In this document: piece after piece, positions 1 through 64,000 of the stretch | How positions within the stretch are numbered: the first letter of the stretch is position 1 | Layout of the letters: each line of letters starts with the position of its first letter | Translations under genes and position numbers: made by a program | Notes under the pieces: generated by a model | Seen by the model: only the letters and a program-made list of their open reading frames with translations | What the model was told of the DNA's origin: nothing | The model's database searches: none | Source of the DNA: Craspedostauros australis | Lineage: Eukaryota > Bacillariophyta > Bacillariophyceae > Mastogloiales > Achnanthaceae | Assembly (NCBI GenBank): GCA_026770025.1 | Contig: JAMXDE010000033.1 | Coordinates: forward strand, 62,001 to 126,000 | Direction: 5' to 3' | DNA: 64,000 nt

Positions 1-68
1 GTTCTATCCATCCATCTACACGCGCATGCATACACGCGCATACACACATACACACGCAATAACAACAG

Positions 69-604
69 ACGCCGTCCGCACACGAGAACGTCAGCTGAAC
101 GAAGAAAAGAAGGAGATGACAGAGGAGAAGAAAGAGAAGCTGACGAAGGAACCCAAGGCCGTCAAGGCCGTCAAGGCAGAAGGCAAGGGCATCAAGGGAA
201 CGGGGGTCGTCGTGGATCCACCGTCCAAGGGAACCAAGTCACCCAGCCACACCAAGTCGCCCGGCCACACGAAGGCACCCAGCCACACGAAGGCGCCCAG
301 CGACACGAAGGCACCCAAGGCCACCAAGGCACCAGATTGCAACGGCAAGGGCAAAGGTAAAGGCAAAGGCAAAGGCAAGGGACTCGGCAAGGGATCCAAG
401 GCATTCAAGGGAGACGATGACTGCATAGCCAAGGGCGGAGACGGCGCTGTCGATGTCGATGAAGATGAACCGATCGTCGACGAAGATCCCGATGAGGATG
501 AACCACCGGACGATCACACCGAGGATGTCGAAGATTCCAAGGCGACATCACCCAAGAAGGCCAACGGCCGCCGTCGTCATACCCGAAGAACCAACTGGCA
601 GTAA
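69..604 (+). CDS. Lys/Gly-rich, silaffin-like low-complexity protein (3' exon, 5' part outside window)
   Basis: The frame is open from the window edge. The first 68 bases are CA-rich simple sequence ending in AACAACAG, which looks like the end of an intron, so I place the exon start at 69; the true N-terminus (perhaps a signal peptide) would lie outside. An ATG at 26 is an alternative start. The protein has a charged Glu/Lys segment, then repeats of the form KAPSxTKAP with Ser/Thr spaced between lysines, a KGKGKGKG run, an acidic Asp/Glu block, and a basic tail ending at the stop at 602-604. Lysine-spaced Ser/Thr repeats and acidic blocks are known from diatom biosilica proteins (silaffins). 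That role is inference from composition only; there is no enzymatic domain. Confidence 0.5.
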
Positions 605-1397
605 ACCTGCGCTGTCGTGGAATACAGCACAACACATTGCATTGATGCGCAGGCAATCCAAACTGGTCGCATGAATCTCGATGCCTACCTGCTACGATCC
701 CACCTGTCTCGGTGATTCCCTTGTAGAGTACATATCATAGTTCCTCGTCCGTACGTGTGTTCATGTCTTCAGCAGGAAGAAGGAGAGCGCGATACCACAG
801 TCATACACATACCATACACATAGTAACAACAGCAATAGCAAACACAATGACACAGATGACAACAGCGCAGCTCCGACGCGATGTGATCTCGGGGGATGAA
901 ATGGACGACACCAAAGACGCAAATGATCTCGTCGATGTGTCCGGTCCAAACCAAAGCCAGACTGTCGCATGTGAAGCGCAATGACATCACAAGAGATCAA
1001 CAGCGTCGCAAGCATCTCTTCATGGAACAGAGCTCGGCGTCCTGTTGACGCATGTCTCCATCCATTACACTCATCCATTCTCTTCATGCAGGTTGCAGCG
1101 AACTGACATTCAACCATGAATTCCTCTCTAGCTTTACTATTCGTAGCACGTTATTCTAAGTCGTGCATAATCGCATGTGGAAGATTCGATCAATCGGCGG
1201 TTCGGATCCGAACGATCTTGTCGCAGAACAAGAACCCGCACATCAGTTCCGAATCCACCAAACAGGGCAATGCGGGTTGCGACACCGACCTCTGCCAGCC
1301 ACCACAGCCCATCCATTCATCCATCCATCCATCCATCCATGCGCATGGTGACCAAGAAGGAGGCAACAAGTCGAAGTCAACAATCAAGACATGCACC
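605..1397. other. intergenic stretch with one tiny ORF
   Basis: No gene is supported here. A 45-codon ORF at 847-984 (starting MTQMTTAQLRRD) follows a CA-rich leader typical of the start codons in this window, so it could be a first exon or a very small gene, but I see no homology and no clear donor site. A CATC microsatellite sits at 1310-1340. Confidence 0.5.
1310..1340. repeat. (CATC)n microsatellite
   Basis: Tandem CATC units with one interruption, lying about 60 bp before the likely start codon of the membrane-protein gene at 1398. It probably falls in the 5' leader. Confidence 0.85.
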
Positions 1398-2246
1398 ATG
1401 CCAGCCAAGCAGCGATCATCTTCATCCGCTGACTTCCTGGAAGTCGGCATGTCGACAGCTGTACCGCACGGAAATGAGACTGACGGCACTTCCAGTCTGT
1501 TGAAACGAGCTTGTGATGACGTCAATCGCGACGATCATGGCAAGGATCATGCTTCCATCGCAACTGCTGCGATCACAATCATCCTTTCGTTGCCCGCATT
1601 GATTGGTATGTGATGCTGGCCATCTCTTGTCATCCCGCTGCTGGGCGGCACGGTGACGAGAGCAGCTCGGCATTTGTCTCACACGTTGAATCTGGTCGTC
1701 ACTGCCATGCTCATGACTTTCATGTCATGCTACATGGCCCACGAGGCACGTACCAAACGTCGATACCGGCACGCTTCGTCTGCATCGTGCTGGATAATCC
1801 ACGGCCCGACGATCCTGATGATCCTTGCATCAGGTTTGATCCTGATGGACCCCTTGCGACACTACCTGCAAGATCAAGGCTACCTGCGGGCATCCATGTA
1901 CATTCCCAACTGCCCCACGCGCAGCTACCAAACCCCGCCGCGATCCTGCACTCAATCTTCCGAATGCGGGGCACACCATTGTGGCGGTGAGTTCTACGCG
2001 GATCGGCAAGGACAGGATTGCTTCACGTGTGGCATGGCAGATGGCGCGGCGGTCGGACTGACTGCCGGACACGTCGGTAGATGCAGCAAGGGCGCCGAAG
2101 CGTTTGCCTGTCTGTCGCGCATCGGTTGGATGGTCACGATTGCATGCACGTATATTGGGTTCGTCTGCTTTGTTGTTGGAGTGGTGTGGAATACCAATCT
2201 GCACCTGAAGATTCGGAATCGTTGGAAGCTTCTTCGAGGCACATAA
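1398..2246 (+). CDS. multi-pass membrane protein of unknown function, 263 aa, two exons
   Basis: I join exon 1 (1398-1605) and exon 2 (1663-2246) across a 57-nt GTATGT...AG intron. The intron is a multiple of three and contains a TGA in the exon frame, so removing it restores one reading frame. The protein has a polar N-terminus of about 53 residues, then four hydrophobic segments near residues 54-70, 78-94, 113-131 and 224-245. Between the third and fourth is a long loop with about eight cysteines, then a short basic tail ending LLRGT. The layout suggests an integral membrane protein with a disulfide-rich non-cytosolic loop. I recognise no named family; similar cysteine-loop membrane proteins are, from memory, common as hypothetical proteins in diatoms. 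The start at 1398 is the last ATG before clearly protein-like sequence; the frame is open further upstream through low-complexity sequence. Confidence 0.6.
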
Positions 2247-2490
2247 CAGAGAGGGGATTCTTGCAGCACGCACGCTGACCAGGTGAGAAACGACAGGAAA
2301 TTGCCACGCCGAATCATGCGAATGACGAACTTTGCTTTCTCACAACGCACACTGCGATCAACATCGACAGGGCGCAGGGAGGGAGGGCCAAGTTCTGAGA
2401 GCAATAGTGTGGGCAACGGCAACGGCAACGGCGGAATCTGACAACGCAGTGCAGTGTTTGGGTTTTGGGTTTGGTATAGGACGACACAAG

Positions 2491-3000
2491 ATGGCGAAGA
2501 CTTTGGAAGCTCCTATCGTGGAGTACAAACACACATCACAGTTTCACAGACGAAACGGCCCAAGTGATGAGCGTATGAATACAGAGCATGGTACTAGTAA
2601 GACTGAGATGGCATACTTCTGCTACCGTGAGATGCTGTGTTTGGAGATACAACGAAAGCTCCACTCTCACTTCGCGCGGATGTTGGAACATGCGCTGCTG
2701 CGGTACTATTCGTGTTCGAGTGAGGCGAGTCCGTAAGCCTGCGTCGATGAGGCCAGCGATGGACAAGATTATTCTCCACTGCACCACTCATGCGAAACAG
2801 GTCATCTGAAGATCGTCAAACAATTGATGGAAGCGTATGGATCAAGCACTTCCATCCAAACTCGATCTGGTGATACGCCGCTACATGCCGCAGACCGCAA
2901 AAGGCGCACCGAGATCATCAAGCAGTTTGTGCAGTCCTGCAGTGATGAATACCATAGTTTCATTGCTCCACAAATGCGTGATATACGAGTACGTACATAG
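2491..3000 (+). CDS. small ankyrin-repeat protein or ankyrin gene remnant
   Basis: A plus-strand frame contains two ankyrin units, readable as SPLHHSCETGHLKIVKQLM and then SGDTPLHAADRKRRTEIIKQ. The same frame upstream is open from an ATG at 2491 except for one TAA at 2734. Removing a possible 54-nt intron (2703-2756, GTACTA...CCAG) eliminates that stop and gives a protein of about 151 aa whose N-terminal part is helical and charged. Ankyrin repeats bind other proteins; nothing else about function is visible. The ORF ends at a TAG at 2998-3000, but a GTACGT at 2989 could be a donor leading to a further exon. It could equally be a decayed piece of a larger ankyrin gene. Confidence 0.4.
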
Positions 3001-3538
3001 ACGAGGCATGATGGGATACGAGCCACTCCTGTTCGAAGATCTGTTTGGAAGATTGTCAACTGGTATAACTTGCTAACTCGTCCGTATAGATAGGCTCTAC
3101 ACTCATTCCGAATTTTGTGCCTTTCAAAGTACTCGTGAATCAGCATTGAGACTTCGTGACTTGATTCGCATTTGATTCTTCGAAGTTCCGAAACGCAAAG
3201 AACAATGACATCCACCAATCTTTTTGGGAGGGCAGACCCACACGCGCAGGCGACACAAAGAGCCGATCCGAACAAGTGAGATGCGATCTCCTCTTGACCC
3301 ATCATCTGCCATCCCTAGGTAATCAGAATCTTCATCTCCATCTCCATTCTCCATTCCCAGCGTCCTGCTACAAACGCATGGCCTGACCCGGTCACCTTGA
3401 CGCTCCACGCATGCAACTAGCATCTGTCATCTGTCATCATCGTGGCATCACTGAGCTCTACCATCCACAGTTGTCAAGCCAGCATTTTCAGTCAGATCCA
3501 GATCCGACTTGAACCTCCATCATTGATTCGGTCCGACG
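3001..3538. other. intergenic stretch upstream of the aldo/keto reductase gene
   Basis: No supported gene; it probably holds the promoter and leader of the gene starting at 3539. No clear TATA-like element was found. Confidence 0.5.
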
Positions 3539-6336
3539 ATGTCGGCAGGCAACAGCACAAAGACAATGGCAAGCTTCGTGAGATCCATGGATCCGAAGGC
3601 TGCCACGGCGATTGCGATTGGAATATCGACCATCGCGCTCTGTGCCAGCTTCCTCTTTGCGGGGAAGGAGGACGAGGACGACGAGGACGTCTACTTCAAG
3701 AACTACAAGTCTCCTGCCTTCCTGGATTCCTCCTCGGAGGAGTACCAACCCAAGATCGCCAAGTTGCTTCGCAAGGCTGTCATTGGTGCGGACGACGGTA
3801 ACGATGACGCGCCTCTCGTCACGGATACTGACTCGCTCATCAAGATCATTCGGCAGTTGAAGTTTTGGATCCAGGAATCCAAGGATACCGCGATCATCAG
3901 CGAGGATGACTTGCTGACCATGACAAAGCGATTGATCCATGTGGGAACGTGGCGTCATCGGTACGGATTGCTACCATCCAGTACCAGCGGCAGTGCAGCA
4001 ACCCAGCAGGTTCCGAAGGTCCGCTTCGGGCGTACCGAACTGCAGATGCCCATCATCACGTGCGGCTCCATGAGGTTCCAACACACCTGGATGCCAGATG
4101 ATCTGCCCATCGCCCCATCCAAAGAAAAGGTGATCAACACGCCCTCCCAGGCCAACCTCGTCGCGGTGCTGCGTCAGTGCCTCAAGATGGGCATCAATCA
4201 CTTCGAGACGGCCCGATTGTACGGATCTTCGGAGCAGCAGCTCTGCGAAGCCTTGTGTACGCTGATGGAAAGCGGTGAGATCAAGCGATCCGATTTCATC
4301 GTGCAAACTAAGATCCCGGTGGCGAGCATCTCGGGGGAAGAATTTGAAAAGGCCCTCAACAAGTCCTGGAACAACCTGGAACGGCTGGGTCACATCGACC
4401 TGCTGTCCCTTTGGGTGGTCAGCTCGCCATCGCAAGTGAAGTGGGCGCTCAACGACAAAGACGATGGAATCCTGGCGGTCACGCGCCGATGGAAGGACAC
4501 CGGAAAGATCCGGCATCTTGGATTCTCGACCCACGGGTACTGCGAATCTATTTTGGACATGATCAATTCGGGGCTCTTCGAATACATCAATCTACACCAT
4601 CACTACTTTGGAGACTATCATGCCACAGGAACGATGCAAGGGTGGGATACTCCCGGCAAGAAGCCAGATGCTGCCACACAGGACAAGACGAAGAGTGTCA
4701 ATAGTGGCCACCAGAACGTCCTTCAACGTCAGGAGGGCACGTGGGCCTGCGTCCAGCGTGCCAAGGAACTAGACATGGGCATCCTCGGGATCTCGCCAAT
4801 CGACAAGGGCGGTCGCCTCTACCAGCCTTCGTCGACCGTGGCACGCACGCTGGGTCCGACCATGTCTCCCATCGCATTCGCATGCCTATACGCATGGCAG
4901 CAGGCCGGTATCGACACGCTGACGGTTGGATTCGCCCGCCCAGCCGACCTCGACGAGCTCATGGAAGCGGTGGAGTTGCTCCGGAATGAGAAGGAATCCA
5001 AGAAGGCGTGGCTGAGCGCCCACGGGCGCTTTCAGGAGCTCGCAGAACGCAAGCTCGGCAAGGAGTGGAAGGAAAGGAGCCTGCTGCATCTACCAACCTG
5101 CTTCGAACCTTGTACCATGGGCGTCTCCATCGGGCATACGCTTTGGTGTTACAACTGTAAGTGAGCGAAAGTGGGAGCGGGAGCGGGCAGCGTCTGCTGA
5201 GTGGCGTAACTTTGCGGTATGATGTACAGCCGTTCTTACCACGCGGAAGCCAAATGACGAACAGGCTCCGGCATACCAGAATGGGAGTTATCTTCGAGCA
5301 TCGAGCATCAGGCTTCGCCATGCGCTTTCCTGTACCGTCGCAAGTTGAATTTGCATGTCGGGTTGAGATCTTGACTCAATACATCCACTCTGTCTTGCAC
5401 TCTACTCGCACCGCGTTCTGTCTGTACACACTATCGCAAAATCCGATACCACTATACTCGTGCGATGCTTCCTTTGGCATCACGTGCTGCTCAAATCGTG
5501 TCGATCAATGCACACACACACACACGTGCATGATGCCGACATCAGTGCTCATGTCGTTTGGGATGTACAAGCAAGCCAAGGCGCTGTATTTCAACCTCGA
5601 GACCTCCAACACATGGAACTACAAAAAGTCTTGGGAAGAGAACGTCTCCAAAATGTACGTCCTCCACCGCTCAGCACTGCCAACCCAGCCGATGGTGCGG
5701 CAGATACTGCAATTTGATTGCGATGGCGGTGGCAATGGTGATGGTAATAGTGACAGCGATAGCTCCAGTCACGGTCATGGCCATTGCATTGAGAGCGGAT
5801 CATCTTGACACAGTTCCGTTGCACTGCCACGACTTAGCTCCGCGCTGGCACTTTGCTGTCACCGGTGTCATTTCGCCTCACCTTACCTGCACAGTGTTGT
5901 CCAGTTGGTTTGCTTCCACATCGCGACGCCACCACATTCTAACAAGACCATCTCTCTTTGCTTTGCTTCGCCTATGGATCACAGGGCCAGGGGCAATCCA
6001 GGACGATCATACGATTCCAAGGTGGATCTCACGGATGCCCTGAAGCACCACATGGACCCCAATGGTGCCATGATCAAGATCAAGAATATACACGAACTGA
6101 TCAACACCAAGTCCACCCACACTCAAGAGCAACTGAAGGCGTTGGGGTGGGATGATGCGTACGACCTCCGGGCTTGGATCGAGTTTCCTGACACAGAACG
6201 CATGTCGAAGAAAAAACTGAAGTTCATCATCCAGGCCATTACGGGGATCGATCTCGGAATTGGCGGCGGGTCAGGAACGCGACCTCACGCATTCGCACAA
6301 GAAGTGAGAGAGCGGCTGGCTTCTATTCCCGTCTGA
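3539..6336 (+). CDS. membrane-anchored aldo/keto reductase-like protein, three exons, about 692 aa
   Basis: Exons are 3539-5156, 5546-5654 and 5985-6336. The first ends at CT|GTAAGT. Exon 2 begins after ATCAG and extends the protein coherently (WCYN-L-LMSFGMYKQAK). Exon 3 (GRSYDSKVDLTDALKHH) is less certain and could be a separate small gene starting at 5974. Residues 21-40 form a membrane segment. The TIM-barrel begins near residue 161 (VRFGRTELQMP, then CGSMRFQ) and matches the predicted oxidoreductases of COG1453. Family active-site Asp and Tyr fall in FETARLYG (Asp replaced by Glu), and Lys is in QTKIP. The His that usually follows the fourth strand is not seen (LSLWVVSS). Paired cysteines near residues 518-538 recall the Fe-S tail of the bacterial relatives but do not complete the motif. 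Probably an NAD(P)H-dependent reductase or a catalytically altered relative. Confidence 0.75.
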
Positions 6337-8073
6337 AGAGAGAAGTGGAGCGGAGTCGAACAATGAGAAGAAAGAGAGGCATCGCAGAAGAACAAGATAG
6401 TCCCTAAGAGAAGACGATGCACCAAATTAACATACATTTCCCGACTGGTTCCAGTCTCTTCTCGGTTTACCATGCGAACTAGGGTACCCCGGATGTACCT
6501 TTGAAGGTCATCGGCATTGCATATGTATTGGAGGCTACTGTCCGTGTTGCTGCCGCAATATTTGTAGCTGGGCCTTTTGGTTGCGGTATCGGTGCCTCAT
6601 GGCATCGTACATGTACCTCTGGGCATTGGTGTATGTGTGCGGCCTCTCGGTGGCTTTGTCGCGGTCTTGGCCATCGTGGGTGGCGACTGCGTGATGCTTG
6701 GGCGCATGTCTGCACCTCCTCTGCGTTGTTTGGTGGCGACCATCTGTTGCGAAGCATCGAAGAGTGCATGGCAGGCGGTGTGCAGAGCACAGTCTCACGC
6801 CACCGAGCACGAGTAGGTCGTGCGTATGGTACGAGCGCGCCATGGCACACACTCGTATGGTGCTCTGCGCTCTCCGAGTTGGCAGGGATGCCGCGGGTCG
6901 CCCTGTTTGGCGAATACTCTGTTCCGGCATCGTGTACTCTACTCTCGTGATGGGAGGTACAATAGCGCGCGTCTGGTAGGAGTCGGTAGGCGACAGCAGA
7001 CGCGTCCAGAGGGACAAGTGTTACCGCGTTGACGTTGAAGAGACGAGTCGCGATGAGTCGCGAGTACTTGTCGACGGAATACAGTGGAGAGCAGAGAGGA
7101 CGCACCAAGCATTATTTCTGGCGCTGGTGCGCACTCGCGATTGTTGTTCTTCATGATACTACACCTCGAAACTGTGAGATCTGACGCGAACCCAATCGTT
7201 CACTCATGGCATTCGAGACATGGTGTGGAGAGGATGCAAAGAACCCCTACCACTGCCAAACGGTGACCACTTCAATCACGCTTCGACATCGGCGCGTCCA
7301 TAGTTGTATCACTATCGGGAACAAATGAATGGCGGTGCACAAGATAGCACGCTGAGCGGCTGTGATGAAGACTGTATCGCTCCGGTCTTGTCAAACACGG
7401 AGTGCCCAAACAACCCAGCCCCCGTCCAAGATCGCCCTCTTCTCGTTCCGCACAGCATCGCTGAGGTAGAGAGGGAGCGTCTTGGGGGCAATCACTCTTG
7501 GGTGATGTGATAAAGTAGAAAGGTACATGCATCGCTGCGGAAACATGAGGCGTGGACCATCACGAATGCAGAACAAACAGCCATGAGTTGTTGCCGTGGC
7601 GCAACGGATGCAGCCGCATCGAAACCTGTACCGAAAGCAGTACCGTCTCCACGTGATCCGAAAGCGAACGTTGCCTCTCAGCCCAGGTACGAGCTACAGG
7701 TAACGAGTACTGGTAGGTAATATATAATATATTCTCGTACTGGTACTATACATGCAGAGTGCGAGGTATCGCAGGCGTAGTAGTAGGTGGCCAGACAATC
7801 GCCATAGCCGGAAACACGGTCACTCCACTATACAACGAGTTCTCACACGACTACTCGGCTCTGTTGTACTATTAGCACAATAAAACAGCATGATGCGGCC
7901 GCGACTACGAGTATGTTGCGATCACAGCACAGCCAACATGGATTTGCGATGTCCATCATCAACCTCTCATAATCTCGGAAACATCCACAACTGCCAGCCA
8001 GCAACTTCACAACAACACAACAGCACTACAATACCATACAATAAACCCTATTGCATCACATTTCACAGCCGTC
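6337..8073. other. 1.7-kb intergenic stretch without supported genes
   Basis: Several frames on both strands between 6479 and 7154 are open for 150-210 codons, but their composition (Arg/His/Cys-rich, no domains) looks like chance. One minus-strand frame ends near 6535 with a helical Gln-rich segment and is the best candidate if any is real. A run of GTACTGGTA-like short repeats and AT-rich sequence lies at 7685-7760. Confidence 0.5.
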
Positions 8074-9438
8074 ATGAAGTTCCTCCCACTCGCGGCCATC
8101 GCGTCTCTCTTGCCCCATTCCTGGGCTGCTGAGGTGCAAGATACAGAGCGCCAGCTGACCGTCACGTCGGATGGTCCAGAGCTCTGTCCCAACGACTTCT
8201 CGAAGATCCACCAAGTCGGTAACACACCGGTAACGGCCCCACCGATCGAGATCATCGAGCAGAACGGAAGCACTGTCAAGTTCAAGATCAGCCAGATCTG
8301 GACGCCGCAGGTCGCGCACGAGGTCATCGTGCAGTACCAAACAGGAAATATGGGCGAGAAGAAGTGCGAAGCCTTCGATGACGTGCCGGGCGGCGATGAG
8401 CTCACGTTCACCGCTACTTGCGGCGTCACGGACCCGGTTACGGTCGTTGACATCTTCATCGTGGACCAGGAAGTGGACGGAGACGCGCACATCCCGGCAT
8501 GCTGCCACAGCGCGACCACCATCGACACCGTGCGGTACACCTACGGCATCCAGTGCACGCCAACGTGCCCGGAGCCGGAAGGCGACCCAGATTGCCCCGA
8601 GGTCAAGCTCGACTTCAACTCCTTCCCGGAGTACTCGTACGTCTACGACGACTACTGGTACGACCTTGGCGTCAAGATCACTGGCGAGTCCAAGTCCAGC
8701 TCGAGCTCCAAAAGACACACGCCCCTACCGAAGAAGGAGTTCCCCATCGGCTCGGCCTGGGAAGATCGTTACGGTTTCACAGAGAACAGGAAAGACCGAC
8801 GCAGCGACGATGAATGGGATACGTCGCTCCACAACCAAGCCGGAGGTGCGGTGCGTGTCTTCAACACCAACAAACCGAACCGTGCCGGTGGCAACCCCAA
8901 GTGTGATCCCAATGACGATAACGATGGTGATCCAGATCTCGGATCTCCAAACCAAGCATGCCCATCCGGAACACCCGGAAAGAAGTCTTCAGGTCCCGGA
9001 CAAGGAACTGGAGGCGAGTCTGGCCAGTGGAAGAACTGTCCATCCACACTGCTCGGTAACGTCCTCGTCATCCAAGAGGGGGCAAAGTCGTGCCCTGACG
9101 ATTCCAGCGAAGGTGGCTGGATCACATTCGACTTCAACCCGGCCATCGCAGGGGAGATCCAGTTCACTTTCGCCAAGGTCCTTGATACAGACGAGAGCAA
9201 CACCCCCAAGATCAAGGTCTGGAAGACTGGCGAGGACGTCAACTCCAACCCATCGACCAACGTATACACAACGCCCAAGACAGGAAACAACGGCCTGTGG
9301 CAAAAGTCCTTCAAGAATGATGGAACCTGGAAGAACCGCTACAAGAACCTGCAGCGCATCCAGTTCGAGTACCATGGCTCTGGATCTGTTGCCGAGATCA
9401 GTTACAAACCCTCCAAGTGCCCACCCACAGCCCGTTAA
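8074..9438 (+). CDS. secreted protein with DPDLGSPN / GNVLVIQE beta-sandwich module, 454 aa
   Basis: The ATG follows a CA-rich leader. Residues 1-18 form a signal peptide (MKFLPLAAIASLL..., cleavage likely after SWA), so the protein is secreted or in the cell wall. The N-terminal half (about 25-165) is Cys-containing and beta-rich with no family name I know. A Tyr-rich stretch (EYSYVYDDYWYD) and a Ser-rich, basic linker follow. The C-terminal half carries an Asp-rich segment, DPDLGSPN near residue 287, GNVLVIQE near 328 and GGWITFDFN. This order matches a calcium-style loop plus beta-sandwich module that I recall from secreted proteins of marine bacteria and algae. Eight or more cysteines suggest disulfides. 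A role in adhesion or the extracellular matrix is inference. No intron is needed. Confidence 0.85.
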   Translation: MKFLPLAAIASLLPHSWAAEVQDTERQLTVTSDGPELCPNDFSKIHQVGNTPVTAPPIEIIEQNGSTVKFKISQIWTPQVAHEVIVQYQTGNMGEKKCEAFDDVPGGDELTFTATCGVTDPVTVVDIFIVDQEVDGDAHIPACCHSATTIDTVRYTYGIQCTPTCPEPEGDPDCPEVKLDFNSFPEYSYVYDDYWYDLGVKITGESKSSSSSKRHTPLPKKEFPIGSAWEDRYGFTENRKDRRSDDEWDTSLHNQAGGAVRVFNTNKPNRAGGNPKCDPNDDNDGDPDLGSPNQACPSGTPGKKSSGPGQGTGGESGQWKNCPSTLLGNVLVIQEGAKSCPDDSSEGGWITFDFNPAIAGEIQFTFAKVLDTDESNTPKIKVWKTGEDVNSNPSTNVYTTPKTGNNGLWQKSFKNDGTWKNRYKNLQRIQFEYHGSGSVAEISYKPSKCPPTAR

Positions 9439-10419
9439 GACAACTTGTCTGGAGAGACAGAGGGAGGAAAAGACGAATAGAGCGGGTAGAGAGGAAGACG
9501 GAACTTTAACACAATACATAACATTGCACAATGAATAAATCCAATACTATGACAATAAGTTGTAGAATACCATACATTCAGTCTTGGAAAAGCTCGTCGG
9601 TTAGTGTGCAGGCTGCGATCCGTCTTGTACGATGATCGATGCTTGGCTGAAGCCGGAGCTCATGGCGCGTGCTGATTTTGTCGTGTCGATGACAAAGAAC
9701 AGCCGTCCAAAATGTCGGCGCCAATCCGCATTCGTGATTCATGGACAGCACATCAATGTCTTCGCACTCGCTTGTCGAGTCCAGACTTGCACCTCTCCCT
9801 TGACCACGACGAAGTCCCACACCTCAACAACAGAACAGAAAAGGATGGGACATCTCCATTCGCGCACGACCTTTTGTGTACTCGACACAAGATGATCACC
9901 GCGACCACTTTGTCGCATGTGCTCTGAAATGCACATGCTTGTGAAGAAGCATGGTGACTGTGTGACGCTCCTTTGTGATACGGGAGGAAGTTGTCTGAGG
10001 GTGCAGACTTGCCCTAACTTCCATCGCAGCCATTGCTGCTGCTGCCACCGATGAGCTGATGCGTCAACTGTTTGGCCGCACAGCCAACGTCCAACACCAA
10101 CCAGAGGTTGGCAACAAGAATGCTTCTGCAGGGTTCTTGGAGGAGGCGCCACGTGCCGTTAAAAGACGTTAAGTGTGCTTCGTGATTTGGCGCCCATTTT
10201 CCAAACTCAAAGAAGACGCCAATGATCTTCGTCATTCCTTTCTCCCAACCCCTCGCGTGCCCGCTCATGTTGCCACACAAAGTCGCAGTGTGATGGTGTC
10301 GACGATGATGAGACGCGCAATAAACGTCAGGAACGGCACTGATCGGAGCGACGCAGACACAAGCATGAACCCACATCGCTCGCGTATCACCAGACTTTGC
10401 GCATATGCGCGTCGGCTGG
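9439..10419. other. intergenic stretch between the secreted-protein gene and the LINE
   Basis: It holds the 3' flank of the 8074-9438 gene, with a poly(A) signal at 9534-9539. No further gene is supported. Before the LINE arrived this stretch adjoined the 3' side of the gene now at 18930-20950, making the two genes convergent. Confidence 0.5.
9534..9539 (+). terminator. AATAAA polyadenylation signal
   Basis: Perfect AATAAA about 95 nt after the stop codon of the 8074-9438 gene. Confidence 0.5.
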
Positions 10420-10435
10420 ATTCGGCTCGCAGACA
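10420..10435. repeat. target-site duplication, LINE 3' side
   Basis: The 16 bases ATTCGGCTCGCAGACA recur exactly at 18847-18862. The flanking bases differ on both sides, so the duplication is exactly 16 bp. On the minus strand this copy follows the element's TA-rich 3' tail. Confidence 0.92.
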
Positions 10436-10552
10436 TATATATACCTCACTGATTATAACTGTTAAGTCATGCGCCGGGGGCGCTTTCATTCCGCCTCGTT
10501 TATTCTACGTGTAGGCACGCAGCGGGAACGGACCAGATGCTGTATATACTTT

Positions 10553-13500
10553 CTATGTGGGGGCGTGTGGGGAAGGGCGTCGGGGGAGTGGTGGTTGCGG
10601 CGGTGCGGAGCTGGCAGATGGGGCTGGCGCCTGGCTCCTCCTGCTGTAGTTGCGCATCCAATTGACGAGGACTTTGGCCGCCGGCGGTGCGGACTCGCCG
10701 AGTCCTTGTCGCATGGCTTGGATCCAGGCGACCAGCTGCTGAGTCTGGGTCAGGGGGGGCGGGTGGTGCCACAGCGGGTGGAGGACTGCAGGGATGGTGT
10801 CGGCTGGCCGGGAGCGCAGATCTTGCAGCTGGCAGTGCAACATGGCGACCATACCCACTGATGTTTGGGATGCTTTAACCTCGTTGCGGTCCCGCCACTG
10901 GGTGAGCACCGTGTGCCACAGAAGATTGGTGACGCTGGCCTGCCAGTCGTGAAGCAGTCTTGGGGCCCGGCGGCGTCGGTGAGGAGGCATAGGAGGTGCC
11001 TCAGCGCGCCATCTGGACGACCATCCTCCCCAAACCAGTGCTGTCCACCCCACCTGGCTTTGGCGAAGCTGTATAGCCGATGTCGGGGACGCCCGTATGC
11101 CTGATGGAGGCACCCCTCCTGTGGAGATGCGTTTGATGGCTGTGCACAGCAGCTGGGCGACTTCTGGTGGTGTGGTGGGCGGTCGCACGATTGACCGCAC
11201 TTTCTCCACTGCCTTGGACCAGATTGCCTGGCTGGACTGGCTGGGGCACATGATGATGTGGGAGTTGTCTTCTGGTAGTCCACATCTTGGGCACCTGTCT
11301 GACTGCTCCTGCTGTCGTCGTGTCATGTTTTTGCCGCTGGCACTCGTGCCCGTCATGAGTTTGAGGAGCGTTCGTCGCTTGCCGCCTGTCCATTTGCGAG
11401 ATGTGATCCTCATGGGCGTCCAGTCCACTTCCGCGGGAGTCGCCGACCCCCACCGGCGGCACCATCGTTGTTTGGTACTGGCCACATCAGAGGCTTGGGC
11501 CACCGTCCAGTAATCGAGGTCTGTCAGAGGGCCCTGACTAGTAGCCAGCGCCCAGCCGCTGGTGACAATTGTCATCCTGGCTGTACTCCACCCGTCGTCT
11601 TGGGAGATGCGTTGCCATTGTTGCCCTGCCACATCGTCGGCGAGCACATTCATACTCTCCCAGGCCGTAAGTTGGCCTTCAGAGTCGTCGGCGTGGCCTC
11701 GCACTTCCTGCTGCCGGAACCGTACCGGCGACTGGCGAAGGCTTCGGACCAGCTCGGACCACAGGTCGTAGTCTTTCCGATTGGGCTGCGGCCACTGGAG
11801 CGGGTCCGCTGCTCGCAGCGCTCTGTTGTTGTCGCATGCGATGGTGGCACGTCCTCGCACTCCCGCCCACTCGGCTATCGATGATATGACCCATACCGAC
11901 ATCAGCACTCCCGCAAGCTCAGCACGGTTGGAGTCCATGTCGTGGGACCCTTCGGGGACTTCGGCGGCCGCTATCACTTGGTGGTCGGAGTTCTGGGGTG
12001 AGCACTGAATGATTGTCGCGGCTGATCCGTGGTTATCCTTAGCGGACGCGTCGCTGCAGGCGGAGCACGAGCCATCGGCAATGGAGGCGGCGATCCGTTG
12101 GATGTCTCCGGTGACCTGGATGGCTGAGAGCATGCTTGCAGCAGCTGGGCCTTTCCGGTGGATCCAGCCTCGTACGGTTGTCGGACGTGTGACCTCGTGG
12201 ATGACTCCTCTGGACACGATGGAGACTCCTGACCGTCGCGGGGCCTGGTCGATTACGAACGAGAGCGCTGCGGTGGTCGGTGGTGCGGGCGTTGCGTCGG
12301 CACTCTCGGGCGGAGCGGTGCTGGGGAGCTGCACCTGCCGTCCTGGCGGGATCCGTGCCCAGGGGCCAAGGGGTTGCCTGAGGTGCCATCCCGGTCGATC
12401 AGATGCTGCTAGAGCGGCCAGCATTTGATCCCAAGACTCCCACGACGCCTTCGACACTCGTCCCACGCTCGGCCAGAGGACGCTGTTGGCGGGCAGTCGC
12501 TCCTGTCTTAAGATCTCGGGCCTGATTTTCTCTCCTCGCGCCGTGGCGATATCAGACATCCAGAGAACGCGTAGGTGAAGTCTGGCGACATTGGCTTGGG
12601 CTAGCGTGCGCTTCGTGACTCCTGCTAGGATGGCTTGGTGCATGACAGTGTCGTCTTGCTGCCTGGGGAGTGTGGCTGGGTGCCCCATGTGTCGCATGCT
12701 GATGCCGAGCGCCGTTGCCGATTGAAAGGTGTTCTGCCACCAAGTGGCGCTGGTCCATCCTTTCCATATTGGCTCCGTCTGCTGCAGTGTGCCCGGAAGG
12801 CCTGTCCACAGCTCCAGGTGCCTCAATGACGTTCGTAGGAGTCGGCCTGTCTCGGTGGGTTGCTCGTAGTGTTGCGCGATCATTTCGAGATGTGATATCA
12901 CTTGGGTAGTGTGTAGGTGTTTGATGCCCAGCCCCATGACGTCGGCGTGTCCAAACACGTAGTCTCTAGCGATCGTGCGGGCTATGCCCATCGACGGCAG
13001 CGCTGTTGTGAGTGCTGTACTCATGATCTTGGACCATTGGGTGCGGGTCATAGTGGTCGCCGGGGACGAGTAAGCAAGCGACGGCCACAGGACTGCCTTG
13101 ACGGCGATCTCCACGTCTTGGCGCTGGATCCTCGACGTCCTGATGCGTTCTGCCCAGGTGTTTGATTTCTGTGCCAGGTATGCAGCGTGCTCGGATTGTC
13201 GGCCGTCGCGTCGCGACACCATGCCGAGGTATTTGGATGCTGTGCGAGGGCTGTGGGCTGCCAGCTGGATCCTCTCTCCTGTGGGCGCGTTCATGTGCAC
13301 TCCGATGTTTGGTTGAGACAAGTCGTACACCCACTTGGTTTGCTGCCACTTGAACCTCATCAACTGCCAAAAGCTTTTGGATGGTTCCAGTGCTCCTCCT
13401 GTGGCTGTTAGTAGGCTGTCCCATCTGTCGACTGCTTTTTGGAAATCTGCCGCTTGCTCGTCTGGGGTGGAATGCGTCAGGCTTTGCATTATGTTGGTGT

Positions 13501-16159
13501 CGTCCACATATGCGGTGCCCACAATGGTGTGCTGCTCTCCCGTCACCGGGTTGGGTATGCGGAGCCCAAACCCTCGGTGCCGCATGTCGTCGATGATCGC
13601 GGAGCTGATGAGGAGCCACCCTGTGGGTGCGGATCCAAGTCCCTGGACCAGGCCCTGAAGGTAGTTGTGATCCTGTTTGCCCGTGTAGGACGCGTCAGAT
13701 GTGCCGGTGGCCATGCGAATGCGGTGTGTCATTGACTGTAACGTGTTGAGTGTGCTCGTGATCGGCTGAGGAGGCACTCCTTGGCGCTGCAGGGCGAGGC
13801 TGAAGATGGGGTGGGCTATTCTGTCATAGCAGCCTTTTGCGTCGTTGGAGCACACTGCGTATGGCTGCCCGGTGATCCTTGCGATATCGTCGATGAGTGT
13901 CGTGTTGAGGAGTACTTCCTGCGCGGTGTGCGCCTTCCTGCTCCCGTATTGCTCCGCCGCAAGTGTGCCGTTGGTTTCCGCATGTGACCTCGCTTGCTTC
14001 CCCAAGAGTCGGTTGTTCATATTGAAGTCCCCTTCCATGAGTCCGATGGTCCTTGTCTTGGTGACAGCTAGGTTGCCGGGCTTCTTGCGGAGTTGAATAT
14101 CCACGCACTGTTGCCACCTCTTCAGGCTGTACCCCGTCCTGTATGGTATCGACCGCATGATGGCATCAATTTCCGCAAGTGCTGGGTCGGTGGCGTTGAC
14201 CTTCCAGCACCCGAAATGCAGGCCGGATGGACCGGATGACGTGCTCTCTTTGATTCGGGCCCATCCTTTGGAGTGATCTTCCGCGCTGATGTGGAGGTTC
14301 TGGGAGCTCCACGCGGTGGTTTCCGAGGGCTGTTTGAGAGCCGAGAGCATGGCACGCGTGTTGGCGTTGGCCTGAGTTGGCACGATACCATGGAGAATGG
14401 CTGAGGCTGCTGTATTGGTGCCGAACCGCCCCAGACTGTTTCGCAGAGGCCTTTGGCACACTTCTGCTCGCCATGCTTGGCTGTATTTGTCCACGTTGTT
14501 GTTGCAGCATGCCCGTGCGACTTTTTCTCCGGATGTCAGCAAGTCGCCGGAGCCTCCTGGGCCGTCGTCAATCACGATGGTGACCTGTGCGTCGGCGCCT
14601 TCAGCTTGTAGCGACCATCGGATGCGCTGATATGTCGCCTTCGTCTCCTCACGTTGGAGGACTTGTGCTCGGTACTTCGCTGCGTCTTTGCCGTCTTGCT
14701 CTACCTCTGCTTCGTCTGCCGCAAGGAATGTTCTTCGATGTTGGGCTGCATGTGCTTTCTCTTGTTGGTAGGCTTTCCATGCCTGGTTGCGGCGCTGCTG
14801 CATCTCTGCGACTGTCATGTTGCGTGTTTGAACTTGGAGACTCGCCTTCTTTTTGGCCTTGTCTGTCGCTCTACTTCCGATGTGGTGTCCCTTGCGCCTT
14901 TTGATGCTGAGCGTCCAAAACCGGTGTTCCCACTGCAGCTTTGACACAATGGGAGAGAAGGGCACTCGACCTGCTCTGATCTTTCTGCATTTTCGCTCTG
15001 CGTCAAGCATGGCCGAGGTTCTGTCTCTGTCCAGCTTCTCGATGGCATGCGCCTGCTGTGGCGTAGGGGTCTGGCTGCCTATGGTTGAGTCAAGTGTTCG
15101 CGCTCGTTGTAGGAGCTGTAGGGATTCGGCTTGCTTCGCATACTCCTCTCTGTACTTGCGGACTGTGGCCGGTTGATTGATTTGGAGTCGTCTACCTCTG
15201 AACGGTGTCGACGGTTGTCGTGTGGAGCCGAAAAGGCTTGCCGTCCCAATGTCCATCCAGACTGCTCGGTGGTCCCAGTTACCATAGGGTGTCAGCCCAA
15301 GCTGGTTGGGGGCCACATCGCCTGAGGTCCAGAGTCCGTCGATGGGCACGTGGCTGCGGTTTCTAATCATGGTGGAGTAAGGCGGCCCAATGGTGTTGGT
15401 GTGGTGCTCTCTGAGCCCCGTTGCCGATAGCATGTTGGCGACTTTCGATCTGCGTACATCCATGTTGATGTCTCCGCCGAGGATGATGGTCTCACCCGCC
15501 TGCCGCCACTGCTCTATTTGCGCCTGCAGGTCTTGGATGAGGAGGTCGATGGGGTCCAGGGTGGTTTGTCGTCGTGCTGAGTGAACTGCCTGCTGGTTGT
15601 ACACTGTTCCCACGGTCTGAGTTGACTTGGTAGGGACGTACACAGAGACAACTCGCACTTTGATGTGTTGCTTGCCTTGTAGAAGTATGCTTGCCCACCT
15701 TCCGCATCGTTCTGGGTCGTTGCTGCGTGAGAGGACGCGTCCTGCAATGCTCCCATGAACCACCACTGCTGTGCCTCCCCACTGTCTCTGGCGGTCTGTC
15801 TCCGTGTGGCAGTGGGACGTGCTGGTCTTCGCCATCTTCAGGTGATTCTCAGCCCGTCTGCGGAGCGAGGACTCGGTTGGGGCTACTCTCCAGTTGATGC
15901 CGACCTCGGAGATGAGGAGGACGTCGATGTCGTGCTGCTTCACCGTCTGCCACAGGTCGTCGTTCTTCGGGTCGGTCGGATCAATGGGGATGCTGCCTGT
16001 GTTGAGAGCGGCTACTCTGATTTGGTTGGTTGGTTTGCCCTTGGTGTGGCGGCCTAGGTGCTGCTGTTGGGCGTTCAAGTCGTCCGATCTTGAGCGTCCG
16101 TGTTGGTTGGGTCCGTTGCTGTTCGGGCTGGACTGTGCCCGTCCGTGGCTGGCTGTCAT
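10553..16159 (-). CDS. LINE ORF2: endonuclease-reverse transcriptase-RNase H, 1868 aa
   Basis: The EEP-type endonuclease occupies roughly residues 45-310 (RVAALNTGSI, LISEVGINW, ILGGDINMD near 225, WDHRAVWMDI near 297). The reverse transcriptase shows motif A SNDAKGCYDRI near 771, motif B QGLGSAPTGWL, and the YVDD catalytic box near 884. RNase H follows, with acidic residues in CSDASAKD (about 1366), DSNRAELAG, IACDNNRAL and the His motif VRGHADD (about 1491). A zinc motif CPRCGLPEDNSHIIMC near 1622-1638 follows, as in many LINEs. The enzyme would nick target DNA and copy the element's RNA in place. All catalytic residues I could check are present. The start codon overlaps the ORF1 stop. Confidence 0.95.
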   Translation of the reverse strand: MTASHGRAQSSPNSNGPNQHGRSRSDDLNAQQQHLGRHTKGKPTNQIRVAALNTGSIPIDPTDPKNDDLWQTVKQHDIDVLLISEVGINWRVAPTESSLRRRAENHLKMAKTSTSHCHTETDRQRQWGGTAVVVHGSIAGRVLSRSNDPERCGRWASILLQGKQHIKVRVVSVYVPTKSTQTVGTVYNQQAVHSARRQTTLDPIDLLIQDLQAQIEQWRQAGETIILGGDINMDVRRSKVANMLSATGLREHHTNTIGPPYSTMIRNRSHVPIDGLWTSGDVAPNQLGLTPYGNWDHRAVWMDIGTASLFGSTRQPSTPFRGRRLQINQPATVRKYREEYAKQAESLQLLQRARTLDSTIGSQTPTPQQAHAIEKLDRDRTSAMLDAERKCRKIRAGRVPFSPIVSKLQWEHRFWTLSIKRRKGHHIGSRATDKAKKKASLQVQTRNMTVAEMQQRRNQAWKAYQQEKAHAAQHRRTFLAADEAEVEQDGKDAAKYRAQVLQREETKATYQRIRWSLQAEGADAQVTIVIDDGPGGSGDLLTSGEKVARACCNNNVDKYSQAWRAEVCQRPLRNSLGRFGTNTAASAILHGIVPTQANANTRAMLSALKQPSETTAWSSQNLHISAEDHSKGWARIKESTSSGPSGLHFGCWKVNATDPALAEIDAIMRSIPYRTGYSLKRWQQCVDIQLRKKPGNLAVTKTRTIGLMEGDFNMNNRLLGKQARSHAETNGTLAAEQYGSRKAHTAQEVLLNTTLIDDIARITGQPYAVCSNDAKGCYDRIAHPIFSLALQRQGVPPQPITSTLNTLQSMTHRIRMATGTSDASYTGKQDHNYLQGLVQGLGSAPTGWLLISSAIIDDMRHRGFGLRIPNPVTGEQHTIVGTAYVDDTNIMQSLTHSTPDEQAADFQKAVDRWDSLLTATGGALEPSKSFWQLMRFKWQQTKWVYDLSQPNIGVHMNAPTGERIQLAAHSPRTASKYLGMVSRRDGRQSEHAAYLAQKSNTWAERIRTSRIQRQDVEIAVKAVLWPSLAYSSPATTMTRTQWSKIMSTALTTALPSMGIARTIARDYVFGHADVMGLGIKHLHTTQVISHLEMIAQHYEQPTETGRLLRTSLRHLELWTGLPGTLQQTEPIWKGWTSATWWQNTFQSATALGISMRHMGHPATLPRQQDDTVMHQAILAGVTKRTLAQANVARLHLRVLWMSDIATARGEKIRPEILRQERLPANSVLWPSVGRVSKASWESWDQMLAALAASDRPGWHLRQPLGPWARIPPGRQVQLPSTAPPESADATPAPPTTAALSFVIDQAPRRSGVSIVSRGVIHEVTRPTTVRGWIHRKGPAAASMLSAIQVTGDIQRIAASIADGSCSACSDASAKDNHGSAATIIQCSPQNSDHQVIAAAEVPEGSHDMDSNRAELAGVLMSVWVISSIAEWAGVRGRATIACDNNRALRAADPLQWPQPNRKDYDLWSELVRSLRQSPVRFRQQEVRGHADDSEGQLTAWESMNVLADDVAGQQWQRISQDDGWSTARMTIVTSGWALATSQGPLTDLDYWTVAQASDVASTKQRWCRRWGSATPAEVDWTPMRITSRKWTGGKRRTLLKLMTGTSASGKNMTRRQQEQSDRCPRCGLPEDNSHIIMCPSQSSQAIWSKAVEKVRSIVRPPTTPPEVAQLLCTAIKRISTGGVPPSGIRASPTSAIQLRQSQVGWTALVWGGWSSRWRAEAPPMPPHRRRRAPRLLHDWQASVTNLLWHTVLTQWRDRNEVKASQTSVGMVAMLHCQLQDLRSRPADTIPAVLHPLWHHPPPLTQTQQLVAWIQAMRQGLGESAPPAAKVLVNWMRNYSRRSQAPAPSASSAPPQPPLPRRPSPHAPT

Positions 16160-18762
16160 GGTGACTCTTCTCCATTAGGCTGCGGAGCGTCGCCTTGGGG
16201 TTTACCCAATTCTCGTCTGAGGGCTTGGACTTGTGCTAGCAACTGGGCTTCTCGGGTCTGTGGTTGGTTGTACCTCGTCTCCGCGCCTGTGCGCAGGATG
16301 CCGTCGGTTCTGGGCTCTGGGTTGTTTTGGTTGGTGGTCGTTTCTGTGGCTGATTGGGTCTCGTTGTTGCCTCGGGTGGGTGCTATCGTGTAGGCCGAGT
16401 CTATCGACTTGTTGGTGGTGCCGATTGTTGAGTTTGGATTAAAGAGGCTTCGGTTGTCTAGGGCTGCTGGGCGGTGCGTGGTTGGCATCATTTCTGGAAT
16501 GTTCGTGATGATGACGCTTGCTGGGAATTCTTCATCCGCGATGTCTTCCAGGTTGTGCACGTCAGGGGAGGTGTAGTCGTTGGTTGCCGGGTCATGGACG
16601 ATGTTGATGCTTGCTATCCAGACCTCTGGGCTGAACCATTTCTCCGCTTTTGGTCCAATTTTGTGCCGTGCGATTGCTGGGAGTAAGCTCATAAAGTGCT
16701 TGGCTTCCTCAAGGTATTCTGGGAACGAGTGCGCCACGATCTGGTCTTCCGTTCCTCTGGCTCTGTCGACGCTGTGAAAGATGCGTTTGCCGCTTTCGTT
16801 GGTTTCTCGAAGTATGAGCTTTCGGAGGGTGATTGATTGGTTGGTGAGGTCTTTGACTTTTTTGTCCAGATGGACTACGCCGTCGGCGTCAGTGTATTCG
16901 ATGACTGACAGTATGGCTTGGTGTTTTGCCACTAGTCCTTCCCTGAATTCCATTTTCTTCTTGGACATCTGCTCGTACTTCTTGTCTGGCAGAAACCGAA
17001 AGTTGGTTGCTCCTGGCCTTTCTGCGCGCGTGTTGAACAAGTTGGCGATTTCGGTCACAGCGCTGAAGGCTTGAGATCTCTCCACTTCCAGTTTTACTGC
17101 TCGCCATGGCTGTACAGTCCAGTGTCGTTTCCCTTCTCTGAATTTTTCTCTCGTCTCCGTGCTGACTTGAACAATGTTCTTGATTTTGCCTCCCACTCTG
17201 ATTTCGCTGTTGTTGCGGCGTAGGCTTCGATTGATGATGTCCACTGTGCCATTGGTGTCGGTGAACCCGCCTGAGTACAGTAGGAATCCAATCTCCTTGA
17301 CTTCTTCTGCGTCTTGCAACTGCGCCTCGTACAGTCCTTCGTGCTCGTTGTAATAGTAGGCGTTGAGTTCCGAGTTTCTGTCAGCGGTGATGTCGAACGG
17401 ATTTTCTCTGGTTGTGATGCGCACTTTTGCGTAGGTGATTCCAGTGGCCCCTGATGGCGCTCTCAGCCCTGGGAAGAACGCGCGTAGCTCATCCATCCGC
17501 TCTGGGATTTGTCCTGAGTGTGCGATATGAGGTCCAGTGTTGCTGGCCTCACGCCATGGGAGGATCACTGCGGTCGGATCAATTCTTCGGACTTGCCGGA
17601 ACCAGCGTCTGATTCTGTCTCTGACTGCTGCGGTGGTGTCCTCCTCCGTTCTGTCGACGTTGAGTTTGATGGTGAATCTGGTGGTGAATTCATGACGGGG
17701 CGGAGCTATCTTCGTTTGGGAGGTGTTGGATTCCTTGTCGGAGCTGACTGAGATGTCATCTGTGTTGTTCTTCTGGGTGCCTTTGGGCCGGGATGTCTGT
17801 GTGTGTCTTGTCCTTCCTGAGTCTGTGGACGTGTCGCTGCTCATCGCCGATCCGGTGGATTGGGTGCTTGATGCGCCGTGTTGGCTGGCTGAGTTGAAGT
17901 GCGTGGTGTGTCTTGGGGATTTGAATCTTGTGCGTTTCGTGGGGTGCTGGCTTGTGTATGAGTCACTGTCAGTGCTGAGCGATTCCGTGGTCGGATTTGG
18001 TGGCATGGCTGCTACTCCTGTGTGTGGGGTTGCGTGTGCTTCCTCCTGGTGGGAGGTGTCCGTTTGTAGCGTCAATCCTTCCATCGCGGTGGAGCCGTTT
18101 TCCGTGTCTGTTGGAGGCGTGCCCAAATCGTAGTTTGAGCCGAGGACGCGGTTGGCTGCTTTCCACACTTTTACTGCGCGTGCGCTGCGTACTGTGCCGT
18201 CTTGGTTCAGGTGTGCTTTGAACACGTCGAGGGGGTTGGTTGATGCCACGTTAATGACAAACTGCAGGAGTCTCAGCCTGGTTGGATCGCGATTTGGCAG
18301 TGTGATCGGCCCGAACGCGGTAACCCGCCCGTCTGCGAGGTCTCTGAAGAAGTGCTCCCATTGCTTGGTAGTGGGGTGTTCACGGTCGGCTGTCGCTTCG
18401 TCCTTGTTGTACCACACCGCTCGTGCCCTCCACGCTGCCTTGGCCGCTCGATCAATTGAGCCGTCTCCTGTGGCACGTTCGAATGGCTGGACGTCTATGC
18501 CTGTCTTGTTGGCCGCTGTTTTGAAGGTGCTGGATCTCGGCTTGTATGTGATGGACACGTTGTCGGGGTCGTTCTCATCCATTCCGCCGTCGTATGGGAT
18601 GGCTCTTTTTGCTTGTCGTCGTGCTCGGTGTTGGTTACTTGCATCAATGGCTCCTTTGGCGGGAGGTTTGTCAGGTTCCTTGGCTGGTGGGTCCAAAGTT
18701 GGTGCTTCCTCTGGTTCCTTGGCGTCGCGGTTGCTCGTGTTGGGGTTGCTGTTCGAAGTCAT
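16156..18762 (-). CDS. LINE ORF1: putative RNA-binding/assembly protein, 868 aa
   Basis: It starts with ATG at 18762 and ends in TGA at 16158-16156, sharing ATGA with ORF2. The N-terminus is Pro/Lys-rich and probably disordered. A folded region near residues 120-215 (KQWEHFFRDLADGRV) is followed by a long Ser/Thr/His-rich linker. A second, larger globular region near residues 350-700 begins FTTRFTIKLNVDRTEEDT and contains many basic and aromatic residues. The C-terminus has a short coiled-coil-like segment (LLAQVQALRRELG). I see no CCHC zinc knuckle and no obvious RRM, so it does not match the common LINE ORF1 types. RNA binding and particle assembly are inferred from its position in the element. 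Confidence 0.85.
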   Translation of the reverse strand: MTSNSNPNTSNRDAKEPEEAPTLDPPAKEPDKPPAKGAIDASNQHRARRQAKRAIPYDGGMDENDPDNVSITYKPRSSTFKTAANKTGIDVQPFERATGDGSIDRAAKAAWRARAVWYNKDEATADREHPTTKQWEHFFRDLADGRVTAFGPITLPNRDPTRLRLLQFVINVASTNPLDVFKAHLNQDGTVRSARAVKVWKAANRVLGSNYDLGTPPTDTENGSTAMEGLTLQTDTSHQEEAHATPHTGVAAMPPNPTTESLSTDSDSYTSQHPTKRTRFKSPRHTTHFNSASQHGASSTQSTGSAMSSDTSTDSGRTRHTQTSRPKGTQKNNTDDISVSSDKESNTSQTKIAPPRHEFTTRFTIKLNVDRTEEDTTAAVRDRIRRWFRQVRRIDPTAVILPWREASNTGPHIAHSGQIPERMDELRAFFPGLRAPSGATGITYAKVRITTRENPFDITADRNSELNAYYYNEHEGLYEAQLQDAEEVKEIGFLLYSGGFTDTNGTVDIINRSLRRNNSEIRVGGKIKNIVQVSTETREKFREGKRHWTVQPWRAVKLEVERSQAFSAVTEIANLFNTRAERPGATNFRFLPDKKYEQMSKKKMEFREGLVAKHQAILSVIEYTDADGVVHLDKKVKDLTNQSITLRKLILRETNESGKRIFHSVDRARGTEDQIVAHSFPEYLEEAKHFMSLLPAIARHKIGPKAEKWFSPEVWIASINIVHDPATNDYTSPDVHNLEDIADEEFPASVIITNIPEMMPTTHRPAALDNRSLFNPNSTIGTTNKSIDSAYTIAPTRGNNETQSATETTTNQNNPEPRTDGILRTGAETRYNQPQTREAQLLAQVQALRRELGKPQGDAPQPNGEESP

Positions 18763-18846
18763 TTTGGTTTGCTGTTGTTTGTGTTGTGTTAGGGGATTAA
18801 TTAGTTTTTATTTTCTTTTGGTTTGGTTTGTCGGAATTCCGAATCT

Positions 18847-18862
18847 ATTCGGCTCGCAGACA
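18847..18862. repeat. target-site duplication, LINE 5' side
   Basis: Exact copy of the 16 bases at 10420-10435. On the minus strand it immediately precedes the 5' end of the LINE. Confidence 0.92.
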
Positions 18863-18929
18863 GAAGAGTTGTATGATAGAATATAAGTGAAGCTTGGTTT
18901 GCTCTACTACGAGGATCCGCAGATTCAGT

Positions 18930-20950
18930 CTACAGTTCCTGCGCAACCACGGTCGGTTGGGGCGTGGATATCGTCATGAGCGTCGAGAGGGAGTGTCGCT
19001 TCTTCTTGACCTTGTTCGTGTTGGGCGGCGACGATTGTATCGCCGTGCGCCTGCCTCGCAGACTGCCCTCCGTGTTGGCATCCGGTTTTCGCGTGCTGTG
19101 CTTGTGTTTGTTCTTATTCTTGTACTTGTCCGAGCCCGTGATGGGACTGACGGCGACCGCGATGGCCCGGCCCGTCGTCTTGGCAACTCCCGTGACGGCC
19201 TTGCCCGTCGCCGTGACACCTTTGACCGTGACCTTGGTGCCGGCCTTGACGGTGGTGGTGACGATGCCCGTGACGGCCTTGCCTGTTTTGTTGGCGGTCT
19301 TGCCGACCTTCTTGGCGCCGACGACGACGGGTGCCGTGACGGCGCTGCCCGCCTTGACGACGCCTCCCGCCACGTTGGTCGCGACGCCCGTGACGGCTCT
19401 GGAGCTGCCCTGGACACCGGAGACGAGGAGCTTTCCCGTGGCCGTTGTGATGTCAACACCCACGCCGACGACAGCATTGACGCCCTGGACGGAGGCGCGG
19501 ACCGTTTTGCGCGTGGCTCCGCCGACCGCACCGACGACGACACCCACGCCTAGGACATCCGCCTTCTTCAGCGCCGCGCCCGTGGTCTCGACGGCGCCGT
19601 TGAGGAATACCCATGGATTGGAGATGTTCCAGCCCGTCGATTTGAGGGAGTCGGCACGTTCCTTCTTTACCTTTTCAACCTCCAACGTGGCTCTGGCGAG
19701 ATGTTCGATGGAGTATCCGGCACCTAGCAGGCTGTGATGTTTGTCAGAGTTTGGTGTGTCACAGTGTGTGGCGGTGTACGGCGATGTGTGGCAGGGAATG
19801 ATGGTACAATATGGTAGAATATTATCCGATGTGTCATGATGCGATGCAATGATTGTGTGAGCGACTTGAATGAGAAATGGGCGCGATCATACCATGCATG
19901 TGGCAGACACGGGGTTCGAATGGCAGGCATTATGAAGATCCTCACAGCACATTTTGACCCATTCAGCGACAAGAATTGAATGCAACGCATGAGCAAGAAT
20001 TGCACTCACGTATTGGCCCGACGCCGCACCGAAAGCGCGAGCTTATGCTTGGACGACTTGCGCTGCGATTTGCGACAATACTCGTAAAAATCTAGATCGA
20101 TGACGGACTCGTTGCTGGGTCTCCATCCGATCGTGACGGGTGCACCCGAGGAGACGGCGGGATGGTCGCCTAATATCATGGGGAATTCGTAGATGGTGAT
20201 CTCATCGAACCAGAGGATGGTCATGTTGGGTGGATGCTTTTTGGTGGTGCGGTTGTACGACGATGACAGGCAGCTGGGCAGCGGTTTGTTGGTGATGGGA
20301 TGCAACGGCGGCATGGCGGATTGCGTCGAGACATGCGACGACGCGGATCGCGACGAGGCGTTCTTGCGGGCGCTCTTCAATAGTTTGGAGCTGGAGGATT
20401 TGGAGCTGAACATGTTCCTCGTTGGCGTCTTGCTGCGTCTGCTGCTTTTTCTGGATGAGGAGGATGTGGGCGACACAAGGGGATTGTTGGGGTGCATGTT
20501 CTCGTTGCTTTTGGCACGACGAGGGTGCGTGGTTGGGTGTGGCCGATGGGGAGTATTTTCTGGTGTGCTTCTGTTTGTGGTCGCATGTCTGCGCGTATCC
20601 AAATCGCTGCGCGGAGGTGAAGATGCTGGAGGCATCGGCGGTTTGTGCGCGATGCTCGTCGGCGAAGGCTGCGGTATTGGGTTTGGTGAGGATACGGGTG
20701 CTGGAGGTGGTGTTGTGGTTGTGGTTGCTTCTCCTGTTGTCAATGTTGTTGTTGTCAATGTTGTTGTCAGTGTTGTTGTCAGTGTTGGTGTTGCCGTTGC
20801 GGTTGGATCCGCTTTTGCGGGAGCTGGCATAGACACGAGCGGGAGACACGGATTGTGGATTTCATTGATGAGCGCTTCATCTTCCTCATCGTATTCAACT
20901 GCGTACTGGTGAGGCATGGGGCTGCTAGGAGTGCTTGCTGCTTGCGTCAT
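18930..20950 (-). CDS. two-exon diatom protein with 'LGDhPAvssGAPvtigW' motif and TGKAVTG repeats, 580 aa
   Basis: Exon 1 (20950-20010) ends at a GTGAGT donor. Exon 2 (19731-18930) begins after a CACAG acceptor; the 278-nt intron joins in frame as RRRANT-LLGAGYSIEHLARATLEV. Residues 1-240 are low complexity (Thr, Pro, Ser, with a polybasic Ser/Lys patch). A conserved-looking block follows (about 245-340): ILWFDEITIYEFPMILGDHP, APVTIGWRP, then a basic stretch and GYSIEHLARA. I recall this pattern (a beta segment, LGDNPS-x-GxPL, later GYS) from many uncharacterised diatom proteins, with no known function. The C-terminal half has Gly/Val/Thr/Lys repeats such as TGKAVTG and ends in a basic tail. 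A full-length LINE lies 83 bp beyond the stop on the same strand. Confidence 0.75.
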
Positions 20951-23221
20951 GGTCAGCTGTTGCCTTTGACTTTGTGTCTGCGTGTTTGCTTCCGTGTCTA
21001 TCTGTATCTGTAGCTGTATCTGAGTCTGTCTGTGTGTCTGCTGGTCTATCGGTGTCTGCGTGTATGGCGGGTTTGGCAGCAGTTGTTCCCTTGTGGAGGC
21101 TGGATGCTTCGCCTCCTTGGTTCCTTGATCACTCCAACAAGGATGATGTAGTTGTTCCCCTCTTGGATGAGTCGAGCAGCACGCCTTCTGATGGATCTGC
21201 CAGACTTCACGGAGCTCCACGAACGTCGCAACAACTTCTCTCGATGTTGTGTGTGTATTTCTCGCGCCAACAAACAAACAAACCAAGACCGTCGCCAACT
21301 CTCCGATTGCGCTTCGCTTCTTGTTTTTCTGTCCTTTCTTTTGTGATGAATGGAGTTGTGCAGTATGTGCGGTATGTTCGCTGTCGTGTGTGCTATCGCA
21401 GTCTATGTCGTTGGAATGCAAGAGAGCACGATCACTCTGCTATTTGACTATGGCACAGCTGCGGGATGGTACCGATCTCAATGGTTGATGATGCTGCTGG
21501 CGCGGGCTGCGATCTTCGCCAGTGGTCGGAATAGACGGTGGATTGCTATGTCACGCGTTTGTGGTCCTGTTTTGCGCCGAACCCGTTTGGCTCAGTATGT
21601 GTGTGTGTCTGTGTGTGGTGGCGTGATTGTGGACTGCTTCCTACTTGGGCCAGCCTTTCTTTCCTCCCTCTTCCCCTTGTTTCTCTCCTTTTGTCTCCTT
21701 GGCGGGTTGTGGTTGCCCTCGCAAGACACAACACAACACGACACAGGAGAGAGCGAGAGGCGGGTTCTCGTGATACTCTTGTACTCTGTCCTCCCTCTTG
21801 CGCGTTCCCTCACTTTGTCTCTCTGTCTGTCTTGCTGCCTCTATCTCTCTGTCTATCTCCGCCTTTCTGTCTATCCTTTCTGTCGTTTCTTCGCGCCTGT
21901 TCGGACCCGCTTTTGCCAAAGAGGTGCCCTTCTCTCTCGGGATCGTCCTTTGTCACCTTTGGCGCCGCCTCTGTCGATCCTCTGTTGCTGAGGAGAGGTG
22001 AGGTGAGTGAATGAGCGATGATGGTGATGATGATGCTCAAAACAGGGAATGAGAGCTGATCGTTCGCGGTACTCCGTCACACAATCGCTCTCTGTGCGCA
22101 GAATTCTCGCGTTGTCATCACACACATCTCTTGTGCACAACCATTTCGTTCTACCTCCCAAAGTAGAAAACGGCCTGCCTGAACAACACAAAACACGGCG
22201 AGCCTGCGTTGGTCATTGTGATAAATTGCGAAGCCCACCACGCGACAGTCGTCGAGTTCTTTTCCTTTGCTTCCACTTATCGTTGTTGACGCCAGAATGT
22301 TGAACCATGTGCTTCGAGGTCGCTGCTTCTCTCATTGCGAGGTCCGGGATCACTCCGAATTTTGGTTCGTCTCTGTTTCCGTTCACGTGTTGGAGCGGTC
22401 CCGTTGCACAGGCAGACTGAACATATGATTGATACAAATGATTTCTGGGATACGCGGTGATATATGTACATATGTTTTATAACATGGCCGCATCGAGAAA
22501 CCAACAAACCATCAAACGAGAATCATCAATTGCGGCTTCGGTTTCGCGATGTCTTTGACAAGATGGCGCCACAAAGTGATACGCTGCACCCATGCCGACA
22601 GTGCGCAGATGGCGATTCCAATTCCTCCATACCTTTGGCGAGAAAGATCAAATGGGCGAAGGACGTTGCGCGGTAGTCATGAGGCAATGGGATGAGGGAC
22701 AAGTAGGTAAGCAATGGCAATGGAATAGCAAGCAGTATCGTAGTCGTGTGTTAGATCCTCATCGTTCGCGTTGATCCAAGGTGATGGCGAACGCGTGCTA
22801 TCGCAAGACTTTGTCGCCCAGCGCTCGCCTTGGCATCCGAAGCGCGGAGGAAATCAGGCGATTGCGAACTTCGTGTGATCGCCGTTGTCGCCTTGTTCCG
22901 TGGTTGGTCCTGTGGTACCGTACAGCCCAAGCACGTATCTGGCGATGTGACACCCTGTGATGCACTGTGCTGTGCTTTCGCTGCTGTTGCTTGTGTGTGA
23001 TGTGCATGACATGGTGTGACATGGCATAAGGGTTTTCACCGTGTTCTGGAGCAAAGGAGAACAATTGCCATCGCATCACCCATAATCTTATCAACATCAC
23101 TCTCTTTGTTCGCACAACTCGAAAGCAAACGCACACACACGCACGCACGCACGCACGCACACAAACTCTCCAACGGCCCAGGTCCAAAATCGCACTCAAC
23201 AACATCCCAGTACCCTGCACC
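20951..23221. other. 2.3-kb intergenic stretch, pyrimidine-rich
   Basis: It holds the 5' leader and promoter of the minus-strand gene at 20950 and then the upstream region of the small gene at 23222. A CT-rich tract (TCTGTCTATC-like units) runs through about 21790-21900. Open frames on both strands there are products of the simple sequence. No gene is supported. Confidence 0.5.
23131..23160. repeat. CA/GCAC microsatellite
   Basis: GCACACACAC followed by tandem GCAC units, about 60 bp upstream of the small secreted-peptide gene at 23222, probably in its leader. Confidence 0.85.
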
Positions 23222-23491
23222 ATGTCGACAACACAATCAACGCCCACGACGAGTACACAGCCAACTCTACGATACCACCCTGGCCTGCGGCGTCCAACCG
23301 CTCATGTGTTGATGCTGCTGATCGGATTGTGCATCCTCGTCGTTCCCAGCATCGATGCGTGGCGAGGCAGCGGCATGCGTGGAACTCCACAGCCTGCACC
23401 GAAGGTCGTGCTGCCATGTCCTCCCGTCATCAGCGTGGACAACTGCGTCAAGTATCTCCTACAGAACTATCCGGATCAGGAACTCAACTGA
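23222..23491 (+). CDS. small secreted peptide precursor A, 89 aa (LPCPPV-DNC family)
   Basis: The ATG follows a CA-rich leader (TACCCTGCACC|ATG). A polar N-terminus is followed by a hydrophobic stretch, residues 28-44, ending SIDA|W, a plausible signal-peptide cleavage site. An internal ATG (23312) would give a more ordinary signal peptide. The mature part is only about 43 residues: Gly/Pro-rich, then LPCPPVISVDNCVKYLLQ and a short acidic tail. The two cysteines are spaced as in the gene at 34208, whose C-terminus matches this one closely, so the two are paralogues. I know no named family. Size, signal and two cysteines suggest a secreted or wall-bound peptide; its function is unknown. Confidence 0.7.
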   Translation: MSTTQSTPTTSTQPTLRYHPGLRRPTAHVLMLLIGLCILVVPSIDAWRGSGMRGTPQPAPKVVLPCPPVISVDNCVKYLLQNYPDQELN

Positions 23492-24627
23492 ACGTGGACT
23501 CATCACTACATACTGCACTTCCAACCAAGCACGCCAAATAGCAAAAGGCAGCATCATCGACACCGACGGCAGCGTCAACCATGGCAACATCAAAAGTTGC
23601 ACTGTCCAACTGCGCTGCTTCGCAACCCATAGCCACAGCATGACGACAAACATCACCAAGCCGGCAGCTTGAGATCGCGGTGACGCGCCACGTTTACCCC
23701 GATGGGTGTCAACCCGTTGGCGCTCATCGTGCGACATGGCTGATCTCTGCTCGATGGCACGGTGCGGTCTTACAGACGCATCCTGGCCGATCTTTTCACG
23801 TCCAACCAGCTGCTGCTGCCTCATAATTCTCTTTGCACACCATAAGCGACCCTCGCTTCCAATCCAAGAGGGTCTGCTCGCATCACACATACACGCATCC
23901 ACAAGCTTATCGCGAACGTCCACACTCCATGGCCTGCTCCTTGAACACACTCACTCGCATACCTACTCGTCGCTCTGCGCGTTGAACCACAGGCAATGAA
24001 GACTAGCGCGTCTCCAATGTCGCAAGCTGCATGACAGCAAGCCACAGCACATACTATCATACCCATCCATACATGTAACAACAAACACTTAATAGTTCCC
24101 CACCAAACAAGAGCGCTGACTTTCTCGTCTCGCCTTGAATCTCACACTCGCCGCCATCGCTGATTCGTGATGCGGAATGACGAATCAAGATCCAAAGGGA
24201 TCGAGAACAGGAAGAAGTGCGAGTGAATCTAGAATCTCACCTCTCCGTGCCATCCTTGTTCGTCTCCGGGCACGAATTCTCACGACACCGATTCCCGAAC
24301 GTTGTTGAATTCAAGCCAGAAGGAACACAATTGTCGGCACGAATCCGAAGATCTCATCCTCGCCATACTTTGTGAAGCACACGTGCTCTGTGAGCCCCCA
24401 GAACGTTGACGCTGAGGCGGAGGGGCAGATGCAAAGGTGAAGACAGGGTGTTCGTGCCTGTCCGTGCTCTGCGCTCGCCAGCGAATCCAGCATTGTGGAG
24501 ATTTGGCACGATTTGTGAGGTTGACTCCGACGAATCAAAAGTCATGCACAAGCCCACGCAGCGTCCGTTGATGGCGATGACCGTTAACGAGGAGTTGCGA
24601 AAAGGCATATGAATCGATGACTCAATG
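23492..24627. other. intergenic stretch between peptide gene A and the copia element
   Basis: 3' flank of the peptide A gene and spacer up to the target-site duplication. Short open frames on both strands carry no recognisable domain. Confidence 0.5.
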
Positions 24628-24632
24628 CTCCG
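24628..24632. repeat. copia target-site duplication, left
   Basis: CTCCG directly before the left LTR, repeated directly after the right LTR at 33783-33787. Five bp is usual for Ty1/copia integration. Confidence 0.9.
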
Positions 24633-25319
24633 AGTTGAGATTCAATGAGGGACAGACTAGTACCGAACACGGTATCAACCCGATGGGAGAAATTCCTGTT
24701 TTGGCGCGAAATCTTCCGACTTGATTGACCACCAAACCTTTTTCTCCTCCTTTCTCTCCTCCATTCACGAATCCATCATGACTCAAACCTGACCGACCTG
24801 ACTCACACCCCACCTGGGAACTATATGCTCTTCAGATCCTCCTTACTAAAACTTATCTCGATTCCTTCATTGCTGATGACCACCACACTACCACCGTGGT
24901 CTCAGCATGCGTATCCAACTTGCTTCAACTCAAGCAATGGAATCCGAGTGTCAGCTTCAGCCACAGCCACTGCTTCATGACCGTCACCACTGATTGTCAT
25001 GACCTACACTGCAGTGTAACTACATGTGCGGAGAGCAAGGTACTGTATTGACTGTCTACTCTGTTGCACTGAATCAAGTGCATCAGTGCAGGGTCTCGCC
25101 AAGTTGTGTGGCATCGTTTCTTCACCCTACTAACACCAATAAGCTAACTCATAATAACGGACTAGGATTAGCTACAAAGCACTCTACTTCTCATCGTTAC
25201 AAGTTATAACTATTCAAACAGCACACCTCTCTTGAACTGCATCACACGGCTATCCCGAAGCCGGCAGATTCACGAGGCATTCTCCACCGATTCGCGACGC
25301 CTACGCACGAATCCTAACT
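24633..25319 (+). repeat. left LTR of copia element, 687 bp
   Basis: The ends are AGTTG...TAACT, giving the inverted tetranucleotides AGTT/AACT instead of the usual TG/CA. I compared it with the right LTR line by line and saw no difference. A 61-codon open frame inside it (25024-25209) recurs in the right LTR and is not a gene. Confidence 0.95.
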
Positions 25320-25746
25320 GGTAGCTGCGAGTGGTTGCCAAATACTCTCTTATCAACTCCACCGAGCATCTTCCTCTGCCAACCGATCGCAAGAGTCTCT
25401 CTGAGACGAAGCCAAAAGGCACAGCTCGAAGACCGAGCTTCCAACAAGGACCACGTCCTCACCGCATGCATCTGATCTGAAATCAGATCCCCACCGCTCG
25501 AAAACCGAGCCACTCAAGAGGACAAAAGTCCCAGCTGAAGGTAAGCGACCCAAGGTCGAACTTCAGTAGCCTCTGCCAAAGCAAGCAATAACCGCACTCG
25601 CCGACCGAGTGCGAGCCCCTCCAAGCCTGCATCGAACTTCAGTGCACACCTTCCCAACGAAGTGAAGTCGAGCAAGAGCAAGAGAAGGCAAACAGATCGA
25701 TCCCCTCGAAGTCCGAAGACTATTCGAGAAGTCCCCGTCATCCATC

Positions 25747-28700
25747 ATGGCGGAAGAGACAACTCCTGCCACGCTGGAAGAGCTGCAAGCGCAGCTCGAA
25801 GCGATCACGGTCGAGAACGCTCGCCTCACACAGGCGACGTTGGCGGCCGAAGCCGCTGCAGAAGCAGCAAACGCGGCCATAGCCACTGCCCAAGCAGCGG
25901 CGACAGCCACCACGACCCCAAGCCGTCCCGGTCTCGAGCGCAGCCGCTCCGCTGGCGACACAAGACCTCGAACGGAACAGTCCTTCCTCGGCGACAGCAT
26001 CTTCGACATGGAAACCCCCATGCCCAAGAAGAGCAGAAAGTCAGAAGAGGACAGCGAAGACGACGACCACGACCTCTCTGGGAAACCAACCGTTCCCATC
26101 ATGGGAGGTATCCTCAAGCAAGGACGCAACTGGGTGCCCTGGACCGCAGGCGCGCCGAACGGGCATTGGACGGGCCTCCAAGACGAGTCACACACCAGGT
26201 GGACCAACTCTCAACAACAGAGAATCCTCCATAACGGTGCTGACTCAACCAACCAGTCCAAGCGAGAGCAAGGACTCACCGACAAGTTCAAGAAAGGAGG
26301 GAACATCCAGCAGTTCATTCGCCTGGTGCGAAACCACATGGCAAGAACCGGACTCCTCACCATGGCGTACATCGCTGACGCCAACGCAGAGTCAGGAATG
26401 ACTTGCGTCTTGGACTCACCAGCCGCCTTCACTCTTGAAGATGCCACCAAGCACTTCGACGAGTTCCATCTGAAGTGGGATCACTACGACGTCCAGAACA
26501 ACGAGACAGCCTCAGCGTTCTTCCGTGACAGTCTTGATCCAGCCCTCGAAGACCAACTCATGAACCGAATCGAGCCGAAGTTCCACGATAACTTCATCAC
26601 TCTCTTCGTTGAGTTCATGAACAGCAACTCGGCCAACTCCTTGGATGAACAAGACGCCCTCGCAGCCAAGATCCGCGAAGTCAACTGCAGACGTTTTCCA
26701 AACGAGAACGTTGGTCTCATGGCAGTCCACCTCCGTGCTCTTTGCAAGCGCCTCGACGACGCCGGTCGCTTCGACCTTCGTCTCCTCCGAACGATCCTCG
26801 ACGCCTTCCTGCAGGCTGGAGGACAGATCCGGTCTGGTGAACAGTACCGACGTCCTCTCTATGTGATGAAGGATAACCTTGAGGAAATCCTCATGCGTCT
26901 CCCCGTCTTCACGTACGAGTACGCTCGCCCCCAGCTTGCCGCAAAAGATCTCACATGGATGGCAATCTGCAACAAGGCCGAGGCGTCGTACGAAAACGAA
27001 GTGCGCGGAAATCGCTGGCATGCCATCAGGCGTACCAGAGACAGCAACGTGCCCAGGTACTCGTACGCCAACAACGCCGTCCAGAATCCAAGCGCCAACG
27101 TTCTCGAGCAACACAAGGGTTTCTCCAAGAACGACGGAAGGAGAAACAACTTCAAGAAGCCCAAGGAACGCGACGCCAAACGCAACGCCAGCCAGGGCTG
27201 GTCGTCCAAAGCTCCCAAGCCCGGTGAACCACAGCGCAAGCTTGTCAACGACAAGACTTTCATGTGGTGCGCCAAGTGCCGCCGCTGGCGTCTCTCGCAC
27301 AACACTGAGAGTCATCAGGACAACTTCAAGTTCAAGGCGAAGGCAAAGGGCAAGCAAGCTCCCAAACAGGACAACCTCTCCATTGACATGGCTGCGTGGA
27401 CATGCTTCACAGCCGCCTCCAGTCAAGACGAAGACACCTGGTGGTCTCTCGTCTGGAACCTCTTCACCTCCTTCAACTACTTCGGTAGCATCGTTGGAAT
27501 GGTTCTCCTCTTCGCCTCACTCCAAGTCATCACTATCGGAGTAGAGTATGGGTGGTACATCGCGGCAGCAAATGCCTGGATGCTAATTGCCGTAACTCTA
27601 CTACTCCTCCACACGAACGTACCACGAAGACCTGACTCAATCAACTCTGCTGATCTAGTCTACAACAAGGCACGAGTCAAAGAACGGTACAAGCAAGTGC
27701 ATAAACGTCCAACACACTTCAATGGAGCCGTGAAACGCAGTCTCTACGATCTCGTAATGGAAAGTCTCGACCCAGATGGACCCAAACCCGTGAACGTGTC
27801 GAAAGGAAACTCCCCACGAACAAAACGTGTGTGGCGTCCCCAGGCTCGGACCAAAACTCGCAATCACAGATCAAAACGTCGTCACTGGAACCAATCGAAA
27901 AATTCCACTTATGGTAAAAACCAAACACCCACGACAGCAAAATTGCCCCGCCAAGAAGGTCGCACCTCATCCATCTCACGAAATCTCTGGAGCCTGTACC
28001 CAACTCGCGGAATTGACTTGATGTATGATCGAAGTCAAAAGCAACAATGTGACAATGACATGCCCGCACTACTCACTCTGCAAGGTCTAGCCTCCTTCTT
28101 CTCCAATCGCAATGCTTTCGCATCTCCAGCTAAAGCTGAGAGTTATCTCTCACCCGATGCTCCATTCGAACTCGTTTGGGACAGCGGAGCATCAATTTCT
28201 GTGACAAATGACCTCAACGATTTCTGTTCTACTCCAAGTCCTCCACCAAGACCGACCTTTCTCAACGGATTCCTCAAGAAAATCCAAGTGAATGCGTTGG
28301 GAACCGTCGAATGGTATGTCCTTGATGTAACTGGAAGCCCTCGCAAATTGCGACTGCCTGCTTTCCATGTTCCCGAATCAAAGGTCAAGCTAATCAGCAC
28401 TTCCAGTCTCCTTGAAGAGTATCAGGGCGAAACGATCGTTTTCAACAAATCCTCCTGCAAACTCAGCGGAATCCTGGGAAACGACGATCGCAACGCAATC
28501 GTAGCGAATTACAAGAAGTCCACAAGGCTACCAACATCAGTCGGCTACAGTGCCGACAACATCCATGACGTGCCAGCTGCACTAACTTCCATCGTCTCCA
28601 CCGTGTCGGACCACAACGTGAACCTCACCCAACCGCAAAAGGAACTTCTTCGGTGGCACTATCGTCTCGGACATTTATCCTTCAGTCGAGTGAAGTTCCT

Positions 28701-31700
28701 GCTGCGTTCGGGTACTCTCACCGGGTCAGAATCGTCTAGAAAGATGCACACAGCTGCGGCAAGGGTCACAAGCCTCCCGCTTTGCGCTGCATGCCAATTC
28801 GGAAAGCTGCACCGTCGCCCTTCCCCAGGAATAACTCAACATGTCGTCCGTGACAAACAAGGAGTTTTGCGCACCGATCACTTGTTCCCTGGACAACAAG
28901 TATCAGTGGACCACTTCGTCGGTCGAACGCCAGGACGCCTCTTCTCAGGACGAGGCAAAGGCGATCCAAACGAAATGTACAAAGGCGGAGCCATCTTTGT
29001 CGATCACGCATCAGGATACATTCACGTGGAACCTGTGGCAGCGCTAACCACGCACGCCACCCTCGAAGCCAAGGAACGGTTCGAACTGATGTGTCGTGAT
29101 GTTGGAGTCCCCGTACGATCGTATCTATCAGACAACGCCACCACCTTCACCTCACCCGAATACTCCAAACACCTTGAAATCTTCCATCAAGTCCATCGAT
29201 TCGCAGGTGTCGGCGCACATCACCACAACGGAATAGCCGAGCGAAGCATTCGAACAATTGTCTCAATGGCCCGAACCATGATGATGCATCAAAGCATCCA
29301 CTGGCCAACGATGTTTGATGCTCAACTATGGCCAATGGCCGTCGTACACGCCGCGTACATCTACAATCGCGTGCCTAATCCCGCCACCGGTCTCACACCC
29401 TACGATGTTCTATCACGCATCCGTCTTCCCCTCAAGCAACTTCATAACCTGCACGTATGGGGCAGTCCAGTCTATGTCCTTAACAAAGCGCTGGCCGATG
29501 GACGCAAGATACCCCGATGGGAACCAAGAGGAGAGAGATACGTGAACATGGGTCTCTCTACGAAGCATGCTTCAACCGTACCTCTAGTCCTATCACCACG
29601 GACAGGTTCAATCACCCCTCAGTTCCACGTCGTGTTCGATGACTGGTTCGCAACGATTGCTACCGACTTGAAGCAACTTCCAAGCTATCAATCGGAAGAA
29701 TGGACTCGCATGTTTGGTGACACCACCTTCCAATATCCATTCGATGACGACGATGTGGAATCAATGGAGCAGGACGACATCTTCGCATCAGACACGCGAG
29801 ACCACAACCGGTTACAACGCAACGACGATAACACTCCACCACCGAGTTTTGATACGCGAAACCAACAAACCATCCGTGAAAGAACGCCACAGGTATTGGC
29901 GAAAGGGTCGCAACCAATGACACAACAGATCCCCGATCTCATGAGTGAAGCTCTCGCCCCTCCGATGCCAGTTTCAGAGGGAGCCAACAGGCAAATGTCC
30001 TCGACAGAGGGAGCTCCCGATGAGTCCCCGGTACCTGACTCTACTATAGAGTCACCGGATCAGCGAACACTTCAACCGCAATTGAGCTCACCTCTCCGAG
30101 AATCACCAACATTGGAATTAGCAACTCCATTACCACTTCCAGCTCCGACGCCAATTCAGACGAGCTCCACGCCACCCATGATACCTAAGTCTGAGCCAAC
30201 GCCAGAAAGACCTCAAAGCACGAGAATTCGCAAACAACCAAAGCGATTCACGTACGCACGTATGGGAGGCAAAGCAGCCTGGCTGGACGACGAAGACACC
30301 GATGATTACTACTTCTGCCCTGCAGTAGCTACCTTGGAAGAGATCGAACAGGCCGCAACACCCAGGGAACTGCACCCCGACTCATCATCGATCATCACAT
30401 TCTCACAAGCTATCGTCGATTGCTTACATACAATCGAACCTCTCCAACGCAAAGGTAGCGACTCTCTCTCCATCGATCTACACCAATTCAAGGTGGACGC
30501 TCACTACTTGTTGCGCAGACTCCGAGGTCGATTCAACACCTTGAATCCACAGCCAACCAACGTCGTCCTCCCAACGTTCGCTCCAAAGGCGGCTGAAGTA
30601 GAAGAAGCAAGCATCAACATGGCTGACTGGTGGCAACCGGACCCCGACAACATGACCGAGGAAGGAGCGACTCCATTTCAGGAGACGTACAACAACTTTC
30701 ACTCGGACATGGAGGACCATTTCGAGAAAGACCTCAACAGCGTCTTTCTCAACGAAGACCTCCTCCGACTGGCCACTGACCACGCCGTCGAGCAATTCGT
30801 GGAGAAGCTGAGCACCTTCATCAGTACTGGCACGATGGAACCCCACTTCGACGCTCTCGACTTCATGTCCAAGGCCAAATCAGGGCCATGGTACTACCAA
30901 GACCCCGAACATTTGATGAACCAAGGGTACCTTCCACCCAAATCTGCGTACAACGCAGAAGCGTTCGTCCAAAGGACTCGCTCCGTGTGGAATGCGATGA
31001 TCGAAAATCATCATTACCGTCTCGCATTCGAGCTACTCCGTCGCCAAGTGACGACGATCCGACCAGGACCGTGGCCACTTCCAAGCGAATACGAGATTGA
31101 GCAATTCGTCCAAGGCATGATTGAGTCGAACACGGCGCCACTCACTTCGGCCCCAGCGACTCGCTCCGCCAACAAAGGATCCATGCTCGACATCGACTCG
31201 TCATCCACGCTCGACATCAACCCGTCGTTCATCCTCGACACAGCGAAGTGCATTCCACCAACTACATGGGCGAACATCGAACAGCATGCCTACTCTGTCG
31301 CAATCATCGAGCCACAGAAGGATGCAACAAACTACCCCACCTACGTCGATAATCGCATGATCAGCTACTTTGCCGCAGGTGGCGACTTGGAGATCGCCGA
31401 ACGCACCTCGGTGTACAAGGCATCCAACACCGACCCGGATACTCTCTCCTTCGACGAAGCCATTCGCGACGACAACAAAGACGAGTGGATGCAAGCCGCC
31501 GAAAAGGAGATTCGAGATCTCACGGAAAAGGGCACGTGGGAGGAAGTGAAGAAGATCGACATCAAGAACGATCGCATCTTTCCAGGAACCTGGGTCTTTC
31601 GCCGCAAGCGCCTCCCCGACGGAACCATCAAGAAATACAAGGGACGCTGGTGTTGCCGTGGAGACCTCATGCAAGAGGACTCCTCCACCTACGCACCAGT

Positions 31701-33012
31701 CGTCGCATGGTCATCCGTCCGCATCTTCCTCAGCACTTCCATCGTCATGGGTTGGACAACAACGTCCATCGACTTCACGAACGCTTTCGTGCAAGCATCC
31801 ATCCACAAGCCAGTCTACCTTCATCTCCCTCGTGGATTCAAATCAACGAAGGGTCCCGACACCTGCCTCAAGCTCCGCAAGAGCCTGTACGGCTTGACGA
31901 TTGCTCCTCGCCTCTGGTATGAACACCTCATCCGAGCCCTCACTACGATCGGCTTCAAGGCCTGCGACCAAGAGCAGTGCTTGTTCATCAAGAAGGACAT
32001 CATGATCGTCCTCTACGTTGACGATGCGGGCATCGCCTCCAAGACCAAGCAAGCCGCCGACGACTTCATCAAATCAATGCGCGACCTCGGCTTTGAGCTC
32101 ACCCAAGAAGGAAGCTTCACCGAGTTCCTGGGAATCGAGCTCAGCCGTGATCCAAAAGCAGACACGGTCCATCTCCGCCAACCAGGACTAATCAAGAAGA
32201 TCCTCGCCACTACGAAGATGACGAACTGCAGTCCGTGCCCCGTACCAACTACGCAGCTCGCACTGGGACAATGCAAGCATGAGCCTCCCATGAACGAACC
32301 ATGGAACTACCGCTCCGTCGTCGGCATGCTGTTGTATCTCACGACCAACACTCGCCCCGACCTGGCATTCGCAGTCTCCCAAGTCGCTCGCTTCGGAAGT
32401 GACCCTCGCCGCTCACACGCCAAGGCCGTCAAGCGCATCATGCGCTATCTCAAGCACACTGAGGACAAGGGTACCATCGTGCGTCCCACCGGGCAGCTTG
32501 ATCTCAAGTGCTACGTGGATGCAGACTTCGCAGGACTCTACGGACGAGAAGACAGCAAGGACCCCGTCTCAGTCAAGTCGCGCACTGGCTACCTCATTAC
32601 GCTGGGAGGGTGCCCCCTCATTTGGAAGTCCAAACTCCAAACTGAGATTGCTCTATCTACGATGGAGTCCGAGTACGCCGCTCTCTCTCTCGCAATGCGC
32701 ACGCTGATTCCCATTCAACAGCTCATCCGCCAAGTCATCAACAATGCCGGCACCACCATGCCACTGCACACCAACCTCCAGTGCACGGTGTTTGAGGACA
32801 ACCAAGCCTGCATTTCCCTTGCTACCAATCATCAACCAACCGCGCGCACCAAGCACTTCCTGACTAAGTGGCACTTCTTTTGGTACTGGGTCAAGGCAGG
32901 GTTCATCTACATCCAGCACATCGCAACACCGGAGCAACTGGCCGACATCTTCACCAAAGGACTGTCCATCGCAGTCTTCGAATACCTGCGATTCAAGATC
33001 ATGGGTTGGTAA
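25747..33012 (+). CDS. copia gag-pol polyprotein, 2421 aa
   Basis: A single frame with all expected parts. Gag fills roughly residues 1-540, with a Cys/His cluster (WCAKCRRW...H...H) near 507-525 as zinc-knuckle substitute. Two hydrophobic, membrane-like segments follow at about 570-598 and 602-622. The aspartic protease shows WDSGASIS near 811. Integrase has the HHCC finger at about 968-1020 and the catalytic core (SVDHF, FVDHASG, LSDNATT, HHHNGIAERSIR). An acidic, low-complexity linker of several hundred residues leads to the RT (SIDFTNAFVQA, LYVDDAGIAS near 2089) and copia RNase H (YVDADFAG, TMESEYAAL, HFLTKWHFF). The membrane-like pair between Gag and protease is unusual for the family. 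Confidence 0.95.
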   Translation: MAEETTPATLEELQAQLEAITVENARLTQATLAAEAAAEAANAAIATAQAAATATTTPSRPGLERSRSAGDTRPRTEQSFLGDSIFDMETPMPKKSRKSEEDSEDDDHDLSGKPTVPIMGGILKQGRNWVPWTAGAPNGHWTGLQDESHTRWTNSQQQRILHNGADSTNQSKREQGLTDKFKKGGNIQQFIRLVRNHMARTGLLTMAYIADANAESGMTCVLDSPAAFTLEDATKHFDEFHLKWDHYDVQNNETASAFFRDSLDPALEDQLMNRIEPKFHDNFITLFVEFMNSNSANSLDEQDALAAKIREVNCRRFPNENVGLMAVHLRALCKRLDDAGRFDLRLLRTILDAFLQAGGQIRSGEQYRRPLYVMKDNLEEILMRLPVFTYEYARPQLAAKDLTWMAICNKAEASYENEVRGNRWHAIRRTRDSNVPRYSYANNAVQNPSANVLEQHKGFSKNDGRRNNFKKPKERDAKRNASQGWSSKAPKPGEPQRKLVNDKTFMWCAKCRRWRLSHNTESHQDNFKFKAKAKGKQAPKQDNLSIDMAAWTCFTAASSQDEDTWWSLVWNLFTSFNYFGSIVGMVLLFASLQVITIGVEYGWYIAAANAWMLIAVTLLLLHTNVPRRPDSINSADLVYNKARVKERYKQVHKRPTHFNGAVKRSLYDLVMESLDPDGPKPVNVSKGNSPRTKRVWRPQARTKTRNHRSKRRHWNQSKNSTYGKNQTPTTAKLPRQEGRTSSISRNLWSLYPTRGIDLMYDRSQKQQCDNDMPALLTLQGLASFFSNRNAFASPAKAESYLSPDAPFELVWDSGASISVTNDLNDFCSTPSPPPRPTFLNGFLKKIQVNALGTVEWYVLDVTGSPRKLRLPAFHVPESKVKLISTSSLLEEYQGETIVFNKSSCKLSGILGNDDRNAIVANYKKSTRLPTSVGYSADNIHDVPAALTSIVSTVSDHNVNLTQPQKELLRWHYRLGHLSFSRVKFLLRSGTLTGSESSRKMHTAAARVTSLPLCAACQFGKLHRRPSPGITQHVVRDKQGVLRTDHLFPGQQVSVDHFVGRTPGRLFSGRGKGDPNEMYKGGAIFVDHASGYIHVEPVAALTTHATLEAKERFELMCRDVGVPVRSYLSDNATTFTSPEYSKHLEIFHQVHRFAGVGAHHHNGIAERSIRTIVSMARTMMMHQSIHWPTMFDAQLWPMAVVHAAYIYNRVPNPATGLTPYDVLSRIRLPLKQLHNLHVWGSPVYVLNKALADGRKIPRWEPRGERYVNMGLSTKHASTVPLVLSPRTGSITPQFHVVFDDWFATIATDLKQLPSYQSEEWTRMFGDTTFQYPFDDDDVESMEQDDIFASDTRDHNRLQRNDDNTPPPSFDTRNQQTIRERTPQVLAKGSQPMTQQIPDLMSEALAPPMPVSEGANRQMSSTEGAPDESPVPDSTIESPDQRTLQPQLSSPLRESPTLELATPLPLPAPTPIQTSSTPPMIPKSEPTPERPQSTRIRKQPKRFTYARMGGKAAWLDDEDTDDYYFCPAVATLEEIEQAATPRELHPDSSSIITFSQAIVDCLHTIEPLQRKGSDSLSIDLHQFKVDAHYLLRRLRGRFNTLNPQPTNVVLPTFAPKAAEVEEASINMADWWQPDPDNMTEEGATPFQETYNNFHSDMEDHFEKDLNSVFLNEDLLRLATDHAVEQFVEKLSTFISTGTMEPHFDALDFMSKAKSGPWYYQDPEHLMNQGYLPPKSAYNAEAFVQRTRSVWNAMIENHHYRLAFELLRRQVTTIRPGPWPLPSEYEIEQFVQGMIESNTAPLTSAPATRSANKGSMLDIDSSSTLDINPSFILDTAKCIPPTTWANIEQHAYSVAIIEPQKDATNYPTYVDNRMISYFAAGGDLEIAERTSVYKASNTDPDTLSFDEAIRDDNKDEWMQAAEKEIRDLTEKGTWEEVKKIDIKNDRIFPGTWVFRRKRLPDGTIKKYKGRWCCRGDLMQEDSSTYAPVVAWSSVRIFLSTSIVMGWTTTSIDFTNAFVQASIHKPVYLHLPRGFKSTKGPDTCLKLRKSLYGLTIAPRLWYEHLIRALTTIGFKACDQEQCLFIKKDIMIVLYVDDAGIASKTKQAADDFIKSMRDLGFELTQEGSFTEFLGIELSRDPKADTVHLRQPGLIKKILATTKMTNCSPCPVPTTQLALGQCKHEPPMNEPWNYRSVVGMLLYLTTNTRPDLAFAVSQVARFGSDPRRSHAKAVKRIMRYLKHTEDKGTIVRPTGQLDLKCYVDADFAGLYGREDSKDPVSVKSRTGYLITLGGCPLIWKSKLQTEIALSTMESEYAALSLAMRTLIPIQQLIRQVINNAGTTMPLHTNLQCTVFEDNQACISLATNHQPTARTKHFLTKWHFFWYWVKAGFIYIQHIATPEQLADIFTKGLSIAVFEYLRFKIMGW

Positions 33013-33086
33013 TAACCAACAACAACAAACAACAACGAAGGATGAAGTTTTCATCGATACCACAACTCCAATCACGACCCAACACT

Positions 33087-33095
33087 GAGAGGGAG
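33087..33095 (+). other. polypurine tract of copia element
   Basis: Short purine run GAGAGGGAG abutting the right LTR, the expected place for plus-strand priming in LTR elements. Confidence 0.6.
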
Positions 33096-33782
33096 AGTTG
33101 AGATTCAATGAGGGACAGACTAGTACCGAACACGGTATCAACCCGATGGGAGAAATTCCTGTTTTGGCGCGAAATCTTCCGACTTGATTGACCACCAAAC
33201 CTTTTTCTCCTCCTTTCTCTCCTCCATTCACGAATCCATCATGACTCAAACCTGACCGACCTGACTCACACCCCACCTGGGAACTATATGCTCTTCAGAT
33301 CCTCCTTACTAAAACTTATCTCGATTCCTTCATTGCTGATGACCACCACACTACCACCGTGGTCTCAGCATGCGTATCCAACTTGCTTCAACTCAAGCAA
33401 TGGAATCCGAGTGTCAGCTTCAGCCACAGCCACTGCTTCATGACCGTCACCACTGATTGTCATGACCTACACTGCAGTGTAACTACATGTGCGGAGAGCA
33501 AGGTACTGTATTGACTGTCTACTCTGTTGCACTGAATCAAGTGCATCAGTGCAGGGTCTCGCCAAGTTGTGTGGCATCGTTTCTTCACCCTACTAACACC
33601 AATAAGCTAACTCATAATAACGGACTAGGATTAGCTACAAAGCACTCTACTTCTCATCGTTACAAGTTATAACTATTCAAACAGCACACCTCTCTTGAAC
33701 TGCATCACACGGCTATCCCGAAGCCGGCAGATTCACGAGGCATTCTCCACCGATTCGCGACGCCTACGCACGAATCCTAACT
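33096..33782 (+). repeat. right LTR of copia element, 687 bp
   Basis: Same length and, by eye, same sequence as 24633-25319 at a constant offset of 8463 bp. Confidence 0.95.
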
Positions 33783-33787
33783 CTCCG
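33783..33787. repeat. copia target-site duplication, right
   Basis: CTCCG, matching 24628-24632. Confidence 0.9.
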
Positions 33788-34207
33788 GTATATATGTAAC
33801 AAAATATCGCCAGTCATCGGAGGATGACCGCATTCCTCTCTCTTCATCCCGCTTTGTGGGCAGAAGTTGCGTTTCGGTACGTGCAAGCTCGGTACAAACC
33901 AAGAGGAAGCAACACACACAAAAGACGTACCAGACAACCCACCAAGCTTGCTGAACAAGACACAAACAGTCGCGGTATTGTCACGCAGATCACAGACCAT
34001 TGGCACTCGGCATCGGCATCAGCATCAGCATCACACACCACCACCACCACCAACAACACCAACACCGACACCAACGCAAAGGCATCACAATCACCTGCAG
34101 AGCTCATAAAAACCGCAACCATCCAAAGACCAACGACAAAACCAACAACTCTCATACTCCACCACAACGCACCCACTCACTCACTCACCCACACACACAC
34201 CATCACC
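33788..34207. other. upstream region of small secreted-peptide gene B
   Basis: The sequence remaining between the copia element and the start of the gene at 34208. Its last 200 bp are CA-rich (ACCACCACC, AACACCAACACC), typical of leaders here, and contain a CATAAAA element at 34104-34110. Confidence 0.55.
34104..34110 (+). promoter_or_regulatory. CATAAAA TATA-like element
   Basis: GCTCATAAAAACC, 104 nt before the ATG at 34208. The same heptamer occurs 65-86 nt before four other plus-strand start codons in this window. A role as core promoter element is inference. Confidence 0.4.
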
Positions 34208-34474
34208 ATGAAGCAGCAACAGACGAAGTACGCCTCCATCCTCATGCTCTCCCTCATCGCCATCACGTTGTGCCTGTCAGGCGTGCAGTCCTGGAAGACT
34301 TCGACGACGAAAGTGATGTCGTGGGGTGATATCACGACGGCTGAGTCGTCACGCATGTACAGCTCACTCATCGGCAGGCCCATTACGAGCAACAAGGCTG
34401 CAGCCATCATGCTGCCGTGCCCTCCAGTCATGAGTCGCGACAACTGCCTGCACTACATGTTCCAGGACATCTGA
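34208..34474 (+). CDS. small secreted peptide precursor B, 88 aa (LPCPPV-DNC family)
   Basis: A clean start (CACCATCACC|ATG) opens a typical signal peptide: basic start MKQQQTK, hydrophobic core ILMLSLIAITLCLSG, cleavage near VQS|W. The mature part is about 60 residues, Ser/Thr/Lys-rich, ending MLPCPPVMSRDNCLHYMFQ then DI. The C-terminal 20 residues align with those of the gene at 23222 (LPCPPVxSxDNCxxYxxQ), and both have Trp right after the likely cleavage site. The middle parts do not align, so selection seems to hold the C-terminus. The natural reading is a secreted or surface peptide whose C-terminal Cys pair matters. A copia element stands about 420 bp upstream. Confidence 0.75.
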   Translation: MKQQQTKYASILMLSLIAITLCLSGVQSWKTSTTKVMSWGDITTAESSRMYSSLIGRPITSNKAAAIMLPCPPVMSRDNCLHYMFQDI

Positions 34475-36038
34475 AGGACTGCAGTCACGGAGATGGACGG
34501 CGCTCGTCATCAGCACACGTGATGCTGCACCGGCGGCGATCGTTCCAAATCCACAACACCACGATAGAGATCCTTCATCAAGGAACCAGCGGGAACGCTC
34601 AGTACATCGTGCACCAACAAGACCAAGCACACCAAACCAGCAGACTCCCCTTACCAGTACCGCACGAAACAGAACGTGCCATCCACAACACCAATTCCAT
34701 CATTCATACCAACTCGTACCATACCAAATCGACCGACTTATTCACACCATAACTTCACGACGCATCACGCCGTCCCCCAGTGAAGGAAGGTCATAGACTC
34801 CAAGATACCACACTTGTGTACACTAACACACGATACCATTAGCAATAACACTACCATAGCAAAGAAGATTAGATAGCATTCCAATCACGCCGCAAGTTTG
34901 ATTGATCTGTCTCTTAGGGATACTGTGGCTCGCACGAGTCACATCCTCTCTTGGCCACACCATCCGATCGTCTGACCTGCCAATCAACCAGGATCACTGA
35001 CCGTTCCACCCCAGGCGCCAAACTCGAGTCGACTCGATCAGAACAAAGAGCCTCGCGACATCCCAGTGGTGCATGCGAGAAGTGCTCGCAAATGGAACGA
35101 GATGGAATGGTCTACCGTGGCGGAGGGGACAATTCACCTTCCGCCATCGGCGTGGCGCCAACGCTTACATTTCTCCGCCTCATTTTTTGGCTGTCTGTTG
35201 TCGAACATCATCAAGGCATCTTTTTCCATGCCGTTGTGGATTGGCGATGGGCTGATGCGTTTGAGGCGATAAAGCTCGGCTTCCACAGGGCGGCACGATA
35301 GTGGTTTGCCGAAAAGGGCTCATGGTGGGAGGCATCGGCATTGTCAAAGGTTGTTCAAAGATACACCGCGCTGTCACTTCCCATCCTCCAAGATCACGAA
35401 ATTGGCTATAAAGGCATTCAGTGCCAAACTTTCTCTCTCGCTCTTTCCATCTCTTGGCACCCACAAGCTGCTCTTGATCGTTGGACCGATTGGTACGCGC
35501 ATTGAGCGCAACACAATGCATCGCATCGCATCGCAACGCAAAGTGAAGGAGAGCAGGGGAGGTTAGGGCAATCCCTTGTTTCGAATGAAAGATTCACCGT
35601 CACTGCTGAGAATCAACGCGACATGTTGGACCCTTCCTCCCTGATGTTGTCCATGGCGCTCTCGTTCATGGATCTGCCAGGAAGGATACCCACAGACGAC
35701 GAAATAGATCACATGCCTGCGACATCGCCTTTCTGTTCTGCACATGCCGAAAAGCGCACTCGCTCATCATGATCCAATCCCACGGATGTCGACTGATGTC
35801 TTTGTCACCCATTTCGTTCCAAAAGTGCCGGAGAAAAAGTATCAATGACCGATTATTTTGTATCACGGGCCATTCTATGTAAATCCGTTGGGCGTCTTCA
35901 TTCTTGCCCACATTCGCGAAGTTCGTCACCGGAGAAACAACGTGATGGTGCGTTGCGCGAAGCAGTTCGTCATAAAATCAGATTCACAACAACAACCATA
36001 AAATCAGATCCAAGACAACCAGATTCAACACATCCACC
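34475..36038. other. intergenic stretch between small secreted-peptide genes
   Basis: No supported gene. A GGCTATAAAGG element occurs near 35403-35413, followed by pyrimidine-rich sequence as in a start region, but no convincing coding frame follows it. A tandem GCATC stretch (CATCGCATCGCATCG) lies near 35518-35535. Confidence 0.5.
35971..35977 (+). promoter_or_regulatory. CATAAAA TATA-like element
   Basis: CGTCATAAAATCAGATTC, 68 nt before the ATG at 36039. A second CATAAAATCAGA lies about 26 nt further on, so a short direct repeat carries the element twice. Confidence 0.4.
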
Positions 36039-36305
36039 ATGAACCGCTCCATCATCGTCATCTTCATCGCCTTGTGCCTGGCGCTGCCGCAGACGCATTC
36101 TGCGTTCACCAAGAGACGTCGACATTCCACGAACAGCAACAACCCGCGTTCGAACAAGCGCGCCAAGGAGATTGATGACAGTCTCGTCTCGGAGCGCGTC
36201 AAGGGCGGGTTCGTGCAACCAGCATTGGTGGCACGGCATCAGAGCAGCAGCCTGTCGCCGCCATCGACGCAGGACGAAGACGATGACTGTGCCTTGTGCA
36301 TGTGA
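36039..36305 (+). CDS. small secreted peptide precursor C, 88 aa, basic
   Basis: The ATG follows a CA-rich leader (ACATCCACC|ATG). The signal peptide is clear: MNRSIIVIFIALCLALPQ with likely cleavage after THSA. The mature peptide begins with a strongly basic part (FTKRRRHS, then SNKRAKE), containing dibasic sites that could be processed, and ends with a Ser/Pro region and an acidic Cys tail, DEDDDCALCM. Like genes A and B it is about 88 residues, has a signal peptide and keeps two cysteines near the C-terminus, but it lacks the LPCPPV motif, so relationship is not shown. Unknown family; secreted by inference. Confidence 0.7.
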   Translation: MNRSIIVIFIALCLALPQTHSAFTKRRRHSTNSNNPRSNKRAKEIDDSLVSERVKGGFVQPALVARHQSSSLSPPSTQDEDDDCALCM

Positions 36306-36536
36306 ACGTCTGTCTCCTTGCTTCCACAATGTACTACACTACATGTTATACACAACAGCATTGACACGAATACGATGTAACAACAGCACTCCATAATCCA
36401 AACTCTAGAAACGAATAGTTGCACATACAAAAACAAATCAAGCATCTCCGCACGTACACTTCGTTTCCTCAATGATTGTTCCTGTCTGGCATGAAGTAGC
36501 GACTCATTCATTCATTCATTCATTCATTAGTTTGCT

Positions 36537-39500
36537 CTACCACGTCTTCGAGCGTTTCTGCTCGAAGCGGCTCTTCTCCCCCTTGCGGCGCTTGCGTGGC
36601 ACGTCGCTCATCTTGTTTGCCGTTGGCAGGTTCCCCACCTGGCTCTTCAGCAGCGGTATGCGTCCCGATTTGGTCCTGACTTCCGTGGAAGGCGTCTTGG
36701 CATTGCCAAAACCATTGCACTCCGCGTCGGCATGCTGTTCCTCTCCATTGCTTTCCAAAGAACGCTTCAGATCGCCGAGATTCAGCACCAACTGCCGAAT
36801 GGACATCCCACCACCGCCGTTATGCAACTTCATCCCATCGGCGCTCAGATTCTTCAGAATTTCAGCCTCGGATGCCGTTGCTGACAGATCGTTGCTGTAA
36901 TCAATCTGGAGGCGTTGGGGCAGCGGCTTGCTTTCGTCGTTCATCCCGATCACGTCATTGCCGAATTCCGCGCTCTGCGTGTTGGAGGTGTCAACACGCT
37001 TCTTGCATTCGTCCAGCTTGGATCGTGTCGTTCGCAGATGCTTGGCCATTCGGCTGTTCGATGCAACCCGCAGCTGTTCGGCCTCGTCCATGGATGCTGT
37101 CGCCAACGTCCTGAATTCGGCACCGTCCGCCTCCACACTCTGGGCCATGCCGGACACGGCTTGCAATTGATCATTTGCGAGACCGTGGAGCTCTGTGGAT
37201 GTGCTGTTGCTCAGTTCCTTCAGCTTGCCCAGTTTATCGGAGAACGTCGTCATAATGGCTTCTCTTGGATCTTCGATGCCCTGGATGGATTCGGTGAACG
37301 ATGGCAGCACCGTCTGCTGAGCATACGAAGACAGCTGCTTCGCGGCGTCGTTCATTTGTCCAATCTCGGCTGTTACTCCATCCTTGCTCTTGCCGATGGA
37401 TTGCACGATCGTTTGCTGACCATCCCCGGCCAAGTTGATGCGGACATCATCGATCTCACCGCTGATGCCTGCAAGCTCGTCGATCTTGGTGCGTGCGGAC
37501 ACTGCATATTCATCATTCTTCGTTTGGTACTCAGCGTTGTGCTGTTGCAACGTGGCGCCGTACTTGCGGCTCTGCTCCAGCCCGCTCATCACATCGCGGC
37601 TCATCTGATCCAGCGCCGTCGCCTCCGTCTGGCTCTCGGCGTTGTGCTTATGCATGGCCTCGAAGGATGACTTTGCGGCATGTTGGATCTGCACGTTCAT
37701 GCTCTCAGCCTCCTGGTTCCTCTGGATCATGCCCTGGCTCTGTTCGCTTTGCTGCTTCATCACCAACGACACCTGATCGACGACGAGCTTGTTGACGCCG
37801 GCCATGATGGTCTCGATCATGGAATTGCACATCTGATCGTGCTTCTGCTGCGCCTGCTCTATGTGCTCCTTCTGCCCGGCCAACGTCACGGTCTGACTCT
37901 CGAACTGCTCCTGTTGCTTGGACTGCGTCTGGGCAAGCAACTCGCCCTGCTGCTCCAGCTGACGGTTCAGCACTCCATGTCGCTTCGATTCCTTCGCCAT
38001 CAACTCATGCTTCGCATCGATGATCTCGAGCTGATTGCCGACGATCTTGCCAATGCCCGATGTGCTCTCGACACCCGTGGCATGCCACGCGCCCAGGAAC
38101 TCGGCCAACACCGTGCGCGTCTCATCGTTCTTGCGCGTAGCCTGATCCAGCAGCTGCGTCGTGTTATCGACGACGGTGAGGACCTGCGATCGGATGTGCT
38201 GCGACAGCTCTTCCACGATCTGCGACGCCTTTTGGTACTGCGCATCGTGGGTCTTGTGGAGCTCAGTGATCTGACAGTCGAATTCCTTGATGCTGTCTCG
38301 TGTTGCAGCGCAGGACTTGGCAAGTTGCTGCTCCCCGTCCGTCACGGCGGTCGATACGTCGGCCATCAGCGCATCCGTGTCGGCCTGGAAGCTGTTCAGC
38401 TTGTCGTGCATGGTGTCCTTCATGAGCCTGTCCGTGTCGGAGGACAGCGCCCGCATGCGTTGTGCGACAGCCGCCAGCAATTGCTTGGCATTGCCCACAG
38501 CGACCTTGGTCTGGTTGTACATCCCATCGTCGGACTGCTTCCCAGCTCGCAGGTTCTCCTTCTCGGCGTCATCGACCTCCTTCAGATTCTGGATGGCGGC
38601 ATGCAACGCCTTCTCCACAATCGTGCAGTATTTGCGCGTGGATGCCTTGCGCTGCTTCTCCTCATCCCTCAGCACTCGCAGGACGCCATGCAGGCAGTCA
38701 CCATCTGCCATGGAGGTCTTGAGGTGGCCCAGCAGCGCCCTGGCCTCGCGTGTGAGGTTGCTCTCGGTGGTTTGCGTCGCATCCAACACGGCCAGCGTCT
38801 TCGTCAAGGATGTCCGGGTATCATTCAACTCGCTCTCCACCTTCTTCTTCTCGGTGTTGGCCACCACGAGATCGTCCTGCGCCTTCTTGAGATCCGATCG
38901 CATCGACTCGACTTCCTCGTTCAGATCCTGGTACTTGGCCTCCGCCTGCTCGGCCCTGTCCTTGAGGTCCTGATGCTGCATGTAATTCCTTGCCAGCGCC
39001 TGCCGTGCCTCCTCGACCTCGTGCTGCATGTGCTCCATGCGAATCTCCATCTCGTTCCACCGTTCCGCGGGCATGGCATTCCTGTCGGAGGACTTGGTGG
39101 GCGTGCTGCAAATCGCGCTGACGGACATGTAGGAACTGGAGACGGGCTTGTTCTGGATGCCGTTGGCCTTCTGCGCGTAGTGCAAGGTTTGCAACGATTC
39201 CTGCAGATTCATGACGGATGGCGAGATGGTGGCGATCACAACGGTCTTGCATCTGCCACCCAGAGCCTCCTGCAAGATGCGGGTGAGCTTGGAATCACGG
39301 TACGGAATGGGATTGCGCTTGCCTTCCGACTGATCCTTCAAGGCCGTGATAACACGTCCAAGCGTGAGCAATGATTTGTTGATGTTACGTCTCTCCTGCT
39401 CCCTCGTGGCCTGCGCTTCTGCTGAGCTCTGCTTCAGCTCGGCGGTCTTTGCCGATTCTGTATTGGTGGATTGATGTTGATTGAAGTGAGATGCATTGTA

Positions 39501-40672
39501 GGTGTATGTACGGTTGCATTTGTGTGAGACTCTATGTACCAATGGAGAGAGTATGGAATACACTGGACTTGATGACTTCACATCCACACACATGTGGTAT
39601 CGCACAGTCGTAGCAAGCAGTTCCAACGCACATAAAGTAGCACACACAGTCGTCGAACGTACCGGACCCCGCCAAATCGACGCAGTGAAGCTTGCCTTGG
39701 TACTCCATGATGCTGCCATTCGAAAGCATTTCCGTGATGGCCACGCGGATGGTGAAGATGCAATGACTGCGCGAAGACTGCTTGTTCATACGCGTCTCAC
39801 CGACACGCCTGGCCTGCAGAGCGCTCTGCATGAGCTTGAGGACGTCCTTGGCGCTATCGACCTGCCGCTCGCTGAGTCCGCGGCATGTAACGCCCTTGCC
39901 GTTGTTCATGATGTCGAGCCTTTGTTCTCGGTTGTTGGAGAGCAGATCGCTGAGGTCCTCGTTGTAAATCTCGAGGTAGGAGCAGCTGACCCTGGCTTCC
40001 GTGTACTGGGGCTTGTCGATGGCATCAAAGATGGCCCTTGCCGATCGGGGAATGACACCGAACTCGTCCGGATCATCCAGCTTGCCCTCCATCGTGTGTG
40101 TCTTTCCCGTTCCCGTCTGGCATACGCAAGCGAGCAGACAGGAGGGAGACATAAATAAGAAGGAAGGGGTGTGTGGAATACAACATGATAGATGCATCGG
40201 AATCGGGTCAGTATCTTTGATTTGCTAGACACAGAAGCAGCACAAACATAATAGGATACACTGCAATATAATCGAATAGAATCGAATAGAGCAGAGTCAA
40301 ACACTTTCACTCCTGCATATCCATCCACACATCAACACATCCACACAATCCAACGAACGAACGCACCTGCCCGTACGCAAAGACACAGGTCTCGTATCCT
40401 TTGAGCACATCGCGGATGACGGGCTGCAGCGTGGCACCGAAGATATCGACCTGCGTGCTGAAGGAACCAAAGACGTTGTCGAATTGAAACTGCGACCTGG
40501 CCTGTTTCTGCCCCACGCCCTTGATGACGGTGACGCATTTGCTGGCCGTCGATGCCGAGATGACGGGCAAGGTCCCCTCCTTCTGCTCGCGCTCATTCAT
40601 GGGTCGCAGCCGCACGACGACCTGCACGGAGGCGCTCGAGGATGCCCCGGTGTTCAGCGACGGCGGCGGCAT
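36537..40672 (-). CDS. kinesin motor protein, probably kinesin-5 (BimC/Eg5) type, three exons, 1226 aa
   Basis: Exons 40672-40367, 40116-39663 and 39457-36537 join in frame across introns of 250 and 205 nt. The N-terminal motor (about 1-355) shows [12 protein letters not shown], the P-loop [13 protein letters not shown] (split by intron 1), [13 protein letters not shown], switch I NKQSSRSH, switch II DLAGSE (split by intron 2), and [11 protein letters not shown] with [17 protein letters not shown] very long, mostly helical stalk follows, rich in Gln, Glu and Lys. The tail is basic, ending [12 protein letters not shown]...W, with a likely nuclear localisation signal. An N-terminal motor, long stalk and basic tail fit kinesin-5, the tetrameric spindle motor that pushes poles apart. 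Kinesin-12 or another N-kinesin is not excluded, as I could not place a clear BimC box. Confidence 0.9.
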
Positions 40673-41624
40673 GGTTGTTGTTGTTGGTGTATTGGCGTGC
40701 TTGTATTGGTGCTTGTATTTGTGATGTATTCTTGCACTGGAGTGCGATCAGAATGTGGATGATACTTCTGCAAGTTCCGATAACAATTACGTATTTGATT
40801 GATGGGCTTTCACTCGATGAGTTCCTTCACAGTGCTCTATCTGTATGTCGAGTCTATTCAAGCGGTTGGCACTTCAGTTGTCAATGATGATGATGATGAT
40901 GATGATGATAAGCAGCACAAGAAGTTGATGATGAAGTTGAAAATGGGGTAGTTGTGGAGGAACTGAGTGGAGATGTGAATGTGGAGAGATCCTCTTCCGA
41001 CTTCGCACGTGATGGAATGGAGCCACAAGACAGAGAGCAAGGTGCGATGGTGCCAAACGTTCGGCATGCAACCGCTTGGCTTGCGCCTCTTCGGACAATC
41101 GTGGGTGGTGCGTGGAGTTTTGAATGGAACGTTAAAATTCAAAAATGACGTTAACTTCGATCAATTGGATCAACAAACAGGCTTGACTAAAATGATTTAC
41201 TCTCATCGTTGTTGTTCTCATTGACCAGCTCGATCCGAAAAATGAAAATCAGAACCCTGCGGTTCTGCAAAAACCGAACACAAGCAAAAGATACCACCAA
41301 ACGACACGCAAGAAGAGACAGACAGGAAGATACGCGTTGAGAGGAACGCAACCGCATCCTCAAGAGACACACGCACCACACAGAGAGAGAAGAAGGAGAC
41401 AACACAACGAAGAAGACGAGAACAGGACCTGCCATACTCGTGCGCAGCAAGGCAACCGATGAACGCGACCACTCTTTGCATGGCGCAGGTGTGAACTCGA
41501 TCAAATATTGCTAGTTACCCTCTCTCGTTCAACGTCGGCCTCGTCACAAGGGCGCCGCATCTGTGCTGACTTCAACCATCGCTATCCACACGACGAGCCT
41601 GGCAATTTTCCCCAGCCAACCGCA
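40673..41624. other. divergent promoter region between kinesin and zinc-finger/HRDC genes
   Basis: The two genes point away from each other, so this 952-bp stretch holds both promoters. It contains an ATG/GAT trinucleotide run at about 40884-40909. The ATG at 41625 is preceded by an open frame with no ATG. Confidence 0.6.
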
Positions 41625-43091
41625 ATGTCTTACCAGAACACAACAAACTCGGCCAACTACACCTTCCAGACGAACTGCGGCCACCATGGCACGGTGAAAT
41701 CCGTGAAGAAACTGGACGGACCCAAGGCTGGCATGTGGCTGTGCCGCATGCGGGGTCCATCCGTGACGGGCAAGAGCGGCATCCGCAGCGTCTACTCTCA
41801 GCCGAACATGACGGATGCCAAGGCCAAGATAGCGCAAGCACTGCGCACGTCATCCTACGATGTCCACATTGCGACAACGGACACCGAAGTAGATGTTATG
41901 GCCTTTCCGTCATTGTCGTATGCGAACGCGCACAGTTCGGCAGCCAGCCGCGATGCCACGAGATCGAAACAGGGAATGTTGCAACTTCAGAATGATGCAT
42001 ACGGATACAATTCTTCCCCGCGAGAGGCACGTCAAATCACTGCTTTTCCTCGATCTGACGCAGCTGTGACAAGGTCACAGTCCAACCAAAGAAAGCTAGA
42101 ATACAATCATGCTCATGATGTATCGCCTTCAAAGTTGACCTTACCAATGTCCCAAACACAGCATGCGTTGCCATCTTCATCCACCAGTACAGATCAAAAG
42201 TATGCCCTGCCCATCAACTCCAGCAATCATCAGCCGTCCATAGCAGCTGACAGGCACGCCCGCACCAACACCGCCGCCGCCAGCTACGGAAACAGCAAGG
42301 ACAAGTCCGAGCTTTCACCAAACAGCCTGGCGAAGTGCCGTACCTGCAAGGAGACGATCCGGAAGAACACCCTCCGCGTCGGTCTGTGGACGTTCGACTC
42401 TCGCCACAAGAAGGCTCTCTACTACTACTACCACGGCAAGTGCTGCCCGGCCGACAAGCTGGCATCGCTGCGATCCTCCTCGCGACAGATCGATGAGTCT
42501 CTGGAGCGCCATCTGGCCAGCCTCACTGTGCGATGCTTCGTCTCGCAGCAGGACGAGGAGCGCCTCGTGCGGCAGCGTCTCATCTTGCGCAATGACCTCA
42601 TCGCCTTGCGCGAGGAATTTGCGTACCAATTGAGGTGGCCTGCGCGGCGCATCTATGATGATCAGACATTGGATCAGTTGGTGGCCCACATGCCTCGCAC
42701 CCAGCCGGAACTGCTGGAGGTGTATGGCATCGGCCCCAAGCGGGCTCTGCACTTTGGACCTTCCATTCTGCTGATTATCCAGCAGTATCGCGAAAAGTAC
42801 GAATATGGTGGATCCGACCGCAAGGCAACGTCAGGGAGATCCTTGTCAAATCATGCGGCAACGACTTCCATATCTCTGCCACGCACCACGGTAGCACCCT
42901 CCAGTCTTATCCGTACCCCACTTTGCTCGGCGCTGGGTAGCGGTGCGAATCATCCATCCATCAGTAGAAACGGCTTAGATTGCTCCCTCGTGGTGGGAAC
43001 GAGTGCAAATAAATCGCTCTCGTTTCAGGAGATCGTGAGTCGCAAGATACAGGGAGCACAACGGACAGGCACAATAATAGAAATAGATTAG
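41625..43091 (+). CDS. PARP-type zinc finger plus HRDC domain protein, 488 aa
   Basis: The start is the first ATG of the frame (CCGCA|ATGTCTTACC). The N-terminal 100 residues contain a Cys/His-containing block (FQTNCGHHGTVKSVKKLDG...) of unknown type, then a long Ser/Thr/Gln-rich linker. A zinc finger lies near residues 237-275 (CRTCKETI...LRVGLWTFDSRH...HGKCC), with C-x2-C and H-x2-C spacing like the PARP-type DNA-nick finger. Residues 325-390 form an HRDC-like fold: DDQTLDQLVAHMP, ELLEVYGIGPKRALHFGP. HRDC domains occur in RecQ helicases and RNase D and bind nucleic acid. The protein has no helicase or ADP-ribosyltransferase part. A DNA-repair or structure-recognition adaptor is the natural inference. 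The C-terminal 100 residues are disordered. Confidence 0.75.
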   Translation: MSYQNTTNSANYTFQTNCGHHGTVKSVKKLDGPKAGMWLCRMRGPSVTGKSGIRSVYSQPNMTDAKAKIAQALRTSSYDVHIATTDTEVDVMAFPSLSYANAHSSAASRDATRSKQGMLQLQNDAYGYNSSPREARQITAFPRSDAAVTRSQSNQRKLEYNHAHDVSPSKLTLPMSQTQHALPSSSTSTDQKYALPINSSNHQPSIAADRHARTNTAAASYGNSKDKSELSPNSLAKCRTCKETIRKNTLRVGLWTFDSRHKKALYYYYHGKCCPADKLASLRSSSRQIDESLERHLASLTVRCFVSQQDEERLVRQRLILRNDLIALREEFAYQLRWPARRIYDDQTLDQLVAHMPRTQPELLEVYGIGPKRALHFGPSILLIIQQYREKYEYGGSDRKATSGRSLSNHAATTSISLPRTTVAPSSLIRTPLCSALGSGANHPSISRNGLDCSLVVGTSANKSLSFQEIVSRKIQGAQRTGTIIEID

Positions 43092-44973
43092 GCCACGAGT
43101 TCGCGACGAAACTTCTCAAGCGCTTTGCTCCAAGCAGTTCAAGACATTGGTGGATCTTGTCATGCACAGGTTGCGTGTTGCGGGAGTCGGTAGCCCTTTG
43201 CCTCGCTCGCGATCATCGCCGTCAACATCGCCGTGATCAATTTCGCTCATCGTATCGCCGAGCCTCCGTTCGCTTGTGCATGTGCGCGCCATCGTCGTGT
43301 GCCGCCAACCCAAAGTTCTCCGACGAGTATCGTTCTCGTCCTTGTGCGGAGTGCTCCACGCACTTGTTCCCACTTCGGGTACAAATCCTTGCTTCGTTGA
43401 GAATGGCTTGTGCCTTTCCATCGAGATCTGCAGGATCAGTATAGCAGGGTATGATACGAGTCCATCGCACTCGACTCCAGTCCATCACTGGGTTGATAGC
43501 GCGCGTTGTTGGATGTTGATGTTTACCACACACTATTACTCTGCCATACACGCACCTTTGCCAAAGGCGAACTGATGTTTGCGCCAATCGTGTGAATTTC
43601 GTTGACACCTCGTTTCGATTTCAAACTCGTTGTTGGTTGCCGTGAAACACTGGCATCGTACCAATACCTACTGCTACAGGGTGGAAAGATCACTTCATCC
43701 GCGTGAGTATGAAACATACCATCCTATTATACTTCCATCCTGCCATACTAACATACGACGACGAGCTACAAGCACGAGTACGACCAGCGTCATCCAACCA
43801 CGACTCCGATCCATCCACCACAACGAAGAGTGATACCGGCATTCGTCAGAACGACAGAATCGCAGCGACGACCACTCCTTGACGTGCGATGACTGATCTT
43901 TTTACCAGCACCATTCTCTTTACTTTTTCTACGCAAACACGTATAGTAGCATAGACAGAAGTATCTTAGGCACTATCTGTCAGCGCGGCACAACGCAGCG
44001 CGTACGACATCGCGGCTCGGCGAAGATGTCTTGTCACCACCCAAAACGCCGCTCTCCGGACGTAGTGAACAACATCGTAGACTGCCTGAGCTATCTTTGT
44101 GTTTCCATCGTAAGACTCGTCCAGGACGGTTATTCTGGACGAACAGGGAAAACGAACCATAAGTGCATCTTCCCCCTGAGGAGCATTCGTCTGTGCATTT
44201 GTGTGCCACATTTTGTGCGCTTTCTTGTGGATGAGCATCCTTCGAATGTTGCGTGATGTTGATTACTTATGGTCGTATGAGCCGATTTTCGATCGGGAGG
44301 GGATATGCATGCCCTACATTAACTACGTACTCAAGCCTAAATCGCCGCAAACGATGGCAAAGGGACTCACAAAGAGGGCGATGCGACAATTCACAACCTA
44401 TTGACATCCCACAACTTCGTCTCTTGCCCCCGTGTTCTCCATCGACGCGTGACAACTGTCTTGCGACTTGTGCCGATACGAACACGAGCACTCGCACGAT
44501 CACGAGCACGAATACACCGGTAGCAGTCTCCAGATTCGGCTGGTGACAGAAAGATTGGGAGGCCTGCGCAAGCGTCTGCAGCGCAGGGCTTGTAGTCGTA
44601 CGTAGCTCCAAGTACTGGTACATACGAGCTACAGGCTCTCTCCACACGGAACACCGTCAAGCACCTCGTACGTGCAGACGTACAAGTGCTCCCACTTGCG
44701 CGAAAGATGAGTGGAGAAGGCGCAAACACGGAAGACAACGGGCTGGGACGAACACAACAAAGTCAGATACATTCCACGAGGGCAGTGGTGGTTGTGGTGG
44801 TTGTGGTCATCGCAAATCCCTCCTTGGTCTTCGACCCAAACTTGTGTCAAACACATCATCCTCTCACAAAATCAGAAAGCACTCCAAACAATCTGCAGCG
44901 ACATCTGCAACAATCTACAACGACAGGAACGGCAGCAACATCGTCCCCCATTCCTTTCACCAAACACTCCATC
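43092..44973. other. 1.9-kb stretch without supported genes
   Basis: Open frames here are short and domain-free. The last 270 bp before 44974 continue the frame of the downstream gene upstream (another ATG at 44707) but include a Val run from GTGGTTGTG repeats, and are more likely leader. Confidence 0.5.
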
Positions 44974-46527
44974 ATGACACAATCATCCTTCGAACATCGC
45001 ATCCACGAGTTGGACCTCATCCTCGATGACGTGACGCCAATAGGCTATGAGACGGGAACCGCCATGGTCCCACCGACGATGCCTCCCAAGCTTCCGTATT
45101 CCATCTCTCACAGTTCCAACATGACGACGATGAAGACGACAACAACTTCAACGCACGACCAGCTGGGGTACACTCTCGACGATGACTTCGAGCTCGACTT
45201 CAACCCACCGCACTTCACGAACACTTTCCCTGAATCGAACTCGATCTCGCCATCGAACTCCATGGCGTCCAACATGGCATCGCACCAGCAGGATGCAGGC
45301 ACGCTGATCTCCGATGATTCCATGAATCATTCGGAAAGGCACAACGATAGCTTCGGCTCCGGCTTTCTCAGCGCCCCCATCGGTGATGACTACACCTCCG
45401 ACTCGTCGTTCCTCCAGGAAATATTGGAACCAAGACCCATCGAGCCAAGTCGCGTGACAGTCGTTCCGCAGGTGGAGCTCAAGGAGATCCTTCGAGACAA
45501 CATGGCATCTCCAAGTTCCACCCCAATCTCCCTGCAGCACCAGCACCATCAAGATCCGTTTGTCGGCTGCGACCAAAGCTCCACCGCCAAGGAGAACCTT
45601 TTGGACATCTTCCGCCCACTCTTCTTCCATGGGTCAAGTAGCTACAACCTCCTCAATGACGATCTGATACATATAACTGACAACAACAACGTCAACATGA
45701 AGTCAGAAGGCCATCCTTTCTCTAGCGAAACGATGACCGCCCAGAACTGCCCAACCTCGGACTTGGATTGTCCCAACCAACCGTCCACATCGACCGAGCC
45801 GACATCACCCAGCAGCAACCCCCGCAAGGCAACCGCGGCGCAGCGCTTCGAAACCTCCTTCCAGTGCAAGATGTCACAACCGCGCTACAAAAGACGCAAG
45901 CTAATCTCCTTCCTGCGACAATCGCTGACACGCCCCCATCAGAACGATGCCAGTGACCAGCAGCAAGAGCAAGCACCAGAACAAGAAGCGCAAAAAGACG
46001 CAGCTCCAGCATCAACTAACGAAAGCAAGAAAATCCGCCACCATCAAGAGGCGCAGTGGGACACCCGCTACAACGAGCTGGTGGAGTATCGTGAGCGTTT
46101 CGGTCATTGCTCCGTGCCACATACACACACCGAGAATCTGCCACTGGCGCAATGGGTGAAGCGTCAGCGATACCAGTACAAGCTCCGGTTGGAAGGCAAG
46201 CACTGCACGATGACGACGAAGCGCCAGCAGATGCTTCAGGACATTGGGTTTTGCTGGGATTCGCACACGGCCCTGTGGGAGGAACGCTTCAGCGAGCTCT
46301 TGCAGTACAAGAAGGCGAAAGGCCATTGCGTCGTCCCAGCGCGGTACGCAGGCAACCTGCCGCTCGCTGTGTGGGTCAAATGTCAGCGCCGTCAATATAA
46401 GCTCCTGATGGAAGGAAGGCCATCCAACATGAGTGACACCCGCATCCGCCGGCTCAACGGCGTTGGGTTCGTTTGGAATCCACGGGACAAGCGAGCGAGA
46501 CAAGCAGCGCAACAAACTAGTGCATAG
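44974..46527 (+). CDS. protein with two helicase-associated (HA) domains, 517 aa
   Basis: I start at the ATG at 44974 (CACTCCATC|ATGACAC); ATG 44707 would add 89 low-complexity residues. Residues 1-340 are acidic and Ser/Thr/Asn-rich, typical of activation-type disordered regions. Two helicase-associated domains follow, at about 361-428 (WDTRYNELVEYRERFGHCSV ... PLAQWVKRQRYQYK) and 435-500 (WEERFSELLQYKKAKGHCVV ... PLAVWVKCQRRQYK). Each has the family pattern of an entry Trp, the GHC-V-P turn, LaxWVkxQRxxYk, and a closing GFxW. HA domains are expanded in diatoms, often without a helicase, and are thought to bind nucleic acid. A nuclear DNA-binding regulator is plausible but unproven. The tail is short and basic. 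Confidence 0.85.
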   Translation: MTQSSFEHRIHELDLILDDVTPIGYETGTAMVPPTMPPKLPYSISHSSNMTTMKTTTTSTHDQLGYTLDDDFELDFNPPHFTNTFPESNSISPSNSMASNMASHQQDAGTLISDDSMNHSERHNDSFGSGFLSAPIGDDYTSDSSFLQEILEPRPIEPSRVTVVPQVELKEILRDNMASPSSTPISLQHQHHQDPFVGCDQSSTAKENLLDIFRPLFFHGSSSYNLLNDDLIHITDNNNVNMKSEGHPFSSETMTAQNCPTSDLDCPNQPSTSTEPTSPSSNPRKATAAQRFETSFQCKMSQPRYKRRKLISFLRQSLTRPHQNDASDQQQEQAPEQEAQKDAAPASTNESKKIRHHQEAQWDTRYNELVEYRERFGHCSVPHTHTENLPLAQWVKRQRYQYKLRLEGKHCTMTTKRQQMLQDIGFCWDSHTALWEERFSELLQYKKAKGHCVVPARYAGNLPLAVWVKCQRRQYKLLMEGRPSNMSDTRIRRLNGVGFVWNPRDKRARQAAQQTSA

Positions 46528-47424
46528 AGCAATAGGATGACCCTGTAACAATAATACACACATGTAGACGCAATCCATGTCATGTCAATGCATCATGTTA
46601 TTGCAGAGTAGAGTGCGCCTTGCAACGGTGTGCGGCAATACCGAATACAGAACAGCAGAACCCCGTCGAGCTTTTAAGTGCGCGAGCCAGAATATCTGGC
46701 GCAGTCCCCGATTTGATACGCATTCATCCATGTAATCAGCTCCTATGTTTTCGTCTCGTTCTACCTCCTCGCCTCTTTGATGTCATTGCAAATGTACGCA
46801 GATGTGCACTGAGGAGAGCTTAAATGCTTGCGGAGCTGGTGCAGGGGTATGGGCAGAATGAATCGATAGATTCCGTTGCTTGCGAAGATTACTGGAGCGT
46901 AGAGGATAGGAGACCGCGCCATTGACTTTCGCTGGGCAAGGACTGTGCCCCGTCTTATCCATCTCAATCCCCATCGCATGATCTAGGAGCTGCCTACTAT
47001 ATTCTGCTAGTAGTCGTACGAGGATGTATGGTTCTGTTGTGGTGTTGTTCCGGTTTGTTCTGATTCGCTGTGAACTACGCCTGGAATGATTTGAAATGCG
47101 ACGGGTATGCATGTGGATACACGGTGCTTCCTCGTACACACAGGAGTACGAGCAGAGTGCGGCTCAACGTGGAGTAGTAAAAATGAAATGTTTACAATGT
47201 AGGTCCAGTTGACAAGCGGGGAATGAAGCGAGAATCAAACACGTCACGCTCGCCAAGGATCGAGTCTGTGGAGGCATAGATGCGAATGCCACGTGTGCAT
47301 GTTTCTTCTCCTGCAACGTCGTTTGCCTCACGTGTAGAGTCCCATCCGCTGCCGCACGGACTTTGCGCGCTTTGTTGCGTCGTGCGGTGCGGCGGTATAT
47401 CACACCATAATATACGAGCTACAT
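46528..47424. other. 0.9-kb convergent intergenic stretch
   Basis: 3' flanks of the HA-domain gene (plus) and the membrane protein gene (minus). No gene is supported; a minus-strand frame at 47192-47632 overlaps the neighbouring gene in another frame and looks like its shadow. Confidence 0.5.
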
Positions 47425-48588
47425 CTACCAATCGCTGGCCAACCAGAATGGCAAACCCTTCTCTCTTCTTTTGGTTTCCTCTTGCGTGATGTCGTCTCCA
47501 CGTTTGACTCTGGTGGTACCGACCTGTGTGTTGTATCTGTTTCTGTTCCTGATACCGCTGTCGTCGCACTTGTCGTCTTGATTTCTGTTGTTCTTCCTTT
47601 CCCGCTTGCTCTTCGAATTTCGATGATGGCAACGCTGATTCGGGATGCGATTTGTTTTGTCAGCTTTGCCTCCGCCGCCAAACACGAGCAGCAATGCAAG
47701 CGTCGTGACGCCGACAACCACCGTTCCGATTTGCAGCCACTCGCCCAACTTTGTCCTCTCCGTTTTGCTTTTGCCTTCATTTTGTTGCTGCTGCGAGTGC
47801 TGCTGGGTCGTGGATGTGGCGATCGGAGTTGCATCCGCCTTCGTGCTAGCGTCGCGAAGGGATGGTTCGACTTCCTCTGTATCGCTGCCATCTTCATGCT
47901 CAGCAGAATCCTGAGCCATGTGGCGTCCGACGGCCTCGAAGGCGGAACGGTCGAACCATTCGCCGTTGTCTGCTTCGCTCACGTCTGCAATGGATGGCAG
48001 AATGGACGATGTGATCATGGATGATCTCACGGAGAGGTACGATAAGGATGCATCATCATCATCGTCGTCGTCATTGGCCGTGCCGCTCGATCCAAGCAAC
48101 AACGACGAAGGGACGCCGTTACGATTGGCAGCGGAGTTCACGTCAGCGGCGCTGTCGACGGACATAGCGGAGACGGATCTGGATGCCTCCGTCGTGAATG
48201 ACAGAGCTCCATCCGAAACCAGCATGGGATGCGGGGAGATGGCGTAGTACGAGCTGAAGCATGATGATGATTGCTGAGACTCCTGTTGTCTTCCTTGGTG
48301 CTGTCGTTGCTGCTGCTGTTCCTGCTGCTGTTCCTGCTGTTGCTGCTGCTGGCGATGGTAACGATCAGCGGCAGATCCTGTGTTGACCGTCGAGACAATG
48401 CTGGCCTCGAGACTGGCGAAGCCACTTTCATCCTGCCGCGAAGGAAAGGATGGAGACGGCGATGCTTCCGACGCAGAGGAAGAGACGGAGCGAAACGAAT
48501 GACCAGCTGAGCCGGATGGAGACGGCGGGGGCGATGCCATCGGATCTCCCTCGATGGCATGCTTCAATGTGTCTCTGTACGTCAGCAT
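47425..48588 (-). CDS. Ser/Gln-rich protein with one transmembrane segment, 387 aa
   Basis: The ATG at 48588 opens a frame that is mostly disordered: Ser/Pro-rich (MASPPPSPSGSAG), a Gln-rich run near residues 79-100, an Asp run and an acidic segment before residue 250. A hydrophobic segment, LQIGTVVVGVTTLALLLVF, lies near residues 285-303, followed by about 85 very basic, Asn/Arg/Lys-rich residues. This is a single-pass membrane layout with the long N-terminal part on one side. No domain is recognised. The basic tail may partly be intron or untranslated sequence read in frame. Similar Ser/Gln-rich single-pass proteins often precede leucine-rich repeats in diatoms, but no repeats are seen here. 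Confidence 0.5.
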   Translation of the reverse strand: MLTYRDTLKHAIEGDPMASPPPSPSGSAGHSFRSVSSSASEASPSPSFPSRQDESGFASLEASIVSTVNTGSAADRYHRQQQQQQEQQQEQQQQRQHQGRQQESQQSSSCFSSYYAISPHPMLVSDGALSFTTEASRSVSAMSVDSAADVNSAANRNGVPSSLLLGSSGTANDDDDDDDASLSYLSVRSSMITSSILPSIADVSEADNGEWFDRSAFEAVGRHMAQDSAEHEDGSDTEEVEPSLRDASTKADATPIATSTTQQHSQQQQNEGKSKTERTKLGEWLQIGTVVVGVTTLALLLVFGGGGKADKTNRIPNQRCHHRNSKSKRERKNNRNQDDKCDDSGIRNRNRYNTQVGTTRVKRGDDITQEETKRREKGLPFWLASDW

Positions 48589-49135
48589 GGCAATGGATCC
48601 ACTTGTTTCGTCGAATGGAGTTGAACGGAGTTGAATGAAGTCAAATCAACCTGTGAAGACAACCGTTCTTTGTGTTCTATCGGTGGCTTTTGTTTGTGTG
48701 CAGATGGCAAAGCAGAGAGACAATCCATGCGCAACAGTCTTCAGAATCGGAAGAATCCTCCAGCGTATGTCCGAGCAGCAGCATGGACAGAAGCACAGCG
48801 GATGCGAAAGCTTGTTCTCATCCGTTGGAGGCCCTTTGGGCTCGGCAACATCAGCAACCGCTGCCATCAACCAAGTTGAGACCGCGTGTTTGGATTTCAG
48901 CGCGTCGTCATGGTTCCTCTGTTGTTCAGCACGACCCAACCTTCCACGTCCGCAACAACACCCAAACCCCCACAGGTTCCACCACGACACACGTGCAGAC
49001 TGCTTCATTGTCAACGAAAGATGTGTTCTGGTTGGGTTCTCATTCTGTCACCAAGTGAACAATACGACCGTACATACTTGACGGCCGTCGCATCGAAGGA
49101 CAGTTGGGAAAACTGACTGTTGGGTGAAGTTACCC

Positions 49136-49330
49136 GTTTGAGTGATCCAAGTCTGTGTGTTCATGTTCGTCAAAGCAAGAAGTTCCAGCCAACGGTGGGA
49201 CAATCAATCGAAGGATACGCACGATGCCACGCACGTGCATGGACTGCTTCATCCATGGATCAGTGAAAACCAAAAAGGCATTTCGTGATTGTCGCAACAT
49301 GAACATCACCAAGAATTGATGGTCCAAGTT
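49136..49330. repeat. diverged duplicate, copy 1
   Basis: GTGATCCAAG, GCACGATGCCA and a CATCACCAA-AATTGA segment occur in the same order here and in the 50405-50830 region, with heavy divergence between. It appears to be one arm of an old duplication or two copies of an unrecognised dispersed element. Confidence 0.35.
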
Positions 49331-49561
49331 GGATTTTCATGTACTGTTGTGACACGATCCGGAAGGGAAGGCCTGGCTGACTGATAGAACAGAATACAAT
49401 ACAGGGTACTTTCTTCAAATAGAGACTGATCAGATCCAACAATGAAGTATGTTGATGGTTGGTATTGTGTGTGTGCGCTCAAGTAGGTGATTAAGTTAAT
49501 GAAAGCTGGCCCAATTCTGAATCTGATGAAGTCAGAATTGTGAGCATGAAGAGTGCAATGC

Positions 49562-49588
49562 ATGATGATGATGATGATGATGATGATG
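49562..49588. repeat. (ATG)9 microsatellite
   Basis: Nine perfect ATG units. Confidence 0.9.
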
Positions 49589-49774
49589 AAATGAGATTGC
49601 ACAAGTTGCACACAGCAATACTGCTGTAAAATGATGCCTTGCACTGTTGCATTCACATGTGGGAGGAAATGCATGTTTGCAAGCACAGAGGTGAAGACAA
49701 GATCAGATGGCACGTTCAGGTCCACGATGACCAGTACTGCCATAATTCTGAAGCTGTGCGATTGAGGACTTCTT

Positions 49775-49809
49775 ATTCAGATATATTGGATGAACCAATA
49801 TATCTGAAT
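49775..49809. repeat. perfect 15-bp inverted repeat with 5-nt loop
   Basis: ATTCAGATATATTGG, loop ATGAA, then CCAATATATCTGAAT. The right arm plus TGCAAG recurs about 45 bp downstream (TATCTGAATTGCAAG at about 49852-49866). Confidence 0.8.
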
Positions 49810-50404
49810 TGCAAGGTGTCAACAAGATGGTGTGGAATTGAGGAATCAATCTATCTGAATTGCAAGTCAGTCTGGGAGACGAGAAAGTGATCCCATATGG
49901 GGGTTGCGGCAATTGCGAATATCAAGTCAATACGATTCATCGCACACGACGAGTCTCGTGACTGCATCAGTATTCATCCTGTGGTACACGATTACTTTAC
50001 GACTCATTCGAATGGTAACAAGACGAGTGTAGTTGGAGTGTTCGATGTGTTGCTAGATGACAACGAAACTCTCACACCAGGAAGTTCCTAAGAGAAGAAA
50101 TAGGGATTTGCGTTGCGCGCAACTCAGAGCACACCCAGTAACGATCCTACCATCCTTTGGTCTCAACAAGAGATGCGATAACCTGCAACGAAGCATTCAG
50201 ATCATAACAGCCTAAACTCGAACTCTATTCTACAGAAGAGAAGCCGATTCAGTCATATTGGTCGTCTTTCTGAGTAGGTCACGAACGAGTCACGAGTACC
50301 AATGTGAAATCCGAACGTGAGTGCCACATGTGACATGAACACAGGGGTGTGAATGTGAAATGCGATAGGCCTCATGTTTCCGTCGACTTTGGGCCAACCT
50401 CGAC

Positions 50405-50516
50405 AGCGAGAGTGATCCAAGACCCAGTGCCCATGTTGCCAAAGCAAATAGTCCCAGTCGGCAGAGGCACAGCCATTCAAACGATACTAGGTATGCACGA
50501 TGCCAGGCGCGTGCGT
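50405..50516. repeat. diverged duplicate, copy 2 (left part)
   Basis: Begins AGTGATCCAAGACC and includes TATGCACGATGCCA, colinear with 49136-49250. The 54-bp tandem array follows directly, and the matching AATATCACCAACAATTGA lies beyond it near 50795-50815. The array therefore seems to have grown inside this copy. Confidence 0.35.
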
Positions 50517-50768
50517 GACTCGCTTCCTTCACGAATCAGCCAAATCCAATACTACTCTAGCATAGAGTATGGCTCGCTTCCTTCACGAATCGGCCAAATC
50601 CAATACTGCTCTGGTATAGGGTATGGCTCGCTTCCTTCACGAATCGGCCAAATCCAATACTGCTCTGGTATAGGGTATGGCTCGCTTCCTTCACGAATCG
50701 GCCAAATCCAATACTGCTCTGGTATAGGGTATGGCTCGCTTCCTTCACGAATCGGCCAAATCCAATAG
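50517..50768. repeat. 54-bp tandem repeat, about 4.7 copies
   Basis: Units start at 50517, 50571, 50625, 50679 and 50733 (last one partial). Units 2-4 are identical by eye; unit 1 differs at several bases. Fifty-four is a multiple of three, so frames stay open on both strands; the plus frame reads GSLPSRIGQIQYCSGIGY per unit. No protein context supports translation. High identity points to recent expansion. Confidence 0.92.
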
Positions 50769-50941
50769 TACTATCGCACTCACAATTGTCCTGGTATGAA
50801 TATCACCAACAATTGAACCAAACGGCCAGCAGAGAAGGTCCAGTATTGGAGCATGGTACCCACTGATCGAGCCGCTCCGCAGTTGGAGCAACAACAAATG
50901 ATCTGGCCATTGGGTGACGATCGATCCTCGCTCCTTCCTGT

Positions 50942-50948
50942 CATAAAA
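50942..50948 (+). promoter_or_regulatory. CATAAAA TATA-like element
   Basis: TCATAAAATCAATC, 66 nt before the ATG at 51008. Confidence 0.4.
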
Positions 50949-51007
50949 TCAATCGATCAGTCATCAGTTGAGACAGCCACAACAACAACAACAACACAAT
51001 CGTAGCC

Positions 51008-52534
51008 ATGGTTTCCTTCGGAAAAGCAGCTCTCGTGCTGTCCCTGATGGGCACAGTATCTCAGTTCGCTTCGGCTAGAGGTACGCAGAACACAAACCAA
51101 ACAGCTCTATGTCCTTCTGCATTGATACCTGCTCTGTTGTTGTTGTGTTGCTCTCGCTCGAGCAAATCAATTCGTCGATGACCTGATCGGTGCATATTGG
51201 TGCCATTCCAACGATCGAGCAGCAACTGCAGTGTCAGCAGAAACACCACCACCACCACCACCACCACCACCACCAAGCGTTCTTCATGCACAATGTGCTG
51301 TCCTGAAAGCCACACATATCCCAACGACACGTGCCCGTTTTTCTTACATTCACCCACACAAACACTCTCGCTCGTTCGCTCACTCTTGCTACTCTACATC
51401 ATTTCAGACTCAGAAGCAATGTTGCAAAAGTTGCGTGACCTCAAAGGATCCAACAATAATATTGAAGCCAAAAAATCGAAGACGGGGGCCACCCCACCCG
51501 ATGGTATGGAAACCGACACCGAATCCTGGAGGTTCAGCAGCCAAGCGTGGTACTATGACCAGCTTTCTCAAATCAATGGCCAGGTCGCCAGCCAGCTTGC
51601 GAGCTTCTCAGTCCTTCCTGTCGGGAATCGCGGCGCGACACCCACAAGGTTGCTCACCGCCATCGGTGGATCGAATGCCTGCGTCGAAGGCAATCCGGGA
51701 GTGGGACGCAACGGAGAGTATACCCAGTTGACCTGCGACATTCTGGACAAAGTTTTGGCCTTCTGGTCGTTGGATCCTGCTGCCGACCAGGCCCAGTTGC
51801 GCAAACTTGAAATCCGAGCAGTAAAGGGACAAGTTTACCAGAACACTGCGTTGCTCAAGGCCATCCTTGGAGTTTCACCGGCCGTCAATGACGAGGCTAT
51901 CGCGACTGTGCAAGGGGCGATTACGAACTTCCTACCGGGAAACTTCTCCAATCCTCTTCTTTCCTCAATAGAAGGCTGCTTCGGGCAATTGGCAACTGAT
52001 GGGACGATTGGAGAAGAGTCTGCGAACTTTGATGGGAGTACTGTATTCCAGCGAGGGCCTGTCCCTTCTATCCTTATCGGAGATGGATTGTTCGACTATT
52101 TGCAGTACATTGACAGGATCGATAGATTCAATCTCGAGGTGGTGATCGCCAATCGTGCTGGAATCTTTGTGGCCAGTGTGCTGGATCCAGTTCCAGTTCC
52201 AACTTCGGCTGAACTGGCTACACGAACGCCACTGGTCAATCATCTGATCAGCAGCGAGTTGGCCACGATCAGCAACTTGTTGGAAGGCTACTTGTTCGCC
52301 CACAACAAGGGCACGGTATTCCAGGGCAGCCCCTGCGAATACCTCGAACGCCAACGCACTGTGCCACCCCCAGGCAAAACCTGCGCCATCATTGCTGGGG
52401 CCAACTTGGCTGCATTGGACGGAGACGTCGTCAATGTGACGAGACTCGTCGAATACGCCAAAGCCAACCTGTTCAAGATCCTTAGCGCCGATGCATCTAT
52501 CTGCCCAACCCCGCCCGGCTGCTTCGATGGTTGA
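51008..52534 (+). CDS. secreted protein of unknown family, 399 aa, two exons
   Basis: Exon 1 (51008-51080) encodes exactly a signal peptide, MVSFGKAALVLSLMGTVSQF with cleavage near ASA|R. A 327-nt intron (GTACGC...TTTCAG, containing a CCA/CAC run) separates it from exon 2 (51408-52534). The mature protein is a single soluble domain of about 375 residues with few cysteines (in SNACVEG, LTCDILD, EGCFGQL, SPCEYLE, KTCAII and at the C-terminus CPTPPGCFDG), fitting a disulfide-stabilised extracellular fold. It is rich in helix-like Ala/Leu segments. I do not recognise the family. A signal-peptide exon split from the body by an intron is common in secreted eukaryotic proteins. An AATAAA lies about 90 nt after the stop. 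Confidence 0.8.
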
Positions 52535-52883
52535 TCGTACCCATTTGATGCCCACGGTGGCAATTCAGAAAGTAGGCGCCATTATTCGCGAGATACGGAA
52601 GTATAATATGATATTCTAAGATACAATAAATTAATCTCTCCGCTGTCGCACAATACGGACATGTCGCAAAACGAAAAGGCAGACCAACACCATAATGGTG
52701 CTCATGGCGCACTCGAGAGGTCTTTCGCCTGCACCCATGACTTCCTCGTATCTGGTATTTTGGCTGATGGTTGGGAAGGGAGCAAGAGCAAAGGTTTCGC
52801 GTTGTGGATTGCTCCAGTTGTTTGTGTTCCGTGCTCTGCTCCTCCCCAACGATCTCGCATCACAAGCCGCCTATCTATGCATT
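52535..52883. other. convergent 3' flanks
   Basis: Short spacer between the plus-strand secreted-protein gene and the minus-strand GT10 copy; it contains a poly(A) signal for the former and no gene. Confidence 0.6.
52625..52630 (+). terminator. AATAAA polyadenylation signal
   Basis: Perfect AATAAA about 90 nt after the stop codon at 52532-52534. Confidence 0.5.
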
Positions 52884-54139
52884 CTACTCTTCTATCTCCA
52901 TCATCTGACGAATCTTGCGCTTCAACGATCCATCCCCAATGCCATCGCATATCGAGAAGTACTTGTTCAAAGACCTTTGCGCATCGACGAAGATCGGAGC
53001 GGTGTTGTACTCGTTGTACAGCGTGTCGTTGGCCTCCATGCGGCGGATCAAATCCAATGCTGCGTCCGGATTTCCGGGGTCGTAGTAGATGAATGATTTG
53101 GGATTGAAGATGTTGTGAATGGTCTTGGATCCGGTATAGATGGGGAGGCAGCCGCTCATGAATCCGTAGAGGAGCTTTTCCGTGACGTATCCCACATGAC
53201 CGACGACGTTTTCCATCACCATGCAGTACTTGTACTTGCCCATGTTGCGCGTGTTGTCCGTGAACCTTTGTCTACCGCCGAGCCACGTGTCGAGGAACAG
53301 GCTGTTGTTGCGAAGTGGCGTCTCCGGTCGCAGACTCCGTGGTAGATATCCAGGAACTCGGACAGCCGCCTGGCGGCCTCGTCGCGGAACTCCACACAGT
53401 TGGTGTTTTTGTACAAGACACCGTTGATCTCTCGCGTCGAGGTCCTGCGCGCAGTCGTCTCCGGATGCCGAATGAAGTCCGTCAATGGATCACTGGAATT
53501 GTACAGCAACGTGGCCATCTGAATCACCTGGTAGGAGTTGTCGCGCAAATGATGCGGCACGTAGCCAATCTGGTACATGCGGTTGCCGATCTGCTGCGGC
53601 GTGAATTTGTTCCACAGATCGCCGCGTGACTCGCCGTTTTGGAAGAGGATCTTACCGGCGCGCTGGTTCTCGGGCTGCCGCAGGTTGCCGTCACCCCACA
53701 GCATGCTGCCTTTGTGGGGCAGATCGTGATGGAGACTGGCCACCACGATGTCCTGAGGACGCACCTTGGTCCTCTCACGCCACTCACCGCCGAACTTGAA
53801 CTCTGGGAACAGGCACTGCGCGAGGCCGCCGAGGTAGGGTGCGGCAATGAGGACCTTGCCTGGTTTCATCAGCATCTTGGGACTGTGGCCTGCATCGATG
53901 TCATCACCGGTACGCGGTGCATCGAACGTGCGATCCTCTTTCGTAGTCGTGTTCGCCGAGAGCACCATCGCGGTACGGATATTGCTCAAGACAAGGCTGG
54001 TGGAAGCAAAGGCAAGGAAGAATGCGAGCTTGGGAAAGCTGCATCTCGACGTTCTGACTTTACGCATCAGCGATGTTGTCGTCGTCGTCGTCGTCGTTTT
54101 CGGTCCGACAGACGACGCCGATCGCGCTGTGGCCATCAT
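52884..54139 (-). pseudogene. GT10 (alpha-1,3-fucosyltransferase-like) gene copy with a frameshift
   Basis: Tandem paralogue of the gene at 54865-56181, in the same orientation. The first part (54139 to about 53330) encodes a basic N-terminus, a membrane anchor (LAFFLAFASTSLVLSN) and the N-terminal half of the enzyme up to FLDIYHGVC. There the frame changes: the other frame continues ETPLRNNSLFLDTWLGGRQ and the diagnostic GT10 segment YCMVMENVVGHVGYVTEKLL through to MMEIEE. The shift lies near 53321-53333 and no GT-AG intron there restores the frame. Either this copy is broken or the assembly has a 1-base error. Everything else is well conserved, so any inactivation is recent. If intact it would be a Golgi type II glycosyltransferase. 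Confidence 0.7.
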
Positions 54140-54864
54140 CGCCAAGCTGATTTGCTCTCCTTGCGTTTCGCTGTGTTTCTACTATGATGATGCGTACTGG
54201 TAGGATGAGGAGCCATTCACATGTTGCAGCATGTCCGTGTGAGCCGCATCCGAAGTGAAATCGTAATCTATGTTCGTACAGTATAGCTCTCTATGGAAGT
54301 GGAGAGAGAGCAATGGTGTTTGTCCAGCATATCCGTACGACGACGAGTATGGAAGACTGCTTGTTGTGGGACGTCCTGGGTCGGAATCTGCCGTTCCATG
54401 TCATTGGAGTGGCTCGCCATGAAAAGTTGTTTTGTTTTCCTTGTTTTTGATGTGTTGTCCGTTGGCATCTACGGCAATCGGGAGGGACTTCGTCATACCA
54501 TGATCTAACCAAACACGAGTAGATTGATCATCAGGAGGTGTTTGCAGAAGTCTATATACTAACTCTCTCTCTCGAACGAACGAAAGAGAGGGTCCCTGAT
54601 CAAGTTGCGATACTACGAGCTACTCCAACCATTTAGCTCTGTGCATGGTATGCATCAGGCATGTTGTCTCTCAATTCGCGATCGCATCGCGGAGCCGACC
54701 ATTCTTTTCGAATTCCTCTACAGCAGCTTTGAACCAGTTGAGTCCACAACCTCCCTATCCGTACTATGCTCGTGGCATCAGAATGACCAAAACATGCGGT
54801 CGTTTGTGCGTCAACGGCAACGCCCAGAAGCAAACCAAATGACGCCAGCATGTCTGCGAGATCA
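54140..54864. other. spacer between tandem GT10 genes
   Basis: Promoter region of the downstream copy and 3' flank of the upstream copy. No gene is supported. A CTCTCTCTC...GAGAGAG inverted stretch lies near 54563-54592. Confidence 0.5.
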
Positions 54865-56181
54865 TCATTCCTCTATTTCCATCATCTGACGGATCCTGCG
54901 CTTCAACGAGCCGTCTCCTATGTCGTCGCAAATGGAGAAGTACTCATTGACGGATCTCTGCGGATCTGCAAAGATCGGAGCGTTGTTATATTCGTCGTAC
55001 AGCGTGTCGTTGGCCTCCATGCGACGCATCAGATCCAGGGCTTCATCGGGCCTGGCGAGATCGTAATAGATGAACGCCTTGGGATTGAAGACATCGAGGA
55101 TGGTTCTAGAACCAGCGTATATTGGCAAGCAGCCGCTCATCAATCCATACAGCAGCTTTTCCGTGACGTACCCCACGTTGCCAACGACGTTCTCCATCAC
55201 TATGCAGTACTTGTACTTGCCCATATTGCGCGCGTTGTCCGCAAAGGCCTTCCTTCCGCCAAGTACCGTGTCTGGCAACAAGCTGTTTGGGCGCATCCCT
55301 TTCTCCGGCTTGCATATACCGTGATAAATGTCGAGGAACTCGGACATTCGTCTGGCGGCTTCATTTCGGAAGCCGACGCAGTTGCTGTTCTTGTACAGAA
55401 CCCCGTTGATCTCCCGTGTTGAGTTCTTCCGCGGCATCGCGGTGGGGTTGCGGATGAACTCAGCGAAAGGCGAGCCCATGATTTCCACGACGAACGTCAT
55501 GTGCATGACCTGGTAGGAATTGTCGCGCCGATTGTGTGAGATGGGCCCGAGCTGGTACAACCGTCTGTCGATCTGCGCAGGTGTGAAGACGGTCCACATA
55601 TCACCGGTGGACTCTCCATTCATGAAAATGACCTTGCCCACACGCTGGCTTTCGTTTTTTAGCATGACGTTGTCGCCCCATGTCTGGCGTGCGTGTTGTG
55701 GCGCTCGGTAGCTCAACGGTGCGAAGATAACATCGTTGGGCGTGAGCTCGATGCTCGGGTCCCAATCGCCGCTGAACTCGAATTCCGGGAACATGCATTT
55801 GACAAGGCCATCGATCCATGGCTGGGCGGTGAAGACCCGTCCCGGTTCCATCAGCAGCCTCGGAGGACGCTGTGCGCTGCTTTGGCTTGTTTCGTTCACT
55901 TTGCTGTCGCCTGCATTCGGCGCGTGGAAAATAGAGTCATCCATATTCATGAAGACCATGGTGCTGCTCTTCAGGTTGCCAAAGATGACATTGGCAACAA
56001 CGACGAAGAAGAAGATTCCGCCTCTGATGAGATTGTTTTTGGAGCTGTGGACTTTCGCTGCCACATTCGTCGGCTTTGATCGGTTGCGTCTGGCATTACG
56101 TTTGCTTTTGGCAGCATGCTTGTGGTGGACTTGCGCGTCATCTGCCGAGGCATCTGAGGATGCTGACTGCGGTGCTCCCAT
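54865..56181 (-). CDS. GT10 family glycosyltransferase (alpha-1,3-fucosyltransferase-like), 438 aa
   Basis: The first ATG of the frame is at 56181. A basic, Lys/Arg-rich cytosolic tail of about 52 residues precedes one membrane anchor (residues 53-70, RGGIFFFVVVANVIFGNL), the type II layout of Golgi transferases. A short Asp/Ser stem follows, then the catalytic region. Near residues 320-345 the sequence KYKYCIVMENVV, GYVTEKLL and SGCLPIYAGS matches the donor-binding signature of the family, which classically reads FENS...DYVTEKL...VPVV.G; the Ser after Asn is Val here. FNPKAFIYY follows. It should transfer fucose from GDP-fucose to glycans; the acceptor is unknown. It is intact and is the upstream member of a tandem pair. 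Confidence 0.88.
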   Translation of the reverse strand: MGAPQSASSDASADDAQVHHKHAAKSKRNARRNRSKPTNVAAKVHSSKNNLIRGGIFFFVVVANVIFGNLKSSTMVFMNMDDSIFHAPNAGDSKVNETSQSSAQRPPRLLMEPGRVFTAQPWIDGLVKCMFPEFEFSGDWDPSIELTPNDVIFAPLSYRAPQHARQTWGDNVMLKNESQRVGKVIFMNGESTGDMWTVFTPAQIDRRLYQLGPISHNRRDNSYQVMHMTFVVEIMGSPFAEFIRNPTAMPRKNSTREINGVLYKNSNCVGFRNEAARRMSEFLDIYHGICKPEKGMRPNSLLPDTVLGGRKAFADNARNMGKYKYCIVMENVVGNVGYVTEKLLYGLMSGCLPIYAGSRTILDVFNPKAFIYYDLARPDEALDLMRRMEANDTLYDEYNNAPIFADPQRSVNEYFSICDDIGDGSLKRRIRQMMEIEE

Positions 56182-56818
56182 GATCGTCAAGTTGTATTGC
56201 TCTGGGATGGCGTCTTCTCTCTGGATTGCTGAACTCTGTTATTGGTCTAAAAGCAATCGGATACCACACCACCAATTGAGCCGCTCACATGATCCAGTGG
56301 GAAAGTACGATCAATGGAACTATGGCAATCGTTCAAGTTGGAATGTGCGGTGCAGACTCTTGAGGGTATGGGAGGAGAGAGCACCTCTTGTGCCATTGTG
56401 CGTCTGTCATTGTTCATCCGTTGTCGGAGGTCGCAGTGTTTGTGGCAACGCCGCGAAGTTTTCGCTTGCACCTCCCGCTCCGCCAAACCGATGAGCTTCG
56501 GCGTGTACATGACGTCATATTAGGGCTTTTGAAGTCTATCTAGTTTTGTTTGAATATCTACGTTTCCCACATCCTCGGCGAATGAAGCAGTGACAGAAAC
56601 ACGACTCGATCTTTGCGCGTGAGGGTGGTTGCGATCCCTCATCACATTCGCCGCATTCGCCCAGACCCACACACATTCACATTCACATTCACATTCACAT
56701 TCAGAACAACCACAAGACCCAACAAACCGCCGCTGAACGTCAAACAGCAAGTGCCAAGTATCGACATGCACAGCCCGACACATCATCTTCCTCAAAGAAG
56801 CCATTGCTGAGACAACAG
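56182..56818. other. divergent promoter region between GT10 and ankyrin genes
   Basis: Divergent genes share this 637-bp stretch. An (ACATTC)5 hexanucleotide repeat at 56673-56702 lies in the probable leader of the ankyrin gene. Confidence 0.55.
56673..56702. repeat. (ACATTC)5 minisatellite-like repeat
   Basis: Five perfect hexanucleotide units about 120 bp before the ATG at 56819. Confidence 0.9.
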
Positions 56819-58486
56819 ATGGCATCGCAACACAACTCCGCCCGACGTCGCTATCCAAGAGCTGCGGCGCATCAAGGCGGACATCTCCGACCGACCGTCT
56901 ACCGCCTCGCGCAGCAACGCAAATACGCTGCGATGATGGAGCGCGCGACCAAAGAACCGAAGAACGTCGGTTGGAGCGACGACAACGGCATGACGGCGCT
57001 GCACGTGCTGTGCAGATTCCGAATGCCCGTGGATCCGCCGCCCATGTGGTTGCTGCATCACGACGGCGTGGTCGATGTGAGCACCTTGTGCCCGCTGCTG
57101 CAGGCTGTCTACTGCATCCTCGACATCGACCCAAACCTGATGACGAGGATGGATTGCATGGGATACACTGCGTTGCACTATGCATGTGGCGACCGCAGAT
57201 TTTGCAATTGCGGGGACGGGAACAAGACCACGCTTGTTTTGCTGCTTCTGAAGGTATGCGCTGACCGTCTGGATGCGCAATCGCAACAACAACTCATGCG
57301 CCATCAAATCAAAAAGAATTGTTCGTTCTACACAGCATTCCACATGTCCTGTTCTCGCAATGATTCTTTTGAGGTGCTCCAAGCCTTCTTGAGGATCGAT
57401 CCCATGGTTGTCCATTTCTCGACCAATGATAAGAAGCATTATCCCACTCGCGGTTTCTTTCACTCGCGGCACACTGCGCACCCGCACGTGTATCCGCACG
57501 ACGGCGGGAAGAACGGACCTGATCAGATGGTAGGCGCTTGCGCCAACGATGTAGCCGCGAGCACAAGGATGCATCGCATGGCAACAGTCGTGAGCGCCGG
57601 GACTTGCCATGACAAAGACGTGACGAATGCCACCTCCACCCTTCCCGTCAAATCTCTCTGGCTCGCCGCCAGTGCCATTGAGAACGAACTCTATCACGCC
57701 ATCAAAGGGGTAACACCTGATGGTTCTGAACGAAGCGTCCGCATGCAGGCCGAGAATGAAGGGGCCTCACAAGTCGTAAGGAAGAAGCAGTATGCCACTC
57801 TGGATCGCACACACTACTACAAGCTCAGCACATTCCGAAAGATGCGTCTCCTATTCCACGCGCTTTACTGGGGCAGTGTCGATCGCTTTGATCCAAGCCT
57901 GCGCAACGACTGCATCGGGCTTGACGTTTCGGAACCACCCTTCACAGAGCCGCAACATGCCGACGGGGACAAGCTGCACTTTCCCATTCTCTATGTCGCT
58001 TGCAGGGTGCACTTGCCACCACACTTCATATCCGAACTGGTGGATCAGATCGAAAACAGCCACAAGAAAGAGGCATTCTTTGCGGGGACCGATCTCACGA
58101 ATGGATGCAACGTGTTGCACCAACTCATGTATTTCACCATCTGCGGAGCGACATTTGTCCACTCCGAGTTGCTTGTAAACGCCGTGCTAACCCACTTCCC
58201 TCGCGCGGCCTCCGTTCCATTCCCGGACAGGTGTCATGGCGCACTGTACCCTCTCCACGTCGCTCTTCATGACTTCAAGTGGAGATGGCGTGATACCAAC
58301 TTGCATTTGATAATCTCTGCGTTTCCAGAGGCCCTGCAAATCGAGGATCCCAGATCTGGCCTGCTTCCATTTCAAACTGCAGCCGCGGGCATAAATACCC
58401 CCTGGTGCCCGGGCGATCTGACGACAACGTTCTACCTGCTTCGGATGAAGCCAGATGTCCTTCGTATGTACGAGCACATGGGGTAA
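56819..58486 (+). CDS. ankyrin-repeat-like protein of diatom type, 555 aa
   Basis: The first ATG of the frame is at 56819 (AACAG|ATGGCATCG). The N-terminus is basic. Ankyrin-type units are visible: WSDDNGMTALHVLCRF near residue 50, then MDCMGYTALHYACGDRRFCN near 115, then a weaker unit around FYTAFHMSCSRNDSFEVLQ, and further degenerate units toward the C-terminus (PILYVACRVHL, GCNVLHQLM, LYPLHVALHDFKWRW). Each is followed by a hydrophobic helix ending in a phrase such as LDIDPN or RIDPM, a spacing that I recall from a large family of diatom ankyrin proteins. No other domain or membrane segment is seen. Ankyrin repeats serve in protein binding; the partner is unknown. Confidence 0.8.
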   Translation: MASQHNSARRRYPRAAAHQGGHLRPTVYRLAQQRKYAAMMERATKEPKNVGWSDDNGMTALHVLCRFRMPVDPPPMWLLHHDGVVDVSTLCPLLQAVYCILDIDPNLMTRMDCMGYTALHYACGDRRFCNCGDGNKTTLVLLLLKVCADRLDAQSQQQLMRHQIKKNCSFYTAFHMSCSRNDSFEVLQAFLRIDPMVVHFSTNDKKHYPTRGFFHSRHTAHPHVYPHDGGKNGPDQMVGACANDVAASTRMHRMATVVSAGTCHDKDVTNATSTLPVKSLWLAASAIENELYHAIKGVTPDGSERSVRMQAENEGASQVVRKKQYATLDRTHYYKLSTFRKMRLLFHALYWGSVDRFDPSLRNDCIGLDVSEPPFTEPQHADGDKLHFPILYVACRVHLPPHFISELVDQIENSHKKEAFFAGTDLTNGCNVLHQLMYFTICGATFVHSELLVNAVLTHFPRAASVPFPDRCHGALYPLHVALHDFKWRWRDTNLHLIISAFPEALQIEDPRSGLLPFQTAAAGINTPWCPGDLTTTFYLLRMKPDVLRMYEHMG

Positions 58487-59543
58487 GCATGTGCAACAGT
58501 AGCGTACAATGTACGCTGTTGACGGCTGGCGGCAAGTCCGAAGAGCGCTACTCTCAATTGGCATGTACCACATTGTGTCGATCTTACTCTTTGAGTCATC
58601 GATTGCAGTATGAATATTATATGATCCGAACGTATTATGCGTACGAGTATCACAGAGCACAACAAGCAAAGGAGATTTTCTACTCGTGCAGCCTGCCATA
58701 CAGGCTTGAGGATCGCACCTCAATCGCAATAGTAGCCAAGAGAAGTGACACCAACACGCCCGATTGCCTTACCGAGCTCGTACTAGCGAGTATTACATGT
58801 GCGACTATTGTAGTAGAACATACGCATGATACCAATGGGGGTGCGCATAGTACCAGTAGATACCTCTTTACTCATATCCGGACATTCATCGCCCACGAAG
58901 CAAGTGAGCAAACGTCAGAGAGTCCCAACCAACCCATCGCCCCAAATAGCTACGTCTACTGGTACCTACGGACTGCCTCTACCATACAACCTCCTCCCTT
59001 CGAGCCACAAATCGTCACCATCCCCAGAGCGTTCGTGATTGGATACTCGCGTTGCGCGACACGGAAGCATAATGAAAAACGTCGGAGACGTTCCGAGAAC
59101 AGTCAAGAACTTTTTCGTGTGATGCCGATGGCTTCGTCCATGTGCGTGGGCACCCCTCGATGAATACGCACGTATGTAATCTGTGATCTGATGAACAACA
59201 AGGAATGAAAATGAAGTTATACCCCGGATACCGCACCATGGCCCTTCCCTTTGCGGTCACCACCACTTCAAAGATGTTTGGGAGAGACGTCATCCGTTTT
59301 GAACTTCTTCATGTCGCCAACCGACATGGATGTTTCCCACGTGCTCCACGCTCTGCCAGAGTTGCTCGGGCAATCTCCGCACCAGCTACTTGTACTCGTA
59401 CGTCGCTCGTGTGTCGCTCGCGCGTTGCGAAACATGAGGGATCCATCGGCGTTCCTCATCAACAGTCCACCACATCCTCATAAAATCGCAATCGCAATCC
59501 AAGGCATCGCTACCACCATCACCAACCACAACAACATTCTAAC
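58487..59543. other. 1-kb intergenic stretch
   Basis: No supported gene. One plus-strand frame is open for 250 codons across 58405-59163 but overlaps the end of the ankyrin gene in another frame and has no protein-like features. The last 70 bp are the CA-rich leader of the MAPEG gene. Confidence 0.5.
59479..59485 (+). promoter_or_regulatory. CATAAAA TATA-like element
   Basis: CCTCATAAAATCGC, 65 nt before the ATG at 59544. Confidence 0.4.
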
Positions 59544-59987
59544 ATGAGCGCTGATCCAACCCGTTCCCAACTGGCCGCCCTGATGACATGCGGCGGAGTG
59601 GCATTGCTGCACGTGGCCTACATCATCGTGCACCGCAGCTCCTCCATGGCGATGGGAAAGGCCACCCCAACCTCCTTCGGACCAAGCCGCAGCGAGCCAC
59701 CCACTTCGCTCTACGGCAGGATCTGCGCATCGCATTCCAACTGCATGGAGAATCTGCCATTGTTCGCCATCGTCGTGTGCGTCCACGCATTGCTGACGGT
59801 CATGGACACGACATCACCGGCACCAATCGATGCATCGGCGTGGCGATATGTCTATTTCCGAATCGGCCAATCCGCGATGTTCTGCGCCGGGTACTCCGAT
59901 GGCGTCGTCACGGCTCGGTTCATGTGCTTCTTGGTGCAGATAGGATGCTTGCTGTTGATGGCGAACAGCATCATCGCTGTTCTTTGA
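59544..59987 (+). CDS. MAPEG family membrane protein (microsomal glutathione transferase-like), 147 aa
   Basis: The length (147 aa) is that of the family. Hydrophobic segments lie near residues 11-31, 72-92 and 112-145, with a polar loop after the first containing the family hallmark: GRICASHSNCMENLPLF, matching R-x-x-x-H-x-N-x-x-E-N-x-P-x-F. MAPEG proteins are trimeric membrane enzymes of the endoplasmic reticulum that conjugate glutathione to lipids and hydrophobic electrophiles or reduce lipid peroxides. The Arg, Asn, Glu and Asn of the hallmark are present. It is intronless, with a clean CA-rich leader and a CATAAAA element 65 nt upstream. A soluble glutathione transferase is encoded 2.2 kb downstream; shared regulation is not shown. 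Confidence 0.9.
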   Translation: MSADPTRSQLAALMTCGGVALLHVAYIIVHRSSSMAMGKATPTSFGPSRSEPPTSLYGRICASHSNCMENLPLFAIVVCVHALLTVMDTTSPAPIDASAWRYVYFRIGQSAMFCAGYSDGVVTARFMCFLVQIGCLLLMANSIIAVL

Positions 59988-60399
59988 TGAGCAGAATACC
60001 TACTCGCAAGTATTCTCTCAAGAGAGAGGGGGAGGAATGGATGGAGCGCAAGACCGCAGCAGCTGTATTCGCAGCCGCAACAATGGCGGCAGCAGCGGCG
60101 GCCACGACGAAGGGTGGCACCAAACTGAGAGGACGTTATGATTCGTGAAATCCATCGTGAACCAGCAGCAGGACATGGGTTGGCAGGCGAAACGAGTGAC
60201 GGAACAACGCAAGCTAACTGCAAGATGAGACTCATGCCGAGGATTGTGCTGTTGTCAATGCAGATGCTAATGATAGACATAACGTAACAGTTAAACATAA
60301 CATCGCAATGAAGCTCACAATTTCACAGAGTGCATTTGGACAAGGTACGATTCCGGCTGCGAGTACCAATAGGTACCACTGCCACTGCCGCCGCCGACG
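59988..60399. other. convergent 3' flanks
   Basis: Between the MAPEG gene (plus) and the F-box-like gene (minus). No gene seen; an open frame encoding an Ala run near 60055-60110 is an accident of GCAGCAGC-type sequence. Confidence 0.55.
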
Positions 60400-61467
60400 C
60401 TATTCGCTTTCATGTTCCACCGCTTCGTCTCGATCCACGTATTCCACCGAAGGATCTTGAGGGCCTTTCGCAATCAGAAACACGTACCAATCATCTTCTC
60501 CGTTGAAACGCCACACGGAGACAGAATACTCGTCCGGTTTCAGCCGCATGGGACAGTCTTCTTCTTCCATGTACCAGTCCGTCGAGCCACAGCTATGACC
60601 GACGGTATGCTCGATGCCAAATTGGATGGCGAGATAAACGTACGTATCCAAACAGGCTCCACAGTAGAATCTCCCTTTCACTGGATAGATGGCCGCAAGC
60701 TCCTGACCAGAGCAGCAACTGCGCGCCTCACATGGCTGCACCTTCCGCTTTTTCGCCAACGGAGGTGGTATGCGATCGGAGCTCGTCGTAGTTGCACCAG
60801 TTCGGGTTCCTTGGCAAGCATGTGCGCTTCTGTGTTTGCTCCCGCTATCGCCATCAGTATGATGATCACCATCGCTGTCACTGTCACTGTCACCGTCAGT
60901 CTCAATGAAGTACTCACGTATCGATTCTGGATAATCAAACGATTCAATGGCCTCGTCTCGCATCTGGTCATAATCCGCGAATCGATCTGTTCCCCAGAAA
61001 GCTCTCTGAAGTCGAGGCGCGAAGAAGGTCTCCTGATAGAATCCATGCAAAGAATTGTACGTCTCGGTGTGGCAGCTCGATTCTATGCGAAAATCACCGG
61101 ACCGGATGCTGCGATGCAACTTCTTGTACAGCATCTCTGTTTCTGCGCGCACGTCATCGGCTTGGTTGCCTTCATAAATCAGGAGAATCTCTCGATCTTT
61201 CATGTAGTCGAGGAAGCGCTGGAAGTGCGAAGATGCCTTGCGTGGTGCGTTGTTCTCACCATCGTCGTCGTTGGTACCCGCACAAGACTGTTCGCGCAAT
61301 GCAGTACGCAGGGTGGTGTTGACTTTACGCAGGCATCCCACGCTGCTGTAGCTGAGATGCACCAGGATGACTTCGCGCAATCCCTCCATCTCCAGCAGCT
61401 GGCACAGCATCGTCCCGTTGCCGTCGTTGACGTCTGGGACTTCGTCTGGTGCTTTCGGAGTCTTCAT
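60400..61467 (-). CDS. F-box-like protein with C-terminal Cys cluster, 355 aa
   Basis: The ATG at 61467 starts a 355-residue frame with no intron. Residues 20-60 (MLCQLLEMEGLREVILVHLS, then VGCLRKVNTTLR) resemble an F-box helix pair: Leu-rich, with the LR-x-VN-x-x-LR ending often seen in diatom F-box proteins. The middle is charged and helical. A low-complexity DSDSDSDG stretch comes from a GTCACT repeat. A basic PPPLAKKRKVQP is a good nuclear localisation candidate. The C-terminal 120 residues hold a Cys cluster (CEARSCCSGQ ... FYCGACLDTY) that could bind zinc. F-box proteins recruit substrates to SCF ubiquitin ligases; that role here is inference. A long plus-strand frame opposite is a shadow. 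Confidence 0.65.
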   Translation of the reverse strand: MKTPKAPDEVPDVNDGNGTMLCQLLEMEGLREVILVHLSYSSVGCLRKVNTTLRTALREQSCAGTNDDDGENNAPRKASSHFQRFLDYMKDREILLIYEGNQADDVRAETEMLYKKLHRSIRSGDFRIESSCHTETYNSLHGFYQETFFAPRLQRAFWGTDRFADYDQMRDEAIESFDYPESIREYFIETDGDSDSDSDGDHHTDGDSGSKHRSAHACQGTRTGATTTSSDRIPPPLAKKRKVQPCEARSCCSGQELAAIYPVKGRFYCGACLDTYVYLAIQFGIEHTVGHSCGSTDWYMEEEDCPMRLKPDEYSVSVWRFNGEDDWYVFLIAKGPQDPSVEYVDRDEAVEHESE

Positions 61468-62223
61468 GTCTGGTCATTGATGGCGGTTGTGTCTGCCATC
61501 ATATAAAACCTTCGAACGATGCCGTTGTTTCGAACGATGCCGATATTGTGGATGATGCTGCGGATGATGCTGCGGATGATGCTGATGGTGGTAGTGATGT
61601 CGGCGAGGCAACTGTTACACGTCCCGCAAGAGGAAAGGCACAACAATGCAACCAAAAGATCCACAAGCCACACGGAACGACAACGACAACGGCAACAACC
61701 AACACCATCGCGACATCCAAAAGGCATTCGTCGTTTCCAGAAAAGGCACATCGCGAGTGTCAAGATCCAACCATCGACTCGTGTTCACGAATGATCGCAA
61801 GAAGTCGAATGATGTCAGTCGCTCCACACAACACATCATCGAAAAGAGGCTAAATGCAGCCAAAAGGCCTTTCGGCGTCAGGATCTTCCAGTCGCTTCGA
61901 AGATGGTCATCTTTCCCCAACAACCAATCGGAATCATCCGCCACAATGCAGAACCACCGATTCCTTTTCGCCAATGCGATGTGTGGTCCTGTTGTCACAA
62001 CACTTCGATGGATTTCTATCGAACTCCAAGTTGATCTGAACAGCTCCGTTTCACCCCAAGTTCTGTCATCGGACCACCTGTGGGGCCATGGATCCACCTG
62101 CACAGCATCTGCCTCACCCGACCCATCATGATCTGCTCATAAAAAGCAAATCGCATCCAAACAAAGCAACGCAACGCACGGCAATCATCACCACACCCCA
62201 AGTCCCATTCCGCAACAGCAACA
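61468..62223. other. divergent promoter region between F-box-like and GST genes
   Basis: It contains a TATATAAAA-like ATATAAAAC at about 61500 on the plus strand, a GGATGATGCT tandem stretch at 61550-61580, and the CATAAAA element of the GST gene. An open plus frame at 61646-62131 (161 codons, Asn/Arg-rich) is not convincing as a gene. Confidence 0.5.
62138..62144 (+). promoter_or_regulatory. CATAAAA TATA-like element
   Basis: GCTCATAAAAAGC, 86 nt before the ATG at 62224. Confidence 0.4.
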
Positions 62224-63111
62224 ATGACCCCTCCCACTTTGACCCTCACCTACTTCGGTATCGCCGGTGCCGCCGAACCAATCCGATTGGCTGCCGCAAT
62301 CGGCAAGGTAAGTGCGCGATGGGTCGAAAGAATCCTCCTGCATCATGATCTGGACGCTCTGCCAGAACATCATGGGCTGCCTGTCTATCTCTTCTTTCTC
62401 ATCCATTCCTTTCCGCCATGAATGTTTGCAACGCACTCGTATCGCAACGTATCGCAACACGACGCATGTTATACCTACCTATCACAGGTCCCATACATCC
62501 ACAAGAGCCTCGAATTCAAGGACTGGCCTGAGTACAAGAAGACCACGCCAGTCGGTCTGCTCCCTCTGTTGGAGGTCGACAATGGCAAGGATGACAAGCA
62601 GGTCATCCCAGAAAGCGTCGCTATCTTGCGTTACTTCGGCAAGCTGGGTGGACTCTACCCCACCGATCCCCTCGAAGCGCTGAAGGTGGATTCCATCGTG
62701 GATTCGTCGTTGGACTCCATGAAGGCCATCGCTCTGACGGTCCAAGGGTCAGTCACGAACATGATTTCTGACGAGCCATGGACCAAGGAAGAGGTCGCCG
62801 CGATCCGCAAGAGAATTGCCACCACGAAGGATGCCGGCCTCCTCATGTACATGGCCTACCTCAACGGTGTGCTGGAGAAGAACGGAAGCGGTTGGTTCGT
62901 CGGCGATTCCGTCACGATCGCGGATCTCATGGTCTTGCGCGTCACCAGCTGGGTGGGATCCGGCATGCTTGATGGTATTCCACCAGAGACCCTGGATCCA
63001 TTCCCGCTCATCAAGGCTCACATGGAAAAGATCGCGGCACTCCCAGAAGTGAAGGAGTTCCGTGACAAGCACACTACCCCATACGGCAATTTCAAGTTCG
63101 GAATGAAGTAA
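62224..63111 (+). CDS. cytosolic glutathione S-transferase (sigma/alpha-like), two exons, 235 aa
   Basis: Exon 1 (62224-62307) ends AAG|GTAAGT. Exon 2 (62488-63111) follows CTATCACAG; the phase-0 intron is 180 nt. The thioredoxin-like N domain begins LTLTYFGIAGAAEPIR, with Tyr10 in the place of the catalytic Tyr of alpha/mu/pi/sigma enzymes. The cis-Pro region is VGLLPLLEVDNGK, and ESVAILRYFGKLGGLYP holds the Glu-Ser that binds the glutathione gamma-glutamyl group. The all-helical C domain carries the conserved VGDSVTIADLMVL (N-capping box with Asp). The enzyme should conjugate glutathione to electrophiles in detoxification or redox defence. The intron falls right after the first beta-alpha unit. 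All expected residues are present. Confidence 0.93.
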
Positions 63112-63256
63112 ATGCCTCCTGCGTTACATTGCATTCATACTCTTCCGCTTTGCGGATACGGAGATGGACACGAAATGCAGCTATCGAGCTGTGCTTGTCG
63201 CTCGCTCTCTTTATTGCTAACCCCAAATTAGAATAGATCAGTTTACGGTTGCGACT

Positions 63257-64000
63257 TTACTCGCTTTCCTCGCAAGCGTTTCTCTTGACGTATCGCAAGA
63301 ACTGTGAATGCGTGTTGACTTGCTGCATGAGTTCCAAATCCACTTGGTACTTTCCATTTGACAGCTCTACGAGATGTTGCTTCGTGGCGTCACAGCCATG
63401 TTCACGTTCGGATTGCCTCCAGATGCTGTACCGGGCCTCGAGCAATCGGCAGCTTTCCGCGTCGTAAGCAATCCATCCCTTCTCGTCACCATCGAACATC
63501 CACACGGCATGGCATGGATTCAACGAAGCATGGAGTTGGGTTTGTTGGTGCTGTTGCGTTGACGGTGGAGCAACCAGATCGCCAAGAATACGCTCCAACG
63601 CTGCTGGCCCGAACCGATTGCATTCCAGCACTTGTTGTGGCAGCAGCATCATGTTGCCGTCCTTCGATTTCGGCTGTTGGCAGAATGGGCACGATGCGAC
63701 GGTCGCTTTGATGACGGACGGCCGCGGGCAATGGCGTTGCCGACAGATCCAGTCTCCCACTCGGCACGATGAGTCGTCACCGATTCGCAACGACTCGTGG
63801 AACTTGGATGACGCCGTTGTTGCAACAGCGGAGGTTGATGTCGTCGCGTCAAACGTCGCTGGTAAGTACTGCACACCGTCGATCGCGCCGCGGTTATCCT
63901 CGACGGTGCTGTGTTCGATTTCGCACGAGGAATCGCCACGAATGACCACACCGGCACCATTGTTGTTGCGGACCGTGCAGTCGACCAGCTGCAGATGCGA
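63257..64000 (-). CDS. beta-helix protein with C-terminal WWE domain (3' part; continues beyond window)
   Basis: The minus-strand frame is open from the window edge to a stop at 63257. The part seen starts with right-handed beta-helix turns (LQLVDCTVRNNNGAGVVIRG, EIEHSTVEDNRGAI), as in NosD/FBXO11-type repeats. A Ser/Thr/Ala linker with scattered cysteines follows, then CPFCQQPKSKDG and an Asn/Arg helix. The C-terminal 90 residues match a WWE domain: AVWMFDGDEKGWIAYDAES, LLEARY, a long helix, then NGKYQVDLELMQQVNTHSQF and LRYVKR. WWE domains read ADP-ribose on proteins or link to ubiquitin ligases. The start and any N-terminal domain lie outside the window, so only the last 248 codons are described. 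Confidence 0.8.
   Translation of the reverse strand, partial: SHLQLVDCTVRNNNGAGVVIRGDSSCEIEHSTVEDNRGAIDGVQYLPATFDATTSTSAVATTASSKFHESLRIGDDSSCRVGDWICRQRHCPRPSVIKATVASCPFCQQPKSKDGNMMLLPQQVLECNRFGPAALERILGDLVAPPSTQQHQQTQLHASLNPCHAVWMFDGDEKGWIAYDAESCRLLEARYSIWRQSEREHGCDATKQHLVELSNGKYQVDLELMQQVNTHSQFLRYVKRNACEESE

Follow-up and report, generated by a model that had tools for sequence, protein, structure and literature searches.

A homologous pair of micropeptide genes in a very probable diatom genome, with a presequence layout that fits plastid import

The window, meaning the whole 64,000-nucleotide stretch of DNA that was analyzed, carries two very small genes whose products share a C-terminal tail, and this raises the question of whether they are a genuine pair and where in the cell the peptides would act. 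The genome encodes silicon transporters (PF03842) and chlorophyll-binding proteins and very probably belongs to a diatom. The coordinates, lengths, and residues that a first-pass annotation had given for the genes (23222-23491 and 34208-34474, encoding precursors of 89 and 88 residues) all proved accurate, and the precursors are divided as follows, with cleavage sites chosen by crude hydropathy and the (-3,-1) rule:

23222..23491, + strand: gene 1 (P0001), 89-residue precursor; best frame by codon score, CACC before the ATG
23222..23359, + strand: gene 1 signal-peptide-like N terminus, 46 residues, long n-region; hydropathy and the (-3,-1) rule only
23360..23410, + strand: gene 1 variable part, 17 residues, Trp first, net charge +3, 0 acidic residues; proposed transit peptide
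23411..23488, + strand: gene 1 conserved tail, 26 residues, C-x8-C-x-x-Y; proposed mature peptide
34208..34474, + strand: gene 2 (P0002), 88-residue precursor; strong in-frame codon score, CACC before the ATG
34208..34291, + strand: gene 2 signal-peptide-like N terminus, 28 residues; crude hydropathy and the (-3,-1) rule
34292..34411, + strand: gene 2 variable part, 40 residues, Trp first, net charge +3; proposed transit peptide
34412..34471, + strand: gene 2 conserved tail, 20 residues, C-x8-C-x-x-Y; proposed mature peptide

Upstream of gene 2, a further in-frame ATG is present at 33824 and was taken as leader sequence. For both genes, the frame given above had the best codon score of the six: -0.031 for gene 1, whose other five frames scored no higher than -0.184, and 0.266 for gene 2.

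The tails, LPCPPVISVDNCVKYLLQ and LPCPPVMSRDNCLHYMFQ, carry the same residue at 12/18 positions, in keeping with the near match of the C termini reported in the first-pass annotation. They share the pattern LPCPPVxSxDNCxxYxxQ, and their loop segments, CPPVISVDNC and CPPVMSRDNC, place the Cys pair eight residues apart. When the post-signal parts of the two products were aligned, the score was 85, compared with a maximum of 41 over 2000 shuffles; without the tail it was an ordinary 15, a value reached by 1077/2000 shuffles, and the middles are unrelated, as had been claimed. In an all-against-all comparison of 295 entries (293 short ORFs of the window and the two precursors, gene 1 therefore being entered twice), the pair scored 37.4 bits (E 1.9e-7). 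Four nonoverlapping pairs scored higher, two of them within identical long terminal repeats (LTRs) and the other two between ORFs that run antisense to duplicated GT10 genes. The likeness of the tails is thus well above chance and supports a real homologous pair with a conserved two-Cys tail. The 18 tail codons differ by 17 bases between the genes, distributed 5/1/11 over the three codon positions, and 5/12 identical residues are encoded by different codons; at the sequence level, these changes preserve the protein and indicate protein-level constraint. This third-position bias, with 12/18 residues kept, the frame-specific codon bias of both genes, and their good start contexts argue against nonworking genes, i.e., decayed or chance reading frames, which we consider very improbable even though no relatives were found elsewhere and the codon score of gene 1 is middling (rank 12/122).

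The term family, used in the first-pass annotation, applies here to the two homologous members; querying the 74.8-Mb genome to which the window belongs with five protein sequences turned up no third credible one. A DNA pattern for LPCPPV (Leu as CTN only) matched this genome 7 times, versus 8 times in the reversed control, the matches being the two genes and five unrelated frames. Searching 256 kb of contig C31 by tblastn and a small-ORF screen gave no third credible member among the matches listed, and viral and prokaryote collections yielded no further member. Three matches without an internal stop (C17:1243832, E 0.40; C1:842513, E 0.13; C3:846263, E 0.16) were set aside, none of which spans the whole tail. 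The gene 1 tail also picked up a repeat family (C59, C7, C5, C13, C15, and C30; E 0.007-0.11) whose matching stretches are interrupted by a stop and share 11-13/24 residues and 39-41/72 bases with it, and the one repeat copy tested against the gene 2 tail (L045) agreed at 6/20 residues; the resemblance was judged, without certainty, to be due to chance. A prokaryote match (L021) lies antisense to a gene that by eye is GroEL-type chaperonin-like and was therefore attributed to chance. The pair fits no Pfam or NCBIfam family and no solved structure, in line with the earlier statement that no described family with this pattern was known. A PDB sequence search returned nothing for P0002 and one chance match for P0001 (E 3.1), and the AlphaFold2 model of the gene 1 product was poor (mean pLDDT 58.8, pTM 0.24) and had no fold match in the PDB. 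The conserved 18-residue tail offers a simple search handle for other diatoms.

Two further features lie between and beside the genes:

24632..33782, + strand: Copia-type LTR retrotransposon between the genes; assigned to Copia by its domain order, read by eye
36039..36305, + strand: third tiny precursor, 88 residues, ending in DCALCM, adjoining gene 2

The retrotransposon contains a polyprotein ORF (25747-33012) and two identical 688-bp LTRs (about 24632-25319 and 33095-33782), and its flanking repeat is CTCCG if the LTR begins one base later. This young element inserted between formerly side-by-side genes, which were about 1.56 kb apart before it landed. In the third precursor, a signal-like start is followed by Phe and then by a highly basic stretch (HSA↓FTKRRRHST, the arrow marking the possible cleavage site). 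It has no detectable similarity to gene 1 or gene 2 and was not accepted as a relative; a search of the genome returned only itself and one other match at E 1.0.

The pair combines this side-by-side origin with a presequence layout that fits plastid import, and we tentatively read it, with confidence just short of an even call, as plastid-imported micropeptides from tandem-duplicated nuclear genes of a diatom. Two studies bear on the residue after the signal peptide: plastid import in diatoms is said to require F, W, Y, or L at +1 (PMC2173943), and the same residues are checked in the high-confidence class of ASAFind (PMC12136025). Both precursors have such a residue, Trp, at the site chosen, which is one among several allowed. 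Signal-peptide-like starts with Trp directly after the likely cleavage site, as initially annotated, are possible in both (IDA↓WRG and VQS↓WKT), but other sites fit too: in the range looked at, two others in gene 1 (VPS↓IDA and GSG↓MRG) and eight in gene 2 satisfy the (-3,-1) rule alone. Because of these other sites, our estimate for plastid import was lowered slightly from evenly balanced and that for secretion raised slightly. Trp was retained while most of the front end diverged between the genes. The first 15 residues from Trp include 0 acidic and 3 basic residues in gene 1 and 1 acidic and 2 basic residues in gene 2. On the proposed boundary, with the tail as mature peptide, the transit peptides would be 17 and 40 residues long, within the 12-42 residues given for Thalassiosira transit peptides in PMC3774753.

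The cleavage site, compartment, processing, disulfide, and partner that we infer for the peptides would fit together as follows. The signal peptide would bring the precursor into the endoplasmic reticulum (ER; here the chloroplast ER), and cleavage would expose Trp as the first residue of a transit peptide that is short, basic, and low in acidic residues and is the portion free to diverge. Freely diverging transit peptides would explain why unalignable middles stand beside a constrained tail. After import, the transit peptide would be removed, leaving a peptide of ∼20 to 30 residues with the conserved tail, whose two cysteines, eight residues apart, might close a loop by a disulfide or be kept reduced in the stroma. 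The likeliest role of the tail would be redox-dependent binding of a plastid partner.

The pair resembles ASAFAP-type diatom plastid precursors in its signal-like start, an F/W/Y/L residue (Trp) at a possible +1 position, and a stretch of 17 or 40 residues that is basic and low in acidic residues. It differs in having Trp in place of the usual Phe, an expected mature part of only 20 to 30 residues, and a weak or missing stromal motif. The Phe form occurs in the same genome, in a CP12-like frame (ANG↓FSV) and in 2/4 light-harvesting stretches fetched (AAA↓FAP and SSA↓FVT). In the published record, Trp, Tyr, or Leu replaces Phe only rarely (HECTAR paper, PMC2567999), and 63 Thalassiosira precursors are described with Phe or Tyr at +1, perhaps as a selection criterion (PMC3774753). 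The stromal cleavage rule calls for Leu at -2 with a hydroxylated residue before it, and that study saw no large aliphatic residue at -1; inspected by eye, the gene 2 product shows a partial motif (MYSSLI↓G) and the gene 1 product none. A crude presequence screen was unspecific, as 24/149 signal-like ORFs in C31:1-256000 passed, 5 of them with Trp, including both genes.

Several observations were counted against plastid import: the rarity of Trp at +1, a cleavage site that is not fixed, the 46-residue signal region of gene 1, and the weak or missing stromal motif. Positive charge, near absence of acidic residues, and richness in Ser/Thr mark transit peptides of the ASAFAP type. The acidic residues of the gene 2 variable part (1 among its initial 15 residues and 2 among its initial 20) and the few Ser/Thr of gene 1 (2 in the first 15 residues from Trp, versus 6 in gene 2) were counted likewise, as was the expected length of 20 to 30 residues, unusually small for a mature stromal protein. 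If plastid import is the true reading, a gene otherwise filed as encoding a secreted peptide would encode an organelle micropeptide; annotation easily misses tiny precursors of such form, and the F/W/Y/L mark could be used to screen diatom secretome lists.

The first-pass annotation had suggested a secreted signaling, wall, or defense peptide. This may be so, but another reading fits better, given Trp at a possible +1 and the basic 15-residue stretch with 0 or 1 acidic residue, features that secretion leaves unaccounted for. Under secretion, a signal peptide would be followed by a discarded variable pro-region and a C-terminal peptide with one disulfide (the 10-residue ring CPPVxSxDNC) serving as signal, in the wall, or in defense. 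We regard this as a serious though less probable alternative; the ranking of plastid import above it is unproven. The layout suits peptide-hormone precursors: plant-type secreted peptide hormones (CEP and CLE) likewise consist of a signal, a variable middle, and a conserved C-terminal motif, although the front end of the pair is also compatible with a plastid presequence, and to our knowledge they have no sequence relation to the pair. Cleavage elsewhere than before Trp is conceivable, and a third tiny signal-bearing precursor adjoins gene 2, both of which favor secretion; no dibasic site occurs from Trp to the tail in either precursor, which does not. A peptide signal closed by a disulfide does occur in diatoms: SIP+ of Seminavis robusta is a heptapeptide that has a Cys-Cys ring and carries two hydroxyprolines as well as a sulfated aspartate (PMC12843257 and PMC12352721), the ring fragment comprising Cys, Ala, Leu, and Cys and the linear part two hydroxyprolines and Asp (PMC12843257). 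The tail is similarly short, with two Cys, Pro-Pro, and Asp, but its eight residues between the cysteines led us to reject it as SIP+ itself. The SIP+-type sequences CALCPPD and CLACPPD, whose residue order was inferred from a review, had 0 matches in the same genome, in a search that split genes would escape. If secretion is the true reading, the pair would be a candidate among the little-known diatom peptide signals.

A signal peptide alone would also allow another endomembrane destination (ER, vacuole, periplastid space, or silica vesicle) where the tail would engage a partner. Signals for the periplastid space closely resemble those for the plastid, but no Phe or similar residue occupies +1 in the periplastid proteins of the test set (PMC12136025). 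Neither C-terminal end (DQELN in gene 1, QDI in gene 2) is of the KDEL type, and we consider such a destination unlikely.

Within plastid import, the tails recall CP12 and the CP12-like tail that exists on GapB. In both, as in the pair, a C-terminal C-x8-C encloses a loop proline and Tyr follows three residues past the second Cys. CP12 is described in PMC7992989 as often having a C-terminal Cys pair eight residues apart with a proline between, this proline being central in the loop and missing from Thalassiosira CP12. The pair is distinguished by the absence of the AWD_VEEL motif from both precursors, by other loop residues, by no other shared sequence, and by the failure of either precursor to match PF02672, the CP12 model, at E values up to 10 in a program (HMMER) whose filters drop most weak matches. 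The prolines here stand at the start of the loop, and one spacing match is weak evidence. That plastid GAPDH is the target of the pair as a free-standing CP12/GapB redox tail seems very doubtful; this is a special case, its probability being contained in that of plastid import. We consider it improbable, though less so, that the pair is the first of a class of plastid micropeptides in which most of the gene is taken up by the presequence and the product is a 20- to 26-residue, two-Cys, free-standing, redox-switched regulator that functions like the CP12/GapB tail and is not CP12. In favor of a CP12/GapB-type tail are the shared C-x8-C spacing with prolines in the loop and the CP12-like frame of the same genome, which has C-x8-C near its end (DECLVETAADAC).

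Two tiny-precursor genes, gene 1 and gene 2, were borne out in coordinates, lengths, and residues as the first-pass annotation had described them. A retroelement lies between them, and another tiny precursor frame follows.

23222-23491, + strand, gene 1, 89-residue product
24632-33782, Copia-type LTR element of 9151 bp with identical 688-bp LTRs
34208-34474, + strand, gene 2, 88-residue product
36039-36305, third tiny precursor frame, 88 residues, signal-like start, 1.6 kb downstream of gene 2

The LTR element carries one open frame of 2421 codons, begins 1141 bases past gene 1, and stops 426 bases short of the gene 2 ATG. It is flanked by CTCCG on both sides when the LTR start is placed one base after that of the identical block. 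Its insertion is very recent, and it separates a tandem pair that without it would be spaced by about 1.56 kb on the same strand.

From LPCPP to Gln, 12 of the 18 residues of the C-terminal tail are identical in the two products, including both Cys, CPPV, DN, Tyr, and Gln. Eight residues, the first two of them Pro, lie between the Cys, and the Tyr sits three residues past the second Cys. Before the tail, little can be aligned except a common layout, a hydrophobic N-terminus followed by [I/V]-x-[A/S]-Trp-[R/K]. When all 295 entries (293 short ORFs of the window and the two precursors) were compared with one another, the score of the gene pair was 37.4 bits, with an E value of 1.9e-7. It was outranked by four non-overlapping pairs, of which two fall inside the identical LTRs and two come from ORFs antisense to the duplicated GT10 genes; the first pair ranked beneath it reached 32.0 bits. 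Local alignment of the post-signal parts scored 85 versus a maximum of 41 over 2000 shuffles, while the variable parts alone, from the Trp to the tail, showed no excess similarity (score 15, equaled in 1077 of 2000 shuffles).

In the tail codons, 17 of 54 bases differ, 11 of them at third positions, and 5 of the 12 identical residues are specified by different codons. The annotated frame had the best codon score of the six in both genes; gene 2 (0.266) exceeded all 122 listed first-ATG ORFs of 70 to 110 aa, among which gene 1 (−0.031) ranked 12th. The pattern of base changes, together with the in-frame codon scores, indicates that the tail is conserved at the protein level. Because 11 of its 18 third positions have changed, the duplication is probably old. 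Gene 1 and gene 2 are a real tandem pair of tiny precursors, conserved at the protein level.

The Craspedostauros australis genome (74.8 Mb, 90 contigs) was searched with five queries, namely, both products, 22- and 29-residue tails, and a 23-residue hybrid. Credible matches comprised at least two loci, gene 1 and gene 2, and each of the four queries drawn from one gene found the partner with an E value of 2.7e-4 to 3.5e-3. The count of two is a lower bound because the search scores only top-ranked candidates and takes each exon separately. The remaining matches were weak (E ≥ 0.007), with an internal stop or an incompletely covered tail. A dispersed repeat (C59:45230, C7:2377146, C5:2272151, C13:793604, C15:1330790, and C30:225472) resembles the gene 1 tail in one frame, which has a stop inside; five copies share 13 of 24 residues with the tail and one shares 11. 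The likeness was treated as chance. Viral contigs gave no matches to the pair, and a single match in prokaryote genomes was set aside as chance. Pfam returned no family for either precursor at E values up to 10, and NCBIfam returned one weak, unrelated match (14.7 bits versus a cutoff of 80). LPCPP and diatom did not co-occur in the literature searched, which leaves out most subscription journals, and the pair is not described in the available text of papers on small secreted or cysteine-rich diatom peptides, peptide pheromone precursors, or small plastid proteins.

Diatom proteins bound for the four-membrane plastid are described as carrying a signal peptide and, directly after it, a transit peptide; the latter usually begins with Phe, and F, W, Y, and L are the only first residues permitting import (PMC2173943, PMC4329603, PMC12136025, PMC2567999). 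Acidic residues are nearly absent from the first 15 (PMC12136025), and deduced Thalassiosira transit peptides span 12 to 42 residues (PMC3774753). Both precursors can be cut before Trp, although the (−3,−1) rule by itself, over the range examined, permits cleavage at three gene 1 sites and nine gene 2 sites, the Trp sites included. The 15 residues from the Trp hold three basic and no acidic residues in gene 1 and two basic and one acidic in gene 2, and the stretch from Trp to tail measures 17 and 40 residues, respectively. A loose presequence screen of 256 kb of the contig passed 24 of 149 signal-like ORFs, 5 of them with Trp, gene 1 and gene 2 among these; of the 149, many certainly do not represent genes, and the test lacks specificity. 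Elsewhere in the genome, a CP12-like frame shows the Phe form, as do two light-harvesting stretches out of four examined; the remaining two showed no presequence. Two further Phe-form ORFs on the contig were chosen for having Phe and are illustrations, not controls.

Plastid import of the two products has close to an even chance of being correct. Under this reading, the variable middle would serve as a transit peptide to be discarded, and the product would be the conserved tail. Weight is added by the retention of the Trp and its adjoining residues in a front end that has otherwise diverged past alignment. Three points weigh against import. The measured Thalassiosira precursors, 63 in number, are said to carry Phe or Tyr at +1 (PMC3774753); gene 1 lacks the stromal cleavage motif and gene 2 has it in part; and processing would leave a very small mature peptide. 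The first-pass annotation had proposed secreted signaling, wall, or defense peptides; its pair stands, and its compartment now appears somewhat less likely than the plastid. Under secretion, a tentative alternative, the tail would act as a disulfide-ring signal. Of the diatom pheromones described, SIP+ is of the disulfide-ring type and diproline is a cyclic dipeptide (PMC12843257, PMC12352721). The SIP+ sequence differs from the tail, and neither of two assumed residue orders of SIP+ matched the genome.

The plastid redox regulator CP12 often ends in a Cys pair with eight residues between, proline among them (PMC7992989), a spacing and proline that the tail shares. C-x8-C also occurs near the end of a CP12-like frame in this genome, whose profile match spans model positions 5 to 39 only. 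Neither precursor matches the CP12 model or contains AWD_VEEL, and the products are not CP12. That the tail might act like that of CP12 is guesswork backed by a single number; in Thalassiosira CP12, both Cys are described as free, with no bridge (PMC7992989). Two neighboring CP12-like exons or genes lie near 2693296 and 2694212 on contig C1. One has DECLVETAADAC near its end and scores 25.1 bits, above the family cutoff; the other has a clear ANG/FSV presequence (slash, candidate cleavage site) and scores 21.2 bits, below the cutoff of 22.7.

The third precursor (HSA/FTKRRRHST...DCALCM) combines a signal-like start, Phe, a very basic stretch, and an acidic end. No similarity to gene 1 or gene 2 was detected. 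It has the top codon score among the 122 listed first-ATG ORFs of 70 to 110 aa, and its absence from the presequence screen was put down to His at −3. Its C-A-L-C matches the SIP+ ring in residue composition, which is probably coincidental. Also in the window, two long adjoining minus-strand frames (10553-18762; 1868 and 868 aa) look, by eye, like a non-LTR retrotransposon with an endonuclease/reverse transcriptase and an upstream ORF. Two similar frames adjoin at 53216-56181 on the minus strand, the second of which (54865-56181) matches glycosyltransferase 10, fucosyltransferase (PF00852). A 454-aa DUF7633 protein with a signal-like start (8074-9438) looks extracellular by eye.

The genome holds 61 matches to chlorophyll-binding proteins and 88 to silicon transporters (PF03842), pieces of a single gene being counted apart and haplotypes possibly separately. 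Silicon transporters also occur in some other silica-bearing algae; together, the two families point to a photosynthetic diatom. The silicon transporter family is very large: 32 of the 88 matches span at least 480 of 513 positions, and 28 of those 32 are free of in-frame stops (family examples, C11:710408-712021 and C9:2024068-2025684). Most species are described as having typically 3 to 5 copies, with 1 to 6 in 37 Thalassiosirales (PMC10700740).
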